Source: Flagellimonas maritima (lineage in GTDB: Bacteria; Bacteroidota; Bacteroidia; Flavobacteriales; Flavobacteriaceae). From it: a stretch of 64,000 nt of DNA. The stretch is taken from the NCBI RefSeq assembly GCF_003269425.1, contig NZ_CP030104.1, positions 1,855,501 to 1,919,500 on the forward strand. Reading direction: 5' to 3'. Shown here piece after piece: positions 1 through 64,000 of this stretch. Both the position numbers and the translations under genes were made by a program. The notes under the pieces were generated by a model. It had not been told where the DNA came from and ran no database searches. It worked only from the letters and a program-made list of their open reading frames with translations. Numbering within the stretch: the first letter of the stretch is position 1; every line of letters begins with the position of its first letter.

Positions 1-46
1 AAGAGTTTTCTCTAAAGCGAAAAACTTGTGAAATAATCAAGGATGC

Positions 47-424
47 TTAGAAAATTCCGTAAGAGTTGGCAAGGATCAACAAAGAAAGGAGTAGAAAAAA
101 TAAAGCGGGCAATGATTTTTTTAATGCATCACTTACCTTTATGTGCATACCGATAGCTCCTAACATAAGCAATGCCATAATTGCTGCTGCAGGGACTGCT
201 AGAATTGGAATCCATATAGAAATTAGCAATAATGTGGCACTAATGATTTTAAGTCCTCCAACAATATACATTATCGTATCGTTTAAACCATAAGCTTCAA
301 ATTCAGCTTTCATACTTTTTGCATTGCCTGCGCGCCACTCTGTAGACTTATTAAAACGAAAAAACCAAACATTTATAATGCTGATAAAAATTATAATTTT
401 AGCGGCAATGACAATATATTCCAT
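47..424 (-). CDS. DoxX-like small integral membrane protein
   Basis: A 125-residue, almost entirely hydrophobic protein with about four membrane segments (residues 3-20, 48-66, 70-92 and 104-122). The layout and the short loop motif YGLNDTIMYIVGGLKI resemble the DoxX/DoxX-like family of small four-helix membrane proteins. No catalytic residues are visible and no biochemical role can be given. It is transcribed away from a second DoxX-like gene starting at 470, with 45 bp between the two starts, so they probably share a divergent promoter region. ATG start. Confidence 0.72.
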   Translation of the reverse strand: MEYIVIAAKIIIFISIINVWFFRFNKSTEWRAGNAKSMKAEFEAYGLNDTIMYIVGGLKIISATLLLISIWIPILAVPAAAIMALLMLGAIGMHIKVSDALKKSLPALFFLLLSLLILANSYGIF

Positions 425-469
425 TTGTTTAATGATTTATAAGTAAATTTAAACAAAATATTTTAAATA

Positions 470-850
470 TTGAATTTACAACTTTTACCGGTAGGTGTCT
501 CCAATTTATTGCTGGTCACAATGATTTTTTCTGGCGTGTCGTTTATCGTATTTGGGATAAGCTGTTTAATTTCAAAATATATGAGGTTGGAATTTAAGCG
601 CTACGGTCTGGAAAAATTTAGAATTGCCAATGGATATCTTCAAATCCTAGGAGGGACTAGTCTTTTGGCAGGTATTTATTACCTTCCACTGGCCCTAATT
701 TCAAGTTTTTGTCTTTGCTTATTGATGATGTGTGGATTTATAGTGAGAATAAAAATAAAAGATGGTCTTATAAAATCGTTTCCAGCTCTATTTTATATGT
801 TACTTAATTTGGGAATATTCATAAAATTGTGGGAATTTTACAATGTTTAG
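470..850 (+). CDS. DoxX-like small integral membrane protein, divergent paralogue
   Basis: A 126-residue protein with four predicted membrane helices and the same layout as the gene on the opposite strand at 47-424. Both have an FKRYGL or FEAYGL type motif before helix two and a KSFPALFYMLLNL or KSLPALFFLLLSL motif in the last helix, so they look like paralogues. The start chosen is TTG at 470. The next in-frame ATG, at about 521, would remove most of the first helix, so TTG is preferred, though not securely. Function unknown; probably a DoxX-like protein. Confidence 0.62.
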   Translation: MNLQLLPVGVSNLLLVTMIFSGVSFIVFGISCLISKYMRLEFKRYGLEKFRIANGYLQILGGTSLLAGIYYLPLALISSFCLCLLMMCGFIVRIKIKDGLIKSFPALFYMLLNLGIFIKLWEFYNV

Positions 851-992
851 TTATTTAATTACAATGATAAACAAAAAGTATAAAGATTTTGAAGAAGAAA
901 GAAAATAGAATCCCTATTGTTGAACAAGCATAATGATAAAACTCACTTTGACCAAAAGATTGCTTAAAGGCTAAAACAATAAAAACCAAATA

Positions 993-1379
993 TTGAAAAC
1001 ACAAACAAAATCAAGGAATAAAAATGTGTTGGGTACTGAGCTACAAGCTTGTTGTCATACTCCTAAAACGGGGTTTTATCGCGATGGATTTTGCAGAACG
1101 GGACCCGAAGATGTAGGAACCCACGTGGTATGTGCCATCATGACCGAAGAGTTTTTAATTTATACAAAAGCTCAGGGCAACGACTTGAGCAGCCCAATGC
1201 CGATGTATGATTTTCCCGGTCTTCAACCTGGTAACAAATGGTGTTTGTGCGCATCACGCTGGAAACAGGCTCAGAAGGCTGGAAAAGCCCCTGTAGTAGT
1301 TCTGGAAGCTACCCATGAAAAAGCCTTACAGATTATTGATTTTGAACTGTTATTGGAACATAAATATAGTAATGCCTAA
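993..1379 (+). CDS. DUF2237 family protein
   Basis: A 128-residue soluble protein that matches the uncharacterised DUF2237 family throughout. Visible family motifs are NVLGTELQAC near the N-terminus, GFYRDGFCRTGPEDVGTH, MTEEFL, FPGLQPGNKWCLCASRW and VVLEATHEKAL. Conserved cysteines sit in the CRTGPEDVG and WCLCASRW motifs and could bind metal or form disulphides, but no function is established that I know of. TTG start; the conserved region begins about 12 residues in, so the exact start is uncertain. It ends convergently with the FAD oxidoreductase gene, overlapping it by four bases. Confidence 0.85.
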   Translation: MKTQTKSRNKNVLGTELQACCHTPKTGFYRDGFCRTGPEDVGTHVVCAIMTEEFLIYTKAQGNDLSSPMPMYDFPGLQPGNKWCLCASRWKQAQKAGKAPVVVLEATHEKALQIIDFELLLEHKYSNA

Positions 1380-2605
1380 AGTTCTTCCATAAGTTTTATG
1401 GCCGCAGACTCTCCAGAAGCCATTGCTGCATTCAACGAACCGTTCAATACATAATCACCTGCCACATAGACATTCTCGGACACTTTAATTTTATTGGGTG
1501 AAAGCTCCTTTTTTAAATTATCAATATCGGGTAGCGCTTGTTTTATGGTATATTTCCTAAGAAAACTTTTAGTGGCGATTTTACAATGTTTCAATAATTC
1601 GGAACTAACGGTTTCCACTAAATCTTTTTCGTTTAGCGTGTGATTCTTAACAATGGTTACTGATAATATTGGGTCGCCAGAAACAGTTTGATCGAAAGGA
1701 TAATAAAGGTTATTTGTAAAAGCGTCTTTATCTGCAACCAATCCTATAATTCCTTCATCAAAGGTCTTCTTTTCAACGGTAAAATACAGGTTGTCGCAGC
1801 TTTTCCATCCAAGGTTGTTCAAATCGTGCTCTCCAGTTTCAATGGTAATAGGCGTAGTCACCAAAATGGCGTCACTTTGCAGTACTTCACCATTTTCCAA
1901 ATGAATTTTATTTGAACTTATTTTAGAGACGCGATGCCCAAATTTGATTTCACTATTTTTTAGTTGATTCGCCAACTGTTCTGAAATCGCTCCTATTCCG
2001 TTTTCGGGAAGCGTAGCATAACCCTCCCCGAACATCTTAAAGACAAACTCGAACATTCTTGAGGGCGTTCGCAACTCCTCTTCCAAAAAAATCCCAGTAA
2101 AGAATGGCCTAAAGAAGTTTTCAATGATGCGGTCCGAAAACCCATAATTTTTTAGATAATTCAAGGTGGAGATTTCTGCAGAAGCAAAGATTTCATCAAT
2201 TGATTTATTTTTAAGCGTTTGGGTCAGGGTAAAAATTTTGATTTTATCCGAAAGGGAGCCTATTGAAGAAAAAATTGTGGGGAACAATGCTGAAATATCC
2301 CGAAGCGGATCACCGATACGTTGGGTTTTACCTTCTTTGAATATCAAGGCCCCCGGTTTGAATCGATTTAATTTTAAATTGGTATAGTTTAAATGCTTTT
2401 GAGCTTGTGGATAAGCTGACAACAAAACCTGAAAGCCGTGGTCGAAGAAAACTCCATTTGCAATATCCGTTTTAACACGCCCTCCTGCTGCGTCAGTCGT
2501 TTCCAATAATACGGGGCAATATCCTTGTGCCTCCAATGTTTTTGCGGCGACCAATCCGCTTATGCCCGCACCTACAATATATATTTTAGTTGATTTCTTT
2601 ACCAT
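1376..2605 (-). CDS. NAD(P)/FAD-dependent oxidoreductase (amine oxidase / phytoene desaturase-like)
   Basis: About 409 residues from the chosen ATG at 2605 (MVKKSTKIYIVGAGISGL). An upstream in-frame ATG at 2644 adds 13 residues without family likeness and is rejected. The N-terminus has a Rossmann FAD-binding motif (VGAGISGLVAA), followed by an ETTDAAGGRVKT segment typical of flavin amine oxidases and protoporphyrinogen-oxidase-like or desaturase-like enzymes. The C-terminal VYVAGDYVLNGSLNAAMASGE segment is the second FAD-contact motif. The substrate is unknown. Bacteroidota members often carry this protein as a stand-alone gene; nothing nearby fixes a pathway. Confidence 0.82.
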   Translation of the reverse strand: MVKKSTKIYIVGAGISGLVAAKTLEAQGYCPVLLETTDAAGGRVKTDIANGVFFDHGFQVLLSAYPQAQKHLNYTNLKLNRFKPGALIFKEGKTQRIGDPLRDISALFPTIFSSIGSLSDKIKIFTLTQTLKNKSIDEIFASAEISTLNYLKNYGFSDRIIENFFRPFFTGIFLEEELRTPSRMFEFVFKMFGEGYATLPENGIGAISEQLANQLKNSEIKFGHRVSKISSNKIHLENGEVLQSDAILVTTPITIETGEHDLNNLGWKSCDNLYFTVEKKTFDEGIIGLVADKDAFTNNLYYPFDQTVSGDPILSVTIVKNHTLNEKDLVETVSSELLKHCKIATKSFLRKYTIKQALPDIDNLKKELSPNKIKVSENVYVAGDYVLNGSLNAAMASGESAAIKLMEEL

Positions 2606-2765
2606 ACTATTGATTGCATTTCTACGTAAAATTAGGAATTTCAATTTCGAATAAAAAGCAACGAAAACAATATAGGCTATCCGTTATGCAGGGGTTTAAA
2701 TTACGTCCCTTTTGTCATTCCGAACTTTTATGCTGGATTTTTTGAAGTGTAAAGTCTGAATTTTA

Positions 2766-2816
2766 GATTGCTGGATTGCTGGATTGCTGGATTGCTGGAT
2801 TGCTGGATTGCTGGAT
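2766..2816. repeat. Octamer tandem repeat (GATTGCTG)x6
   Basis: Six perfect tandem copies of the 8-bp unit GATTGCTG, followed by a partial GAT. It lies in the 395-bp gap between the FAD oxidoreductase start and the end of the lipoprotein gene. No coding meaning. It is one of five different short-unit repeat tracts in this window. The rest of the gap (2606-2920) shows no gene. Confidence 0.95.
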
Positions 2817-2935
2817 ATTACTGTATTTTTTCTCTAAACCCTAAACCTCACTGGGAGCCTAAAACCTGCCCCTTACCACCGGCCAGGTACCTTTCTTACG
2901 GATTGCTCTCCGTCCCACATATAGGACAACCAAAA

Positions 2936-2965
2936 AGAAAAAGGCCGCCCATTGGGCGGCCCTTT
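2936..2965 (-). terminator. Rho-independent terminator of lipoprotein copy 1
   Basis: On the minus strand the stem GGCCGCCC / GGGCGGCC closes a 3-nt loop and is followed by TTTTTC. It lies about 35 bases after the stop of the minus-strand lipoprotein gene. The same hairpin is found after the other copy at 38018-38046. Confidence 0.9.
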
Positions 2966-2999
2966 GTATGTTATAAATAAGTTTATTTGACCGTAACCA

Positions 3000-4562
3000 T
3001 TAATCGACAAAGACCGAAAAGGCTTTGTTGTTCGTAGGTGAATCTTCCGGAAAAAATACCGTTGGTTCCCCGTTTTTCCATAAAACCGCCTTTATCAAAT
3101 CTCCTTGCAAAGATCCACCACAGATATATACATCTGTACCATAGACAAATACGGATTCGGCAAAGGAGGTGTTACCGTCGATGTTAAGCAATGTGGCAAC
3201 AACACCATTCTTCCAGACTGTTGAATTGTTACCATCATTTCCCGCCGCATATATATCCGTGCCCGTTACGAACAGTGAATAGGCAATTGAGTTACTGGTC
3301 CCGTCGGTCAGGTCGGTCCCCGCACCGTTCTTCCATGTTGTTGCCGCACTTATTCCATCCACATTTCTAAATCCCGATACATGGACATCGTCCCCTACCA
3401 CTTGGATATCGTAAGCACGGGCATCATTTTCGAGAATTTCGGGATTTGCAGCCGTTCCTGCCGTCCAATAACAGGCCTTGTAATCGAGGTCCACATCTTG
3501 CCTTATATAGCCGGATACATACCAGTTGTTCTGGTCGTCCATGGATATCGCTCTAGGAACGTTTGTTTCGTAACCTGGTTCGACTAGTGTTGCGTCATTG
3601 GCATTGGATATCCAAACTCGCCCTATCGATGCTGCATTGGCAGACTGTTCCCCCACTACATAATACCCCGACTCGTTGACAACAACGTCATATGCAGTTG
3701 AAGAGGTAATACCAAGGCTGTTCGACAAAGCTATCTGATCTCCGTTGATCCACAACATGGCCCTTCTATTATTGTCTTGATCTCTTTCATGGCCCACAAC
3801 GTAGACGTCCTCGCCATATACGAACACCGCATTTGCCTGTGCTTCCTTGGTGCCGTCGGTCAGCTCGGTCACCACCCCGTTCTTCCAGACCACAGCTTGT
3901 CGGGAACCAGAAGATTGTACATACCCTGCCACATATATGTTGGGGTCCACGGTGACCGTAACGCTTGCGGAGGCTTCTTCCACGGTGGCGGTAATGGTGG
4001 CGGTCCCCACCTTGAGGCCCTTTACCGTTCCGTTCTCGTCCACGGTGGCGATCTGCTCGTCGTCGCTGCTCCACGCAACGGGGCTATCCCCGTCCACGTC
4101 CACCTTGTCCACTACGGCCAGCTCGGCCGTATCGTAGCGGAACAGCTGGAAATCCTCTTTGTCCAGCCCTATGGACGGGTTCTTTTCCTCCTCCGTTACG
4201 GTAACGGTAAAGTCCTTGGTACTGGCGGCGGTCTTGCCGCCAACGGCAACGCCCACCTTGCCGGTCACAGCGCCCGATGGCACGCTGGCCACGATCTTGG
4301 TAGCCGTGGCACTGGCCACGGTGGCGGCAACGGTGCCGAAGGTCACGGTATTGTTGGCCGCGGTGGTGCTGAAGTTGGTCCCCTCTATGGTGACCGCCGT
4401 TCCAACGGGCCCGCTGATCGGGCTGAAACCGGAAATGGTCGGCGCCGCGGTCGGCTCTGGCTCTGGCTCGGGCGTCGTTGTTGGGGCATCGTCCTTGCCG
4501 CATGCCCATACCATAAGGCAGAGTGCCATTGACAGCATGCCCAGATAGTTGATTCTTTTCAT
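3000..4562 (-). CDS. Surface lipoprotein with IPT/TIG, Big2 and WKNG propeller repeats, copy 1
   Basis: A 520-residue lipoprotein. A signal peptide ends in the lipobox MVWA-C21, and GKDD follows the cysteine, which resembles the K-(D/E)2 export signal reported for surface lipoproteins of Capnocytophaga. Next come a Pro/Glu linker (28-37), an IPT/TIG Ig-like domain (about 40-121), a Big2-type domain (about 129-206, with GTVKGLKVGTATITA) and, from 208 to the end, about seven repeats of 40-50 residues with VYVxG and WKNG motifs, probably a beta-propeller. Function unknown; surface binding or adhesion is an inference. The first 200 codons are strikingly GC-rich, the propeller AT-rich. A near-identical copy lies at 36427-37983. 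Confidence 0.85.
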   Translation of the reverse strand: MKRINYLGMLSMALCLMVWACGKDDAPTTTPEPEPEPTAAPTISGFSPISGPVGTAVTIEGTNFSTTAANNTVTFGTVAATVASATATKIVASVPSGAVTGKVGVAVGGKTAASTKDFTVTVTEEEKNPSIGLDKEDFQLFRYDTAELAVVDKVDVDGDSPVAWSSDDEQIATVDENGTVKGLKVGTATITATVEEASASVTVTVDPNIYVAGYVQSSGSRQAVVWKNGVVTELTDGTKEAQANAVFVYGEDVYVVGHERDQDNNRRAMLWINGDQIALSNSLGITSSTAYDVVVNESGYYVVGEQSANAASIGRVWISNANDATLVEPGYETNVPRAISMDDQNNWYVSGYIRQDVDLDYKACYWTAGTAANPEILENDARAYDIQVVGDDVHVSGFRNVDGISAATTWKNGAGTDLTDGTSNSIAYSLFVTGTDIYAAGNDGNNSTVWKNGVVATLLNIDGNTSFAESVFVYGTDVYICGGSLQGDLIKAVLWKNGEPTVFFPEDSPTNNKAFSVFVD

Positions 4563-4659
4563 GATAAGAATATTTTAAAGTTTGCGGTACAAGTAAGGAA
4601 AATCCCATGGGCCACGGGTCGGTGGATTGACGGATGGCCTTTTTGGGTTGATGGATGGG

Positions 4660-4830
4660 GGATGAAGGGTGAAGGGGGAATGGGTGAAAGGTGACGGGTG
4701 AAGGGTGAAAGGTGACGGGTGAAGGGTGAAGGGTGACGGATGACGGATGACGGATGACGAGTGACCGATGACGGGTGACGGGTGACGGGTGACGGGTGAC
4801 GGGTGATGGGTGATGGGTGAAGGGCGAAAG
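4660..4830. repeat. Heptamer minisatellite upstream of lipoprotein copy 1
   Basis: About 24 tandem copies of a 7-bp unit, GGRTGAN on the plus strand (TCAYCCN in the sense direction of the minus-strand gene). Variants GGGTGAC, GGGTGAA, GGATGAC and GGGTGAT are grouped in blocks. It lies about 100 bases upstream of the lipoprotein start. The same unit forms a larger array before copy 2. The remaining 145 bp to the next gene show no gene. Confidence 0.93.
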
Positions 4831-4975
4831 TTGAGAGTTTAATTATTGTTGGGGACTATGGGTCGGTGTCTTTTTTCTATTTTCTGAGTCCCAATCTCTT
4901 TTTAGTTACAACTTAACAGTATACATTTCTGTGTTTTTCCTTACTTTTAGAATTGACTAATTCAACACCAAAAAA

Positions 4976-7900
4976 ATGAAACAATTACTTTCCAAAGCTG
5001 GCCTATTGCTGCTTGCTTTATCATTTCTCTCCGTATCTGTACAATCCCAAAGAAAAAAGAAAACATCGACCGCTACGACAATGTTTCCACAAGAGCTGTA
5101 TTCCAGTTTGGAGTATAGGTCAATTGGACCACATAGGGGCGGTCGTTCTGCTGCGGTAACCGGCGTACCTGGCAAACCCAATCTTTTCTATTTTGGAGCT
5201 GCCGGTGGGGGGGTCTGGAAAACGTTGGATGGTGGACGTTCTTGGGAAAATATTTCCGATGGATATTTTGGAGGAAGCATTGGAGCTGTCGAAGTGGCCC
5301 AAAGCGACCCTAATGTGCTTTATGTTGGCGGTGGTGAAAAAACGCTTCGTGGCAACGTATCATCCGGCTATGGTATCTGGAAAACTGAAGACGCAGGAAA
5401 AACCTGGAAGTTTGCAGGGCTAGAGAACAGTCGTCATGTACCACGTATCCGTATCCATCCAAAAGACCATAATATAGTATATGCTGCCGTGTTGGGCAAC
5501 ATCTACAAGCCTACACAAGACCGGGGCATTTATAAGAGCACGGATGGTGGCCAGACTTGGAGCAAAAAATTGTTTGTCAACGATCAATCAGGTTTTGTTG
5601 ACCTTACCTTGGATCCCAATAACCCCCGTATATTGTACGCTTCTTCATGGCGGGCAAAACGAACCCCATATAGTTTGAGCAGTGGTGGCGAAGGCTCAGG
5701 CTTATGGAAAAGTACCGATAGCGGTGAAACTTGGACGGAAATTTCCAAAAATAAAGGCTTCCCAAAAGATACTTTGGGCATTATTGGAGTTGCTGTTTCC
5801 CCAAAAAATAGTGAGCGCGTTTGGGCAATCGTTGAGAACAAGAAAAAAGGAGGACTCTATCGTTCAGAAAATGGAGGCAAGGAATGGACACAAGTGAACA
5901 GTGAGCGTAAATTACGCCAACGGGCATGGTATTATACCAGAGTTTATGCTGATACGGAAGATGAGGATGTGGTGTACGTTTTAAATGTTCGCTACCATAA
6001 ATCAACTGACGGAGGAAAAACCTTCAATACGTTCAATGCGCCACATGGTGACCATCACGACCTTTGGATAGCCCCTGAAAATTCAAAGCGCATGATTATT
6101 GGTGATGATGGTGGGGCGCAGGTAAGCTATGATGGTGGTGAAACGTGGAGTACCTACTACAACCAGCCTACGGCCCAATATTATAGGGTAACAACGGATA
6201 ATGCTTTTCCATATCGTATTTATGTGGCACAACAGGACAATTCTACCTTGCGGGTAAACCATCGTAGCGATGATGGCAGTATTGGCGAAGACGACTGGGA
6301 ACCCACTGCAGGTGGAGAATCTGCACATATAGCTGTTGACCCCACCAATAATGATATTGTTTATGGAGGTAGTTACGGAGGATTTTTAACCCGGGTGAAT
6401 CATGATAAAAAAACTGTAAGAGGAATTAATGTGTGGCCGGACAATCCCATGGGATACGGTGCAGAAGGAATGAAATATCGTTTTCAATGGAATTTTCCCA
6501 TAATGTTCAGCAAGCACGATCCCAAAAAACTCTATACTTTTTCCAATCATGTGCACATGAGCACAAACGAAGGTCAAAGCTGGTCATTGCTCAGTGACGA
6601 TTTAACCAGAAATGACCCAACAAAACTGGTTTCGAGTGGGGGCCCGATTACACAGGACAATACAGGTGTTGAGTATTATTGTACCATTTTCGCGGCCAAC
6701 GAAAGCCCTTTAAAAGAAGGATTGATTTGGGTTGGTAGTGATGATGGTTTAATTCACGTTACCAGAGATGGTGGACAGAATTGGGAAAATGTAACTCCAT
6801 CAGGTATGCCGGAATGGAACATGATCAATAGTATTGAACCTTCAGCTTTTGATGAAGGAACCTGTTATGTGGCAGCTACCAGGTATAAACTCGGGGATTT
6901 TCAACCTTATTTATACAAAACAACAGATTATGGCAACACGTGGTCAAAAATCACCAATGGTATTCCTAATGAACATTTTACCAGAGTAGTTAGGGAAGAT
7001 CCCAAAAGAAAGGGATTACTCTATGCAGGGACAGAAACCGGAATGTATATTTCCTTTGATGATGGAAGCAATTGGAGTCCGTTTCAATTGAATCTTCCTA
7101 TTGTTCCTATTACAGATTTGGCACTCAAAGACGATAATCTAATTGTAGCCACACAAGGAAGAAGCTTGTGGATTATAGATGATTTAACGGTCCTTCATCA
7201 AATGGACAATGCTAAAAAAACTAAAGAAACAATCCTTTTTAAACCAAAAAAAGCTTATCGTACCAAAGGTAGTGTAGCTAAAGAACCATCCAAGACCGAA
7301 GGTGAAAACCATCCTAATGGTATAATTACCCATTTCTATTTAAATGAAGTCGCCGAGAAGGATAGCATCAGTCTAACATACTTTTCAAAAAGTGGGGACA
7401 CCTTGTCTACGTACAGCACTTTTGCCGAGGATGAGGACAAAAAACTCAAAGTGGAAAAAGGCGGAAATACCCATGTTTGGGATACGCGTGGTAAAGGAGC
7501 TGAAAAATTGAAAGGAATGATTTTTTGGTGGGCCAATTTTAATGGTGCAAAAGCCGTTCCGGGCACCTATAAAGTTTCCCTTAACGTAAATGGTGCGGAA
7601 CAATCGGAACAGTTCGAGATTCTTCCTGACCCACGAGCTGAAGTCTCCGTTGCTGATATGCAAAAACAGCACGATTTTATTTCGGACATAAACAATACCA
7701 TTGACCGGGCACATAAATCTATAAAGAAAATCAGAAAAATAAACACGCAACTAGACGCTTTTGCAAAGCAATACAAGGACAATGAACAAACTAAGGATTT
7801 GGTCGAAAAAGCGAACAAGATGAAGGAAGACTTTGAAGAGATTGAAAAGGCACTTTATCAGACTAAAAATAGGAGCAATCAAGATCCGCTGAACTTCCCC

Positions 7901-8113
7901 ATTCGATTGACCAATAAACTTGGGCATTTGAACAGTTTGGTCTCTATTGATGATTTTCCACCAACCGACCAAGATATTGCAGTAAAAAATGAACTCTCGG
8001 CCAAAATTAAATCAGAGCTTACGGCATTTGATGCCTTGGTCGATAAAGAGATAAAAGAATTCAACGAAGCTTTTAATAATCTAAGTTTAAATTATTTGTT
8101 CATCGAGGAATAG
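4976..8113 (+). CDS. Exported giant Asp-box (BNR/sortilin-like) beta-propeller protein
   Basis: 1045 residues with a signal peptide (cleavage probably after VQSQ, near residue 25). At least eleven Asp-box repeats of the form S/T-x-D-x-G-x-T-W are readable, for example TLDGGRSW, TEDAGKTW, STDGGQTW, STDSGETW, SYDGGETW, TRDGGQNW and TTDYGNTW. They indicate two consecutive large propellers like the VPS10/sortilin and BNR glycosyl-hydrolase-like family. A C-terminal region (about 760-1045) contains an Ig-like segment and a helical, probably coiled-coil part (880-970). Bacteroidota homologues are labelled glycosyl hydrolase, but Asp boxes are structural and no catalytic residues can be named. No type IX secretion C-terminal domain is evident. 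Confidence 0.85.
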   Translation: MKQLLSKAGLLLLALSFLSVSVQSQRKKKTSTATTMFPQELYSSLEYRSIGPHRGGRSAAVTGVPGKPNLFYFGAAGGGVWKTLDGGRSWENISDGYFGGSIGAVEVAQSDPNVLYVGGGEKTLRGNVSSGYGIWKTEDAGKTWKFAGLENSRHVPRIRIHPKDHNIVYAAVLGNIYKPTQDRGIYKSTDGGQTWSKKLFVNDQSGFVDLTLDPNNPRILYASSWRAKRTPYSLSSGGEGSGLWKSTDSGETWTEISKNKGFPKDTLGIIGVAVSPKNSERVWAIVENKKKGGLYRSENGGKEWTQVNSERKLRQRAWYYTRVYADTEDEDVVYVLNVRYHKSTDGGKTFNTFNAPHGDHHDLWIAPENSKRMIIGDDGGAQVSYDGGETWSTYYNQPTAQYYRVTTDNAFPYRIYVAQQDNSTLRVNHRSDDGSIGEDDWEPTAGGESAHIAVDPTNNDIVYGGSYGGFLTRVNHDKKTVRGINVWPDNPMGYGAEGMKYRFQWNFPIMFSKHDPKKLYTFSNHVHMSTNEGQSWSLLSDDLTRNDPTKLVSSGGPITQDNTGVEYYCTIFAANESPLKEGLIWVGSDDGLIHVTRDGGQNWENVTPSGMPEWNMINSIEPSAFDEGTCYVAATRYKLGDFQPYLYKTTDYGNTWSKITNGIPNEHFTRVVREDPKRKGLLYAGTETGMYISFDDGSNWSPFQLNLPIVPITDLALKDDNLIVATQGRSLWIIDDLTVLHQMDNAKKTKETILFKPKKAYRTKGSVAKEPSKTEGENHPNGIITHFYLNEVAEKDSISLTYFSKSGDTLSTYSTFAEDEDKKLKVEKGGNTHVWDTRGKGAEKLKGMIFWWANFNGAKAVPGTYKVSLNVNGAEQSEQFEILPDPRAEVSVADMQKQHDFISDINNTIDRAHKSIKKIRKINTQLDAFAKQYKDNEQTKDLVEKANKMKEDFEEIEKALYQTKNRSNQDPLNFPIRLTNKLGHLNSLVSIDDFPPTDQDIAVKNELSAKIKSELTAFDALVDKEIKEFNEAFNNLSLNYLFIEE

Positions 8114-8116
8114 AAT

Positions 8117-8192
8117 GCGTTAGGTTTAGGGTTAAGGATAAAGGTTCTTTAAAAAGTACTTGCTACCTTTAGCCCTTTATCTAACCTAATGC
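8117..8192. repeat. Long imperfect inverted repeat before hemJ
   Basis: Arms of about 28 bases (8117-8145 and 8165-8192, beginning GCGTTAGG and ending CCTAATGC) are largely complementary, with a 20-base loop. It fills the gap between the propeller gene and hemJ, ending a few bases before the hemJ GTG. No U-tract follows, so it is not a classical terminator; it may be a folded leader or a relic of a small repeat. Confidence 0.6.
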
Positions 8193-8196
8193 CGTA

Positions 8197-8745
8197 GTGG
8201 AACTTTATCCGTATATAAAATCACTTCATCTTATTTTTGTTGTCACATGGTTTGCGGGCTTGTTTTATATTCCCAGACTGTTCATTTATCATATTGAAGC
8301 ATCACAAAAGCCGTCACCGGAGAAAGAAATATTATCGGACCAACTTAGACTGATGACCAAGCGCTTATGGTACATTATTACATGGCCTTCTGCGGTCTTA
8401 TGTACAGTATTCGCCGTTTGGTTGCTCATAATAATGCCAGCTTGGCTGCAACAACCATGGATGCATGTAAAACTTGTATTTGTAGTACTGCTAATTGGAT
8501 ACCATTTAAAGTGCCATAAAATTTTTAGACAGCTACAAAAGGATGAAATCAGCTATACTCCGCGCTTCATGCGGATTTGGAACGAGGGGGCTACGCTTAT
8601 TCTTTTTGCGATAGTTTTTTTGGTTGTCTTAAAAAACGCTTTCAATTGGATTTATGGAGTGATCGGTATTTTCGTTCTGGCAATTCTGTTAATGCTTGGA
8701 ATCCGTCTTTACAAAAGAATTAGGGATAAGAACCCAAATGCCTGA
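8197..8745 (+). CDS. hemJ: Protoporphyrinogen IX oxidase HemJ-like membrane protein
   Basis: A 182-residue protein with five or so membrane helices matching the HemJ (UPF0093) family, which oxidises protoporphyrinogen IX to protoporphyrin IX in haem synthesis. Visible motifs are SLHLIFVVTWFAGLFYIPRL with the conserved His11, IYH in the following loop, and MHVKL with the conserved lysine. Length is normal for the family. The GTG start at 8197 is chosen because it places the conserved His at the usual distance from the N-terminus. It is followed by a 358-bp gap and a sensor kinase, so no haem operon is visible. Confidence 0.85.
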   Translation: MELYPYIKSLHLIFVVTWFAGLFYIPRLFIYHIEASQKPSPEKEILSDQLRLMTKRLWYIITWPSAVLCTVFAVWLLIIMPAWLQQPWMHVKLVFVVLLIGYHLKCHKIFRQLQKDEISYTPRFMRIWNEGATLILFAIVFLVVLKNAFNWIYGVIGIFVLAILLMLGIRLYKRIRDKNPNA

Positions 8746-8960
8746 TAAAATATAAAGCTCAAAGTTAAACTCAAGTGCAATTTTATAAATATGTTGGAAC
8801 TGCAGTTGAGCACTGGAGCGTTTCTATGCATCCAATCAATTCTTTGGACCAACGACATCCTTTAGCGCAGCACTTGAAGTTTTGGGAAAATTTATAGACC
8901 GGAATCGTTTCTATAAAATTGGACTCAGATTTGAAATTGAACTTGCTCAACCCCAATATC

Positions 8961-9050
8961 TGAGTTTGAACTTTGCATTTGCATTTGCATTTGAGTTTGA
9001 GTTTGGGTTTGAGCTTTGTATTTGAGTTTGAACTTTGAGTTTGAGTTTGC
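8961..9050. repeat. Hexamer-type tandem repeat (TTTGAG/TTTGCA)
   Basis: About 15 degenerate 6-bp units, mainly TTTGAG, TTTGCA and TTTGAA, in the 358-bp gap between hemJ and the histidine kinase. The last units merge with the TTTG of a probable promoter at 9053. The gap upstream of it (8746-8960) shows no supportable gene. Confidence 0.85.
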
Positions 9051-9052
9051 TT

Positions 9053-9084
9053 TTTGAGCCTGGTTCGATAATTGCGTAAATTTA
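9053..9084 (+). promoter_or_regulatory. Promoter of the histidine kinase gene
   Basis: TTTG (9053-9056), a 20-base spacer and TAAATTTA (9077-9084) match the Flavobacterium consensus TTG-N17-23-TAnnTTTG with one mismatch. Transcription would start about 10-15 bases before the TTG start codon at 9104, leaving a very short leader. The -33 box is the last unit of the hexamer repeat, so changes in repeat number could alter this promoter. Confidence 0.5.
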
Positions 9085-9103
9085 TGCTCAAATAAGAATA
9101 AAC

Positions 9104-10552
9104 TTGTTCAGAAAGCTCTCCCTAAGATCTCGCATTTTCTTCACTATGATACTGTTGGTGCTCATAGCTTCCGTATTAATTGCAGGAGTGACCATTTACC
9201 AGTATAGGGAACAGAGCAAGGATTACCATGAGGATCGATTGGAGCGCAAGGAAGAACAGATTCTTCAAAGCATTAACTATGTCTTAAAAGAGACCACATA
9301 TCCTGAAACTACAGAAAATCTCCAATATATTTTCAAGGATGAAATCTATAAAATATCAGATGTACAAAATGTCCCCTTTAATATTTATGACCTTGAAGGA
9401 GGGCTGATTCGTAGTTCCCGTCCCAGTTTTGAAATCGACTCTATTTCCAATTGTCTTGATGCCAATATCTTGAACAACCTTTTGGCAAACCCCGATAAAA
9501 GATATGTGGAGGAAAAATCTGCTGCAGGGGATAATTACAAGGCTTCTTACACCTATATAAACGATACCAAATTTAAGCCCATTGGTATAATGAACCTTCC
9601 TTATTTTGAAGACAATACATTTAATAATATGGAACTGAGGGAGTTTCTTTTTAGACTGGCAGGGGTATATCTATTGATGTTGCTTTCTGCAGTAATCCTG
9701 GCGTACTTCATTTCAAAATATATTACACGTTCATTACAGACGGTTTCAGATATGATGACGCAGACCGATTTGACAAGAAGAAATAAAAAAATCTTTATAA
9801 AAGATACTAGTGAGGAAATTGGAAAACTGGTGGATTCTTACAACGGAATGATTGATGAGCTAGAAGAAAGCGCTGTAAAGCTGGCACGTAGTGAGCGAGA
9901 ACAAGCCTGGCGGGAAATGGCCAAACAAGTAGCGCACGAAATCAAGAATCCATTGACCCCGTTACGCTTGACCGTGCAAAGTTTTGAAAGAAAGTTTAAC
10001 CCAAACGACCCTGAAGCCGAATCCAAGATCAAGGAATTTTCCAAAACGTTGATACAACAAATTGACACTATGAGCAGTATTGCCTCGGCTTTTTCAAATT
10101 TTGCAAAGATGCCCGCTCAACAGAACGAAACGTTAAACGTTGTCAAAATCGTTAAGCTGGCATTGGATATTTTCAATGAAGACTACATTCACTTTATTTC
10201 GGACGAAGAGGAAATTATAGCAAAATTGGACCGAACACAATTGATACGTGTAGTCACAAATTTGGTTAAAAACGCCATTCAAGCATTACCGGAGATAGCA
10301 TCACCAAGGATATTGGTTACAGTTGCTTCCGAAGGAAACCAAGTTAAGATTTCAGTGGCCGATAACGGTATAGGAATAGCTGATGAGTTCAAGGAAAAGA
10401 TTTTTGAGCCCAAGTTCACTTCCAAAACAAGCGGGATGGGTCTTGGTTTGGGAATGGTAAAAAATATTGTTGAGAATTATAATGGATCTATACGCTTTAC
10501 ATCGCAGGTCAATAAAGGAACTGTATTTACCGTAAAGTTCCCAAAAGAATAA
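9104..10552 (+). CDS. HAMP-domain sensor histidine kinase
   Basis: 482 residues. A first membrane helix (10-33) is followed by an extracytoplasmic sensor region (34-180), a second helix (182-204), a HAMP linker (205-258) and a kinase core. The phosphorylatable His278 is in [13 protein letters not shown], a form typical of NtrY-like kinases. The ATPase domain shows [12 protein letters not shown] (N box), DNGIGI (G1) and GMGLGLGMV (G2). The start is TTG at 9104, supported by a promoter just upstream. No response regulator gene is adjacent, so it is an orphan kinase here; the signal is unknown. Confidence 0.88.
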
Positions 10553-10601
10553 AAAACACCAAAAAAAGAATTAAGGTCAGGTTCAATAAAAACAGTTTCA
10601 A

Positions 10602-11384
10602 ATGAATTACGAAAATATCTATATCGAAGAAGAGAATGCTATCGCAACAATACTAATTAACCGCCCAAAAAAACTGAACGCCCTTAACAAAAGAACCATA
10701 GAAGAATTGCACGTAGCATTTAAGGAACTTGATGCTGACGAAAAGATCAAGGTTATTGTCATAACCGGTACTGGGGAAAAGGCTTTTGTAGCAGGTGCCG
10801 ATATTTCAGAGTTTGCGGATTTTTCAGTAAAAGATGGAGGGCGATTGGCTGCAGAAGGGCAAAGCATACTTTTTGATTTTGTGGAAAATCTCTCCACGCC
10901 CGTTATTGCTGCAATTAACGGATTTGCATTGGGCGGTGGATTGGAATTGGCCATGTCGTGCCATTTTAGACTCGCAAGTTCCAATGCCAAAATGGGATTG
11001 CCAGAAGTTTCTTTGGGAGTAATACCCGGTTATGGGGGTACACAGCGTCTACCACAGTTGATTGGAAAAGGTAGGGCCATGGAGCTAATTATGACTGCGG
11101 GAATGATCGATGCAGACAAAGCTTTAGCCTACGGATTGGTCAACCATGTAGTGCCCCAAGAGGAATTATTGCCTCTTTCTCTTAAAATTGCGAGCAGGAT
11201 ATCGAATAACTCCTCAGTTGCCATAAAATATGCAATAAATGCCGTAAATGCTGGTTTTAAGTATGATGAAAATGGCTATGCCACGGAAATCGACGCTTTT
11301 GGAAAATGCTTCGGCACCAATGACTTTAAAGAAGGCACTACCGCTTTTTTGGACAAACGAAAAGCAGATTTTCCCGGTTCATAG
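10602..11384 (+). CDS. Enoyl-CoA hydratase / crotonase family protein
   Basis: 260 residues, the normal length for crotonase. The oxyanion-hole segments AFVAGADISEF (about 60-70) and NGFALGGGLELA (about 105-117) and the catalytic glutamate region MGLPEVSLGVIPGYGGTQRL (about 128-147) are intact, consistent with a true 2-enoyl-CoA hydratase acting in fatty-acid or hydroxybutyryl-CoA metabolism. The exact chain-length specificity cannot be read. It follows the histidine kinase by 49 bases and precedes a secreted protein by 24 bases, so the three may be co-transcribed, ending at the terminator near 13030. Confidence 0.9.
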   Translation: MNYENIYIEEENAIATILINRPKKLNALNKRTIEELHVAFKELDADEKIKVIVITGTGEKAFVAGADISEFADFSVKDGGRLAAEGQSILFDFVENLSTPVIAAINGFALGGGLELAMSCHFRLASSNAKMGLPEVSLGVIPGYGGTQRLPQLIGKGRAMELIMTAGMIDADKALAYGLVNHVVPQEELLPLSLKIASRISNNSSVAIKYAINAVNAGFKYDENGYATEIDAFGKCFGTNDFKEGTTAFLDKRKADFPGS

Positions 11385-11408
11385 CTGTTGGTCTAACCAA
11401 ACCAGACT

Positions 11409-12962
11409 ATGATGAAACAAAGATTTTTAATGTTGATCCTTTTTTTATACTGGATCATGGGAACTACCCAAAAAATGCCTGTATCCTATGATTTTGGAGA
11501 AAAATTCAACGATCGGCATCGCTATTCAAATTTGTTGACTATTGCAGAAGACGGAGAAGGTGGCTATATATTGGTGCGGGGATACTTTCAAGGAATCATC
11601 TTGAAGCCAAAAGGCTATTTGATAGAACGCTACAATAGTAACTTAGAACTGGTCTCCGAGTATAATTATAAGCTCAAAGGACTTGATTTTGTTGAGGGTT
11701 TCTTAAAAAACGGACAGTTAAATCTTTTGTTTCTCAACTATGACTATGAGCGTGGCCAGTATGAATATTGGGTTCACAGCAGTCCCATCACAGCATTTGA
11801 TTTTAAACCCAAAAGATTGCTTTCAATAGCTTCTGAAGAGGTCAGGGACCCTGTGGGGAAGAACTATTATAACCGAAATTTTTCAACTGGTTTTTCAACA
11901 GCTATACTTTTTGATCAAGAAAAAACAGGATTTGTTATCAGTACTCATCATAAAAAGGGAAAGAACAATAAGCATATTATCCATCTATACGATACGGCCC
12001 TAAACAAAAAGTTTGAACATGACTTTTCATACGAGATAGAAGAAAAGAACTATGCCTTTGAAAATATCGCTATAGCAAAGGATTTGCAAACGGCATACAT
12101 TATTGGCAAAGCTTATTTTAAAAAGAAACGTTTTAGGGTTGATGAAAGAAAATTTCAGTACGAATTGATAAAGGTTTCGAGCAATGGAAGCCAAACACAG
12201 TCGTTTGATGACCCAGAAAAGTATTCAGAAGGATTATTTCCTGTTTTGATTAAAGACAGACTGGTCTGTACAGGTTTCTATGCGGATAGAAAGGATAATC
12301 GATATAATGGAATTGCTTATTTTGATGTTAACCCACTATCCTTGGATATCAATATAAAAAAATACAATCCATTTTCGCAACAGTTTATGGAAGATAAATT
12401 TGGTAGGGATGAAGACAAGGAAATAAAAAATCTTGTTTTTAAAGGGGTTGAAGTTGCGTCACAGGGAGAAATCTTTTTTAATGCCGAAGAATATTTTGTG
12501 ACCAACAGCCTGGAAGTTACAGGAGCTGGACAGCGTGTAAAAGTGGAAAGATATCATCACAACGATATTGTCAGTGTAAAGTTAACGACCAATGGTGACA
12601 TGGAGTGGGCCAGAAACATAAATAAAGCTGAGGTAACCCAAGGAGATGGTGCTTATGCCTCATACAGTTCTTATGCCAAGGATGGAAACACCTATTTCTT
12701 TATTTGTACTGCTTCGGAAAATCCACAATTGATCAATAATGAACGTCTTATCTTCAAACAAGGTCTCAGTAGGAACAGGAACGTTTTTATGATTTCTTTG
12801 GATGAAAATGGCAAAATGGACTATGAGAAAATTATTGATAACCAAGAAGCGAGACTTCCATTAATGGTCTCAAAACCACTTAAGGACGAAGAAGAGAATA
12901 AAATGCTTTTTTACGCCAAAAGAGGCAACAAAAAACAATTGGTAAAGGTGAACTTTAAATAG
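11409..12962 (+). CDS. Exported protein of unknown function, predicted propeller-like
   Basis: A 517-residue protein with a signal peptide (MKQRFLMLILFLYWIMGTTQ). I do not recognise the family. The sequence alternates short beta-strand stretches with GGYILVRGYFQG, DLQTAYIIGKAYF and GDMEWARNINK segments. The latter resemble the repeat edges of bacterial outer-surface propellers that narrate stored values, so an all-beta propeller fold is an inference. No catalytic motif was found. It is probably co-transcribed with the enoyl-CoA hydratase and closes the operon. Confidence 0.75.
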   Translation: MMKQRFLMLILFLYWIMGTTQKMPVSYDFGEKFNDRHRYSNLLTIAEDGEGGYILVRGYFQGIILKPKGYLIERYNSNLELVSEYNYKLKGLDFVEGFLKNGQLNLLFLNYDYERGQYEYWVHSSPITAFDFKPKRLLSIASEEVRDPVGKNYYNRNFSTGFSTAILFDQEKTGFVISTHHKKGKNNKHIIHLYDTALNKKFEHDFSYEIEEKNYAFENIAIAKDLQTAYIIGKAYFKKKRFRVDERKFQYELIKVSSNGSQTQSFDDPEKYSEGLFPVLIKDRLVCTGFYADRKDNRYNGIAYFDVNPLSLDINIKKYNPFSQQFMEDKFGRDEDKEIKNLVFKGVEVASQGEIFFNAEEYFVTNSLEVTGAGQRVKVERYHHNDIVSVKLTTNGDMEWARNINKAEVTQGDGAYASYSSYAKDGNTYFFICTASENPQLINNERLIFKQGLSRNRNVFMISLDENGKMDYEKIIDNQEARLPLMVSKPLKDEEENKMLFYAKRGNKKQLVKVNFK

Positions 12963-12996
12963 GGAAAACAATTTACAACATCTGAAGTTTCAGAAC

Positions 12997-13032
12997 AATG
13001 AAGAAGACCTCCAATTGGAGGTCTTCTTCATT
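12997..13032 (+). terminator. Terminator hairpin, perfect 36-bp palindrome
   Basis: A perfectly self-complementary 36-base sequence centred on CCAATTGG (arms AATGAAGAAGACCTCC / GGAGGTCTTCTTCATT) lies 34 bases after the stop of the preceding gene. The U-tract is weak (TTCTTCATT), so it may act mainly as a transcript end and stabilising hairpin. The remainder of 13033-13250 shows nothing. Confidence 0.7.
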
Positions 13033-13250
13033 ATATAAAGTTAGCAGATTCTATTTAAGGCCCATCCATTTAATTGTATGGTATTATAAGTTCAGGTTTC
13101 AATAAGAATAAACAGGTCATGATGATAATATATCCAAATAACTATAAGAAAACACTTTCAATAAATGTAACACATCAATTCAATAAGAGCATTCATCAAA
13201 TCATATACTTATTTGGTCAATTCACCTATAAATAAATTAATGGAGCGGTA

Positions 13251-13258
13251 TACTTTTG
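13251..13258 (+). promoter_or_regulatory. -7 promoter element (TACTTTTG)
   Basis: A perfect match to the Bacteroidota TAnnTTTG element 25 bases before the ATG of the collagen-like lipoprotein. No convincing TTG box at the right -33 distance was seen. Confidence 0.45.
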
Positions 13259-13283
13259 AACTTAACCCATTAAACAATTATTT

Positions 13284-13976
13284 ATGAAAACTATTAAATT
13301 ATTTAAAACTTTCTTTTTGTGCATTGCAATGATATTGGTTTCATGTTCTGGTGAAGATGGTACTGACGGTGATCCTGGAGAAAGTATAACAGGAGATCCT
13401 GGCGCAGATGGAATCAGTTGTTGGGATCTTAACGGCAATGGTCTAGGTGACGGTAAAGAAGACGTGAACGAAGATGGCAATTATGATGCTCTTGACTGTC
13501 AAGGGGATACTGGTACATCTGGTCAAGATGGCAATGCCAATGTTCAAAAGTTCGATACGCTGCTGGACGGTTTTTCTGGGTCCGAATTACGACTTACAAT
13601 GCCTATTCCCCTAGAGGAGCAGGATAACTACGCTTTTTTCTTTTACATTAAATATATTGATTTTGATACACAGACACAATTATGGTATACAGTGCCAGGC
13701 CACTTGCGAGGTAACGAAATATATGCAAGAGTATACTATTTTGCTAATAAGGCAGATTTCGATTTCGATTACGATATTGAGGTAAATTTTTACAATACTG
13801 AGGATGATAGTGAACATATAGTACAAGATGGAGAATATTCATTGTTCAGAATAGTGGCCATAGAGTATAGTGGCCTGGGAGCCAAAGCCAATAAAACGAG
13901 TCTTGAGTCAACACTGAAAGCTGCAGGAGTAGACACCAACGATTATAACGCAGTAGCCAATTACTTTGGATTGTAA
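13284..13976 (+). CDS. Lipoprotein with collagen-like and calcium-binding-like segments
   Basis: 230 residues. The signal peptide ends in a lipobox (ILVS-C20), with SGEDG after the cysteine, acidic as in Bacteroidota surface-export signals. Residues about 21-45 form Gly-X-Y collagen-like triplets (GEDGTDGDPG), followed by an Asp/Asn-rich DLNGNGLGDGKEDVNEDG segment that resembles calcium-binding thrombospondin-type or EF-like loops, and a second short GDTGTSGQDGN collagen-like piece. The C-terminal 150 residues are acidic, aromatic-rich and unrecognised. It is a single-gene unit with its own promoter and terminator. A surface structural role is inferred. Confidence 0.8.
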   Translation: MKTIKLFKTFFLCIAMILVSCSGEDGTDGDPGESITGDPGADGISCWDLNGNGLGDGKEDVNEDGNYDALDCQGDTGTSGQDGNANVQKFDTLLDGFSGSELRLTMPIPLEEQDNYAFFFYIKYIDFDTQTQLWYTVPGHLRGNEIYARVYYFANKADFDFDYDIEVNFYNTEDDSEHIVQDGEYSLFRIVAIEYSGLGAKANKTSLESTLKAAGVDTNDYNAVANYFGL

Positions 13977-14026
13977 TAAATAGATTTAGCTAACTAATTT
14001 TATATCATTTTTAAATTAATCAATTG

Positions 14027-14057
14027 AAAAGCTGGGCATTCGCCCAGCTTTTTTTTA
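14027..14057 (+). terminator. Rho-independent terminator
   Basis: Stem AAGCTGGGC / GCCCAGCTT with a 4-nt loop followed by eight T residues, about 50 bases after the collagen-like lipoprotein stop. Confidence 0.92.
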
Positions 14058-14099
14058 TGGAATAACGCTCAAACAAAATCTAATATTGGAAATTATCCA

Positions 14100-14107
14100 T
14101 AAATTTG
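14100..14107 (+). promoter_or_regulatory. -7 promoter element (TAAATTTG)
   Basis: A perfect TAnnTTTG match 15 bases before the ATG of the radical SAM gene, just after the upstream terminator. The -33 partner is not clear. Confidence 0.4.
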
Positions 14108-14122
14108 GAATAAATCCAATAA

Positions 14123-15196
14123 ATGAAATATAAAGAATTCCTCAAAGGTCGTGGAGCCCAAAAAAATACATCCAATAAGTTCCTTCAACATATATATGAA
14201 ATGCGCGAGGATTTTTTGGAATTCTGCCATTTGGAAGGTGAAGAAGCCGAGAGCAATAAGACCCAATATATTCCCATATTTCCAAAAACCATAGTTAACA
14301 AAGTCGATAGCCCAGATGTTGGGATGGCCTATTCCATGAACCCATACCAAGGTTGTGAGCATGGATGTATCTACTGTTATGCCCGCAACGCCCACGAATA
14401 TTGGGGATATAGTGCAGGATTGGATTTTGAACGGAAAATTCTTGTGAAAAAATCTGCTCCCAAATTATTGGAAGCTAAAATAAAGCATAAGAACTGGAAA
14501 GCGCAGACCATAGTAATGTCCGGAAATACCGATTGTTACCAACCCGCCGAGAAAAAATTTGAAATTACAAGAAAATGTCTTGAAGTATTTTTAAAGTATA
14601 GACACCCAGTAGGCATCATCACCAAAAATGCCTTAGTGCTTCGGGATCTGGATATTTTAAAAGAACTGAACGCCCATCAATTGGTTGGCGTGAACATTTC
14701 GGTAACGTCACTTTCAGAAAAGACAAGAAGGAAATTAGAACCAAGAACGGCATCAATCCAAAAGCGATTGAAGACCATTAACGTATTATCAGAAAATAAA
14801 ATTCCTGTTAATGCTATGCTGGCTCCGATGATTCCCGGAATCAATAGCCACGAATTGTTAAAACTGGCCAAAACGGTTGCTGACAATGGCGCATTATCCT
14901 TTGCTTTCACCGTAGTTCGCCTCAATGGCGCCATAGGCCAAATATTTACAGATTGGATTAAAAAAGCAATGCCCGATAGAGCCGAAAAGGTATTGCATCT
15001 TATCCAAGATTGCCACGGGGGCTCAATCAATGACAGTCGTTTTGGAATACGCAATAGGGGCGAAGGTAAAATAGCGACCCAAATTCATGATATGGCAAAA
15101 TTGGCAAGACATCTTTATTTTAAGGATAAGAGTTTTCCCAAACTAAATAAGAACATGCACGAGCAGTATAAGGATGGTCAAATGAAATTGTTTTAA
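14123..15196 (+). CDS. PA0069-family radical SAM protein
   Basis: 357 residues. The N-terminus contains KGRGAQ, and the radical SAM cluster motif is C78-EHG-C82-IY-C85 followed by YARNAHEYWGYSAGLDFE, diagnostic of the PA0069 subfamily (related in sequence to spore photoproduct lyase). It should bind a [4Fe-4S] cluster and cleave S-adenosylmethionine; the substrate is not known. The central ISVTSLSEKTRRKLEPRTA segment is also typical of the family. It is a single gene between a strong upstream terminator and the DGPF gene 100 bases downstream. Confidence 0.9.
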   Translation: MKYKEFLKGRGAQKNTSNKFLQHIYEMREDFLEFCHLEGEEAESNKTQYIPIFPKTIVNKVDSPDVGMAYSMNPYQGCEHGCIYCYARNAHEYWGYSAGLDFERKILVKKSAPKLLEAKIKHKNWKAQTIVMSGNTDCYQPAEKKFEITRKCLEVFLKYRHPVGIITKNALVLRDLDILKELNAHQLVGVNISVTSLSEKTRRKLEPRTASIQKRLKTINVLSENKIPVNAMLAPMIPGINSHELLKLAKTVADNGALSFAFTVVRLNGAIGQIFTDWIKKAMPDRAEKVLHLIQDCHGGSINDSRFGIRNRGEGKIATQIHDMAKLARHLYFKDKSFPKLNKNMHEQYKDGQMKLF

Positions 15197-15296
15197 TAAA
15201 TTTAGAAAGATTGTCCAATGCAGTATTTTGTTTTCGTCATTAAAAATGTAAACAAAGTATAAATCAGTCTGTGCTGCAGGCATAAAACCAAAATCG

Positions 15297-15656
15297 ATGA
15301 GTAATTTTTTGTATTTATTTAGAGGGGGAGAAAAAGCGTATCAAAAATTATCCCAAGAAGAAAAACAAGCTCACATGCAAGTGTGGGGAAAGTGGATGGG
15401 GGGACTAAAAGAAAAAGGCCAACTTTTGGACGGTCTCCCCTTGGCAGAGGATGGAAAAGTGGTTCATAAAAAAGGGGAGCTGGTCACCAATGGGCCTTTT
15501 GCAGAAGGAGCAGAAGTCGTTGGCGGTTATCTAATAGTTTCGGCCAAGGACATAGATGAAGCTGTGGAAATGTCCAAAGCATGTCCCATCTTTGATTATG
15601 ATGGCAGTTTTGTAGAGGTACGGGAGATAATTACCATGGACCATGACCAGCACTAG
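15297..15656 (+). CDS. YCII-related DGPF-domain protein
   Basis: 119 residues with the YCII/DGPF fold signature: FLYLFRGGE at the N-terminus, MGGLKEKGQLLDGLPL, TNGPFAEGAEVVGGYLIV (the DGPF-type motif, here NGPF) and EAVEMSKACPIF. The domain is a ferredoxin-like alpha/beta barrel of unclear chemistry. In many bacteria DGPF proteins are encoded beside ECF42 sigma factors, and one follows here by 49 bases on the same strand, so the two are very likely an operon. ATG start. Confidence 0.88.
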   Translation: MSNFLYLFRGGEKAYQKLSQEEKQAHMQVWGKWMGGLKEKGQLLDGLPLAEDGKVVHKKGELVTNGPFAEGAEVVGGYLIVSAKDIDEAVEMSKACPIFDYDGSFVEVREIITMDHDQH

Positions 15657-15705
15657 GATTATTGAAGTTTTTAAAGCTCGGTGCTGATCGGGCCTTTGTA
15701 TTTGT

Positions 15706-16986
15706 ATGCAAGAAAAAAACCTGACCAATACGCTTGACCACCTTTTCCGAAACGAATATGGGAAGGTGGTCGCTGTATTGACCAACAAATTCGGAATTTC
15801 CCATTTGGAGCAGATTGAAGACGCTGCCCAAGATACTTTTCTGAAGGCCATGCAGGTATGGGCCTATAAATCTGTTCCGGATAATCCCACAGCTTGGTTG
15901 TATCGTGTTGCCCAAAATTCTTTAATAGACTTTTTGCGCAGGGAAAAGAAGATGGATTTCCTTGGGGATACTATACTCAGTGAAAAAACTACTTCAGAGA
16001 ACATAGTTTCTCTTGATGATACTATTACGGACAGTCAATTGAAGATGATTTTTGCGTGTTGCCATCCCTCGCTATCCCAAGAACATCAAATAATACTCAG
16101 TTTAAAATTGATTGGCGGTTTCAGCAATAGGGAATTGGCCGAAGCCTTATTAAAAAAAGAAGAAACTGTTGCAAAATCATTTACACGCGCCAAAAAGAAA
16201 TTTAGGGAAGAAGTTCAGTTTTTGCAGATCCCCGTGCAAATGGGACTACAGTCCAGACTCTTCATGGTACTACAGGTCATTTATTTATTGTTTTCCGAAG
16301 GTTACTCGGCAACTACGGGATCTCTAATATTGAAAAAAGATATCTGTTATGAATCTTTGCGACTGGCATTGCTGCTACAAAAAAATAAATATTGCAAGCA
16401 TCCCAATCTTGAAGCACTTATTGCATTAATGTGTTTTCATGCGTCCCGCTTTGATGCACGTATGAATGATAAAAGGGAGTTGGTTACGCTAGAGCATCAA
16501 AACAGGTCCCGCTACAATGAAGAATTGATACAAATCGGGATTTACCATTTGGAAAACTCGGGTACTGCGGATAAAAAACCTTCAAGCTACCACTTGGAAG
16601 CTGCACGTTCCTACTATCATTGCACTGCCAAAACATTTCAAAATACAGATTGGAAAAGTATCTTGTACTTGTACGATGTACAATTGCGCATGCACTATAC
16701 CCCCATGCTAGCCTTGAACAGAATTGTGCCGTTTGCAAAAATCCATGGTGCAGAAGAGGGGCTTATAGAATTACAAAGAACCTCTAATGAAAATGATTTT
16801 AGTACTACTGCCCTATATTTTGCCATTAAGGCCGAGTTGATGTTTGAAACCAACAATCTTGAGAATTATATTCCCACCCTTAATAAAGCCATTGATTTAA
16901 CAGATAATGATTTGATAAAAAAACACCTTGGAAAAAAATTGAAAAGGGGATGTTATGAACTGGGTTTAATCTCAAAATTAAAATGA
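15706..16986 (+). CDS. ECF42-type RNA polymerase sigma factor with C-terminal extension
   Basis: 426 residues. A sigma-2 region (about 8-80, with DAAQDTFLKAMQVWAYKSVPDNPTAWLY in pieces) and a sigma-4 region (about 105-165, LIGGFSNRELAEALLKKEETV) are followed by a long helical extension (about 175-426), the size and layout of ECF group 42 factors whose C-terminus is TPR-like. There is no anti-sigma gene; the group is instead linked to DGPF proteins, as here. It presumably drives transcription of this operon or related stress genes (inference). The 3' end overlaps the convergent GNAT gene by 34 bases. Confidence 0.9.
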   Translation: MQEKNLTNTLDHLFRNEYGKVVAVLTNKFGISHLEQIEDAAQDTFLKAMQVWAYKSVPDNPTAWLYRVAQNSLIDFLRREKKMDFLGDTILSEKTTSENIVSLDDTITDSQLKMIFACCHPSLSQEHQIILSLKLIGGFSNRELAEALLKKEETVAKSFTRAKKKFREEVQFLQIPVQMGLQSRLFMVLQVIYLLFSEGYSATTGSLILKKDICYESLRLALLLQKNKYCKHPNLEALIALMCFHASRFDARMNDKRELVTLEHQNRSRYNEELIQIGIYHLENSGTADKKPSSYHLEAARSYYHCTAKTFQNTDWKSILYLYDVQLRMHYTPMLALNRIVPFAKIHGAEEGLIELQRTSNENDFSTTALYFAIKAELMFETNNLENYIPTLNKAIDLTDNDLIKKHLGKKLKRGCYELGLISKLK

Positions 16987-17411
16987 TCTACTTTTTCACA
17001 CCCTCCAAATACCGATTCGTAAAATGTGATAGCTTGTTTATCCTCAGAATGCGCATCAACAAAAATTGTTGAAACATTATTTTTAGAACATAATTCTTGA
17101 AGATATTGAATTAGTTTTTTCCCGATTCCCTTATTTTGAAATTCGCTCTTTACGGCAATATCGTAGATGTACAATTCACTTTTGTCATTATAATAGCTTT
17201 GTAGTTCATAGGCCGTAAGTCCACCTAAAATTATATCGTTGGCAATAGCGACTATAGCATAAAATTCAGGTTTGGCGATTAGGTTTTGCAAATGATTATC
17301 CGATGCAATTGTAATGTTTTCCTCAAAAACTTCATTTAATAGTGTAATGAGTTTTTTAAAAAGAGAAGAGTCTGTTCTCGACAACCTGATGGTTTGTATT
17401 TTTTCCTTCAT
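16953..17411 (-). CDS. GNAT acetyltransferase resembling AAC(3)-I
   Basis: 152 residues with a GNAT fold. The acetyl-CoA-binding motif A is FQNKGIGKKLIQYL (about 93-106), preceded by ELYIYDIAV. The C-terminal FVDAHSEDKQAITFYESVFG and HFNFEI segments resemble the AAC(3)-I aminoglycoside acetyltransferase group more than generic GNATs. Whether it acetylates aminoglycosides cannot be decided from sequence; environmental homologues are often annotated AAC(3)-I family without resistance data. Its 3' end overlaps the convergent sigma factor gene. Confidence 0.8.
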   Translation of the reverse strand: MKEKIQTIRLSRTDSSLFKKLITLLNEVFEENITIASDNHLQNLIAKPEFYAIVAIANDIILGGLTAYELQSYYNDKSELYIYDIAVKSEFQNKGIGKKLIQYLQELCSKNNVSTIFVDAHSEDKQAITFYESVFGGCEKVDHFNFEIKPSS

Positions 17412-17487
17412 GTTTTAGCCTTTGAACTAGATGTCGTGTTTCTTTCTTGGGATGCTTTTTTCAGGAACTTTTCATTAACCGAGCATA

Positions 17488-18912
17488 CTAACTCAATTCC
17501 CAACCCTTGCGATACTCTCGCGAGACCCATGCATTTGCTTCGTCATAATTGATGATTTTCATATTTTCTCCATCCCACAGAAGCTTTCTTCTGCCAGGAT
17601 AGTCATAGGGTGCCCAATCCCCTATATTTTTTCCTTCTTTCAAAACCTTGTATTGGTATGCCTTTACAGCGAGATTTCCCATGAGGACAGTTTCGGTCAG
17701 TGGTCCTGCTTTGGCAAAATCTGAAGAAGTAGAGGTTCCGTTCATACAACCGTCGACAAAATTGGAAATATGGCCGTCAATTCCACCAGTGACTCTTGGG
17801 TATTTTGGTTGAGGAGATTTAAAGAGACTCATCATTTTGGAAGGCAATAAACGTGCATTTTTGGAATAGGTATCGCAGACCAAAATTCCTTTGTCGCCAT
17901 ACATTACTGTACCACCACCTCCATCACCAATGGTTTCATCATCTTTGAGTTCATCGGGCAAGTCTGGTTTAATACCACCGTCGTACCAATTCAAAGCAAT
18001 ATCTCCATGGAAATCATGCTCAAATTTCAAATGTATTTTAGAGGACGGAGGGCAGGAAGGGCTATAATCCGCTTCTATAAAATCACCGACCCAAACCGTG
18101 GTGCAACTCGCTTCTGCCTCTGTAGGATAACCCAAGTCCAAAACACTAAAAGGAGTTTCCATAATATGGCACCCCATGTCTCCAAGAGCGCCTGTGCCAA
18201 AATCCCACCAGCCACGCCATTTAAAAGGCAGATACGCAGCATTGTAGTCCCGCACTGAAGCGGGCCCCAACCATAAATCCCAATCCAGTTCTTTGGGTAC
18301 TTTTTGCTTTTCAGAAGGAATTGGAACTCCCTGAGGCCAAACGGGGCGATTGGTCCAACAATCAATGGTGTGTACTTTTCCTATAATTCCGGATTCTACC
18401 CATTCGCGTGCAATACGGCTATCATCACTGGAAGCTCCTTGGTTTCCCATTTGGGTAATTATTCCGTTTTCAGCAGCAACTTTGGTCATCAATCTTGCTT
18501 CGTGAATATTGTGTGTTAGCGGTTTTTCAACATAGGCATGCTTTTTTTCGCACATAAAAGGGAGTGCAATTGTAGCATGGGTATGGTCTGGCGTAGCAAT
18601 CATAACCGCATCGATATCATCTAAATGCTTATCGTAGACTTTTCTAAAGTCCTTAAAACGTTTTACATCTGGAAAAAGTTCATACGTTGGTTGGGCACGC
18701 CTTTCATCAACATCGCAAAATGCAACGAACTTTACTTTTCCCGTATTGGCCAAACCCTGTATGACACCATTGCCCCTTCCACCTACACCAAATGCCCCCA
18801 CATAAAGGGTATCACTTGGAGGAACATGGGTCTTGCCCAAAACATGGCTGGGAACAATTGAAAAAACTGCCGAGGCCGCCGCAGCATTTTTAAGGAACTT
18901 TCTTCTTTGCAT
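17488..18912 (-). CDS. Tat-exported Gfo/Idh/MocA family oxidoreductase
   Basis: About 474 residues from the ATG at 18912 (MQRRKFLKNAAAASAVFSIV). The longer in-frame start at 18960 only adds 16 residues before a twin-arginine signal, so it is rejected. The RRKFLKN motif and Ala-rich core predict Tat export. The NAD(P)-binding Rossmann region contains VGAFGVGGRGNGVI, and the EKPLTHN motif carries the usual catalytic-region lysine. GFO_IDH_MocA C-terminal features follow. Tat export suggests a tightly bound cofactor, as in glucose-fructose oxidoreductase. It probably acts on sugars in the periplasm; it stands alone, 20 kb from the 3-keto-sugar-like cluster. Confidence 0.87.
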   Translation of the reverse strand: MQRRKFLKNAAAASAVFSIVPSHVLGKTHVPPSDTLYVGAFGVGGRGNGVIQGLANTGKVKFVAFCDVDERRAQPTYELFPDVKRFKDFRKVYDKHLDDIDAVMIATPDHTHATIALPFMCEKKHAYVEKPLTHNIHEARLMTKVAAENGIITQMGNQGASSDDSRIAREWVESGIIGKVHTIDCWTNRPVWPQGVPIPSEKQKVPKELDWDLWLGPASVRDYNAAYLPFKWRGWWDFGTGALGDMGCHIMETPFSVLDLGYPTEAEASCTTVWVGDFIEADYSPSCPPSSKIHLKFEHDFHGDIALNWYDGGIKPDLPDELKDDETIGDGGGGTVMYGDKGILVCDTYSKNARLLPSKMMSLFKSPQPKYPRVTGGIDGHISNFVDGCMNGTSTSSDFAKAGPLTETVLMGNLAVKAYQYKVLKEGKNIGDWAPYDYPGRRKLLWDGENMKIINYDEANAWVSREYRKGWELS

Positions 18913-19127
18913 TTTACGGGATTTATTATAGCCTTCAATATACAAAAAAAGGGTAGTCACTTTGTAGTGGAATATGGATTATGTATGGTTGATTATAGAC
19001 AGCTCTAAGTTTGGATCATCGTCTGTCGTAAAATGACCAAAACCTATTGAAAATAGAACTAGTTGCAGATTTAACGTTAAAAAAATATAAAAGCGAGTCT
19101 AAAACAGGATGTGCACCGTATAACACT

Positions 19128-20567
19128 ATGAAATCTTATTCAACGTACTATATGAAAACCGAAAATATTACTTCTAACCCCATAAAGAAACCCAATACAT
19201 GGAATATAAAAAGGAAGGTTCAATTCTTTTTTGAAACTGCAGACGCATGGGGTGTGTTTGTTATGGGAAGCACTTTTGTACTTATGTTAGGCGCTGCTTA
19301 TTTGGTTTATATTTTGCAAAACGATTTTACCCAGTTTAATTTGGAACGCATGGACTCTACTCTTGGATTGGTTTTTATGGTCATAGCCAGTAGTCTGTTC
19401 TTATATAAGGCAGGCTTTTTTCTTTATACATTATATAGATATTTTCGATATAAACCCATTGCATCTGTTACCAATGAAGAACTTCCTACTTGTACAGTAA
19501 TCGTTCCTGCCTATAACGAGGGCAAACAGGTTTGGGATACGTTGATGAGCTTGGCGGATAGCGATTTTCCAAAGCAAAAATTACAGTTAATTGCTATTGA
19601 TGATGGCAGCCAAGATGATACATGGCATTGGATCCAAGAAGCAAAGAATGAATTGGGGGATTATTTGGCTATATACAAACAACCTAAAAATATGGGGAAA
19701 CGTCACGCCTTGTATCGCGGCTTTAATGAAGGAACAGGTGAGGTTTTTGTAACCGTCGATAGTGATTCCATCGTAAAAAAAGACACCCTACGGAACTTGG
19801 TCAGCCCATTTATCACAAATGAACAATGTGGCGCAGTAGCAGGGAATATTCGAGTTTTGAACAACGAAAAAGCATTGCTGCCTAAAATGTTGGACGTAAG
19901 TTTTGTTTTGAGTTTTGAATTTGTACGTTCGGCAGAGAGCAGCCTTAATTCAGTCCTTTGTACTCCAGGAGCCTTGGCGGCTTATCGTAAAACTGCAGTT
20001 TTTGCCTGCCTTGAAGATTGGATCAATCAAACTTTTATGGGCCAACCTTCGGACATTGGTGAAGATCGCGCTATGACAAACATGATATTAAAACAGGGGT
20101 ATCATGTCTTGTTTCAAAGGAATGCTTATGCTTACACCAACGTTCCAGAAAAGTACCGAGGTCTTTACAAAATGTTTATTAGATGGGGCAGAAGCAATGT
20201 GCGTGAGAACATAGAAATGTCAAAATATGTATTTAAAAATTTTAGAAAAGGTTCTAAAGTAGGGACTAGACTTTTATTCATAAGCCAATCATTGAAAATA
20301 ATCATGAGCTATCCTTTTTTATTTTTTATGCTGTTTTTCATCGTGACCCACCCGCTATTATTTTTAAGCTCAACACTTTTTAGTATTCTGGTGCTATCAA
20401 CATTTCCTGTCATTTTTTATGCAAAACGATATGAATTGTCAGAATCCGTCTGGGCATATTCTTATAGTATTCTATATACTTTTGGACTGTTTTGGATTAC
20501 TCCCTATGCCATTGCAACGGCAAATAGAAGAGGATGGTTAACGCGTGGTCTTCCAGAAAAGAAATAA
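19128..20567 (+). CDS. Family 2 glycosyltransferase, hyaluronan-synthase-like, membrane-bound
   Basis: About 480 residues from the ATG at 19128; a TTG at 19047 and an ATG at 19152 are alternatives. Two N-terminal membrane helices (about 40-62 and 78-103) precede a cytoplasmic GT2 domain: VIVPAYNEG, IDDGSQDDT, VTVDSDS (the DxD), GEDRAMTNM and RWGRSNVREN ((Q/R)xxRW type). Several C-terminal helices follow, ending in ANRRGWLTRG. The arrangement is that of processive synthases such as hyaluronan synthase and NodC, so it may make an extracellular beta-linked polysaccharide. The product cannot be predicted, and no other polysaccharide genes are adjacent. Confidence 0.85.
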   Translation: MKSYSTYYMKTENITSNPIKKPNTWNIKRKVQFFFETADAWGVFVMGSTFVLMLGAAYLVYILQNDFTQFNLERMDSTLGLVFMVIASSLFLYKAGFFLYTLYRYFRYKPIASVTNEELPTCTVIVPAYNEGKQVWDTLMSLADSDFPKQKLQLIAIDDGSQDDTWHWIQEAKNELGDYLAIYKQPKNMGKRHALYRGFNEGTGEVFVTVDSDSIVKKDTLRNLVSPFITNEQCGAVAGNIRVLNNEKALLPKMLDVSFVLSFEFVRSAESSLNSVLCTPGALAAYRKTAVFACLEDWINQTFMGQPSDIGEDRAMTNMILKQGYHVLFQRNAYAYTNVPEKYRGLYKMFIRWGRSNVRENIEMSKYVFKNFRKGSKVGTRLLFISQSLKIIMSYPFLFFMLFFIVTHPLLFLSSTLFSILVLSTFPVIFYAKRYELSESVWAYSYSILYTFGLFWITPYAIATANRRGWLTRGLPEKK

Positions 20568-20583
20568 TTTAGCTTAGAAAATA

Positions 20584-20627
20584 TTAGCTGGCCAATTGAA
20601 AATAATTCAACTGGCTAATTTTTTTGA
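20584..20627 (+). terminator. Terminator of the GT2 gene
   Basis: An imperfect stem (TTAGC..CCAATTGAA / TTCAA.TGGCTAA) with a short loop is followed by TTTTTTT. It overlaps the last codons of the convergent HD-domain gene. Confidence 0.65.
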
Positions 20628-21277
20628 GGATTCCATTCTATATAAAATTGTTCTAGGAATTTGAGCATATACAGGTGTCGTTCTTCAGCTAATTTTTTAC
20701 CGGTTTCTGTGTTCATTTTATCTTTGAGAAGCAATAACTTTTCGTAAAAATGATTGATGGTAGGGGTATTCGATTTTTTATATTCCTCTTTGGTCATGTT
20801 GAGTTTTGGAGGAATATCGGGATTGTAGAGTTCCCTGTTTTTAAAACCACCGTAATTAAAAGCTCTGGCAATCCCAATTGCACCAATGGCATCCAAACGG
20901 TCAGCATCTTGCACCACTTGGAGTTCTTTTGATGAAAATGGCTTTTTATTTTTCTCTAAACTATTTTTGAACGATATGTGTTTTATAATAGTTACAACAT
21001 GGTCAATTTTAGAAGCTTCAACCCCTTTTGAACTTAAAAAATCCAGAGCTATTTTAGGACCGATGTTTTCGTTACCATCATGAAATTTTGGATCTGCTAT
21101 ATCATGTAACAATGCCGCCAGTTGCACAACCAAGATATTTACATTTTCGAATTTGGCTATATAATTGGATGTTTTGAAAACACGTTCAATATGAAACCAA
21201 TCATGTCCGCCCTCGGCATCCTGCAAAGTTTTTTTTACAAAAACAATCGTTTCATTAACGAGTTGGGTTTTGGTCAT
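20615..21277 (-). CDS. HD-domain phosphohydrolase (YedJ-like)
   Basis: 220 residues of the HD superfamily. The metal ligands are visible as HDWFHIERV (first His, about residue 25), LLHDIADPKFHDG (HD pair) and QDADRLDAIGAIGIARAF (the final Asp). This order is the usual one for YedJ/PDE-like single-domain HD hydrolases. The substrate is probably a nucleotide or phosphate ester, but is unknown. It starts one base after the stop of the upstream PlsC-like gene, so the two are co-transcribed from 22010. Confidence 0.87.
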   Translation of the reverse strand: MTKTQLVNETIVFVKKTLQDAEGGHDWFHIERVFKTSNYIAKFENVNILVVQLAALLHDIADPKFHDGNENIGPKIALDFLSSKGVEASKIDHVVTIIKHISFKNSLEKNKKPFSSKELQVVQDADRLDAIGAIGIARAFNYGGFKNRELYNPDIPPKLNMTKEEYKKSNTPTINHFYEKLLLLKDKMNTETGKKLAEERHLYMLKFLEQFYIEWNPQKN

Positions 21278-21278
21278 C

Positions 21279-22010
21279 TTAAACGGTTACGCCTTGTACA
21301 ATTGTTCTTTCAACCTGATTGATAAGAACGTTTAAATCACCCGTATTTTCGATAGGTTGGTGTACTTTAAATTTCAAGTGAGAACCTAATCCCATGGGGA
21401 ATTTTCCATACCGAACTAGTTTCCATGAGTTGTTTATGCTAATTGGAACTATAAGGGCGGATGGTGAATTCTTTAAAAGTATTTTCAGTCCTGTTGTTCT
21501 AAATTCCTTGGGGATTCCATTTCGGCTACGTGTACCTTCAGGGAAGATAACTGCGCTCCTATGATGGTTTTCTATATAGGCACCTAGTTTTTGGAGTGCT
21601 TGAATGGATTGTTTATGGTCTTTCCTGTTAATGAGTACCGAACCTCCTTTTCTTAAGTTGTACGATACGCTGGGTATTCCTTTCCCCAATTCAATTTTGC
21701 TTACAAACTTTGGGTGGTGTTTTCGCATGTACCATATAATAGGTGGGATATCATACATGCTTTGATGATTGGAAATAATAATAAGCGGTCTATCTGTTGG
21801 AATCTTATGTTCATTTTCAAATTTGTAACGTGTACCCAAAATATTGGTACAGCGCATTAAAAACCAATTCAATATACTCACGCTCCTTTTATGTGCGTCA
21901 TAGCCCAAAATATGATAACAAAATATTTGAATAGGATGGAAAATAACCAATGCCAATCCAAAGAAGATGAAAAAGAGTATGGTCAATGGATAAGAGAGCA
22001 ACTTTTGCAT
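21279..22010 (-). CDS. plsC: 1-acyl-sn-glycerol-3-phosphate acyltransferase (PlsC-like)
   Basis: 243 residues. An N-terminal membrane helix (5-28) is followed by the acyltransferase motifs NHQSMYDIP (motif I, HX4D), GSVLINRKDH (motif II), FPEGTRSRNG (motif III) and VPISINN (motif IV). The enzyme transfers an acyl group to lysophosphatidic acid to make phosphatidic acid at the inner membrane. It is the first gene of a two-gene unit with the HD hydrolase. Whether it is the only PlsC of the genome cannot be told. Confidence 0.87.
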   Translation of the reverse strand: MQKLLSYPLTILFFIFFGLALVIFHPIQIFCYHILGYDAHKRSVSILNWFLMRCTNILGTRYKFENEHKIPTDRPLIIISNHQSMYDIPPIIWYMRKHHPKFVSKIELGKGIPSVSYNLRKGGSVLINRKDHKQSIQALQKLGAYIENHHRSAVIFPEGTRSRNGIPKEFRTTGLKILLKNSPSALIVPISINNSWKLVRYGKFPMGLGSHLKFKVHQPIENTGDLNVLINQVERTIVQGVTV

Positions 22011-22096
22011 TACTACATTTTATAAATAACCAATTTGGTAAAATTTTGACAATTATGATATTTAATCACCATCTTTCTTTTCCAATATGAAAAAAT

Positions 22097-22124
22097 AAAA
22101 GCCACCTTGTTACGAGGTGGCTTT
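22097..22124 (-). terminator. Terminator of the bacilliredoxin gene
   Basis: On the minus strand the stem AAGCCACCT / AGGTGGCTT is followed by TTATTTTTTC. It lies about 20 bases after the bacilliredoxin stop. Confidence 0.88.
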
Positions 22125-22144
22125 CCAATCTTTGCATTCAAGGC

Positions 22145-22555
22145 TTAACAGAATTCGTTGTAGGCCTCCATTAAATTTTCAGCGATCAGTTCGGCTGGTC
22201 TACCTTCAATATGATGTCTTTCGATCATGTGAACCAATTCTCCATTTTTAAATAAAGCCATACTTGGCGAAGATGGAGGAAACGGAACCATATGATTCCG
22301 TGCGGTATTGACGGCATCGGTATCGACTCCGGCAAATACGGTTACCAGATTATTTGGCTTTTTGCTGTTCTGCAAGCTTAGTTTTGCCGCCGGTCTTGCA
22401 TTCGCAGCGGCACATCCACATACTGAATTTACTACTACTAATGTAGTTCCTTCTTGTTTGAGTGCATTGTTAACGGCCTCACTTGTATATAATTCTTCAA
22501 ACCCGGCAGAGGCCAAGTCGTCTCTCATAGGTTTTACCAATTCTTCAGGATACAT
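22145..22555 (-). CDS. Bacilliredoxin BrxA/BrxB family protein (YphP/YqiW)
   Basis: 136 residues matching the BrxA/BrxB thioredoxin-like family throughout. The active-site motif is C46-G-C48 in VNSVCGCAAANARP, the usual CGC form. The family removes bacillithiol from bacillithiolated proteins; many Bacteroidota are thought to use bacillithiol, which fits. The cytoplasmic location follows from the lack of a signal. It has its own promoter and terminator. Whether this copy is the A or B type is not decidable here. Confidence 0.92.
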   Translation of the reverse strand: MYPEELVKPMRDDLASAGFEELYTSEAVNNALKQEGTTLVVVNSVCGCAAANARPAAKLSLQNSKKPNNLVTVFAGVDTDAVNTARNHMVPFPPSSPSMALFKNGELVHMIERHHIEGRPAELIAENLMEAYNEFC

Positions 22556-22578
22556 AGTCTTATTTTTAATTAGCTATC

Positions 22579-22586
22579 AAAGATAC
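22579..22586 (-). promoter_or_regulatory. -7 promoter element (TATCTTTG) of the bacilliredoxin gene
   Basis: A perfect TAnnTTTG on the minus strand, 24 bases before the ATG at 22555. No clear -33 TTG. It is divergent from the element at 22654. Confidence 0.45.
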
Positions 22587-22653
22587 AGTTTTTGTTGAAT
22601 TTTTTTCATGACCCTTAATAGGTTAGAATGGTTTTTCTTCCTATGCAAAGTCC

Positions 22654-22661
22654 TATATTTG
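22654..22661 (+). promoter_or_regulatory. -7 promoter element (TATATTTG) of the TerB/DnaJ gene
   Basis: A perfect TAnnTTTG 20 bases before the ATG at 22681; the -33 partner is not obvious. Confidence 0.45.
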
Positions 22662-22680
22662 AGCTTTAATAATTTTAAGG

Positions 22681-23418
22681 ATGATTAAGTGGGTAGCTGC
22701 ATTTTTGGGCTATTTTATATTTAGATTTCCAGGTGCTGTTCTTGGATTTATTGTTGGTAGCCTATTAGATAACTTGGGAGGTCCTAAAGGAAATTCAAGA
22801 AGGATTTTTAGGGACTTTACCGAGCAAACGGTTTCCCCCGCGGATTTTGAATTGAATTTACTTTCATTATGCTCTATAGTGATCAAAGCGGATGGACAGG
22901 TAAGTCAGAAAGAACTGGACTACGTTCGCCAATATTTTTTGAGTACCTATGGAAAAGAAAAGGCAAACGCTATCTTTAGAACATTTAATGAGGTAATCAA
23001 AAAAAGAGAGATCTCTGCACAGCGTATTTGTTCTTATTTGGTACAAAGGACCCGATATGAAGTACGATTGCAATTGCTACATTTTCTTTTTGGAATTGCA
23101 CAGGCAGATGGACGGGTCAGTAATGCTGAGGTCGATAAGCTAAAAGAGATTGCGGGCTACCTAAGAGTGGGTAGATATGATTTTGAGAGTATTATGGCAA
23201 TGTTCATTAAATCCGCTGACAATGCTTACAAAATTCTCGAGATAGAAAAATCAGTTTCTGACGATGAGGTAAAAAAAGCTTATAGAACCATGGCAAAAAA
23301 ATATCATCCAGACCGTGTTGTAACAGAAAATGAAGCTATCAAAAAAGGAGCAGAGGAAAAGTTTAAGGAAGTACAAAAGGCTTATGAAACCATTCAAAAA
23401 GAACGCGGGATTGTTTAA
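22681..23418 (+). CDS. TerB-like / J-domain membrane protein (DjlA-like)
   Basis: 245 residues. An N-terminal membrane-associated segment (4-28, with [17 protein letters not shown]) is followed by a TerB-like helical domain (about 55-170; [18 protein letters not shown] and [15 protein letters not shown] repeats) and a C-terminal J domain (about 182-245; [19 protein letters not shown], then the HPD motif in YHPDRV). This is the DjlA layout: a membrane-anchored co-chaperone that should stimulate DnaK at the membrane. Client proteins are unknown. Confidence 0.9.
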
Positions 23419-23539
23419 TTTAGTGGTTAAGCTCAAATACGAACTCTAAACTTAAATACATGGCCAAATTTAAAAAACAAGCCAAAAAACCAAATACCTA
23501 TATCTTATTTTGATTTAACGGACAACGAACAAAAAAGTG

Positions 23540-24124
23540 ATGCAAGAATTTTGGTTTTACGTAAAATTGGGATTGAACCATGTATTGGATTTTGGTGCTT
23601 ATGACCATATACTTTTTTTATCGGCCCTAGCGATACCGTTTACATTTAAATACTGGAAAAGGGTGGTGATTCTGGCCACGATTTTTACTATTGCCCATTG
23701 TATCTCATTGGCTTTGTCCGCTTTTGATGTGTTTACGGTAGATGTTGGATTGATAGAATTTTTTATACCTGTAACTATTCTACTGACCGCATTGTTCAAT
23801 TTGATTTATATGAGGAGGGGGACCATGGATGTTGGCATGTTCCTTCACATATTGGTGACCGCTTTTTTTGGTCTTATACATGGATTCGGATTTTCCAACT
23901 ATTTTAAAATGCTCATGGCCGAGGAGGAAAATAAGGTAATGCCTCTTTTGGGATTTGCAACGGGTATCGAATTTTCACAAGTAGCCATTATACTCTCAAT
24001 CCTTGGGATTGCATTTTTGCTTCAGGATTTAATAAAAATAAAACCGCCCATTTTTATTGCAGTTGCATCCATTTTAATCATCTGCATTACAATACCTTTG
24101 CTGATTGCCACGTTTCCAAACTAA
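23540..24124 (+). CDS. HupE/UreJ-like integral membrane protein
   Basis: About 194 residues from the ATG at 23540 (a GTG directly before it is an alternative). Six or so membrane helices. Family-like motifs are LGLNHVLDFGAYDHILFLSAL, IFTIAHCISLAL and LIHGFGFSNYF, where conserved histidines and acidic residues line the helices as in HupE/UreJ proteins, which have been implicated in metal (nickel or cobalt) uptake. No hydrogenase or urease genes are nearby, so the substrate is uncertain. It may be co-transcribed with the next two genes. Confidence 0.82.
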   Translation: MQEFWFYVKLGLNHVLDFGAYDHILFLSALAIPFTFKYWKRVVILATIFTIAHCISLALSAFDVFTVDVGLIEFFIPVTILLTALFNLIYMRRGTMDVGMFLHILVTAFFGLIHGFGFSNYFKMLMAEEENKVMPLLGFATGIEFSQVAIILSILGIAFLLQDLIKIKPPIFIAVASILIICITIPLLIATFPN

Positions 24125-24208
24125 GACCCTCGTTAAAATTAATGGAATAAGGTTGTAGGGGTCTTCCAAAGCAGGTATATTTATTTAACAATCGGCTATT
24201 TTAGCTAT

Positions 24209-24646
24209 ATGAAGGAGCGTAAACAAGAGAAGTATGATAAAGCATATCTGCGGATGGCCAAAGAATGGGGAAAACTCTCTTATTGCCAAAGGAAACAGGT
24301 CGGTGCCATTATCGTAAAGGACAGAATGATAATCTCCGATGGTTATAACGGTACACCTACAGGTTTTGAAAATATATGCGAAGATGAGGAAGGGTATACA
24401 AAGTGGTACGTACTACATGCGGAGGCCAATGCAATTTCTAAAGTTGCATCATCCACACAATCATGTGAAGGGGCTACTTTATACATAACGCTATCCCCTT
24501 GTAAGGAATGTAGCAAACTCATTCATCAATCTGGCATAAAACGTGTAGTATACCAAACAGCGTACAAAGATAATTCTGGTTTACAATTTTTGGAACGTGC
24601 GGGTGTGATAACACATCACTTGCCAATTTTAGAAGAAATGGTCTAA
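24209..24646 (+). CDS. dCMP deaminase family protein (ComEB-like)
   Basis: 145 residues with the zinc-dependent deaminase motif: H70-A-E72-A in VLHAEANAIS and P-C98-KE-C101 in LSPCKECSKL. The spacing and the GYNGTPTGFENICED segment fit deoxycytidylate deaminase, which makes dUMP for thymidylate synthesis. Normal length. It precedes the S41 peptidase by 14 bases, so both may be in one transcript. Confidence 0.9.
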   Translation: MKERKQEKYDKAYLRMAKEWGKLSYCQRKQVGAIIVKDRMIISDGYNGTPTGFENICEDEEGYTKWYVLHAEANAISKVASSTQSCEGATLYITLSPCKECSKLIHQSGIKRVVYQTAYKDNSGLQFLERAGVITHHLPILEEMV

Positions 24647-24660
24647 TCCCCATTAAAAAT

Positions 24661-26289
24661 ATGGAAAAGAAAAATAATTATATATGGCCTACCCTGTTTG
24701 CCCTTGCGGTGGCTATTGGAATTTTTATAGGAGGGAAACTCCATTTTGATGATACCCCGGAGAAATTATTCTCAACCAATTCCAAAAAAGATAAGCTGAA
24801 CAGACTTATTGATTATATCGACTATGAATATGTTGATGAAATTGACACCGATAGCATAGTTGATGTGACCGTAAACAATATCCTTGGAAAACTGGATCCC
24901 CATTCCGTATATATTCCCAAAAGCGAAATGGAACAGGTTTCTGAAAATATGAAAGGGGATTTTGTGGGTATAGGTGTCAGCTTTTATATGTACAAGGATA
25001 CCATTACCGTTATTAGAACCATAAAAAATGGTCCAAGCTATATGAGCGGCATCAAACCAGGTGATCGAATATTGATTGCGGACAAGGATACCCTTTTTGG
25101 ACAACGAATGCCGAATAATGAAGTGGTTTCCAAACTTAAGGGAAAGATAGGCACGAAAGTAGATTTAAAAATTTACCGAAAGTCCAAGAACAAAACCTTA
25201 AATATCACCGTTACCAGAGATAGGGTACCCATTAAAAGTGTGGAATCTTACTATATGCTCAAAAAGGATATGGGGTACATTAAAATTAATCGTTTTGCCG
25301 AATCTACTTTTGGAGAGTTTAAAGATGCCCTACGAAAATTGAAACTAAGGGGTGCTCAGAAATTGGTTCTGGATCTCAGGGATAACCCGGGAGGTTATTT
25401 GGGAATCGCCGAAAAATTGGCAGATGAATTTCTAGAAGATAATAAACTCATACTTTATACAAAGAACAAAAAAGGGAGAATAAAAAAAGCCTTCGCTACC
25501 AGAAAAGGTAATTTCGAGGACAAACCTGTTTACGTATTGATCAACGAACGGTCGGCTTCTGCAAGTGAAATAATTGCTGGAGCTTTGCAGGACAATGATA
25601 TAGGTACCATTGTAGGTAGAAGGTCTTTTGGTAAAGGACTTGTACAGCGCGAAATGGATTTGGGAGACGGGTCTGCTGTAAGGCTTACCGTTTCAAGGTA
25701 TTATACCCCAACAGGTCGTTCCATTCAAAAATCCTATAAAAAAGGGCATAAGGATTACTACCAAAAGTTCTTGGAACGCTATAGAAGTGGCGAATTGATT
25801 TCTGTTGATAGTATCAAAGTTGCAGATTCATTGAAGTTTGAAACACCTAAAGGTAAAATTGTATATGGCGGCGGCGGTATCATTCCAGATGTATTTGTCC
25901 CCATAGGAAGCAATGAGGAAGAAGCTATTGACAGTATGGACGGTACCTATGAATTCTTCTCAAGATTTATCTTTGAACATCTGGAAAAAGATAGAATGCA
26001 ATATTTGAGGTTTACAAAAAATCAATTTTTGGATGAATTCCGTGTAGATGATATTCTTTTTGATGAGTTCATAGAATTTGTGCTCAATAGAAAAATAAAG
26101 CTAGATTTTTATGCACAGGAAGAAAGAATAAAAACATACTTAAAAGCAAATATAGCCGAACAGCTATTCTCACCTAATTTGGCCGCACAGATCAAAGGTT
26201 CTTATGATTCCATGTTGGAAAAAGTAAAAGAGTTGGACACAACTTTTTTGGGTGAGCCTGAAATCACCGGAATAAAAGCCCGTAATTAA
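24661..26289 (+). CDS. S41-family C-terminal processing protease with PDZ domain
   Basis: 542 residues. A membrane anchor or signal (about 9-26) is followed by a helical N-terminal region, a PDZ domain (about 95-185; GDFVGIGVSF, IKPGDRIL) and the S41 protease core. The catalytic Ser300 lies in NERSASASEI and Lys325 in GRRSFGKGLVQ, 25 residues apart as in CtpA/D1P enzymes. A long C-terminal extension (about 400-542) is typical of Bacteroidota members. It cleaves C-termini of periplasmic proteins. It ends convergently, overlapping the small membrane-protein gene by four bases. Confidence 0.92.
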   Translation: MEKKNNYIWPTLFALAVAIGIFIGGKLHFDDTPEKLFSTNSKKDKLNRLIDYIDYEYVDEIDTDSIVDVTVNNILGKLDPHSVYIPKSEMEQVSENMKGDFVGIGVSFYMYKDTITVIRTIKNGPSYMSGIKPGDRILIADKDTLFGQRMPNNEVVSKLKGKIGTKVDLKIYRKSKNKTLNITVTRDRVPIKSVESYYMLKKDMGYIKINRFAESTFGEFKDALRKLKLRGAQKLVLDLRDNPGGYLGIAEKLADEFLEDNKLILYTKNKKGRIKKAFATRKGNFEDKPVYVLINERSASASEIIAGALQDNDIGTIVGRRSFGKGLVQREMDLGDGSAVRLTVSRYYTPTGRSIQKSYKKGHKDYYQKFLERYRSGELISVDSIKVADSLKFETPKGKIVYGGGGIIPDVFVPIGSNEEEAIDSMDGTYEFFSRFIFEHLEKDRMQYLRFTKNQFLDEFRVDDILFDEFIEFVLNRKIKLDFYAQEERIKTYLKANIAEQLFSPNLAAQIKGSYDSMLEKVKELDTTFLGEPEITGIKARN

Positions 26290-26489
26290 TTTTTCTTGAG
26301 CTTCTTATCAATTTTTTTGGAAGTTATAAAAATAAGAAGCAAAACAATGGCACATAAAGAAGCGACAATTCCTATGAGCGCTATGGTACTATCTCCCTCA
26401 AAAGGGTTGCTAAAGTCCACTAAGGTTACATTATAGGCTATAAGTGCCAAAGCCAAAAAAATCAAAATAAAGATAAACGTCTTTTTCAT
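26286..26489 (-). CDS. Small two-helix membrane protein
   Basis: 67 residues from the ATG at 26489 (MKKTFIFILIFLALALIAYN). The longer in-frame start at 26540 overlaps the MarC gene and is rejected. Two membrane segments (4-21 and 34-57) and a lysine-rich tail (KKIDKKLKKN). Unrecognised family. It starts 16 bases after the MarC stop, so it is probably co-transcribed with and functionally tied to MarC. Confidence 0.7.
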   Translation of the reverse strand: MKKTFIFILIFLALALIAYNVTLVDFSNPFEGDSTIALIGIVASLCAIVLLLIFITSKKIDKKLKKN

Positions 26490-26505
26490 AGCTGTTAATT
26501 TGATG

Positions 26506-27084
26506 TCAATGCAAAAACATCTGGTTGAGGTTTGTGGCAAAAAGCTTTACGGCAATGGCCAATAATATAACTCCAAAAACTTTACGGATAACACTTAGTC
26601 CGTTTTTGCCGAGCACTCTTTCTATTTTGGCACTGGATTTTAAAACAAGATATACAAAGATAATGTTTACGATTATCGCGACTATAATATTTTCAACATA
26701 GTATTCGGCACGCAAGGTTAAAATGGATGTCAACGTTCCCGCTCCGGCAATAAGGGGAAAAGCTATGGGCACAATGGAAGCAGTTTCAGGTATATCATCC
26801 CTAAAAAGTGTTATTCCCAGAATCATTTCTATCGCTAAAAAGAAAATTACAAGAGCTCCCGCAACTGCAAAAGAGTTTACGTCTATCCCTATTAGACCAA
26901 GAATACTTTCACCTACAAAAAGAAAAGCGGTCATTAGACAAGCTGCAACGATCGATGCTTTTTCAGATTGAATATGGCCAACTTTGTTCCTTAAAGATAT
27001 AATTATGGGAATACTCCCAAGGATATCGATTACGGCAAAAAGTATCATACTGGCCGTAATTATTTCCTTCAAATTAAAATTCAT
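26506..27084 (-). CDS. MarC-family integral membrane protein
   Basis: 192 residues with six predicted helices. MarC (UPF0056) features are AVIDILGSIPIIISL, AVAGALVIFFLAIEMILG and FPLIAGAGTLTSILTL. Despite the name the family is not proven to confer drug resistance and its transport role is unknown. It is the first gene of a two-gene unit with a small membrane protein and has a perfect -7 promoter box just upstream. Confidence 0.88.
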   Translation of the reverse strand: MNFNLKEIITASMILFAVIDILGSIPIIISLRNKVGHIQSEKASIVAACLMTAFLFVGESILGLIGIDVNSFAVAGALVIFFLAIEMILGITLFRDDIPETASIVPIAFPLIAGAGTLTSILTLRAEYYVENIIVAIIVNIIFVYLVLKSSAKIERVLGKNGLSVIRKVFGVILLAIAVKLFATNLNQMFLH

Positions 27085-27102
27085 ATTTCAATATTAAGCC
27101 TG

Positions 27103-27110
27103 CAAAGTTA
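27103..27110 (-). promoter_or_regulatory. -7 promoter element (TAACTTTG) of marC
   Basis: A perfect TAnnTTTG on the minus strand, 19 bases before the ATG at 27084, followed by C as in many Bacteroidota promoters. No TTG at -33. Confidence 0.5.
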
Positions 27111-27175
27111 CGTGTAAAAAAGGCTTTTGGATTATATATTAATGTATGGAAAACATCATTTTTTTGGTTTTGGAC

Positions 27176-27183
27176 TACCTTTG
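27176..27183 (+). promoter_or_regulatory. -7 promoter element (TACCTTTG) of the DUF3109 gene
   Basis: A perfect TAnnTTTG 20 bases before the ATG at 27203. It lies downstream of an in-frame ATG at 27146, which argues that the shorter start is the real one. Confidence 0.45.
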
Positions 27184-27202
27184 TCCAAAAACCGGTAGTA
27201 CC

Positions 27203-27772
27203 ATGTTCCAAATAGGAAATACAATAGTTTCCGAAGAGCTTATAGAAAATGACTTTGTTTGTAATTTAACTGCTTGCAAGGGTGCTTGCTGTGTGGGTGG
27301 AGAATACGGTGCTCCCCTTGAAGATGCTGAAACAGAAATACTGGTCGATATTTTTAGCGATGTAAAACCTTACCTAAGACCAGAGGGCATTGATGCTATT
27401 ATGAAACAAGGGGCTTTCATCAAAGGAGAAGATGGGGAGTGGGAAACACCTTTGGTAAACAATAGTGAATGTGCCTATGTTGTTTTTTCTGAACAAGGAA
27501 TTGCAAAATGTGGTCTGGAGGCCGCGTATACTGATGGCGCCACAACTTGGAAGAAACCTATATCATGTCATTTATACCCCGTACGGACACGGAAATATTC
27601 AGAATTTACGGCGGTAAACTATCATAAATGGGAAATTTGTGATCCTGCATGCAGTTTGGGGAAAGAATTAAAAGTTCCAATATACAAGTTTGTGAAAGAG
27701 GCCTTGATTAAAAAATTTGGTGAGGCCTGGTATCAAGAATTGGAACAAGTGGTGCTAGAAAATTCTAAATAG
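27203..27772 (+). CDS. DUF3109 family cysteine-rich protein
   Basis: 189 residues from the ATG at 27203 (MFQIGNTIVSEELIEND), which is where family members begin. An in-frame ATG at 27146 would add 19 unrelated residues and would precede the promoter. Cysteine motifs CNLTACKGACC near the N-terminus, plus ISCHLYPVRT and CDPACSLG further on, resemble the CxxxCC-type zinc or iron-sulphur ligands of YkgJ/DUF3109 proteins. Function unknown. Its end overlaps the convergent TPR kinase gene by eight bases. Confidence 0.88.
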   Translation: MFQIGNTIVSEELIENDFVCNLTACKGACCVGGEYGAPLEDAETEILVDIFSDVKPYLRPEGIDAIMKQGAFIKGEDGEWETPLVNNSECAYVVFSEQGIAKCGLEAAYTDGATTWKKPISCHLYPVRTRKYSEFTAVNYHKWEICDPACSLGKELKVPIYKFVKEALIKKFGEAWYQELEQVVLENSK

Positions 27773-29723
27773 TAGGTATGTCCAAGATTACCTTGGTACC
27801 TTTGGGATTTCCATCATCATCAAATAAATCAATGATGTCTACATCAAATTTATGCTGATAATCTTTAGAAAAATTTGCCAAGCGCTCTTTTGTAATACGG
27901 ATACCGACAGACTTTCTTTTTAGGACTCTGTTTTCCTTGTTGATCTGTGCAACACCTCTTCCTACCCCGTTATCGCAAATTTCAATGGAAATATGGCTTC
28001 CATTTTTCTTTTTAATGTTTACATGTATGCGTTTTTCACCCTCTTTTGGTGAAAGTCCGTGCCAGAGCGAATTTTCTAAAAAGGGCTGTAGTGCCAATGA
28101 AGGAACTTTTATGTTTTCCGTATTGATATCATGATCAACTGTGATCTTAAAGTCTATTTCGTTTGAAAAACGTATGTTTTCAATGTTCATATACAGTTCT
28201 ACAGTTTCCAGTTCCTCTGCCAATGAGATTTCTTTCAATGAGGATGCCTCCAGAATTTTACGCACCAATTTGGAAAATTTGTTCAGATAATGGACAGCAT
28301 TTTTTTGTTCGTTGTTAATGATATAAAGCTTGATGGAATTTAAGGAGTTGAACAAAAAATGCGGGTTCATTTGACTGCGGAGCAAGTTTTGTTCCAAGCT
28401 TAGCATCCTTTTTTCATTTTTACTTTGGTACTGTCTATAAAGAATGTAGAGAATGGAAGCGAACAGACCAACAATAAGGGTGCTTACCAATAATGTTGTC
28501 TGGTTTTTTCTAAGGCGTAGCCTAACTATCTCATTTTCCTTGGCAAGAACGGAAATCTGGTTGTTCTTTTTATCAGCCTCATAACGAACTATGATATCGT
28601 TCATGTACCTAAAATTGGTGGCACTGGAAATCTCTTCATCATATTCATCGGCCTTCTTGTAAAATTCGTAGGCTTTTTCATAGTTGCCCCTTGCTCGTTC
28701 AAAATCGGAAAGTTTTTTATAGCCGTAAAGTATATTGCTTGGCATACTATGCGTTCTTGCCATAGTAAGACCATCTTGTATAAATTGCTCTGCCGTGTCA
28801 TAGTTTCCCAGCTCTGTGTGTGCCCAACCTGTATTGATAAACACCGATGAGGTTACAAAAAAGTCCCCTATTGCCTTCGATTGTTCGTACAGTGGCTCTA
28901 AAAGTACAAGAGCTGCATGTGGCATATCTTGCTTAAGGTAAATTTGGGCAAGGCTATTTTTGCAGATTACACGTCCGTAATCAGAATTTATTTCTTCATT
29001 GTATGCCAAAGATTTTCTATAGTTTTCCAAAGCGCCCTCCAAATCCCCTTTTTGTTCAAGGCAATCACCAATGTTCTGGTGGTTTATGGCCAGACCAAGC
29101 TTATTGTCCAATTCTTTCTCAAACTTCAGTGCTCTTTTAAACTGCATAATGGCCAAATCATATTGTTCCAATGTCTGGTAAAGGTTTCCAATACAGTTTA
29201 AGGAGACATTTATACTCCTCTTTATATGGTGGGAAGGGTTTTCGACCTCTTCTGCGAGCTCAAGCGCCTTCTGGTTGTAGTCCAATGCGGTCTTTATGGC
29301 ATCTGTGCGTCTGTAAACCACGCCCAGCATATTTAAGCTTCGCACTTTCAACTCCGTATTATTGGCTTCCTCGGCAATACGCAAAGCTTCTTGATGAAGA
29401 TCTGCCGCCTTTTTAAATTGGGAAATGTTCCTGTATTTTGCCCCAATTTGATCTAGAGCGTAAGATTCCCCTTCTAGGTAATTTTCTTCTTTGCACAGAT
29501 TGGCGAAATAACGTAGTAGTGTAGTGTCCCTTTTTTCAATTTGTAGTTCTGTATCCAGTGACAGATACGTTTTGGGTCTCATCTGCACAAGCTTTTCTGC
29601 CTTGTCCTTAAATTCTCTTGGAATTTCCTGTGCCGTCAGCGCGTGAAGAACCAAAAAAAACAGGACAGTGATTTTTTTTTGTGAACGTAGGTTTTTGGTC
29701 TTTATCGATAGTATTTTGAACAC
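27765..29723 (-). CDS. TPR-containing sensor histidine kinase (His_kinase/LytS type)
   Basis: 652 residues. A signal-like helix (about 18-31, ending LTAQ) exports a domain of about seven tetratricopeptide repeats (about 60-370; for example EQYDLAIMQFKRALKFEKEL). A coiled coil, a single membrane helix (about 405-428) and a cytoplasmic His_kinase domain follow, with SQMNPHFLFNSLNSIKLYI carrying the phosphorylated His and an HATPase segment with CDNGVGRG. This layout pairs with LytTR regulators, and one is encoded 15 bases upstream, so the two form a two-component system. Ligand unknown; TPRs suggest a peptide or protein signal. Confidence 0.92.
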   Translation of the reverse strand: MFKILSIKTKNLRSQKKITVLFFLVLHALTAQEIPREFKDKAEKLVQMRPKTYLSLDTELQIEKRDTTLLRYFANLCKEENYLEGESYALDQIGAKYRNISQFKKAADLHQEALRIAEEANNTELKVRSLNMLGVVYRRTDAIKTALDYNQKALELAEEVENPSHHIKRSINVSLNCIGNLYQTLEQYDLAIMQFKRALKFEKELDNKLGLAINHQNIGDCLEQKGDLEGALENYRKSLAYNEEINSDYGRVICKNSLAQIYLKQDMPHAALVLLEPLYEQSKAIGDFFVTSSVFINTGWAHTELGNYDTAEQFIQDGLTMARTHSMPSNILYGYKKLSDFERARGNYEKAYEFYKKADEYDEEISSATNFRYMNDIIVRYEADKKNNQISVLAKENEIVRLRLRKNQTTLLVSTLIVGLFASILYILYRQYQSKNEKRMLSLEQNLLRSQMNPHFLFNSLNSIKLYIINNEQKNAVHYLNKFSKLVRKILEASSLKEISLAEELETVELYMNIENIRFSNEIDFKITVDHDINTENIKVPSLALQPFLENSLWHGLSPKEGEKRIHVNIKKKNGSHISIEICDNGVGRGVAQINKENRVLKRKSVGIRITKERLANFSKDYQHKFDVDIIDLFDDDGNPKGTKVILDIPTI

Positions 29724-29738
29724 AGGCGTTTTGGGAAG

Positions 29739-30473
29739 TTACAGCATATCCAAAAAATCGGATTTTTTTTGCCGGGAGACGGGAATTTTATGGTTGGATT
29801 CCAAAACTACATAACCGTCCGTTTTTAGAAACTCTTTTATCTTATTGAGATTGATGATGTATGAATTGTGGATTCTGAAAAAGCTATTATCGGGCAATAG
29901 GGTATTTACCTCTTTCAGTTTTTTGGTGAGCAGTATTTTTTGGCCATCATTTAAAAAGATGGTACTATAGTTTCCATCTGACTCTGCGTAGAGGATATCA
30001 TCACTGTTCAGAAACAATAATTTACCATCTGTATTGATGGTAATTTTTTTGCTGTGTGATTCAGCATTGAAGTTCAAAAGAATTTTTTCCAGCTTATCCA
30101 TGGTCAAATTCTTGGTGTTGTACTTTTTTATCTTGGTTAGGGTTTCCCTAAGATCATCAGTATCTATTGGTTTTAACAAATAGTCTATGGCCTCGTTCTT
30201 TAAGGCTTTTAGGGCGTATTGGTTATATGCTGTGGTAATGACAACGGGAAAATCCTTGTTCTTTAGGTTTTTGATAAATTGAAATCCGTCCATTGCGGGC
30301 ATTTCTATATCCAAGAAAAGACAATCGGGAGTATTTTTTTCAAGATAGTCAAGAGCTTCGTTGGCATCGGTAAAAGACGCAATTATATCAACCTCATCGC
30401 TCAAATTGGTCAACTCCCAACTTAGACTTTGGAGCGCTTTTATTTCATCATCTACAATAACCGCTTCTAACAT
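29739..30473 (-). CDS. LytTR-family response regulator
   Basis: 244 residues. An N-terminal receiver domain has the acidic pair VDDE at the start, phosphoacceptor Asp55 in CLFLDIEMPAMDG, TTAYNQYALKAL and LKPID with the conserved lysine. A C-terminal LytTR DNA-binding domain (about 140-244) contains ILYAESDGNYSTIFL and FFRIHNSYIINLNKIKEF. It is the first gene of the two-gene unit with the TPR kinase, on the minus strand. The target genes are not known; the region upstream (30474-30771) is its own likely promoter region. Confidence 0.93.
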   Translation of the reverse strand: MLEAVIVDDEIKALQSLSWELTNLSDEVDIIASFTDANEALDYLEKNTPDCLFLDIEMPAMDGFQFIKNLKNKDFPVVITTAYNQYALKALKNEAIDYLLKPIDTDDLRETLTKIKKYNTKNLTMDKLEKILLNFNAESHSKKITINTDGKLLFLNSDDILYAESDGNYSTIFLNDGQKILLTKKLKEVNTLLPDNSFFRIHNSYIINLNKIKEFLKTDGYVVLESNHKIPVSRQKKSDFLDML

Positions 30474-30771
30474 TTGCTATATAAAAAAACTAATTCAAAT
30501 TTAGGATTATTCTACACAAGCTATCTAAAAATATGTGCTAATGGGTATTTTAGGCTTATAACCGGTAAAAAAACCAAGGCTACAGGTACATTGTAAAATT
30601 TTTCCTAAAGCTCATTTTCTTTTTTCGAACAGTAAGGGAATAATGCTAAAACCCTAAAAACCAATTACACACAAAAGGTTACCGTTTATACATATGGCGC
30701 AGTGTACAGGCCTTTTGTTTCTTAGTTTAGCGAAGTCAAAAATTAGAAGACAACCTATTAAACCATTCCAA

Positions 30772-30891
30772 ATGAGAAAATGTGTTGTATTATTTGTGCT
30801 TTTAATATTTGCTCTAATTTTCGCTGCTATATTAGAGAACAAAGAATTAAAAATGCAGTCAGATTGGGAAAACGTAGTTGCTGAAAACTAA
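30772..30891 (+). CDS. Possible small single-helix membrane peptide
   Basis: A 39-codon reading frame starting MRKCVVLFVLLIFALIFAAI, with one strong membrane helix and a short acidic tail. An in-frame upstream ATG (30694) is less plausible. No family recognised. It is divergent from the LytTR regulator and 28 bases before a structured element. It may be real, a leader, or chance. Confidence 0.3.
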   Translation: MRKCVVLFVLLIFALIFAAILENKELKMQSDWENVVAEN

Positions 30892-30919
30892 CCGATCCCA
30901 ATAAAAAGTTCTTATACAT

Positions 30920-31092
30920 TACCAAATAAGCGTACGGCCAGAGCAACCAACCTCTTAATTGTAGAAACTGCTTGCAAAACATACCTCTTTGTTGAACCCT
31001 GGTAGTTGAGTTTAATTTTTAGGTTTCGGGGGAACTACCTAAAATTGAATGCGACCCACGGATAAAATTAAGGGTGGCCGTACTGTTTGGTA
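30920..31092 (+). ncRNA. Structured element, possible ncRNA or small mobile element
   Basis: The ends are complementary. The 5' arm (30920-30940) contains TACCAAA and GTACGGCCA; the 3' arm (31075-31092) contains TGGCCGTAC and TTTGGTA. Further inside, CTTAATT near 30954 can pair with AATTAAG near 31067. A central region (31011-31055) offers two competing hairpins: GGTAGTT with AACTACC, and AATTTTTAGGT with ACCTAAAATT. A terminator follows at 31140. I read this as either a folded RNA of about 260 nt (for example a 6S-like RNA) or a MITE-like repeat. No known family was matched with certainty. Confidence 0.35.
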
Positions 31093-31139
31093 GTGATATT
31101 TTATTTGAAAGCCTCTAAATCCAATCCTTTATATAATTT

Positions 31140-31184
31140 AAGACCGGAAAGTATAAAACTTTATACTCTTTGGTCTTTTCTTTT
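31140..31184 (+). terminator. Terminator downstream of the structured element
   Basis: Stem AAGACC..AAAGTATAAA / TTTATACT.TTTGGTCTT with a very short loop, followed by TTCTTTT. It ends a plus-strand transcript that has no sizeable gene, which supports an RNA or small-peptide gene just upstream. The remaining 210 bp to nrdB are the nrdB leader and promoter region; no clear regulator site was identified. Confidence 0.7.
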
Positions 31185-31396
31185 ATTGTTGAATCTCTTC
31201 AAAAAAGTTCTTCACGTTTTTATTTTTAAAACCCTAACGAACATCACTTGTGAACCTAGATTTCAACATGTTGTGTTAAAAACTTTGCCTCGGTTTTGGT
31301 AAAACAGACTTTACAGTTCGCCAACATTTTTGAATCTTTGTTAGCCCTATTCACAAGGAATATTTCTTCCTCATTATAAATTTTAACAAAAAATAT

Positions 31397-32383
31397 ATGT
31401 CAGTAGCTGTTGAGCCAATTTTAGAAGAGAACGAAGATAGATTTGTAATTTTTCCGATCAAACATCATGATCTTTGGGAATGGTACAAAAAATGCGAAGC
31501 TTGTTTTTGGACGGCAGAAGAGATAGATCTTCATCAAGATTTGACAGACTGGAACAATAAGCTCAATGACGATGAACGCTACTTTGTAAAACATATATTG
31601 GCCTTTTTTGCTGCTTCTGATGGAATCGTGAACGAAAACTTGGCAGAGAATTTTGTTAGTGAGGTACAGTATGCCGAAGCTAAATTTTTCTATGGATTCC
31701 AGATCATGATGGAGAACATTCATTCTGAAACTTATTCATTGCTAATAGACACCTATGTAAAGGACGAGAAGGAAAAAGGAATTCTTTTTAAGGCCATTGA
31801 AAATTTCCCTGCAATTAAAAAGAAAGCGGATTGGGCTTTAAACTGGATAGAATCCCCCAGTTTCGCAGAGAGGTTGATTGCCTTTGCAGCTGTAGAAGGT
31901 ATTTTCTTTTCAGGTGCGTTCTGTTCCATCTTCTGGTTGAAAAAAAGAGGCCTAATGCCAGGACTTACATTTTCAAACGAATTGATTTCTAGGGACGAAG
32001 GCATGCACTGCGACTATGCAGTTCATTTGCACAATAAACATCTTGTTAACAAGGTGCCAAAAGAAAGGATTACCCAAATTTTGACAGACGCACTCAATAT
32101 AGAAAGAGAGTTTATTACAGAGTCGCTTCCTGTCAGTTTAATAGGGATGAACTCTAAACTGATGACACAATATCTAGAGTTTGTAACAGATAGACTCTTG
32201 GTAGAATTGGAATGCGAAAAAGTATACAATTCAACCAATCCATTTGACTTTATGGACATGATCTCATTACAGGGAAAAACCAATTTCTTTGAAAAACGAG
32301 TTTCTGAATACCAAAAAGCAGGTGTCTTGAACAAAGAAAAGGACGAGGATGCGCAGAAAATCAGTTTCGACGCAGACTTTTAA
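31397..32383 (+). CDS. nrdB: Ribonucleoside-diphosphate reductase, class Ia small (beta) subunit
   Basis: 328 residues. All di-iron ligands are visible: D75 (ASDGIVNEN), E106 and H109 ([10 protein letters not shown]), E167 (AAVEGIFF), E201 and H204 (SRDEGMHCD). The radical tyrosine Y113 lies in IHSETYS. Sequence and length match eukaryote-like class Ia R2 proteins. It generates the tyrosyl radical used by NrdA to reduce ribonucleotides. In a typical nrdBA operon nrdA follows directly; here a decayed gene of about 350 bp lies between them (581-bp gap). The start ATG (MSVAVEPIL) is preceded by an AT-rich leader. Confidence 0.97.
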
Positions 32384-32395
32384 ATTGATTTTTGG

Positions 32396-32409
32396 ATTTA
32401 CGATTTTTG
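32396..32409. repeat. Flanking inverted repeat, left (ATTTACGATTTTTG)
   Basis: A 14-bp sequence 13 bases after the nrdB stop. Its reverse complement CAAAAATCGTAAAT lies at 32945-32958, just before nrdA. The two frame the S23-type pseudogene and may mark the ends of an inserted element. Confidence 0.55.
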
Positions 32410-32445
32410 AAATACGACGGTAGTGACTCAAAAATCGTTGGTCCC

Positions 32446-32798
32446 ATGAAAGAACAACTTAAAAAAGAACTCAAAGATTTGCCATAGACTGTTGGGAACT
32501 ATGTTCAAAATTTCCGACCACTAAGGAATATGATGCCTTTTGCAGATAATTGATTCGATGTTCAAGTTCAGTGGGTGCAAACTATAGAGCTGCATGTAGG
32601 GCTAAATCCAATGCTGACTTTATCAATAAGTTGAAAATTGTAGAAGAAGAAGCTGACGATAGCATGTACTTTTTAGAAATATTTCTTGTAATATCCGAAA
32701 AAGAGCATCAAGAGATAAAAAGATTGCTAAAAGAAGCGAACGAATTATTATCCATTGTTGTTGCATCCATAAATACAATGCGCAAAAAGTTGAATTAA
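32446..32798 (+). pseudogene. Decayed S23/four-helix-bundle protein gene between nrdB and nrdA
   Basis: The reading opens with MKEQLKKELKD at 32446, then loses frame by an apparent one-base deletion at about 32476-32481 (GATTTGCC for an expected GATTTTGCC). It continues in the second frame as FAIDCWELCSKFPTTKEYDAFCR, is cut by TAA at 32547-32549, where CAA would be expected, and resumes as LIRCSSSVGANYRAACRAKS through VEEEADDSMYFLEI to the stop. Restoring both lesions gives 117 codons, the normal length of the S23 ribosomal/four-helix-bundle (IVP) family. Function of intact members is unclear; many sit in strain-variable loci. Confidence 0.85.
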
Positions 32799-32944
32799 AG
32801 TAAATAGGATTTTAGAAACATAAGATGAAATTTATGACTGCTCAAATCCTAAACCGTCAATCCAAAACCGAAAAAAATATAAAAATTAACTATTAACTAT
32901 TAGAATTACGAAAACTGAAATTGATAAGTAGTAAATCTAAAATC

Positions 32945-32958
32945 CAAAAATCGTAAAT
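32945..32958. repeat. Flanking inverted repeat, right (CAAAAATCGTAAAT)
   Basis: Exact reverse complement of the 14-bp sequence at 32396-32409, ending six bases before the nrdA start. The stretch 32799-32944 is AT-rich filler with no gene. Confidence 0.55.
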
Positions 32959-32964
32959 TAAATT

Positions 32965-35445
32965 ATGTATGTAGTAAAAAGAGATGGAAGAAAAGAGCTG
33001 ATCATGTTCGACAAGATCACGGCCAGAGTAAGAAAATTGTGTTATGGCCTTAACGGTCTGGTAGATCCGTTAAAAGTGGCCATGCGCGTAATAGAAGGCC
33101 TTTATGATGGCGTAAGCACTTCTGAACTGGATAATCTGGCAGCAGAGATTGCCGCTACCATGACTACTACACATCCGGATTACGCAAAATTGGCCGCTCG
33201 TATCTCAGTTTCCAACCTGCATAAGAATACCAAAAAATCCTTCTCGGAAACCATGAAGGACCTGTACGAATATGTAAACCCCAGGACCGGTAAAAAAGCC
33301 CCCCTATTATCCGATGAGGTCTATAAGGTAATTGCCGAAAATTCGGAAAAGCTGGATTCAACAATTATTTATAACCGTGATTTTGGTTACGATTACTTCG
33401 GTTTTAAAACATTGGAACGTTCATATTTATTAAAATTGAACGGCAAAATAGCAGAACGCCCACAACACATGCTAATGCGGGTTTCCATTGGTATCCATTT
33501 AGATGACCTTGCCGCTGCTATGGAAACGTACGAGTTGATGTCCAAAAAGTATTTCACTCACGCTACCCCTACCTTGTTCAATTCCGGTACACCCAAACCA
33601 CAAATGTCCTCTTGTTTTCTCTTGGCCATGAAGGATGACAGTATTGATGGTATTTATGATACCTTAAAACAAACTGCAAAGATTTCACAATCTGCCGGGG
33701 GTATAGGCCTTTCCATCCATAACGTAAGGGCTACGGGTTCTTACATAGCCGGGACCAATGGCACTTCTAACGGAATTGTTCCAATGCTTCAGGTGTTTAA
33801 CGATACGGCCAGATACGTAGACCAAGGAGGAGGAAAGCGCAAAGGAAGTTTTGCGATCTACATGGAACCTTGGCATGCCGACATTTACGAATTTCTGGAT
33901 TTAAAAAAGAATCACGGTAAAGAAGAGATGCGGGCCCGGGATTTGTTCTATGCCATGTGGATTTCAGATCTTTTCATGAAAAGAGTAGAGGCCAATGAAA
34001 ATTGGACTTTGATGTGCCCTAACGAATGTCCGGGGCTTTTTACAAATCACAGCGAAGAGTTCGAAAAACTGTATTTACAATATGAAGCCGAAGGAAAAGG
34101 TCGTAAAACTGTAAGAGCACGTGAGCTTTGGGAAAAAATACTCGAATCCCAAATTGAGACCGGTACACCTTACATGCTGTACAAGGATGCTGCCAATCGC
34201 AAGAGCAATCAAAAGAATTTAGGTACGATCCGCTCTTCAAATCTATGCACGGAAATTTTGGAATACACCTCCCCGGATGAAGTTGCGGTATGTAACCTTG
34301 CTTCCATTGCACTGCCAATGTTTATAAAAAATGGGGAATTTGACCATAAAGAACTGTTCAAGGTTACAAAAAGAGTAACCAAGAACCTGAACAAGGTAAT
34401 AGATAGAAACTATTACCCCGTTAAAGAAGCCGAAAATTCCAACATGCGCCACAGACCCATTGGTCTTGGAGTACAGGGTCTGGCAGATGCCTTTATCATG
34501 CTGCGTTTGCCCTTTACAAGCGATGAGGCCAAAAAATTGAACCAAGAGATATTCGAGACCCTTTACTATGCAGCGGTCACTGCCTCTATGGAACAGGCAA
34601 AAGACGAAGGACCCTACTCATCGTACAAAGGCTCTCCAATAGAACAAGGAGAGTTTCAACATAACCTTTGGGGCATTAAGGACGAAGAACTTTCTGGACG
34701 ATGGGATTGGGCCAAATTAAGAAAAGACGTAAAGAAAAATGGTGTGCGCAACTCTTTGTTGGTCGCGCCAATGCCAACAGCTTCAACGTCCCAGATACTT
34801 GGTAATAACGAATGTTTTGAGCCATATACCTCTAACATTTATACCCGAAGAGTACTATCAGGCGAGTTTATTGTAGTAAATAAACACCTCTTGGAAGATT
34901 TGGTAAACTTGGGCCTATGGAACGAAAACATGAAACAGGAACTGATGCGTGCAAACGGATCGATCCAACATATTGAAACAATTCCACAGGATATTAGAGA
35001 ATTGTACAAGACCGTTTGGGAACTTAGCATGAAAGATATCATTGATATGAGCAGACAGCGAGGCTACTTTATCGACCAGAGCCAGTCCTTGAACCTGTTC
35101 ATGGAAAATGCCAATTACTCCAAACTGACCTCCATGCATTTTTATGCTTGGAAAAGCGGGCTTAAAACAGGAATGTACTACTTGAGAACGAAAGCGGCAG
35201 TGGATGCCATTAAATTTACGTTGGACAACACAAAGAAGAAAGAAGTTCCCGTTAGTGTAGCTGCAGAGGCAGAGGTTATTGCTGCAAAACCGACCAAAAC
35301 CGCCGAAGGACTCAAAGTTGAAGTAACACCTGTGGACCAGCAAGAAATGGACGTACAGCCAATGACCGCTGAGGAAATGAAACAAATGATCGCGCGCGCA
35401 AAAGAAGGGCAGGCAGACGATGACTGTTTAATGTGCGGCTCATAG
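32965..35445 (+). CDS. nrdA: Ribonucleoside-diphosphate reductase, class Ia large (alpha) subunit
   Basis: 826 residues. An N-terminal ATP-cone (about 1-92, [20 protein letters not shown] in part) gives allosteric activity control. The barrel holds redox Cys217 (MSSCFLL) and the catalytic triad N426/C428/E430 in SSNLCTEI. The C-terminal tail ends DDCLMCGS, whose CxxC pair is re-reduced by thioredoxin or glutaredoxin. The enzyme reduces NDPs to dNDPs together with NrdB, encoded upstream. Residues 745-800 form a Bacteroidota-typical linker before the tail. It is intact despite the decayed gene in front; transcription from the nrdB promoter would have to cross that insert. Confidence 0.97.
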
Positions 35446-35487
35446 TTTATACTGTACTTATCAGTATGTGATAGTGTTTATTAAATA

Positions 35488-35537
35488 GACACCTCGGGAA
35501 AATTTGTAGGATAGCAGATTATTTTCGGGGTGTTTTT
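35488..35537 (+). terminator. Probable terminator of nrdBA
   Basis: ACACCTCGGGAAAAT can pair with ATTTTCGGGGTGT around a 22-base loop, followed by TTTTTATT. The stem is imperfect. It lies 43 bases after the nrdA stop. Confidence 0.55.
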
Positions 35538-35565
35538 ATTGGTTTTATGTTGACCGTTGTCAGAT

Positions 35566-35688
35566 ATGAGATGTTGGATTTGAGTAGTGAGATGTTAGAT
35601 TTGAGTAGTGAGAAATGGGATATGAGATGTTGGATTTGAGATGTTAGATTTGAGTAGTGAGAAATGGGATATGAGAAATGAGGGGTCA
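35566..35688. repeat. Imperfect tandem repeat of GAGATGTT(G/A)GATTT-type units
   Basis: Interleaved near-repeats GAGATGTTGGATTT, GAGATGTTAGATTT, GAGTAGTGAG and GAGAAATGGGATAT recur over about 120 bp between nrdA and the heptamer array. The unit length is irregular. Not coding. Confidence 0.8.
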
Positions 35689-35726
35689 GCTTCAAGTTGC
35701 TTCCAATAACCCAAAATTCAAGTTTT

Positions 35727-36320
35727 TCATCCTTCACCCGTCACCCTTCATCCATCACCCTTCATCCATCACCCTTCATCCTTCACCCTTCATCCATCAT
35801 CCGTCATCCGTCACCCATCACCCATCCCCTTTCACCCGTCACCCGTCACCCATCATCCGTCACCCGTCACCCGTCACCCGTCACCCGTCACCCGTCACCC
35901 GTCACCCGTCACCTTTCACCCGTCACCTTTCCCCTTTCGCCCGTCACCTTTCGCCCATCCCCCGTCACCCGTCACCCATGATCCTTCACCCATCCCCCTT
36001 CACCCGTCATCGGTCACCCTTCACCCGTCACCCGTCACCTTTCACCCGTCACCCATGATCCTTCACCCATCACCCTTCATCCATCATCCGTCATCCGTCA
36101 TCCGTCATCCGTCATCCGTCATCCTTCACCTTTCACCCTTCACCCTTCATCCATCATCCGTCATCCTTCGCCCGTCATCCTTCGCCCGTCACCCTTCATC
36201 CATCATCCATCATCCGTCACCCGTCACCCGTCATCCATCACCCATCATCCGTTACCCGTCACCCTTCCACCCGTCATCCGTCATCCGTCATCCGTCATCC
36301 GTCATCCGTCACCTTTCCCT
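35727..36320. repeat. Large heptamer minisatellite (TCAYCCN)
   Basis: About 85 copies of a 7-bp unit, TCAYCCN, with variants TCACCCG, TCATCCG, TCACCCT, TCATCCA and TCACCTT. Variants occur in runs, for example eight TCACCCG units near 35869-35920 and runs of TCATCCG near 36090. The unit is the reverse complement of the array before lipoprotein copy 1, and it lies about 105 bases upstream of copy 2. It is free of stop codons on the plus strand, giving spurious HPSP-rich reading frames. Confidence 0.95.
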
Positions 36321-36426
36321 TCAAAACCCCCATCCATCAACCCAAAAAGGCCATCCGTCAATCCACCGCCCCGTGGCCCATGGGATTTTCCTTACTTGTA
36401 CCGCAAACTTTAAAATATTTTTTATC

Positions 36427-37983
36427 ATGAAAAGAATCAACTATTTGGGCATGCTGTCAATGGCACTCTGCCTTATGGTATGGGCATGCGGCAAGGACGA
36501 TGCCCCAACAACGACACCAGAGCCCGAGCCAGAGCCGATCGCGGCGCCGACCATTTCCGATTTCAGCCCGATCAGCGGGCCCGTTGGAACGGCGGTCACC
36601 ATAGAGGGGACCAACTTCAGCACCACCGCGGCCAACAATACCGTGACCTTCGGCACCGTTGCCGCCACCGTGGCCAGTGCCACGGCTACCAAGATCGTGG
36701 CCAGCGTGCCATCGGGCGCTGCGACCGGCAAGGTGGGCGTTGCCGTTGGCGGCAAGACCGCCGCCAGTACCAAGGACTTTACCGTTACCGTAACGGAGGA
36801 GGAAAAGAACCCGTCAATAGGGCTGGACAAAGAGGATTTCCAGCTGTTCCGCTACGATACGGCCGAGCTGGCCGTAGTGGACAAGGTGGACGTGGACGGG
36901 GATAGCCCCGTTGCGTGGAGCAGCGACGACGAGGAGATCGCCACCGTGGACGAGAACGGAACGGTAAAGGGCCTCAAGGTGGGGACCGCCACCATTACCG
37001 CCACCGTGGAAGAAGCCTCCGCAAGCGTTACGGTCACCGTGGACCCCAACGTATATATGGCAGGGTATGTACAATCTTCTGGTTTACCTCAAGCTGTGAT
37101 CTGGAAGAACGGGGTGATGACCGAGCTGACCGACGGCACCAAGGAAGCAACGGCAAATGCGGTGTTCGTATATGGCGAGGACGTCTATGTTGCGGGCCAT
37201 GAAAAAGATCAAGACAATAATAGAAGGGCCATGCTATGGATCAACGGAGATCAGATAGCTTTGTCGAACAGCCTTGGTATTACCTCTTCAATTGCACGTG
37301 ACGTTGTTGTCAACGAGTCGGGGTATTATGTAGTGGGGCATCAGTCTACCAATGAAGGATCGTCAGGGCGAGTTTGGATATCCAATGCCAATGACGTAGT
37401 ACTAGTCGAACCAGGTTACGAAACAAACTTTCCTAGAGCGATATCCATGGACGACCAGAACAACTGGTACGTATCCGGCTATATAAGGCCAGATGCGGGT
37501 TTCGATGACGAGGCCTGTTATTGGACGGCAGGAACGGCTGCAAATCCCGAAATTCTCGAAAATGATGCCCGTGCTTACGATATCCAAGTGGTGGGGAACG
37601 ATGTCCATGTATCGGGATATAGAGTGGTGGATGGAACAAGAGTGGCAACAACATGGAAGAACGGTGCGGGGACCGACCTGACCGACGGGACCAGTAACTC
37701 AATTGCCACTTCACTGTTCGTAACGGGCACGGATATATATGCGACGGGAAATGATAGTGACAATTCATTAGTCTGGAAGAATGGTGTTGTTGGCACATTG
37801 CTTAACATCGACGATAGCACCTCCTTTCTCGAATCCGTATTTGTGTATGGTACAGATGTATATAGCTGTGGAGCTGTGTCGCAAAATTTGCAAAAGGCGA
37901 TTTTATGGAAAAATGGGGAACCAACAATATTTTTTCCGGAAGATTTTTCTGAAAGTAGCGCCTTTTCGGTCTTTGTCGATTAA
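36427..37983 (+). CDS. Surface lipoprotein with IPT/TIG, Big2 and WKNG propeller repeats, copy 2
   Basis: 518 residues from the ATG at 36427. A frame running in from the minisatellite adds 124 HPSP-type residues and is rejected because copy 1 lacks it and the lipobox would be buried. Architecture is as in the 3000-4562 copy: lipobox Cys21 followed by GKDD, IPT/TIG (about 40-121), Big2 (129-206), then about seven VYVxG/WKNG repeats. The first 206 residues differ from copy 1 at only a handful of positions (for instance IAAPTISDF for TAAPTISGF). The propeller shows many more changes, including LPQAVIW for SRQAVVW and a shorter C-terminus. Function unknown. Confidence 0.85.
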   Translation: MKRINYLGMLSMALCLMVWACGKDDAPTTTPEPEPEPIAAPTISDFSPISGPVGTAVTIEGTNFSTTAANNTVTFGTVAATVASATATKIVASVPSGAATGKVGVAVGGKTAASTKDFTVTVTEEEKNPSIGLDKEDFQLFRYDTAELAVVDKVDVDGDSPVAWSSDDEEIATVDENGTVKGLKVGTATITATVEEASASVTVTVDPNVYMAGYVQSSGLPQAVIWKNGVMTELTDGTKEATANAVFVYGEDVYVAGHEKDQDNNRRAMLWINGDQIALSNSLGITSSIARDVVVNESGYYVVGHQSTNEGSSGRVWISNANDVVLVEPGYETNFPRAISMDDQNNWYVSGYIRPDAGFDDEACYWTAGTAANPEILENDARAYDIQVVGNDVHVSGYRVVDGTRVATTWKNGAGTDLTDGTSNSIATSLFVTGTDIYATGNDSDNSLVWKNGVVGTLLNIDDSTSFLESVFVYGTDVYSCGAVSQNLQKAILWKNGEPTIFFPEDFSESSAFSVFVD

Positions 37984-38017
37984 TGGTTACGATCAAACAA
38001 ACTTATTTATAACATAC

Positions 38018-38046
38018 AAAGGGCCGCCCAATGGGCGGCCTTTTTC
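38018..38046 (+). terminator. Rho-independent terminator of lipoprotein copy 2
   Basis: Stem GGCCGCCC / GGGCGGCC with a 3-nt loop, followed by TTTTTC; identical to the terminator of copy 1. The following 176 bp (38063-38238) hold no gene. Confidence 0.92.
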
Positions 38047-38238
38047 TTTTTGGTTGTCCTATTCAAGGAATAACGGATCAACGTGATCGGTAGCGTACAG
38101 GCATCGTGTTGGAGCCACTGTTCAGAAACTAACATAGAAAACACTGTTTTAGCAGGCTTAGGTATGCGGAGACAAAAAAGTACCCAAAACCCGTACTCTG
38201 AGGCATTCAATGATCCAACTAGCCAATTATGTAGCGGC

Positions 38239-38889
38239 CTATAAAGACCACGCCCTGCCGTCAGTCAAAGTTTGCTCATCCTCGCAGGCAATGTATTCTC
38301 CAGGTATGGGCAAATAGGCCAAAACCTCTTCCCCTATATATTCTGTATTTTTATAGGACCAAATGGCCATTTCACGGAGGGAGCCGGCAAAGCTGTAACG
38401 CGAAATCTCGTCATCAAGTTTGGCCACCATCCCTTTTTCAACATCGTTAAAATAAGCATCAACGGCTTCCAGATGTGCTTCTTCAACAGTAGCGGTTCTT
38501 TTCTTTAGGTATTTGGCCAGAACGGGCTCCAAATCCTCTTCGTTGAGTTCTGCTAGTGTTTCCTTTTGTGCGGTCTCTAAAACTTCATCCGTAAATAGAC
38601 CCATTCCCAACTTAAGAAAGTCTTGGTGTTCTTTGGGCAATGCCTCTTTTGCAAAAGTATCTATAAATACGTGCACGTTCATTTCAGTGGCAGAAGGGGT
38701 GTCGGTTTTGGGGAGTATCATGTCCAAGAGGGTATGTAGAACCATACCTTCGTCTTTGGTAAAAAAGCTTGGGGTCCAATCCAATACTTTTTTGCCTTCG
38801 CAACTTTGTAAAATTCCCAAAAGGCTAGGGGCAGCAACGGTGTACCCAAAGACAAGCCCCATATTTTTGAGTGCTATTCTTCTTTCCAT
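38239..38889 (-). CDS. Gluconate 2-dehydrogenase subunit 3 family protein, Tat lipoprotein-like
   Basis: 216 residues. The N-terminus carries a twin-arginine-like motif (ERRIALKNMG) and a lipobox-like ILQS-C30. The rest matches the small (gamma) subunit family of membrane gluconate and glucoside dehydrogenases, including the TLLDMILPKTDTPSATE segment near residue 55. In known complexes this subunit supplies the Tat signal and co-exports the cofactor-bearing GMC subunit, which has no signal of its own. The upstream GMC gene overlaps it by one base (TAATG), so the two are translationally coupled. Confidence 0.9.
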   Translation of the reverse strand: MERRIALKNMGLVFGYTVAAPSLLGILQSCEGKKVLDWTPSFFTKDEGMVLHTLLDMILPKTDTPSATEMNVHVFIDTFAKEALPKEHQDFLKLGMGLFTDEVLETAQKETLAELNEEDLEPVLAKYLKKRTATVEEAHLEAVDAYFNDVEKGMVAKLDDEISRYSFAGSLREMAIWSYKNTEYIGEEVLAYLPIPGEYIACEDEQTLTDGRAWSL

Positions 38890-40607
38890 TATATTGATCC
38901 TTTTTTAAGTTCTTTTGCCGCGTGGTCCACGGCTCTGGCGGTAAATGCCATATAGGTCAAAGAGGGGTTTACGCAACTTGCCGAGGTCATAAAAGAACCA
39001 TCGGTAACATAGACATTCTTGACCGAGTGCAGTTGGTTGTTCGCGTTCACCACCGATGTTTTTGGATTCTTGCCCATCCGTGCCGTTCCCATTTCATGGA
39101 TTCCCAAACCAAGGGCATATTCATCATCGTAGATTTCAATATCCCTTACCCCTGATTTCTCCAACATTGTAGCAGCCTGTTCCTGCATATCTTTGCGCAT
39201 GTTGAGCTCGTTTTCCTTTATTTCGGCATCAAAAGTAACGGTAGGCAGTCCCCATTGGTCCACTTTATCATAATCCAGCGTCATTTTATTGTCGTGATAG
39301 GGCAGTATTTCGCCAAATGCCAACATGTTCATGGTCCAACCGCCCGGTTTTAGAATGGCATCTTTAAACGCTTTTCCGTGCGAAAGCTCTGCTGCGGCAT
39401 CTTCATAATCGCCCCTACCTGCACCACCTTGGTACCCATAGCCCCGGGTGAAATCTTTCATGTTACTGTCGCCGCCCAGGTTACGGAACCGTGGAATGTA
39501 GATTCCGTTGGGCTTTCTTCCCTTATAATATTTATCGTCAAAACCGTCCATTTTGCCTCTTGCACCGGTCTTAAAATGATGGTCCATAATATTATGTCCC
39601 AATTCCCCGGAATCGTTCCCCATACCATTTGGGAACCTATCGGATTTGGACTGCATCAAAATTGAGGTAGAGGCGATGGCCGAGGCACAAAGGAAAATAA
39701 CTTTGGCCTTGAACTCATAGGTTTCTTTGGTTACCCGGTCTATCACTTTTACCCCTGTTGCTTTCTTTGTATTGGAATCATACATGATTTCATGTACAAT
39801 GGAATCTGGCCGTAAGGTCATATTGCCGGTTCTTTCGGCTGCGGGCAATGTAGAGGAATTGCTGCTAAAGTAGGCGCCAAATGGGCAACCTCTTACGCAC
39901 CTGTTCCTAAACTTACAGGAACTGCGGTTTAAACCGTCAAATTTTTTATCGCTGTTGATGTGGGCGACCCTTCCTGCGGTAACCACGCGCCCATCAAAAT
40001 TATCCGAAACCTTTTCGCGAACGTGCTGCTCAACACAGTTAAGTTCCATCATGGGTTCAAATTGGCCATCGGGTAATTGGGGCAAGTTCAACAATTCCCC
40101 AGAAACACCGATGTAGCTTTCAACTTTATCGTACCAAGGGGCAATATCTTTATAACGCACGGGCCAATCTATGGCTACGCCTTCCTTTTTATTGGCCTCA
40201 AAATCAATATCGCTCCAGCGATAACTATGGCGGCCCCACATTAAGGAACGTCCCCCAACGTGGTATCCGCGGATCCAATCAAATCGTTTTGTCTCATTAT
40301 AAGGATGCTCTATGTCATCCACAAACCAAAAATGGTGCGGTGCTTTTATGGTATAGCCCGTTCGGTTTTGCTTTTCTTGTCTTTTGAGCTGTTCCGGTGA
40401 AAGTTCACCATTGTTTGGAAAATCCCAGAGGTCTTTGTTGGCAGTTGGGTAGTCTGTAATATGGTTGACCATACGGCCACGTTCCAAAACCAAGGTCTTT
40501 AAGCCCTTTTCACAAAGTTCTTTTGCGGCCCAACCACCACTAATGCCCGTTCCTACTACTATGGCATCGTATGACTCCTGCTCATCGTTGTAATAAAATT
40601 TACTCAT
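38889..40607 (-). CDS. GMC oxidoreductase (FAD), sugar/glucoside dehydrogenase-type large subunit
   Basis: 572 residues. The FAD Rossmann motif is AIVVGTGISGGWAAKEL near residue 15, followed by the ERG motif (VLERGRMV). The middle has RNRCVRGCPFGAYFSSNSST, a cysteine-containing segment typical of the gluconate/glucoside dehydrogenase subgroup. The C-terminal GMC part shows HEMGTARMG and SFMTSASCVNPSLTYMAF with the His/Asn active-site pair. No signal peptide; export by the Tat signal of the small subunit is expected. It should oxidise a sugar hydroxyl and pass electrons to a cytochrome, which is not in this window. A 3-OH glycoside substrate is inferred from the neighbours. Confidence 0.92.
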   Translation of the reverse strand: MSKFYYNDEQESYDAIVVGTGISGGWAAKELCEKGLKTLVLERGRMVNHITDYPTANKDLWDFPNNGELSPEQLKRQEKQNRTGYTIKAPHHFWFVDDIEHPYNETKRFDWIRGYHVGGRSLMWGRHSYRWSDIDFEANKKEGVAIDWPVRYKDIAPWYDKVESYIGVSGELLNLPQLPDGQFEPMMELNCVEQHVREKVSDNFDGRVVTAGRVAHINSDKKFDGLNRSSCKFRNRCVRGCPFGAYFSSNSSTLPAAERTGNMTLRPDSIVHEIMYDSNTKKATGVKVIDRVTKETYEFKAKVIFLCASAIASTSILMQSKSDRFPNGMGNDSGELGHNIMDHHFKTGARGKMDGFDDKYYKGRKPNGIYIPRFRNLGGDSNMKDFTRGYGYQGGAGRGDYEDAAAELSHGKAFKDAILKPGGWTMNMLAFGEILPYHDNKMTLDYDKVDQWGLPTVTFDAEIKENELNMRKDMQEQAATMLEKSGVRDIEIYDDEYALGLGIHEMGTARMGKNPKTSVVNANNQLHSVKNVYVTDGSFMTSASCVNPSLTYMAFTARAVDHAAKELKKGSI

Positions 40608-40742
40608 TTAATAGGATTGTTTATTTCCTAAATGTATTAATTATTAAATTAATTTTCTACATTTAATCCCTATGTTTATTGAGAATGTATCACTATAACG
40701 TTGTAGTTTTTTGATTCTTGTCAATGATAGACCATCAACTAT

Positions 40743-41747
40743 ATGAAAAGAAGAGATTTCATTCAAAATAGTGCCCAAACCGGAGCAGCGCTTACATTAT
40801 TGGGGTTTTACGCCTGTAATCAAAACCGTAAAAAAGAATCGCAAAAAACTGAAATGACCGAAGAAGTCCCTGAAAAAGAGGAACAGTTGTTCAAACTTTC
40901 GCTTGCACAATGGTCCATTCATAAAATGATCAACGACGAGGGAATGAATCCTTATCTTTTTGCTGAAAAAGCAAAGAGTTTGGGGTTTTCAGGCTTGGAA
41001 TATGTAAACCAATTGTACGAGGACGAGTTGAAGGCTTTTGAATCTTCAAAAGAAGCTATGGAAGACTTTGTTCGTAAATCCAAAATGGAAAGTGAAAAGC
41101 ATGGACTGGAGAACCTCATCATAATGATCGATCATGAAGGGGATTTGTCAGCTGCAGATGAACAAGAACGAAAAACAGCGGTAGAAAATCATTATAAATG
41201 GGTAGATGCCGCAGCAGCACTTGGATGTCACTCCGTGCGGGTCAACCTTATGGGGAGCAAGGTCGCCGAAGAATGGACCCCAGCATCCGTAGATGGGCTA
41301 ACGCAATTGGCCAACTATGCAAAAGATAAAAATATCAATGTCATTGTAGAAAACCATGGCGGATTCTCTTCCAATGCACAAATGTTGGTGGAGGTGATGG
41401 AAAAGGTTGATCTCCCCAATTGTGGGACACTCCCTGATTTTGGCAATTTCTGTGTTAAACGCGAAGATGGTTCCTATTTTGATACAGCCTGCATAGAAGA
41501 ATACGATAGATATAAGGGAATAGAAGAACTAATGCCCTATGCAAAGGCGGTCAGCGCAAAATCACATGATTTTGATGCCGAGGGAAACGAAATCCATACA
41601 GACTATGGCCGGATGCTGAAAATTGTTAAAGACTCCGGTTACAGAGGGTATATTGGTGTAGAGTACGAAGGAGATACGTTGAGTGAGGAAGAGGGAATTC
41701 TGGCGACCAAAAAATTAGTGGCCAATTCCTTAAATTTATCCATATAA
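40743..41747 (+). CDS. Exported sugar phosphate isomerase/epimerase-type TIM-barrel lipoprotein
   Basis: 334 residues. The N-terminus MKRRDFIQNSAQTGAAL is a Tat signal, ending in a lipobox before Cys25, so the enzyme is probably exported and lipid-anchored. The rest is an AP-endonuclease-2/xylose-isomerase-like barrel: LAQWSIHKMI, GFSGLEYVNQLY, ENHGGFSSNAQ, DFGNF, KSHDFDAEGNE and YIGVEYEGD, with the Glu/His/Asp metal ligands. It starts 135 bases from the divergent GMC gene and heads an operon of four genes with small gaps (12-18 bases). Substrate unknown; probably an oxidised sugar. Confidence 0.88.
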   Translation: MKRRDFIQNSAQTGAALTLLGFYACNQNRKKESQKTEMTEEVPEKEEQLFKLSLAQWSIHKMINDEGMNPYLFAEKAKSLGFSGLEYVNQLYEDELKAFESSKEAMEDFVRKSKMESEKHGLENLIIMIDHEGDLSAADEQERKTAVENHYKWVDAAAALGCHSVRVNLMGSKVAEEWTPASVDGLTQLANYAKDKNINVIVENHGGFSSNAQMLVEVMEKVDLPNCGTLPDFGNFCVKREDGSYFDTACIEEYDRYKGIEELMPYAKAVSAKSHDFDAEGNEIHTDYGRMLKIVKDSGYRGYIGVEYEGDTLSEEEGILATKKLVANSLNLSI

Positions 41748-41759
41748 AACACTTGGCCC

Positions 41760-42203
41760 ATGAAGGGATTTTTACATCAGCTCTTTGACTATAATTTTTA
41801 CTCGAATAGAAAGCTTATTGAGCAATGTATGGGTATGAAAGAAGTTCCTGAAAAGAGTTTGGAGCTTTTCAACCATATCCTAAATGCGCACCATACGTGG
41901 AACAAAAGAATTATGGGAAAACCTAAAGAATTCGATATTTCCCATCAACATTTACTGGAGAATTGGGAGGATGTCCACTATGAAAATCAACGGACATCTT
42001 TTGAGATCATTACCAATACCGAAGACTTTAGTACGCGGATAGACTATGAAAGCAGCGAGGGAAGAACCTTTGCCAATGAATTAAAGGATATACTCTTCCA
42101 CATCATCAACCATTCCACACACCACAGAGGACAGATTTTGGCAGATTTTAGAACTAGCGGCATAGAACCAGAATCTTTGGACTATATATTTTATAAAAGA
42201 TAA
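41760..42203 (+). CDS. DinB-family protein
   Basis: 147 residues with the four-helix DinB fold. Metal-ligand histidines are visible in HILNAHHTWNKRI (about 42-54) and HIINHSTHHRGQIL (about 118-131). The family includes thiol-transferase-related proteins and many of unknown role. It lies 12 bases after the isomerase and 18 bases before the MFS gene, which suggests co-expression with the sugar genes. Its function in this operon is not clear. Confidence 0.85.
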   Translation: MKGFLHQLFDYNFYSNRKLIEQCMGMKEVPEKSLELFNHILNAHHTWNKRIMGKPKEFDISHQHLLENWEDVHYENQRTSFEIITNTEDFSTRIDYESSEGRTFANELKDILFHIINHSTHHRGQILADFRTSGIEPESLDYIFYKR

Positions 42204-42221
42204 CCTTACTATTATTTACTT

Positions 42222-43448
42222 ATGAACCTTAAGACGAAGTTTCAACTATCCTTTATGATGTTCCTTGAATTTTTTATCTGGGGAGGATGGTTTGTTACCA
42301 TGGGCATTTATTTGCCAAATACGCTACAGGCCAGTGGCGCCGATATTGCCGTGGCTTATTCCACACAATCTTGGGGAGCTATCATTGCACCATTTATTAT
42401 AGGATTGATTGCGGACCGTTATTTTAATGCAGAAAAAATCCTGGGCATTTCCCATTTGATAGGCGCCGTCTTAATGTACCAATTGGCCAACGCAACAGAT
42501 TTTGGAACATTTTATCCCTATGTCTTGGGTTATATGATCGTATATATGCCCACGCTGGCACTGGTGAATTCAGTTTCGTTCAATCAGATGAAGGATCCCG
42601 CAAAGGAATTTTCTTTTGTGCGTGTCTTTGGGACCATAGGTTGGATCGTGGCAGGGCTATCAATTAGTTTTTTTGGATGGGACAGTGAAGTGGGCGTACA
42701 GGAAGGTTTGCTCAAGAACACCTTTTTAATGGTCGGTGCGGCCTCGGCAGTGCTTGGCCTATTTAGTTTTACACTGCCCAAAACTCCACCAAAAGTGTCC
42801 AAGGACGAAAAAATTTCAATCTCCGATATATTGGGTCTTGAAGCTTTGAAATTATTAAAAGACCGAAACTTTCTTATCTTTTTTATAGCATCCGTATTGA
42901 TTTGTATTCCGTTGGCCTTCTACTACCAACATGCAGGGCAGTTTTTAGGCGAGATAGGAGTTTCCAATCCAGCGGGCAAAATGACGATTGGGCAAATCTC
43001 TGAAGTTTTGTTTATGTTGTTATTGCCGTTCTTCTTCAAGCGTTTTGGATTCAAAAAAACCATCTTGGCAGGAATGTTGGCATGGACGGTCCGTTACCTG
43101 CTATTCGCCTATGGAAATGCAGGTGAACTTGCATTTATGTTGCTTATAGGCATTGCACTTCACGGTATATGCTATGATTTTTTCTTTGTGTCGGGACAAA
43201 TTTATACAGATTCCAAAGCTGGCGAGCGATATAAGAGTGCAGCGCAAGGGTTAATAACTTTAGCTACATACGGAGTTGGAATGTTGATCGGTTTTTGGAT
43301 AGCAGGAATGATTACCGACTCTTATCTAATTTCTGAGAACGTGCACGAATGGAAAAATATTTGGACATTCCCCGCTATTTTTGCGTTTGTAGTGCTCGTT
43401 CTTTTCGTACTACTGTTTAAAAATGAAAAAATAGAATATAAAGAATAG
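42222..43448 (+). CDS. MFS permease, nucleoside:H+ symporter (NupG/XapB-like) family
   Basis: 408 residues, about twelve membrane helices. N-terminal features FMMFLEFFIWGGWFVTMG, YSTQSWGAIIAPFIIGLIADRYF and FVRVFGTIGWIVAG match the NupG/XapB nucleoside symporter branch of MFS. In Bacteroidota, members of this branch are often found in carbohydrate loci, so the substrate may be a (keto-)sugar rather than a nucleoside; this is inference. It is located between the DinB gene and the Gfo/Idh/MocA gene, with a 5-base gap to the latter. Confidence 0.88.
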   Translation: MNLKTKFQLSFMMFLEFFIWGGWFVTMGIYLPNTLQASGADIAVAYSTQSWGAIIAPFIIGLIADRYFNAEKILGISHLIGAVLMYQLANATDFGTFYPYVLGYMIVYMPTLALVNSVSFNQMKDPAKEFSFVRVFGTIGWIVAGLSISFFGWDSEVGVQEGLLKNTFLMVGAASAVLGLFSFTLPKTPPKVSKDEKISISDILGLEALKLLKDRNFLIFFIASVLICIPLAFYYQHAGQFLGEIGVSNPAGKMTIGQISEVLFMLLLPFFFKRFGFKKTILAGMLAWTVRYLLFAYGNAGELAFMLLIGIALHGICYDFFFVSGQIYTDSKAGERYKSAAQGLITLATYGVGMLIGFWIAGMITDSYLISENVHEWKNIWTFPAIFAFVVLVLFVLLFKNEKIEYKE

Positions 43449-43453
43449 CTTCT

Positions 43454-44590
43454 ATGCCAAAAAAAATAAGACTGGGAATACTTGGGGGTGGGGGAGATTC
43501 CCTTATCGGCGTACTCCATAGAGTTGCCTCGTTCATCAATGACAATTATGAAATAGCCGGTGCAGTATTTAATGCCGATTTTGATGAAAGCCTAAATTTT
43601 GCAAAGGAAATCGATGTACCTGTTAACCGTATCTACAAAGACTTTGATACATTGGTGGAAGAAGAATTAAAGCTTCCCGAAGATGAACGTATACAAGTAT
43701 GTTCCATTTTAACGCCCAACTTTCTACATTTTCCAATGGCAAGGAAATTGTTGGATAATGGATTCCATGTCATCTGTGAAAAACCTATGACAACTACCTA
43801 TGAAGAGGCTTTGATTCTTCAAAAAGCTAAAATTAAATCCAAGAAAGTTTTTGCGGTCACACATACGTACACAGGCTATCCAATGGTACGCCAAATGCGT
43901 GAAATGATTAAAGAAGGAGCCTTGGGAAAGATCCATAAAGTGGATGCGCAATACTATCAGGGTTGGATAAATACCATAATACATGACAAGAAAAAGCGCG
44001 CTTCCGTTTGGCGATTGGACCCAAAGAAAGCTGGTATAAGTTCCTGCATGGGCGACATAGGGGTACATGCATTTAATATGATCGAATACACAACGGGGCT
44101 GCAGATTAAATCCCTCCTATGCGATTTCAACTATTTGTACGGGGACAATCAAATGGATGTGGATGGTACAGTTCTGATTAGAATGGATAAGCACGTAAAA
44201 GGGGTAATACGCGCCAGCCAAGTGGCCACAGGGGAAGAAAATGGCCTGTCCATTGCCATTTACGGTGAAAAGGGAGCTTTAAAGTGGGAACAGGAAAAAC
44301 CTAATTTTTTATACAAACTAAGCGATACCGAACCATTGCAAGTCTATAGACCGGGACATGCTTATAACTCAGCATTGTCTTTGGATGGCACCAAACTGCC
44401 ACCAGGACACCCAGAAGGTATTTTTGATGCTATGGCCAATATTTATTTGGGCATGGCACGAGCTATTCGGGGAGAAAAATACAATGATGGTGAATTTCCA
44501 ACCATGCAGGACGGGGTTCGTGGGCTAAATTTTATAGAAAGTACGGTGGCATCGCACAAGCAGGGAAATATTTGGGTGAATTTGGACTGA
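43454..44590 (+). CDS. Gfo/Idh/MocA family oxidoreductase (cytoplasmic)
   Basis: 378 residues without a signal peptide. The Rossmann motif GILGGGGDSLIGVLHRVA lies near residue 10, the catalytic-region EKPMTTTYEEA near residue 110, and the metal-free active-site pattern GDIGVHAFNMIEY near 195. The enzyme uses NAD(P) to oxidise or reduce a sugar or sugar derivative. It is the last gene of the 40743-44590 operon, next to the permease, which fits a cytoplasmic step after uptake, possibly reduction of a 3-keto sugar (inference). Confidence 0.92.
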   Translation: MPKKIRLGILGGGGDSLIGVLHRVASFINDNYEIAGAVFNADFDESLNFAKEIDVPVNRIYKDFDTLVEEELKLPEDERIQVCSILTPNFLHFPMARKLLDNGFHVICEKPMTTTYEEALILQKAKIKSKKVFAVTHTYTGYPMVRQMREMIKEGALGKIHKVDAQYYQGWINTIIHDKKKRASVWRLDPKKAGISSCMGDIGVHAFNMIEYTTGLQIKSLLCDFNYLYGDNQMDVDGTVLIRMDKHVKGVIRASQVATGEENGLSIAIYGEKGALKWEQEKPNFLYKLSDTEPLQVYRPGHAYNSALSLDGTKLPPGHPEGIFDAMANIYLGMARAIRGEKYNDGEFPTMQDGVRGLNFIESTVASHKQGNIWVNLD

Positions 44591-44596
44591 TTGCGA

Positions 44597-45061
44597 TTAC
44601 CTTTCAAAAACTTTTTCAAATTGCTCAAATACCACGATCATGCTTTCTTTTGGGGCTTTGCCAAATTCTGAGAGCTCTCTGGTATAATAATTCCAGTGTG
44701 TCTTTTTCCAATATTCCAAACTTTTGTCCCCTTCGCCTTCCAAACGTGCATGGTCAGCATGGATTGCAAAATAGGGAACCAGTTTTACCGAAGAAGTTCT
44801 TACAATACATTTGGCATTCCCGGACCAATCTGTCACTACCGCGAAATCGCCAACTTTAGGCAAAGGCTCTTTCCGTAGCTGTAATCCCAAAAGTGAATGT
44901 GACGTAGCACGTTTAATATCCTTGCAGACCAAACTTGCACAAATATTGGCATCTTTTTCATTATCGCAAAAGTATATCACTTTAGGAGCGTCCTCAGAGG
45001 CAAATTCCAGGTGCGCATCTAAAAAATCACCCCATAGATTTCGGGCAGAAGCATTTTCCAT
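44597..45061 (-). CDS. ASCH-domain protein
   Basis: 154 residues. The beta-barrel ASCH domain shows SLLGLQLRKEPLPKVGDFAVVTDW in pieces, CIVRTSSVKLVPY and EYWKKTHWNYYTREL, features of the YqfB/ASCH group thought to bind RNA or nucleosides. No catalytic role can be given. It is transcribed against the two sugar operons on either side and so is probably not part of the pathway. The 247-bp gap after it (45062-45308) is the promoter region of the next operon; nothing specific is visible. Confidence 0.82.
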   Translation of the reverse strand: MENASARNLWGDFLDAHLEFASEDAPKVIYFCDNEKDANICASLVCKDIKRATSHSLLGLQLRKEPLPKVGDFAVVTDWSGNAKCIVRTSSVKLVPYFAIHADHARLEGEGDKSLEYWKKTHWNYYTRELSEFGKAPKESMIVVFEQFEKVFER

Positions 45062-45308
45062 TTGGGAAAATTAAGAAAAATTGTATTGATTTATGGTAAA
45101 AAGTATTTTCAAATATCGATTGATCACTGTTAGAAATAGATACCGCCAACCCTATTTTCATTAAGCAACATCTTATTTTAATTGTTAGCTTATCCCTATA
45201 TTTATGTTTTTCTAACTTGGAAAATAAAAACACGACACTTTTTCTTGAATATAGGGGATAAATCTCAAAACGATATAAGGGTTTTTCAATTTTTAAAACT
45301 TTGATCAA

Positions 45309-46361
45309 ATGAAAACGATAAAAGGACCGGCTGTATTTCTTGCACAATTTGTTGATAGTCAAGCGCCGTTCAATTCCTTGGATGGAATATGCAAATGGGC
45401 TTCCAATTTGGGATACAAAGGAATTCAAATACCGACTTGGGAATCTTTTTTGATAGATTTGGATGAAGCGGCGGCAAGCCAGGATTATTGTGATGAACTT
45501 AAAGGAACGATCAATTCATACGGATTGGAAATCACGGAACTTTCAACCCATTTACAGGGACAGTTGGTTGCCGTGAATCCTGCATATGATATCATGTTTG
45601 ATAATTTTGCCCCCGAAAAAGTAAAGAACAATCCAAAAGCGCGTACCGAGTGGGCAATTGAAACGGTAAAAAAAGCTGCCACGGCAAGCAGGCGATTGGG
45701 CTTACATGCCCATGCCACATTTTCCGGGGCATTGTTATGGCATACGGCACACCCTTGGCCGCAAAGGCCACCGGGATTGGTAGAAATGGGCTTTGAGGAA
45801 TTGGCCAAAAGGTGGATGCCCATTCTAAATCACTTTGATAAGGAAGGTGTAGATGTTTGCTACGAAATTCATCCAGGTGAAGATTTACACGATGGGGATA
45901 CCTTTGAACGTTTTCTGGAAGCCACGGGAAATCATAAAAGGGTCAATATTTTGTATGACCCCAGTCATTTTGTATTGCAACAACTGGATTACATTGCTTA
46001 CATAGACCATTATCATGAATTTATAAAATCCTTTCATGTGAAGGATTCCGAATTTAACCCTACTGGAAAGAAAGGTGCCTTTGGAGGGTACAACGATTGG
46101 GGTGAACGTGCCGGCAGGTATCGTTCTTTAGGTGACGGACAGATTGATTTTAAAACTATTTTCTCTAAGTTGACGCAATACGGTTGTGATGTTTGGGCAG
46201 TGATGGAATGGGAATGCTGTATTAAGAGTCCGGAGCAGGGTGCGCGTGAAGGAGCTAAATTTATCCAAGACCATATTATAGAAGCAACTACCAAAACTTT
46301 TGATGATTTTGCGGGTGCTGAAACAGATACAGAAAAGCTTAAAAAAATCCTTGGGCTATGA
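45309..46361 (+). CDS. Sugar phosphate isomerase/epimerase (xylose isomerase-like TIM barrel)
   Basis: 350 residues, no signal peptide, so cytoplasmic. Barrel motifs: FLAQFVDSQAPFNSL, LGYKGIQIPTWE, HATFSGALLWHTAHPWPQRP, CYEIHPGEDLHDG (Glu ligand), LYDPSHFVLQQLDY (Asp/His), SFHVKDSEFNPTGKKG and VMEWECC (Glu). This matches a subgroup common beside DUF1080 proteins. The stop overlaps the ATG of the following DUF1080 gene by four bases (ATGA), giving translational coupling. Substrate unknown; probably a sugar or keto-sugar. Confidence 0.9.
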   Translation: MKTIKGPAVFLAQFVDSQAPFNSLDGICKWASNLGYKGIQIPTWESFLIDLDEAAASQDYCDELKGTINSYGLEITELSTHLQGQLVAVNPAYDIMFDNFAPEKVKNNPKARTEWAIETVKKAATASRRLGLHAHATFSGALLWHTAHPWPQRPPGLVEMGFEELAKRWMPILNHFDKEGVDVCYEIHPGEDLHDGDTFERFLEATGNHKRVNILYDPSHFVLQQLDYIAYIDHYHEFIKSFHVKDSEFNPTGKKGAFGGYNDWGERAGRYRSLGDGQIDFKTIFSKLTQYGCDVWAVMEWECCIKSPEQGAREGAKFIQDHIIEATTKTFDDFAGAETDTEKLKKILGL

Positions 46362-47101
46362 AAAAAAAGATTTTGTTTTTAGTTGTGATAGCGGTGATGT
46401 CCTGTAAGGACAAACCAAAGGAAACCCAAAACGAAATGAAAGAAGAAAGGGAGACTCAAATAGAAGATAACAATGAATGGACTGTTTTGTTTGATGGGTC
46501 TTCTTTTGATGGCTGGCATTTTTATAGGGGGGGAGCAGTTGCAGAACCTTGGAAATTAGAGAATGGAGCAATGGTCTTCCATCCCCCGGAAAATAGACCG
46601 AAAGGAGAGAGTTATAATATCGTTACCGATAAAGAATATAAAAATTTTGTGCTCAGATTGGAATGGAAGATTTCCGAAGGTGGAAACAGTGGTATATTTT
46701 GGGGAGTCAACGAAAGTGAAGAATTTGGACAGCCCTATGAAACAGGGCCGGAGATACAGGTTTTGGACGATGAAAAACACCCAGATGCAAAAAATGGCAC
46801 CACACACCAAGCAGGAGCATTGTACGATATGGTAGCTCCATCTGAAAAAGCGGTAAAGTCCGTAGGTGAATGGAATATGGTTGAATTGATGGTAAACCAT
46901 GGAGAAAATAAGGGTATTGTGATTTTGAACGATAAAAAAATTGCAGAGTTTCCCGTTAACGGGCCTGAATGGGACAAAATGGTTGCAGATTCCAAGTTTG
47001 CAGATTGGGATGGTTTTGGAATTTACAAAACAGGAAAAATAGGATTACAGGATCACGGTGACATCGTCGCTTTCAGAAATATCAAAATAAAAGAACTATA
47101 A
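46358..47101 (+). CDS. DUF1080 (3-keto-disaccharide hydrolase family) lipoprotein
   Basis: 247 residues. The lipobox VAVMS-C16 style signal (MKKKILFLVVIAVMSC) is followed by KDKPKE. The DUF1080 jelly-roll domain (about 38-247) shows WTVLFDGSSFDGWHFY, LRLEWKISEGGNSGIFWGVNES, GPEIQVLDDEKHPDA and WNMVELMVNHGENKGIV. The Pfam family is named for a 3-keto-disaccharide hydrolase, which cleaves glycosides already oxidised at C3. Lipid-anchored, so it probably acts on the periplasmic or outer surface. One base separates it from a second DUF1080 gene. Confidence 0.93.
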   Translation: MKKKILFLVVIAVMSCKDKPKETQNEMKEERETQIEDNNEWTVLFDGSSFDGWHFYRGGAVAEPWKLENGAMVFHPPENRPKGESYNIVTDKEYKNFVLRLEWKISEGGNSGIFWGVNESEEFGQPYETGPEIQVLDDEKHPDAKNGTTHQAGALYDMVAPSEKAVKSVGEWNMVELMVNHGENKGIVILNDKKIAEFPVNGPEWDKMVADSKFADWDGFGIYKTGKIGLQDHGDIVAFRNIKIKEL

Positions 47102-47102
47102 T

Positions 47103-47858
47103 ATGCCAAATTACATTAAAATCTTCCTCTTATTTGTGGTAATTGCACCAAATGGTTTTGGTCAGGAAAAAGAGCCTACAACGCCCGAGGCCACGGAGTT
47201 TTACGAACCGGTTCCACCTAAGGTTATTCCAGGCACGAATGGGACGCCCCCAAGTGATGCCATCGTTCTTTTTGACGGGAAGGATTTTGACCAATGGATA
47301 AGCAGTGTTGACAGCATGGCAGTAAAATGGCACTTAAATGAAGATGGTAGCATGACGGTTAAGGATAAAGCGGGGAATATTCAGACCAAAAAGAATTTTG
47401 GCAGTGTGCAGCTCCACCTTGAATGGAAATCCCCGGCAGAAGTTCAACGTGAAGGGCAAAACAGAGCAAATAGTGGTGTATTTATCCAGCAACGCTATGA
47501 GGTTCAAGTATTGGATAACAATGACAACCCTACCTATACCAATGGTCAAGTGGGCTCAATCTATAAACAAGGTGTACCATTGGCCATGGCCTCTGTACCC
47601 ACGGGAGAATGGAACACTTATGACATTATCTTCCATGCTCCAGAGTTTAGTAGGGGCGGAAATATTGTTGAACCGGCAACGGTTACCGTATTGCACAATG
47701 GTGTTTTAATACAAGACCATTTTGTGATTGAAGGGACCATTAAATACATTGGTTGGCCCAAATATCAGGCCCACGGGAAAGCTCCATTGGTATTGCAGGA
47801 CCATAAAGATAATAGTAGGGTAAGTTTTAGAAATATATGGGTAAGGGAACTGGATTAA
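47103..47858 (+). CDS. Exported DUF1080 (3-keto-disaccharide hydrolase family) protein
   Basis: 251 residues with a type I signal peptide (MPNYIKIFLLFVVIAPNGFG, cleaved near residue 20), not a lipobox. The DUF1080 domain (about 52-250) has AIVLFDGKDFDQWISS, QLHLEWKSPAE, NSGVFIQQRYEVQVLDN and RVSFRNIWVREL. It differs enough from its neighbour (lipoprotein versus soluble, QQR for WGV at the active rim) to suggest different substrates. Last gene of the 45309-47858 operon. Confidence 0.93.
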   Translation: MPNYIKIFLLFVVIAPNGFGQEKEPTTPEATEFYEPVPPKVIPGTNGTPPSDAIVLFDGKDFDQWISSVDSMAVKWHLNEDGSMTVKDKAGNIQTKKNFGSVQLHLEWKSPAEVQREGQNRANSGVFIQQRYEVQVLDNNDNPTYTNGQVGSIYKQGVPLAMASVPTGEWNTYDIIFHAPEFSRGGNIVEPATVTVLHNGVLIQDHFVIEGTIKYIGWPKYQAHGKAPLVLQDHKDNSRVSFRNIWVRELD

Positions 47859-47914
47859 ATCACCATGTATTTGGTTGCGATCATCGGAAACCATCCCTAA
47901 AAACCTATTTTAAT

Positions 47915-47922
47915 TACCTTTG
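47915..47922 (+). promoter_or_regulatory. -7 promoter element (TACCTTTG) of yicC-gmk-nadD
   Basis: A perfect TAnnTTTG followed by CC, 19 bases before the ATG of yicC. No -33 TTG at the right distance was found. Confidence 0.45.
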
Positions 47923-47941
47923 CCAAAATTCATAATTCTGT

Positions 47942-48799
47942 ATGATTCAATCCATGACAGGCTTTGGGAAGCATGTAGTGCAACTCCCATCCAAAAAAAT
48001 TACTATCGAGCTTAAATCACTTAATAGTAAAAATCTTGATATCAATACCAGAATACCTCAATCTTACAGGGAAAAAGAGTTGGAACTGCGTAAAATGATA
48101 GCCAATGTTTTGGTGAGGGGCAAAGTCGATTTTGGATTATATGTAGAAATTACCGGTGAAGAAACCACTGCTGAGGTCAACCAAGTCGTTGTTAAACAAT
48201 ACATGCAACAACTTGCCAAAATAGCCAGTGGCGATGATTTAAAATTGCTGGAGATGGCATTGCGTATGCCAGATACCATGAAAACGGATAAAGGTGATAT
48301 TGACGAAACGGAGTATGAATCCATAAAAGGGGCAATGGTACAGGCACTTACCAAGATAATCGCTTTTCGCAATGAAGAAGGTGAAGATTTGAAGAAGGAT
48401 TTTATGACCCGTCTCAAAAATCTCAGAACGCTTCTTGGTGAAGTAAATAAGATGGATCCCGAGCGATTGGATACCGTAAGGGAGCGTTTGGAGAAAGCCG
48501 TATCAGACTTAAAAGTGGATTTAGATGCCAATAGATTTGAACAAGAACTGATCTACTATCTGGAGAAGTATGATATTACAGAAGAAAAGGTACGCTTGAC
48601 AAATCATTTAAATTATTTTGAAGCTACCTTGCAATCCAAAGATTCCAATGGTAAAAAACTAGGCTTTATAGCACAAGAAATTGGTAGGGAAATCAATACT
48701 ATAGGATCAAAGGCCAACTATGCACCTATGCAGCAGTTGGTGGTACAAATGAAGGATGAGTTGGAGAAGATAAAGGAGCAAATGCTAAACGTGTTATGA
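47942..48799 (+). CDS. yicC: YicC/YloC family endoribonuclease
   Basis: 285 residues matching YicC/YloC from MTGFGKHVVQLPSKKI to the C-terminal SKANYAPMQQLVVQMKDELEKIKEQ. The family motif LKSLNSKNLDINTRIP and the central FRNEEGEDLKKDF region are present. Recent work identifies YicC proteins as endoribonucleases. It lies directly before gmk, the common gene order in many bacteria, with a four-base overlap (ATGA). Confidence 0.93.
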   Translation: MIQSMTGFGKHVVQLPSKKITIELKSLNSKNLDINTRIPQSYREKELELRKMIANVLVRGKVDFGLYVEITGEETTAEVNQVVVKQYMQQLAKIASGDDLKLLEMALRMPDTMKTDKGDIDETEYESIKGAMVQALTKIIAFRNEEGEDLKKDFMTRLKNLRTLLGEVNKMDPERLDTVRERLEKAVSDLKVDLDANRFEQELIYYLEKYDITEEKVRLTNHLNYFEATLQSKDSNGKKLGFIAQEIGREINTIGSKANYAPMQQLVVQMKDELEKIKEQMLNVL

Positions 48800-49395
48800 A
48801 AAAGGGAGGGAAACTCATCATTTTTTCAGCTCCTTCGGGTAGCGGTAAAACTACCATAGTAAAGCATCTTTTGGAGCAGCCAGAACTAAATTTGGCGTTT
48901 TCTGTATCAGCGACTTCACGTCCACGAAGGGGAAAGGAAAAAGAAGGGATCAATTATTATTTCATGTCCATTTCAGCATTTAAAAACCATATCAAGAATG
49001 GGGATTTTTTAGAATGGGAAGAAGTATACAGGGATAATTTCTATGGGACTTTAAAAAGTGAGGTGGAACGTTTATGGGCAGAAGGGAAGAACGTAATTTT
49101 TGATATCGATGTAGTAGGTGGCTTGCGGATAAAAAAGAAATTTCCAGATCAAACTTTGGCCGTATTTGTAAAACCACCAAGCGTGGACGAGCTTAAAATC
49201 AGATTAAAAAAACGAAGTACGGAAAGCGATGATAAAATAAACATGCGTGTAGCAAAAGCTTCGGTTGAACTGGCCACAGCACCCCAATTTGACAAGGTCA
49301 TTAAAAATTATGACCTTGAGGTAGCCTTAGCAGAATCCTATAAGTTGGTAGCCAATTATGTTGGAGCAAAGGTTTCCAATAAAGAAGAGGAATAG
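48796..49395 (+). CDS. gmk: Guanylate kinase
   Basis: 199 residues. The P-loop APSGSGKT (12-19), the GMP-binding TSRPRRGKEKEGINYYF (near residue 40) and the YGTLKSEVERL lid region are intact. It phosphorylates GMP (and dGMP) to the diphosphate. It overlaps yicC by four bases and is three bases from nadD, in one operon. Confidence 0.97.
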   Translation: MKKGGKLIIFSAPSGSGKTTIVKHLLEQPELNLAFSVSATSRPRRGKEKEGINYYFMSISAFKNHIKNGDFLEWEEVYRDNFYGTLKSEVERLWAEGKNVIFDIDVVGGLRIKKKFPDQTLAVFVKPPSVDELKIRLKKRSTESDDKINMRVAKASVELATAPQFDKVIKNYDLEVALAESYKLVANYVGAKVSNKEEE

Positions 49396-49398
49396 AAA

Positions 49399-49983
49399 AT
49401 GAAAAAAGTAGGACTCTACTTTGGCACTTTTAACCCTATTCATATAGGACATTTAGTGATTGCCAACCACATGGTCGAGTATTCGGACTTGGATGAGGTA
49501 TGGTTTGTAATTACGCCACAGAGCCCATTTAAAAAGAAGCAATCCTTGTTGGATAACCATCACAGATATCAGATGATCTCTGAAGCCGTTCATGAATACC
49601 CAAAATTGAAGCCCAATAAAATTGAGTTTGACCTTCCGAAGCCAAATTACACTATTGACACTTTAGTGCATTTAGATGAGCAGTATGGCAGCGACCTTAG
49701 TTTTTCGTTGATTATGGGTGAGGACAATCTAAAAAGCTTTCACAAATGGAAGAATTACGAAGCAATTCTGGAAAACTACTGTATTTACGTCTATCCAAGG
49801 ATTTCAGAGGGCAGTATGGAAAACCAGTTTAAAAATCACCCTAAGATTACCCAAGTAAACGCCCCTATCATGGAAATATCATCTACATTTATACGTAATC
49901 AACATAAAAAAGGCAAGAATATAAGGCCTTTGCTTCCCCATTCGGTTTGGAAATATATGGATGAGATGAATTTTTATAGGTAA
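49399..49983 (+). CDS. nadD: Nicotinate-nucleotide adenylyltransferase
   Basis: 194 residues. The nucleotidyltransferase motif is GTFNPIHIGHL (9-19), and the C-terminal ISSTFIRNQ motif matches the family's ISSTxIR. It makes nicotinate adenine dinucleotide from NaMN and ATP in NAD synthesis. Third gene of the yicC-gmk-nadD operon; it ends convergently 14 bases from the DUF6503 gene. Confidence 0.96.
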   Translation: MKKVGLYFGTFNPIHIGHLVIANHMVEYSDLDEVWFVITPQSPFKKKQSLLDNHHRYQMISEAVHEYPKLKPNKIEFDLPKPNYTIDTLVHLDEQYGSDLSFSLIMGEDNLKSFHKWKNYEAILENYCIYVYPRISEGSMENQFKNHPKITQVNAPIMEISSTFIRNQHKKGKNIRPLLPHSVWKYMDEMNFYR

Positions 49984-49997
49984 AAAGATTTTCGTAC

Positions 49998-50708
49998 TTA
50001 CCTTTTAAGAATATCGGTAGCTAAGTATTTGTCGTCCTTGTTATAATACCAGGCTCTATTTTTTGGCATAAGAATACCTTCAACATTCTCCAACCCTTTT
50101 AAAAGTATATATTCACCATCATTTTTACTCTCGTCGTGATAGAATTGATAAACTTCCATGGCATAGGTTTGCGGATCAAAGTAGAAATACCAAACGTCGT
50201 CGCCAACACCTTCTTCATAATTTACCTTTAAAACCAAATATTCCTTCCCCTTGAAAATTTTCGTCTCAACCTTCTCATCCAGGATAGTTCCGGCATCTTT
50301 TAATTTCATTGGAAGACCGTACAGATAGGTGTAGTAATCCTTCATCATATTGCCGCGCTCACATGTCAATTTATATTTTTTCCGGTCTGCATCCGTAATT
50401 TGTGGCGAACCGTTTAGACTTATCACGCAATTTTCCCCATCAAACCCATAACTATAAACCACCTTGTCTTTTTTTACTTTTAGTTTAAATTGCTCTTTGG
50501 GATTATCAATGGATATCATACTTGATCTTTCACTGGATTCCGGTCTTTCCGTAATTACCTCAAATTTACCTTTAAACGTATTCCACTGATTATTGGAATC
50601 ATGAAAAGCAATGGTACTATCCAACAGTTCCTTTGCAGAAATGTTTTGGCCATAAAAGACTTTTCCTGAAAAGAATATCATGATTAAAAGAAGAGAACGC
50701 ATCGGCAA
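49998..50708 (-). CDS. Exported DUF6503-like protein
   Basis: 236 residues with a signal peptide (MPMRSLLLIMIFFSGKVFYG, cleavage near residue 21). The mature part, with ELLDSTIAFHDSNNQWNTFKG at its start and YYTYLYGLPMKLKDAGTIL and DDVWYFYFDPQTYAMEVYQ further on, resembles the Bacteroidota family DUF6503, probably a beta-rich periplasmic protein of the LolA-like type (inference). Function unknown. It lies 18 bases after the phosphate transporter gene on the same strand. Confidence 0.8.
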   Translation of the reverse strand: MPMRSLLLIMIFFSGKVFYGQNISAKELLDSTIAFHDSNNQWNTFKGKFEVITERPESSERSSMISIDNPKEQFKLKVKKDKVVYSYGFDGENCVISLNGSPQITDADRKKYKLTCERGNMMKDYYTYLYGLPMKLKDAGTILDEKVETKIFKGKEYLVLKVNYEEGVGDDVWYFYFDPQTYAMEVYQFYHDESKNDGEYILLKGLENVEGILMPKNRAWYYNKDDKYLATDILKR

Positions 50709-50726
50709 TGAATATGGTTGAACGTA

Positions 50727-53006
50727 CTAATTTTGTTTTTCTATCCGAGCTGGTTCCACGGTACTGTCATGCTCAGAATAGTAAAGTTCCAATAATTTCA
50801 TTGTGGATTTGACCAGATCTTTACTTTCCGTCAAAAATGAAAAGTATAAGGTAGTGTTTTTTGGGCTGGATTCTTCTGTACGGGTGCGGGCTACCTGTTT
50901 TTCAATCTTCTCCGATACCAAATCAAAAAGTTCATCCCTTCGTATTAAGATGGTTTGGATTTTTTCAAAAGTCCTGGTCTGGAAAATTTCCTGCGTACCG
51001 TTAAAGAGTTGCTCAAGGGCGACATCAAGTTCTTTTAACTCCTTAATTTGAGTATATTTTAGTTTTTTATGGTTGTTGTGCACATGCTTGTAACCTAGGG
51101 TAGAGATGTATTCCAAAGACTGGGAAAAATCCTGTAAGTGGCCCAAAAGACTTATGTAAAAGTTACTGGCCCCGCCAACACTCGATTCATCCAGGTTTTT
51201 AATAAAATAGAAAATATTGTTTTTTAAATCATCGATTTCCGCAGACATTTTTTTAACGCCTTTTCTATTTTTTCGTAATGTTTCTATATCATGTCTGGCC
51301 AGACCATTTACACAATTGGTGTAGATTTTGTTGCCTCTTTTGATCATGTTGCCAATATTGTCGGCACTCTCTTCAATAACTCCTTGTATAGAACTGCTTT
51401 CAGCCCTACGTAGACTATCTTCTGCTTTACTGACCTTGGTCTTTTTATTGTGCGACATGTAATTGCGCAAAAGAATTGCCGCTGCGGCAATAAGCAATAC
51501 GACCAAACCAATAAATCCTCCAAGATATAGGATGTATGCTATGATGGATGCTGCAACAAAAGCACTCAGAGCGGTAAAAAACCAGCCCCCGATTACATTC
51601 AATACACCGGCAACCCTATAAACCGCACTCTCCGCACCCCAAGCCCTATCCGCCAATGATGTACCCATGGTCACCATAAAAGTTACATAAGTTGTCGATA
51701 AAGGCAATTTCATTGATGTGGCTATCGATATAAGGACACTGGCCACCATAAGGTTGACAGATGCTCTAACCATATCAAAAGCGGGCATATCCTGAACCTT
51801 GCTTTTAGGGATGTACGTATAAGGAACTGCAAAGCGTTCGTCTATTTTTCTTTGAAGGGACGGGGGAATTACTTTTGAGAGATTTTCAAAAGTTGCAATA
51901 CTGAACTTTACAACCTGTCTTGAAAGAAAGTTAGGTTGAAAACGTTCATCGCCCTCATCCTGTCTTGCCAAATCAACACTGGTTTTTACTACGCTTTTTG
52001 CTTTTGATGAAAACCAAAGTGTAATTACCATAATTCCACCAGAAAGCAATAATAGTAACGTTGGGGTCTGCACGGCGGCAGACAGTCCGCTCATATTATA
52101 ATCTGCAGCGGCTATACCCGAAGCGCTCCAATCTTGGAACGATTGTAGAGCAGCAATGGGCACTCCAATAAAATTGACAAGATCATTACCAGCAAATGCC
52201 ATTGCCAGCGCAAAGGTTCCGAACGCAATTACCAATCTATATACGTTCCATTTAAAAAACTTTGCGAAAATCCATGAAACCAAAGTCCATACAGCAATAT
52301 CGATGAGCACAAAAAGTTCTGGCTGTGTAGCTATAAAATCAGTTAAGGCACCGCCAAAAATTTCTGCGCTTTTCAATCCCTTTACTAGAATAAAATAAAC
52401 TATTGCAGTAATCGCTAAGCCCCCAAAGAGTGCTTCAACCCATTTTGACCTTGCTTTGTAATTAAATGATATCCATAACCTAGAAAAAAATTGGACCAAG
52501 GCCCCAATGGTAAACGCGATAAAAACCGATAGTAAAATTCCAATGATTATTTCTGTTGCTTTATCAGTGTTGATGTAATTCGCCAAGTCTGAGAATCCAC
52601 CATCCATTTTGTTGATTTTTACCAATGAAATTGCCACAGAGGCGCCCAAAAGTTCAAATACTATAGAAACTGTGGTAGATGTGGGCATTCCCAGCGTATT
52701 GAAAAAGTCCAACAATAAAATGTCGGTAATCATAACGGCCATGAAGATGATCATGATTTCTTCAAAGACAAATTCCCCAGGATTGAAAATGCCTTTACGC
52801 GCAACCTCCATCATGCCACTAGACGAAACTGCACCAAAAGCAATACCCACACTTGCAACAATCATTATGGTTTTGAAAGAGATTGCCTTAGATCCGATTG
52901 CCGAGTTTAAAAAGTTTACGGCATCATTGCTTACCCCAACCACTAAATCTGTTATTGCCAGAATTGCCAATGCAATAACCATAAAAATATAGATGTTCTC
53001 GCCCAT
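50727..53006 (-). CDS. PiT-family inorganic phosphate transporter with PhoU-like C-terminal domain
   Basis: About 759 residues from the ATG at 53006 (MGENIYIFMVIALAIL); an upstream in-frame ATG at 53033 adds nine residues and is less likely. The PiT signature occurs twice, as GVSNDAVNFLNSAIGSKA and GNDLVNFIGVPIAAL, and about twelve membrane helices are present. After the last helices (about residue 525) a soluble helical region (about 540-740) resembles the PhoU-like domain fused to PiT in Bacteroidota. It is expected to be an inner-membrane phosphate symporter. Confidence 0.92.
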   Translation of the reverse strand: MGENIYIFMVIALAILAITDLVVGVSNDAVNFLNSAIGSKAISFKTIMIVASVGIAFGAVSSSGMMEVARKGIFNPGEFVFEEIMIIFMAVMITDILLLDFFNTLGMPTSTTVSIVFELLGASVAISLVKINKMDGGFSDLANYINTDKATEIIIGILLSVFIAFTIGALVQFFSRLWISFNYKARSKWVEALFGGLAITAIVYFILVKGLKSAEIFGGALTDFIATQPELFVLIDIAVWTLVSWIFAKFFKWNVYRLVIAFGTFALAMAFAGNDLVNFIGVPIAALQSFQDWSASGIAAADYNMSGLSAAVQTPTLLLLLSGGIMVITLWFSSKAKSVVKTSVDLARQDEGDERFQPNFLSRQVVKFSIATFENLSKVIPPSLQRKIDERFAVPYTYIPKSKVQDMPAFDMVRASVNLMVASVLISIATSMKLPLSTTYVTFMVTMGTSLADRAWGAESAVYRVAGVLNVIGGWFFTALSAFVAASIIAYILYLGGFIGLVVLLIAAAAILLRNYMSHNKKTKVSKAEDSLRRAESSSIQGVIEESADNIGNMIKRGNKIYTNCVNGLARHDIETLRKNRKGVKKMSAEIDDLKNNIFYFIKNLDESSVGGASNFYISLLGHLQDFSQSLEYISTLGYKHVHNNHKKLKYTQIKELKELDVALEQLFNGTQEIFQTRTFEKIQTILIRRDELFDLVSEKIEKQVARTRTEESSPKNTTLYFSFLTESKDLVKSTMKLLELYYSEHDSTVEPARIEKQN

Positions 53007-53154
53007 GTATAAGAAATATGGCAAAAATGCCATTATAAATCTGTACCAAGGTTAATAAAATGTTACGAAATACAACTGGAAAATCTTGATTATTTTAAAG
53101 GCATGAAGCTGAAATTTATCTTTTGGCATATCTTCGTCCAAAATCAAGATACTT

Positions 53155-54513
53155 ATGGATTGGGAACGTTTGCTTTCATTGAAACGTTTTGGTGACACAC
53201 ATAAAAGACTACGAAAAGAACAAAAAGAAACACGTTTGGGTTTTGAGGTGGATTATGACCGGATAATTTTCTCATCAGCGTTCAGGAGTCTTCAAGATAA
53301 AACACAGGTTATTCCACTCCCTATTAGCCTGGGCTCCAAAAAGGATTTTGTGCATACGCGCCTTACCCACAGTCTGGAAGTTTCTGTAGTGGGCAGAAGT
53401 TTGGGACGTATTGCCGGTCAAAGAATCATAAATAAAAATCCACATTTAAACGAAGTGCACGGCTACCATTTTAATGATTTTGGCGCTATAGTGGCTGCCG
53501 CTGCATTAGCTCACGATATAGGCAATCCGCCCTTTGGACATAGTGGAGAAAAAGCAATAGGGAGTTTTTTTGAACAGGGCAAAGGGAAAAAATATAAAGA
53601 TTTTCTTTCTAGTGCAGAGTATCAGGATTTAGTTGATTTTGAAGGAAATGCCAATGGATTCAAATTATTGACTGAATCCAAAGAAGGCGTTCCTGGCGGT
53701 CTTCGCTTAAGTTATGCAACTTTGGGGGCATTCATCAAATATCCCAAAGCATCATTGCCAAAGAAACCATCCAATCATATTGCTGATAAAAAATTTGGCT
53801 TTTTTCAATCGGAAAAAGATTTTTTTAAAGAGGTTGTAGATGAGATAGGTCTTGCGGTGAATCCTAATCATACCCAGACAGGATACTACAGACATCCACT
53901 AACATATTTGGTAGAGGCAGCGGATGATATCTGTTATACGATAATCGATTTTGAAGATGGCATCAATCTAGGCTTGATACCCGAGGAATATGCTCTGGAA
54001 TATCTCATAAACTTGGTAAAGCACTCTATAAATACCAAAAAATACAATGTAATCAAATATTCCAATGACAGATTGAGCTATCTAAGGGCATTGGCCATAA
54101 ATACTTTGATTATGGATGCAGTGGAAGTATTTGAAAAGAATGAAGGTGAGATTTTGTCAGGAGCCTTTAATAGCGCTTTATTGGACAGGGGAAGTTATAA
54201 AGCGCAAGTGGACGATATTATAAAATTAAGTGTTGAAAAAATATACAGATCCAACGAGGTAATCGATAAGGAATTGGCTGGGTATAGAATTATTTCAGAT
54301 ATACTTGATACTTATGCGACTGCTTTAATACATAAAAAAGAGGGAAAGCAGAGCAATTATGATAAGCTATTGGTACAAAGTCTACCGGAAAATTATCAAA
54401 GTACAGATGCATCCATCTATAAGATCTTGCTGGATACCTGCTGTTTTGTTGCAAGTTTATCAGATAGTGCAGCGGTACATATTCATAAAAAATTGATGGG
54501 CAAGCATATTTAG
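53155..54513 (+). CDS. dgt: dGTPase-family dNTP triphosphohydrolase
   Basis: 452 residues. The HD-domain ligands are visible: HTRLTHSLEVSVVG (first His), AAALAHDIGNPPFGHSGE (His-Asp) and the later EAADDICYTIIDFEDG (Asp). The N-terminal FSSAFRSLQDKTQVIPL segment is typical. It hydrolyses dNTPs to nucleosides and triphosphate and so regulates dNTP pools. The 3' end overlaps the convergent DUF3078 gene by four bases. Confidence 0.93.
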   Translation: MDWERLLSLKRFGDTHKRLRKEQKETRLGFEVDYDRIIFSSAFRSLQDKTQVIPLPISLGSKKDFVHTRLTHSLEVSVVGRSLGRIAGQRIINKNPHLNEVHGYHFNDFGAIVAAAALAHDIGNPPFGHSGEKAIGSFFEQGKGKKYKDFLSSAEYQDLVDFEGNANGFKLLTESKEGVPGGLRLSYATLGAFIKYPKASLPKKPSNHIADKKFGFFQSEKDFFKEVVDEIGLAVNPNHTQTGYYRHPLTYLVEAADDICYTIIDFEDGINLGLIPEEYALEYLINLVKHSINTKKYNVIKYSNDRLSYLRALAINTLIMDAVEVFEKNEGEILSGAFNSALLDRGSYKAQVDDIIKLSVEKIYRSNEVIDKELAGYRIISDILDTYATALIHKKEGKQSNYDKLLVQSLPENYQSTDASIYKILLDTCCFVASLSDSAAVHIHKKLMGKHI

Positions 54514-55568
54514 AAAGCATAGGTCAAGCCCACTCCCAATAATTGCTTAAATTGTATTCTGGGTGTTCCCGGGTTAATTATAGTGCCATCTTCTGCAAGT
54601 TCTTCGTCAAATTTGATATCATCATCATAAATTACATGGGTGCCTATATTGGCATTGATGAATTTATTGACTTTTAGGTTAAAATTCATTTCCCAATCCA
54701 CATCAACGTTTCCAAAACTCAAAAGATAATCTGTATAGAGACTGACCCTATGGTTCATAATGACATTTTTTAAAATCTCGGTCTCCCATGAGTTATTTAT
54801 TAAAAATCCAATTTCCATAAAGATACTTTCCCCTGGGTCTACACCAAAAGCACCTTGTTCTGATAAATCCTTATCCAGCACAAACGTTGCTTTTTGGGTA
54901 AGAGGGGATATATATAAGTTGAATTTGCCTCCCTCAGGAATGTATGACTTACCTGCTCCTAAAAATAAATATCCCGGGGACATAAACCTGGAGATTGGAG
55001 TATCTCTGTCCGGATATTTAAAACCATTGGAAAACTGTGTATTGAACGTAGCTTTGAACGAATAATACCAACTAGTGATAGTATCCTTTCTAAAGCTTAT
55101 GGCAGAGGCCAAGCGAATCTGGTCATCTGTTTTTCTAAGCTTTCTTCCTTCTTGGGCATTGATACCGTACCTGAGCTGCGCTTCATTGTTCCAGTTGAGG
55201 TATCTAAACTTATAGTTTCTTACAAAACGTCCACTACCTAGAGCGGAAACGGAGTTTTCCCCTCCCGCGTTCCAGTTTACAAAGGCTACTTCGTTAATGT
55301 TCAGTCCAAACTCATTTATTTTGGTCCAAAACGATTGTGGCTTAAAGCGTTTGTATCTTTTGCGAACGGGTTTCACCCTGTTCAGTACAGTTCTCGGGTC
55401 CGTAAGTCTCGCGCCCCTGGTAATATACTTTAGTTTGATATCTTTTATGCGCTGTACTTGAAAATTTGATGCCGTGGTATCCCTTTCAAAAACTTTTAAA
55501 GGATTTACTTGTGCTTGTAATGATAAGGAAAGAAAGAAAAAAACAGCGAAAAAGCAAGTCAGTCGCAT
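54510..55568 (-). CDS. DUF3078 outer-membrane beta-barrel-like protein
   Basis: 352 residues with a signal peptide (MRLTCFFAVFFFLSLSLQAQ). DUF3078 features are NEVAFVNWNAGGENSVSALG, YKFRYLNWNNEAQLRYGIN and FNTQFSNGFKYPD. The amphipathic alternation and terminal aromatic residue suggest an outer-membrane barrel. Function unknown. Its start overlaps the dxs stop by ten bases, so it is translated together with dxs, a conserved Flavobacteriia neighbourhood in my recollection. Confidence 0.87.
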   Translation of the reverse strand: MRLTCFFAVFFFLSLSLQAQVNPLKVFERDTTASNFQVQRIKDIKLKYITRGARLTDPRTVLNRVKPVRKRYKRFKPQSFWTKINEFGLNINEVAFVNWNAGGENSVSALGSGRFVRNYKFRYLNWNNEAQLRYGINAQEGRKLRKTDDQIRLASAISFRKDTITSWYYSFKATFNTQFSNGFKYPDRDTPISRFMSPGYLFLGAGKSYIPEGGKFNLYISPLTQKATFVLDKDLSEQGAFGVDPGESIFMEIGFLINNSWETEILKNVIMNHRVSLYTDYLLSFGNVDVDWEMNFNLKVNKFINANIGTHVIYDDDIKFDEELAEDGTIINPGTPRIQFKQLLGVGLTYAF

Positions 55569-57334
55569 GGTGAGGTTGATTTAATATAATTTTTTATTTC
55601 ATCAAAATCTATACCGGCCATTTCCCAAGTTTCATCAATTGTTCCATGGGATATAAATTTGTCGGCGACACCAAAGATTTTAACTGGGGTCGAAAAGTTT
55701 TCAATATTTGCAAATTCTAAAACAGCAGACCCAAACCCTCCTGTTTTACAACCATCTTCAATAGTAATGATATGATTATATTTCCTAAAAATTTCTTTTA
55801 GCATTTTTTTATCCAAAGGTTTTATGAACCTCATATCGAAATGCCCTACGACTTGGGAATTTTCCAATTCTTCCAATAGTGTGTAAATTTGATTACCAAG
55901 GGTGCCAATAGTGAGAATTGCAATGTCAGATCCTTCTTTTAGACAGCGAGCGGCCCCGATTTCTATGGCTTCAAATTTATTCTTCCAATTTAAGGTCGCA
56001 CCCTTGCCACGAGGATATCGTATGGCAATGGGCAAATCCAAACCATTTTGGGCTGTGTACATTATATTGCGGAGTTCCATTTCGTTCATTGGCGCAAAAA
56101 CTATTAGATTGGGAATACATCTTAAATAGGCAATATCAAATACGCCGTGATGCGTGGGCCCATCCTGTCCCACGAGCCCAGCACGGTCCAAACAGAAAAT
56201 GACCGGAAGTTTTTGCAAAGCAACATCATGAATGACTTGGTCATAGGCACGCTGTAAAAAAGTGGAGTAGATATTGCAAAATGGAACATAGCCCTGTGTT
56301 GCCATACCTGCTGAGAATGTTACGGCATGCTGCTCGGCTATACCGACATCAAAAGCCCTTTCGGGCATTGCATCCATCATAAATTTTAATGAACTGCCCG
56401 TGGGCATGGCAGGAGTGATGCCCACTATTTTTTTATTTTGCTCTGCAAGTTCAACAATGGTATGCCCAAATACGTCTTGATATTTTGGTGGTTCTTTTTG
56501 TTTAATGCTTTTAATCTGCTCTCCTGTGCTTTTATTGAATTTGCCCGGGGCATGATAAGTGACTTGGTTGTCCTCGGCTTTTTTTAAACCTTTCCCTTTA
56601 GTGGTAATAATATGAAGCAATTTTGGTCCACTTACTTTTTTAAGTCGTTCTAGTTCTTGAACCAATTCCGGAATATTATGTCCATCAATAGGTCCCGAAT
56701 ATTTTAAGTTGAGGCATTCAAAAATATTCTCATCTTTTGCTGTACCGTCCTTTACATTGGTCAAGTATTTTTTGAGGGCACCTACGCTCGGATCAATACC
56801 GATGGCATTATCGTTTAGAACTACCAATACATTTACATCTGTTACGCCAAGATGATTAAGGCCTTCAAACGCCATTCCACTCGCAATAGATGCATCACCG
56901 ATGACCGCAATATGTTGTTTATGTAAATCATGGTCCAGTTTAGAGGCTATTGCCATTCCCAAAATAGCAGAAATAGAAGTGGAACTGTGTCCGGTTCCAA
57001 AATCATCGTATTCGCTTTCGCTCCGTTTGGGAAAACCGCTAATACCCCCCAACTGTCGGTTGGTATCGAATATATTTTTTCTTCCTGTCAAAATTTTATG
57101 GCCGTAGGCTTGGTGCCCTACATCCCAGATGAGTTTATCCTTGGGGGTGTTAAAAACGTAATGTAGTGCAATGGTAAGTTCAACAACGCCTAAACTTGCA
57201 CCTAGGTGTCCTTCTTTTGTGGATACAATATCAATGATAAAATCCCTTAACTCCTTAGCAAGTTGGGGCAACTTCTCCAGAGATAGTTTTCTAAGGTCTT
57301 GCGGGGCATTAATATGTGCTAAAATTTCTTCCAA
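55559..57334 (-). CDS. dxs: 1-deoxy-D-xylulose-5-phosphate synthase
   Basis: 591 residues, slightly shorter than E. coli Dxs. The TPP motif runs from GDASIASGMAFEGL to VLNDNAIGI; LIWDVGHQAYGHKILTGR and GTGHSSTSISAILGMA lie upstream, and DRAGLVGQDGPTHHG and GIAEQHAV mark the pyrimidine domain. It condenses pyruvate and glyceraldehyde-3-phosphate, the first step of the MEP isoprenoid pathway. First gene of a two-gene unit with the DUF3078 gene, and divergent from tadA. Confidence 0.97.
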   Translation of the reverse strand: MEEILAHINAPQDLRKLSLEKLPQLAKELRDFIIDIVSTKEGHLGASLGVVELTIALHYVFNTPKDKLIWDVGHQAYGHKILTGRKNIFDTNRQLGGISGFPKRSESEYDDFGTGHSSTSISAILGMAIASKLDHDLHKQHIAVIGDASIASGMAFEGLNHLGVTDVNVLVVLNDNAIGIDPSVGALKKYLTNVKDGTAKDENIFECLNLKYSGPIDGHNIPELVQELERLKKVSGPKLLHIITTKGKGLKKAEDNQVTYHAPGKFNKSTGEQIKSIKQKEPPKYQDVFGHTIVELAEQNKKIVGITPAMPTGSSLKFMMDAMPERAFDVGIAEQHAVTFSAGMATQGYVPFCNIYSTFLQRAYDQVIHDVALQKLPVIFCLDRAGLVGQDGPTHHGVFDIAYLRCIPNLIVFAPMNEMELRNIMYTAQNGLDLPIAIRYPRGKGATLNWKNKFEAIEIGAARCLKEGSDIAILTIGTLGNQIYTLLEELENSQVVGHFDMRFIKPLDKKMLKEIFRKYNHIITIEDGCKTGGFGSAVLEFANIENFSTPVKIFGVADKFISHGTIDETWEMAGIDFDEIKNYIKSTSPCD

Positions 57335-57347
57335 GGAAATAAAAAAA

Positions 57348-57355
57348 CAAAAGTA
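57348..57355 (-). promoter_or_regulatory. -7 promoter element (TACTTTTG) of dxs
   Basis: A perfect TAnnTTTG on the minus strand, 14 bases before the dxs ATG. This implies a nearly leaderless transcript. Confidence 0.4.
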
Positions 57356-57416
57356 CCTATAATCAGCAAAATGATTTTATGCTTAGTTTAGCCTTTTTTA
57401 AAATTGTTTTGAAATT

Positions 57417-57866
57417 GTGCAAAATCCTTTTGACGATAGTTACTTTATGAGAAAAGCCTTGCAAGAGGCCGAATACGCTTTTAAAAATGGTGAAGTTCCT
57501 GTAGGTGCTGTGGTGGTAGTGGATAATAGGATTATTGGTAGGGCATACAATCTTACCGAACGACTGAATGATGTTACTGCCCATGCAGAGATGCAGGCCA
57601 TAACGGCAGCCTCAAATTTTCTGGGCGGAAAATATTTACATGGCTGTACTTTGTACGTTACTTTGGAACCTTGTCAAATGTGTGCGGGTGCTTTGTACTG
57701 GAGTCAAATCTCCAAGATTGTATATGGGGCCGCGGATTTGGAACGAGGCTTTAACGTTATGGGAACAAATTTACACCCAAAAACAGAGATTACGGGAGGC
57801 ATTATGGAAAACGAAGCTTCAGAATTGTTGAAACGATTTTTTATACAAAGAAGAAATCTAAATTAA
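57417..57866 (+). CDS. tadA: tRNA-specific adenosine deaminase (TadA-like)
   Basis: 149 residues from the GTG at 57417 (MQNPFDDSYFMRKALQEAE). Zinc ligands H56 in AHAEMQ and C86/C89 in LEPCQMCAG, with the proton-shuttling E58. NLTERLNDVTAHAEM and the PVGAVVV strand are typical of TadA, which converts adenosine 34 of tRNA-Arg to inosine. GTG is the only start that keeps the family N-terminus. Confidence 0.93.
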   Translation: MQNPFDDSYFMRKALQEAEYAFKNGEVPVGAVVVVDNRIIGRAYNLTERLNDVTAHAEMQAITAASNFLGGKYLHGCTLYVTLEPCQMCAGALYWSQISKIVYGAADLERGFNVMGTNLHPKTEITGGIMENEASELLKRFFIQRRNLN

Positions 57867-57998
57867 AGTGAGTTCGACATAAGGTTCAGATCATAGTCCT
57901 TATTTTCAATTTTTTATAAAATTATGTCAGGTCAAGTCTTTCGGCTCAGCCCAAGATAAACTAAAGTCGAGGCCAGCTTGAAATTAAAATCATGAAGA

Positions 57999-58018
57999 CT
58001 TCTCGACTGCGCTCGAAG
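57999..58018. repeat. Palindromic intergenic repeat CTTCTCGACTGCGCTCGAAG
   Basis: A short hairpin-forming sequence (CTTC.TCGA / TCGA.AG with loop CTGCGC). It lies in the 277-bp gap between tadA and the cold-shock gene. Sequences of this form are, as I recall, common in flavobacterial intergenic regions. No gene lies in the gap. Confidence 0.6.
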
Positions 58019-58090
58019 CAACGGTCCACCCTATTTAATGGAATTTGTCTACAATTCGTTACTATTTTATATAGAACTTATATTAAATTA

Positions 58091-58115
58091 AAAAACCCCG
58101 ATCAATCCATCGGGG
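58091..58115 (-). terminator. Terminator of the cold-shock gene
   Basis: On the minus strand CCCCGAT / ATCGGGG closes a 6-nt loop and is followed by TTTTTTAATTT. It lies 29 bases after the cold-shock stop. Confidence 0.93.
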
Positions 58116-58143
58116 TCGTAATCAAATCAAGAATACAATATTG

Positions 58144-58338
58144 TTACGCAATTACTTGCACTTGTGTAGCAACCATTCCTTTTCTTCCTTCTTCCTCTTT
58201 GTATTCCACTTTGTCGCCTTCGTTCAATTCTACTCCGTTCAATGCGGTAACATGAACGAAAATGTCTTTTCCTGTGTCGTCGTTGGTAATGAATCCAAAA
58301 CCTTTGGATTCATTAAAAAATTTTACTGTACCAGTCAT
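58144..58338 (-). CDS. Cold-shock domain protein
   Basis: 64 residues. The RNA-binding motifs KGFGFI (RNP1, near residue 12-17) and DIFVHV (RNP2, near 25-30) are intact in a full five-strand cold-shock fold (MTGTVKFFNESKGFGFI). It binds single-stranded RNA and melts secondary structure. It has its own promoter and terminator, and a leader of about 25-30 bases. Confidence 0.96.
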   Translation of the reverse strand: MTGTVKFFNESKGFGFITNDDTGKDIFVHVTALNGVELNEGDKVEYKEEEGRKGMVATQVQVIA

Positions 58339-58362
58339 GAAATTAAATAAATAGTTAAAATA

Positions 58363-58396
58363 CTAAAGTAGGATATTTTGAATATACCTATACAAA
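58363..58396 (-). promoter_or_regulatory. Promoter of the cold-shock gene
   Basis: On the minus strand: TTTG (58393-58396), a 22-base spacer, and TACTTTAG (58363-58370), one mismatch from TAnnTTTG. Start of transcription would be 20 or so bases before the ATG at 58338. Confidence 0.5.
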
Positions 58397-58419
58397 TTAG
58401 GTTTTAAATCTTGTGAAAA

Positions 58420-58683
58420 TTATTGATTTTCAGGGTTTTCCTTATCCTTGCCCTGCATTTTTTTAATGTTTTCGTTGGTTAGCATATAATCTTTCATTTT
58501 TTTTCCTCTGCTTTCTGTAGCCAAAAAAAGCGGCATTGCGACCAAGAAAAGTCCTAATGTACCAAAGCCAATGTATTTATTTGCAGTTACCGGGATATCT
58601 TCTTTTATCGTAAAACCGTAGATGATCGAACTAAAGGAAGCCAATAGAACCAGTATTATTAAATATCTTATTTTAAGTTTCAT
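58420..58683 (-). CDS. Small two-helix membrane protein coupled to the ClC gene
   Basis: 87 residues with helices at about 7-24 and 37-55 and a charged C-terminal tail (KKMKDYMLTNENIKKMQGKD). Family not recognised. Its ATG overlaps the ClC stop by four bases, so it is translationally coupled to the channel and may be an accessory subunit (inference). Confidence 0.75.
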   Translation of the reverse strand: MKLKIRYLIILVLLASFSSIIYGFTIKEDIPVTANKYIGFGTLGLFLVAMPLFLATESRGKKMKDYMLTNENIKKMQGKDKENPENQ

Positions 58684-60461
58684 CGGGAATAATTTATCAA
58701 TTTTCTGCGATATGCTGTCAAAAGTTTTGATTTAGAAATGAAACCAATATATTTTCCTTCTTTAATCACAGGTAAATTCCAAGCTCCGCTATCTTGAAAC
58801 TTTCGCATGACTTGTTGCATGCTATCTGTTTCATGAAAAATATATTCTGGGGGCGCATGCATCAGATTTTTAACAAAAATTGTATTGTACAATTCAGTAT
58901 CGAACATCAATTGTCTAATGTCATCCAATACGATTATACCCATCAACTTTTCTTCCTCGTCCAAAACCGGAAAGATATTTCTTTTTGATACTGAAACTGA
59001 TTCATGCAACATTTGTCCGAGGGACATTTCTGGATGCACAGACTTGAAATTCTTTTCGATAACATTGTCCAACTCCATAAGGCCCAGTACCATCTGATCT
59101 TTATTGTGGGTCAATACAGCTCCAATCTTTGCCAATTCTTTGGTATATATAGTATAGTCCAATGCATTTTTAGTGATTAAATAGGAAATTGATGCAGTAA
59201 TCATCAATGGGACAAAAAGTTGATATCCCCCAGTTATTTCTGCAATTAAAAAGATGGCTGTCAATGGGGCATGAATAACACCAGCAATCAATCCTGCCAT
59301 ACCAATTAGCGTAAAATTACTTTCTGAAACCTCGAATCCCAATCCCAGATTATTGATAACTTTTCCCATTGCATTTCCAAAGGCACTGCCCATAACCATT
59401 GTAGGTATAAATATTCCGCCAGCACCACCAGCAGCAAAAGTGGTCGTCATGGCTATGGCCTTAAAAATCGTGATGCCGAATAAAAGTACAATAACAACCC
59501 AAATATTATCTGTGTATGTGTCAAAGGGAGTTTTCCCCAATGCTTTTATATGATTGCCGTCTAAAAGATTATTGATGAAACCAAAACCTTCCCCATACAA
59601 TGGTGGTATGGCGTAGAGCATAATTCCAATTGCGATACCACCAACCAAAAGCTTATATTTTGGACTTTTAAAGCGTTTGAAAAAATCAAAGATTACAAAA
59701 TACATTTTGGTAAAGTATATGGAAGAGAATGCAGTGCCCACTCCTAGTAAAATGTAAAAAAAAGTATCCTCAAGCTGAAACCCTTCGGACAATGAAAAAC
59801 TAAAAAGTGTTTCGTTCCCCAAAAAGAAATAGGAGGTAAGTACTCCTGAAATCGATGCCAAAAGCAAAGGCAACATGGAGAGCATCGTAAAATCCAACGT
59901 AAATACTTCGACAGCAAAAATAATAGCAGCTATGGGTGACTGAAATATGGAAGAAATTGCACCTGCGGATGCGCATGCCACCAATAAGGACCTAACTTTT
60001 GCATCAATATGAAATAGTCTGCTAAGATTTGAACTTATTGCAGAACCGGATTTGACCGCAGGCCCCAACAAACCCACAGAACCACCAAAGCCAACGGTCA
60101 ATGGTGCTGCGATCAATGGCGTATATATATCTTTTAAACGTAACAGCCCCCCTTTTTTTGAAAGAGAAAAGATAATGGATGAGACAGCATGCTGTATTGG
60201 GTGCTTGTGTACAAATTTTACATATATATAGACCAAAGTGAGACCAATAATAGGCAAGATGAAGTAGAGTTGATTTTCTGAAAAGACAACACCTTTTTTC
60301 AACAAAGCCTCTATAAAATATGTAGTATTTTTTAATGTAACCGCAGCTAAACCTGCCAATAACCCAACGACGATACTCATGAGGTGAACAAACGTCTTGT
60401 TGGAGATGTGCCTGTATCTCCATTTTAAAAAGTTGGTGAGAATTTTTTTGGTGCTAGGCAT
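58680..60461 (-). CDS. ClC-family chloride channel/transporter with CBS pair
   Basis: 593 residues. Helical ClC core (about 25-435) followed by two CBS domains (about 460-585). The selectivity motif GREGP is replaced by G130-L-L132-G-P134 in VGFGGSVGLLGPAVKSG; L132 stands where the gating glutamate (E148 of E. coli ClC) is. GSGIP is also replaced (KHPIQHAVS). The later GGAGGIFIPTMVMGSAFG (GxFxP) motif and the tyrosine region (YTIYTKEL) are kept. Loss of the glutamate is expected to remove proton coupling, so it may be a channel rather than an exchanger. It heads a two-gene unit with the small membrane protein. Confidence 0.87.
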   Translation of the reverse strand: MPSTKKILTNFLKWRYRHISNKTFVHLMSIVVGLLAGLAAVTLKNTTYFIEALLKKGVVFSENQLYFILPIIGLTLVYIYVKFVHKHPIQHAVSSIIFSLSKKGGLLRLKDIYTPLIAAPLTVGFGGSVGLLGPAVKSGSAISSNLSRLFHIDAKVRSLLVACASAGAISSIFQSPIAAIIFAVEVFTLDFTMLSMLPLLLASISGVLTSYFFLGNETLFSFSLSEGFQLEDTFFYILLGVGTAFSSIYFTKMYFVIFDFFKRFKSPKYKLLVGGIAIGIMLYAIPPLYGEGFGFINNLLDGNHIKALGKTPFDTYTDNIWVVIVLLFGITIFKAIAMTTTFAAGGAGGIFIPTMVMGSAFGNAMGKVINNLGLGFEVSESNFTLIGMAGLIAGVIHAPLTAIFLIAEITGGYQLFVPLMITASISYLITKNALDYTIYTKELAKIGAVLTHNKDQMVLGLMELDNVIEKNFKSVHPEMSLGQMLHESVSVSKRNIFPVLDEEEKLMGIIVLDDIRQLMFDTELYNTIFVKNLMHAPPEYIFHETDSMQQVMRKFQDSGAWNLPVIKEGKYIGFISKSKLLTAYRRKLINYSR

Positions 60462-60489
60462 GGGTTAAGGTTGAATTAAATGTACTGAT

Positions 60490-61323
60490 TTAGTTCCCAA
60501 TAATCTTGCTTAGCTCTTCTAAATCTTCCCAGTAAATTTGTCGCAAAGGCTCTACATAGACACCATTGTTGTAAAATCCTTTTTTAAAGTCCAATTTTGC
60601 TTTCTGAATATGTGATTTTGCTTTTTTATACGCTTTTTTCTGGTTGAGAATTAAAGCGATATAATATTCTGCATCTGCTGAATTTTTGAAATGATAAATG
60701 ATCTTTTCGAAATTTTCAAGCGCTTTAGTTGTATTTCCAGATTCAAAATAAGCAATTCCTCTATATAAAAAAGCATTGATTTCTACCCAATCCTCTCCTG
60801 TTTCTTCGGTCTCTTTTTTAATATGCTTGTCAAAATAATAAATACAGTTTTTATAATCTTTAAGTCCTAAATACGCTATAGCTCTCCAGTAATCAACACT
60901 ATGACCTCCAGTATAGTCAATAAAATTTGGTGTTATGGTATCAGTTGCATTAAAATCTGCAATTGCCTTTTCATAATCCCGATAAACTTTCAAATAAGCA
61001 GTACCCCTTACTGGTTGCCAAGTTCTTGGATTGTAGTGAACTGCTCTATCTATTATTGGTTTCCATTTATGCGGTATACCTCTTTTCAGGTAAGCGATGG
61101 AAAGTTCACGAATGGCTTCAGCATAGGTAGAATCAATGCGAATAGCTTCTTCAATCAAATTCATGCATTCTGGAGAGCCTTGTGGATATTCAATAGCCTT
61201 TTTGTATACTTTCTCAGCTTGTGCCGCTATTTGTTCAACTGTTTGTTTTGGCTCCTTTTCTTTACAGGCAAAGTGTACCAATACCAAAAGTAAACTAAGG
61301 CAGTATTTCTGTAATTTCTCCAT
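60490..61323 (-). CDS. TPR-repeat lipoprotein
   Basis: 277 residues from the ATG at 61323 (MEKLQKYCLS); an ATG two codons upstream is equally possible. A lipobox VHFA-C follows the helix LSLLLVLVHFA, then KEKEPKQT. About five to six TPR-like helical hairpins are seen (for instance YEKAIADFNAT, KDYKNCIYYFDKHI, GNTTKALENFEKI). Probably a periplasmic or outer-surface scaffold. Its 5' end overlaps the upstream gene by about 29 bases. Confidence 0.82.
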   Translation of the reverse strand: MEKLQKYCLSLLLVLVHFACKEKEPKQTVEQIAAQAEKVYKKAIEYPQGSPECMNLIEEAIRIDSTYAEAIRELSIAYLKRGIPHKWKPIIDRAVHYNPRTWQPVRGTAYLKVYRDYEKAIADFNATDTITPNFIDYTGGHSVDYWRAIAYLGLKDYKNCIYYFDKHIKKETEETGEDWVEINAFLYRGIAYFESGNTTKALENFEKIIYHFKNSADAEYYIALILNQKKAYKKAKSHIQKAKLDFKKGFYNNGVYVEPLRQIYWEDLEELSKIIGN

Positions 61324-61840
61324 TTTCAATACGATAAGATAAATACATGTAGGAATCTCTATATTCTTCGAATATAAAATTGGGGTTCCATTTTTCTAAT
61401 TTGGAAGTAAGCTCAAATATTTGTTCCACAAGGTCCGGATCAAAGTGTTTTGGCATTAGGTTGAGGTCATTTTCATGAATGATATACCGTCCAGCTTTAC
61501 CTTTGCAATTGATAACAAAACGGATGGTCAAATATCCCGAATCATTGTAATTTTTGTTTTTATAATTTTCTAGAATAAAACGGCGCAAACCATTTTTTCC
61601 TTTACTGTAAGTTGCTTTTTCCGGATTATAATATTGAAAAATCCTAGATTTATTACAGACATGGAATCCTTTATTGAGTCTTGCTTTTGAAGGATCAATA
61701 TACCCAATGTCATGTTCGTGTTTTTTGACACCTGTCAAAGATTCGTGATTTTTTTTGACCTCCGGAGTCCAAATCAAGGCAATCGTAGCAACAACCATTA
61801 TTGCGATTAAGGGATAAAATGGTTTCATCTGTTTTTGCAA
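61295..61840 (-). CDS. Membrane-anchored protein with TonB-C-like domain
   Basis: 181 residues. One N-terminal membrane helix (about 8-25, MQKQMKPFYPLIAIMVVATI) and an exported part whose C-terminal half resembles the TonB C-terminal domain: GYLTIRFVINCKGKAGRYIIHE in pieces, FELTSKLEKWNPNF and SYRIENGEITEILP. There is no Pro-rich linker, so it is not a classical TonB. It overlaps the TPR lipoprotein gene by about 29 bases and is probably co-expressed with it. Function unknown. Confidence 0.7.
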   Translation of the reverse strand: MQKQMKPFYPLIAIMVVATIALIWTPEVKKNHESLTGVKKHEHDIGYIDPSKARLNKGFHVCNKSRIFQYYNPEKATYSKGKNGLRRFILENYKNKNYNDSGYLTIRFVINCKGKAGRYIIHENDLNLMPKHFDPDLVEQIFELTSKLEKWNPNFIFEEYRDSYMYLSYRIENGEITEILP

Positions 61841-61851
61841 TTAAATTTTTT

Positions 61852-61882
61852 AATCTATCGACTATAACTTAGTCGATAGATT
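61852..61882. promoter_or_regulatory. Perfect 13-bp inverted repeat, operator-like
   Basis: AATCTATCGACTA and its exact complement TAGTCGATAGATT flank a TAACT loop, 12 bases upstream of the TonB-C-like gene start and 60 bases after the aspS stop. On neither strand does a U-tract follow the stem, so it is not an obvious terminator. Possible protein-binding palindrome or RNA hairpin. Confidence 0.55.
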
Positions 61883-61941
61883 ATAATTATTTCAAAACTA
61901 GAGGTTGAAAATGCAGGTAGGCTTATTGCAAAATAAAAAAA

Positions 61942-63690
61942 TTATAGATCAAGTTTTAAATGCAGCTCTTTTAGTTGCTCATTGTTAATAGGTGAAGGAG
62001 CATCAATCATTACATCCCTACCACTATTATTTTTAGGAAAGGCTATAAAATCCCGAATGGTTTCTTGTCCTCCCAAAATTGCTACAAGCCTGTCCAAACC
62101 AAAAGCAATACCACCGTGGGGCGGCGCACCATATTGAAATGCATCCATTAAAAACCCAAACTGTGCCTTTGCTTCCTCTGGAGTAAAACCAAGGTGCTTG
62201 AACATGGTCGCCTGTATTTGCTTATCGTGTATACGAATGGAACCTCCGCCTATTTCGTTTCCATTTAAAACTAAATCATAAGCATTGGCCTTTACTTCTC
62301 CCGGGTTGGTTTGCAGTAATTCCATTTGTCCTTGTTTAGGAGAAGTAAATGGGTGATGCATGGCATGGTAGGTATTTGTTTCTTCATCAAGTTCCAATAA
62401 GGGAAAGTCTACAACCCATAGCGGTGCAAATTCATTGGATTTTCTTAGTCCCAATCGCTCTGCCAATTCCATGCGGAGTGCACTTAATTGAGCCCTTGTT
62501 TCATTAATATTTCCCGAAAGAACGCATATAAGGTCTCCTTTTTCTGCGTTTGTTGCTTTTGCCCATTTTGCCAAATCTTCTTGATCATAGAATTTATCTA
62601 CAGAAGATTTGTAGGTCCCATCCTCATTACATTTTACATAGACCATGCCCTTGGCCCCTACTTGGGGTCTTTTGACCCAATCTATAAGTTTATCAATTTC
62701 TTTGCGTGTATAAGAAGCGCCCCCCGGAACTGCTATGCCGACTACCAATTCAGCGGAATTGAACACATTGAAATCTTTATGTTGGCATACTGAATTCAGT
62801 TCAGCAAATTGCATTCCAAAGCGAATGTCAGGTTTGTCGTTACCGTACAAGCGCAGGGCTTCATCGTAGGTCATTCTTGGGAAATCACCTGAATCTACGC
62901 CGCGGATTTCTTTTAACAGGTGTTTTGTCAATCCTTCAAATGTTTTTAGGATATCTTCTTGCTCCACGAATGCCATTTCACAATCTATTTGGGTGAATTC
63001 GGGTTGCCTGTCCGCTCTTAGGTCTTCATCCCTGAAGCACTTTACTATTTGAAAATATTTGTCCATTCCACCTACCATAAGCAATTGCTTAAAAGTTTGT
63101 GGAGATTGTGGTAGTGCATAGAACTGTCCTTCGTTCATTCGGCTGGGCACCAAAAAGTCTCTTGCGCCTTCAGGTGTCGATTTTATCAAGTATGGGGTCT
63201 CAACTTCTATGAATCCTTGATTTGATAAATAATTGCGGACTTCCATGGTAACCTTGTGCCTGAAAATAAGATTGTCCCTGACCGGTTTTCTTCGAATGTC
63301 CAAATAGCGGTATTTCATTCGAATGTCTTCGCCGCCGTCAGTATCATCATCAATAGTAAATGGAGGTAATATGGATTCGTTCAGCACATCGAGATCAGTA
63401 ACCAATACTTCTATATCACCAGTTGGAATATTGGGGTTCTTAGAAGCTCTTTCTATCACTTTCCCTTTAATTTTTATTACGGTTTCGCGCCCTAAGGATG
63501 ATGCTTTCTCCAAAAGAATTTTAGAGGTACGGTCTTGGTCAAAAACCAACTGGGTCAAGCCATACCGATCACGCAGGTCGACCCAAACAACAAATCCCTT
63601 GTTTCTTACTTTGTGTACCCATCCACTTAATACAACTTCTGACTCAATGTGCGATATCCTTAGATCACCGCAAGTAATGCTTCTAAACAT
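61942..63690 (-). CDS. aspS: Aspartyl-tRNA synthetase
   Basis: 582 residues, the bacterial type with the GAD insertion. An OB-fold anticodon domain (about 1-110; [21 protein letters not shown]) is followed by class II motif 1 (near 165, FIEVETPYL), motif 2 ([16 protein letters not shown], about 210-225), the GAD domain (about 285-415) and motif 3 ([14 protein letters not shown], about 530). The [17 protein letters not shown] loop binds aspartate and ATP. It charges tRNA-Asp. Single gene with its own promoter. Confidence 0.98.
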
Positions 63691-63707
63691 GTTATTTATC
63701 TGAACGG

Positions 63708-63715
63708 CAAATTTA
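63708..63715 (-). promoter_or_regulatory. -7 promoter element (TAAATTTG) of aspS
   Basis: A perfect TAnnTTTG on the minus strand followed by C, 18 bases before the ATG. The remaining 285 bp to the window edge are very AT-rich, with repeats of TTTAATGTAAA, and contain no gene. Confidence 0.45.
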
Positions 63716-64000
63716 ATAGGAATAGAAATAATTATAACTAGATATAAGTATTTTATAAGGTATTATAAATCTGGGAGAGATTTTGAATAGTTGAAGAACC
63801 ATAGGAATTAATGTGTTTAACAATCAGAACAAGACTTTAGTACTTGATTTTAAACGCTACACGGCTAAAATTAATCGATAAAATAACTTAAAATTTTTTA
63901 TTAAAAGATATTTAAATAAATGTAAATAAGAAGTTTACAGACTTAAAGTTAATTTAATGTAAATTAATTGTTATTAAAATATGTATTTAATGTAAAATAA

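Follow-up and report, generated by a model that had tools for sequence, protein, structure and literature searches.

Gene content and layout

The window analysed here is a 64,000-nucleotide stretch of the Flagellimonas maritima genome, in which an earlier note had placed eight genes for 3-keto-glycoside utilisation between positions 38239 and 47858. All eight are found there (Table 1), and chance is excluded as each matches its Pfam family with an E-value far better than the cut-off. The proposed arrangement in three operons also stands: subunit 3 and GMC on the minus strand, TIM1-DinB-MFS-Gfo on the plus strand, and HYD-DUF1080a-DUF1080b on the plus strand. Two genes had been overlooked, one of the DinB family inside the second operon and one with an ASCH domain between the second and third.

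Pfam finds no SusC/SusD, glycoside hydrolase or regulator among the ten block proteins (0/10), as had been noted, so the block lacks the SusC-SusD pair of a Bacteroidota polysaccharide utilisation locus. Rfam families have zero matches at gathering score in positions 35000-50000. The Bacteroidota promoter consensus, used as a pattern, has zero matches in three intergenic stretches.

Table 1. Features of the block, with positions in the window and principal matches (E-values).
Feature	Coordinates	Strand	Match or remark
Subunit 3	38239..38889	-	Pfam Gluconate_2-dh3 1.4e-22
GMC large subunit	38889..40607	-	Pfam GMC_oxred_C 2.1e-22
TIM1	40743..41747	+	Pfam AP_endonuc_2 2.3e-27
DinB-family gene	41760..42203	+	Pfam DinB 1.3e-15
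MFS permease	42222..43448	+	Pfam Nuc_H_symport 1e-118
Gfo/Idh/MocA dehydrogenase	43454..44590	+	Pfam 2.4e-23 and GFO_IDH_MocA 4.9e-18
ASCH-domain gene	44597..45061	-	Pfam ASCH 1.1e-19
Intergenic gap	45062..45308		second-GMC site in 37/67 well-covered close relatives
HYD	45309..46361	+	Pfam AP_endonuc_2 4e-38; PDB 8ro4 8.5e-161
DUF1080a	46358..47101	+	Pfam 3keto-disac_hyd 5.2e-49
DUF1080b	47103..47858	+	Pfam 3keto-disac_hyd 1.5e-38; 4qhz 8.3e-75

Predicted products and their location

The GMC large subunit and subunit 3 are the sole GMC_oxred_C and Gluconate_2-dh3 genes of the genome. The large subunit is without an export signal of its own; subunit 3 has a Tat-like RR signal followed by a Cys, and the RR motif is present in 94/94 relatives. 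Subunit 3 probably carries its partner across the membrane. The GMC protein displays the motif C231-x5-C237-x3-C241-P, whose cysteines are found in 147/147 relatives, and its nearest solved relatives are the large subunits of fructose dehydrogenase and FAD glucose dehydrogenase. It is predicted from homology to be a glycoside 3-dehydrogenase. At the level of protein family, GMC and subunit 3 represent the predicted C3-oxidoreductase of a non-hydrolytic glycoside-utilisation locus. A second GMC gene occupies the gap between ASCH and HYD in over half of the well-covered close relatives (Table 1) and is missing from this genome; a remnant of it in the window's gap was rejected (best tblastn E 0.35).

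The absence of a cytochrome c gene from the block, claimed earlier, is borne out by Pfam analysis of the block proteins. In six related genomes a cytochrome c gene lies near the GMC gene. A lipoprotein cytochrome c is encoded elsewhere in this genome (G000:C1:1436418-1436894) and has relatives near subunit 3 in six genomes; it is a candidate electron acceptor of the GMC complex. The idea that clade-A cytochromes are confined to GMC-positive genomes is weakened, since four genomes without GMC also hold a clade-A-like gene. The cytochrome tree includes 60 of the 114 matches, for the most part those with higher scores, and its bootstrap support is not settled.

DUF1080a is an exported lipoprotein with the domain and the fold of structures 8rr2 and 9fbe, titled "3-keto-glycoside eliminase/hydratase", and the same activity is predicted for it. 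By homology of fold it represents the lyase of a non-hydrolytic glycoside-utilisation locus. The DUF1080 proteins had been taken for 3-keto hydrolases, which describes the net reaction; with the fold of the eliminase/hydratase entries, however, cleavage is probably elimination followed by addition of water. Residue H233, invariant in 35/35 relatives, appears by counting the distance from the aligned ends to match H275 of a Bacteroides thetaiotaomicron enzyme, presumably a DUF1080 protein, in which H275 is needed for hydration (H275N variant, PMC13273386). DUF1080b is also exported and belongs to another DUF1080 subfamily, nearest to 4qhz; the window's copy has a Sec-type signal and no Cys.

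TIM1 is an exported TIM-barrel protein with an RR motif and a lipobox-like Cys, and a Cys after the hydrophobic stretch is present in 103/108 relatives. Its structure model has a pLDDT of 91.6. Profile searches place 4ovx nearest, then the C-glycoside eliminases, and the Foldseek order agrees; the matches listed by either search do not include the AtOGE structure, an absence that is uninformative. Metal ligands of OGE/CGE-type eliminases are Glu or His, Asp, His and Glu, according to the available part of the source (PMC10628242). In alignment with DgpC, E203, D232 and E307 of TIM1 are invariant, and the strand-7 metal-ligand His is replaced by Ser271 in 52/52 sequences, so that TIM1 lacks the full set of four ligands. 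The catalytic His two residues past the first ligand is kept as H205, also in 52/52. Compared with the 3-keto-C-glycoside eliminases DgpC/PuCGE, AgCGD and EuCGD, the Glu-x-His, Asp and Glu positions are thus retained, but Ser stands for the strand-7 His and the block has no partner subunit gene. A plain 3-keto-glycoside eliminase was dropped as a reading of TIM1 because of Ser271. Its sequence makes a 3-keto-glycoside lyase or a keto-sugar isomerase possible.

The second TIM-barrel enzyme of the earlier note is present as HYD, though the match to PDB 8ro4 ("2-hydroxy-3-keto-glucal hydratase") gives it a better name. The alignment runs end-to-end with 224/350 residues identical (64%). Export signals are found in 0/120 relatives, and HYD is predicted to be a cytoplasmic 2-hydroxy-3-keto-glucal hydratase, supplying by homology the hydratase of a non-hydrolytic locus. 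A hydratase in the cytoplasm looks partly redundant should DUF1080 already hydrate what it produces outside. The Gfo/Idh/MocA protein (nearest solved relative 3v5n, E 7.2e-87) is by family match a reductase of the type expected, and is predicted to be a cytoplasmic 3-keto-glucose reductase. The MFS permease belongs to the nucleoside:H+ symporter family; its predicted role is that of keto-sugar importer.

Linkage across genomes and alternative readings

Two sets of loci, 67 well-covered close and 39 more distant, were picked by HYD, which is therefore counted in them by construction. Gfo is present in 67/67 and 39/39, and the MFS permease in 59/67 and 29/39. The DinB-family gene is found in 61/67 and 0/39 and is probably a lineage-specific bystander, as the ASCH gene probably is (66/67 and 0/39); both were dropped as pathway parts because they are in none of the more distant loci. 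As tight synteny alone proves little, loci with other flanks were then compared. In 26 of the 39 more distant loci the usual flanking genes are absent and core genes are still together: Gfo in 26, TIM1 in 23, GMC in 22, subunit 3 in 21, MFS in 16, DUF1080a in 14 and DUF1080b in 11. The core is thus conserved in relatives, even where the flanks differ. Among 149 genomes sampled from the family, HYD is present in 71, GMC in 77 and both in 69. TIM1 relatives at distant loci stand in 9 of 20 cases without any other block gene nearby.

A single run of Gfo, HYD, MFS, DUF1080, GMC, subunit 3 and TIM-barrel genes, the same seven types by annotation, is carried by a plasmid of Pseudoalteromonas sp. CF6-2. 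Identity to the window (tblastn, E up to 1e-3) is 69% for HYD, 42% for Gfo, 35% for DUF1080 and 30% for GMC; at this threshold subunit 3 is unmatched and the TIM barrel is unlike TIM1. The permease there is of the MFS_1 family, the GMC protein is without the Cys motif, and an AraC regulator lies alongside.

The same 3-keto-sugar genes might act on pentosides or free aldoses linked to xylose metabolism rather than on glucosides. HYD and Gfo do adjoin xylA/xylB (xylose isomerase and xylulokinase) and ABC genes in Azospirillum and Sulfitobacter plasmids. These loci are, however, without GMC or DUF1080 in the stretch shown, and xylA and xylB are absent from the window's block, which makes this alternative improbable. 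Since the HYD-Gfo pair also occurs in loci without GMC, the pair alone is no proof of the pathway.

A cyclitol or free-polyol locus, in which GMC would oxidise a polyol and HYD and Gfo would be IolE- and IolG-like inosose enzymes, is very unlikely. HYD matches the IolE model at 1.7e-16 and Gfo the IolG model at 8e-11, both well under the cut-offs, and HYD is weakly related to 3cny, an inositol catabolism protein IolE (E 2.1e-10). The inositol pathway was dropped because HYD is far nearer to 8ro4 than to IolE; DUF1080, whose solved relatives act on 3-keto-glycosides, also accompanies the block at many loci. It is scarcely credible that the block is nothing more than unrelated genes kept between nrdA and yicC-gmk-nadD by ancient synteny of the chromosome: yicC (66/67) and nadD (65/67) are as constant as the block in close loci and DinB and ASCH accompany it, but the core outlasts its flanks and both bystanders in distant loci and recurs on a gammaproteobacterial plasmid.

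Proposed pathway and known systems

The preferred reading, with a probability of roughly 0.75, is that the block serves glycoside utilisation by oxidation, elimination, hydration and reduction. From the computed gene content, homology, export signals and conserved linkage we infer reactions, electron flow, transported species and substrate. Judging by the export signals, oxidation and cleavage would take place outside, and the final hydration and reduction inside. Outside the cytoplasm, the GMC/subunit-3 flavoenzyme would act on a small glycoside and oxidise its sugar ring at C3. The electrons would pass, probably via an iron-sulphur cluster, to a cytochrome c from another part of the genome, possibly the candidate above. 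The exported DUF1080 proteins, perhaps with TIM1, would break the glycosidic bond by beta-elimination to aglycone and 2-hydroxy-3-keto-glucal; some of the latter may be hydrated to 3-keto-glucose by DUF1080 itself. The MFS permease would import the keto-sugar, HYD would add water to the remaining glycal in the cytoplasm, and Gfo/Idh would reduce 3-keto-glucose to glucose. Exported C3 oxidation and cleavage, permease uptake and cytoplasmic reduction, as first proposed, fit the comparative evidence; the hydratase and eliminase had been named otherwise. To call the cluster "complete" was too strong, as the second GMC gene and a cytochrome c are missing from the block.

A more specific version can be put forward tentatively, and is doubtful as a whole. 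The lipid-anchored TIM1 family with its altered metal site would act on 3-keto-glycosides outside, the nucleoside-symporter-family permease would import 3-keto-glucose or 2-hydroxy-3-keto-glucal, and electrons would pass to a lipoprotein cytochrome c whose gene adjoins that of the dehydrogenase in some relatives and lies apart from it here.

Structure 8ro4 is presumably AtHYD of Agrobacterium tumefaciens. The operon of that species, in the available part of its description, comprises GlycDH, TAT, AtOGE, AtHYD and Gfo and performs oxidation, elimination, hydration and reduction (PMC10628242). On this partial account, that operon and the window both encode TIM-barrel enzymes, a hydratase, a Gfo/Idh oxidoreductase and a flavin dehydrogenase whose partner bears a Tat signal. 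On the same footing the window differs in having DUF1080, a linked transporter of the nucleoside-symporter-family MFS type, and an exported, lipoprotein-like TIM1 of another TIM-barrel subfamily.

In B. thetaiotaomicron, oxidation is of the Gfo type. BT2157 (3osd) of that species shares the fold of DUF1080a, 8rr2 and 9fbe, and NCBIfam describes the BT_2158 and BT_2159 families as 3-dehydrogenases; the window instead encodes a GMC flavoenzyme. LacB of the LacABC dehydrogenase is a cytochrome c. The three LacABC components, one of them a cytochrome c, are not found together in the block, and a candidate cytochrome lies elsewhere in the genome. The available part of one study describes LacABC with DUF1080 in Caulobacter, and near each other also in Bacteroidota, leaving open the fate of the 3-keto sugar (PMC9007349). 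To the extent of that source, the window resembles LacABC loci in the nearness of its periplasmic dehydrogenase and exported DUF1080 genes, and differs from Caulobacter LacABC in that its block has no cytochrome c gene and has the hydratase and reductase linked.

The block most likely belongs, to judge from its sequence, to the recently described non-hydrolytic glycoside pathway, as its flavobacterial form. Fuller accounts of the pathway are reportedly given in two papers of 2024, one in Angew. Chem. dealing with glucoside metabolism in bacteria and one in Nature dealing with a glycan pathway of broad specificity. The literature search brought up no paper recognised as describing such a locus in Flavobacteriaceae. 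If the reading is correct, some half of the 149 genomes sampled from the family may obtain glucose from small glycosides with neither glycoside hydrolases nor SusCD at the locus, a capacity that would be hidden from hydrolase-based annotation. Three gaps would then become testable: what TIM1 does, which protein imports the keto-sugar and what accepts the electrons.

Layout of the block and genome inventory

The block is flanked by nrdA and by yicC, gmk and nadD, names assigned by eye, and an unrelated large ORF follows nrdA. The earlier note had described an eight-gene cluster; its observation was right, but the block comprises ten genes, the presumed bystanders DinB and ASCH having been omitted. 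Chance is excluded as the source of the block's Pfam matches by their E-values. On the single 3.77 Mb contig of the genome there is one match each to GMC_oxred_C (the large subunit, a predicted glycoside 3-dehydrogenase termed GMC) and Gluconate_2-dh3 (its partner, subunit 3), and there are three to DUF1080 and five to Cytochrom_C. A third, divergent DUF1080 protein has a lipoprotein-like start; neighbours identified by eye are a TonB-dependent-receptor-like gene before it and histidine kinase- and response regulator-like genes after it.

Two arrays of the 7-base unit TCACCCG are also present. A whole-genome search with three units and at most 2 mismatches gave 24 matches, all inside these arrays. 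One ORF has its first part encoded by the heptamer array and TIG and Big_2 domains farther along; its true start is probably internal, at a lipoprotein-like signal.

Coordinates of the block, its surroundings and related genes (window positions, or contig C1 of the same genome where marked)
Feature	Position	Strand	Remarks
TCACCCG array	4663-4824	opposite to the other array	23 copies
nrdA	32965-35445
TCACCCG array	35734-36313		about 83 copies
ORF with TIG and Big_2 domains	36055-37983
Whole block	38239-47858
Subunit 3, GMC		minus	GMC stop and subunit 3 start share one base
TIM1 (exported TIM barrel), DinB, MFS permease, Gfo/Idh	TIM1 40743-41747	plus	gaps of 5 to 18 bases
ASCH		minus	between Gfo/Idh and HYD
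HYD (cytoplasmic TIM barrel), DUF1080a, DUF1080b	45309-46361, 46358-47101, 47103-47858	plus	HYD and DUF1080a overlap by four bases
yicC-gmk-nadD	47942-49983
Third DUF1080 gene	C1:3173453-3174136		L224 6454-7137
Clade-A cytochrome c	C1:1436418-1436894
Clade-B cytochrome c	C1:2996256-2996759		L163 6257-6763

Export signals and predicted compartments

Export signals were scored over the loci by simple self-made rules, not by a trained predictor. Subunit 3 displays an RR motif in 94/94 cases, and GMC has neither an RR motif nor a Cys (0/148). In related dehydrogenases the large subunit is exported by its partner, and by analogy GMC would be carried across by subunit 3. The signal peptide of TIM1 orthologues (L005-L135) varies between Tat-like and Sec-like. 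Because a Cys behind a hydrophobic stretch is kept in 103/108 and an RR motif is found in just 50/108, the export route seems to differ among orthologues, with lipid anchoring constant. Signals are found in DUF1080a (93/95) and DUF1080b (58/82). HYD lacks both RR motif and Cys (0/120 for each), and Gfo has no Cys (0/119) and an RR motif in one case. From this pattern, oxidation and cleavage are predicted to occur outside and the final hydration and reduction inside. The keto-sugar or its glycal would therefore have to pass the inner membrane, for which the MFS permease would be the obvious carrier.

Conservation in close and distant relatives and on plasmids

Among the best 80 named loci of 587 confirmed, 67 have at least 8 kb before and at least 3 kb after HYD. 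These carry Gfo (67), GMC (66), TIM1 (64), DUF1080a (61), MFS (59), DUF1080b (55) and subunit 3 (50), but as the flanking yicC is equally constant (66/67), the close set says little beyond synteny. A second GMC gene, about 59 to 67% identical to that of the window, immediately precedes HYD in 37 of the 67. The window has a 247-base gap at this site, in which a search found no remnant of a second GMC; the cluster, previously called complete, is reduced relative to many relatives.

HYD has 72 matches in 149 genomes of the family; 40 of these (67 to 88% identity, room on both sides) make up a distant set, 39 of them with full flanks. DinB and ASCH occur in none of these 39. The stretch is without nrdA, yicC, gmk and nadD in 26, which retain Gfo (26), TIM1 (23), GMC (22) and subunit 3 (21), with MFS in 16, DUF1080a in 14 and DUF1080b in 11. 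The synteny comparison proposed in the earlier note finds much of the core kept amid other flanks. Genes scored absent may have been replaced by other families, a possible example being an MFS-like ORF of a different kind in locus L024. Independently of position, HYD is found in 71 of the 149 genomes, GMC in 77 and both in 69 (Fisher 1.8e-30, kinship ignored).

HYD matches occur in 310 plasmid records, six of which were inspected. One, from Pseudoalteromonas, has all seven gene types in one place, although tblastn shows similarity to the window's copies for Gfo, HYD, DUF1080 and GMC alone. GMC, Gfo and TIM-barrel genes are near HYD in Croceicoccus and Sphingobium, and Gfo, a small TIM barrel and an ABC transporter accompany it in Rhizobium. 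HYD also serves elsewhere, as Azospirillum and Sulfitobacter plasmids pair HYD-Gfo with xylose and ABC genes, without GMC. On these two (L138, L140), xylose isomerase, xylulokinase and ABC transporter genes adjoin the HYD and Gfo relatives.

Candidate electron acceptor and the pathway class

Five loci (L104, L105, L107, L108, L111) have a lipoprotein-like cytochrome c gene close to subunit 3, on the other strand, and in a sixth genome, G094, one lies 1.8 kb from GMC; the distance to GMC in the six is 645 to 1843 bases. The window's genome has two relatives of these cytochromes. A tree was built from 60 of the 114 matches in the family, for the most part those with better scores, and has one duplicate row in addition. 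It divides into clades A and B at 100/98, the bootstrap not having settled. Clade A (30 genes) includes the six GMC-adjacent genes and one of the genome's own, and all its tree rows are from GMC-positive genomes. Clade B (30 genes) includes the other, and 13/30 are from genomes with neither a GMC nor a HYD match. The clade-B paralogue is close to a nosZ-like gene (nos_propeller), a location that suggests a partnership with nitrous oxide reductase.

Matches of all 149 genomes were scored by eye against both own proteins and called A-like when at least 20 bits better for the clade-A protein. A-like genes are found in 31/77 GMC-positive vs 4/72 GMC-negative genomes (G014, G022, G023, G043; Fisher 4.9e-7, kinship ignored); at this threshold, 46/77 GMC-positive genomes have none. 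On this distribution, the clade-A cytochrome is a reasonable, if unproven, candidate for the acceptor.

The earlier interpretation was largely right as to pathway class, with elimination and hydration taking the place of hydrolysis; the second TIM barrel can now be named as a predicted 2-hydroxy-3-keto-glucal hydratase. Two published reports describe this kind of pathway in Agrobacterium (PMC10628242) and, partly, in Caulobacter and Bacteroidota (PMC9007349). The block is a new, conserved flavobacterial representative of this known pathway, for which we infer substrate, reactions, transport and electron flow.
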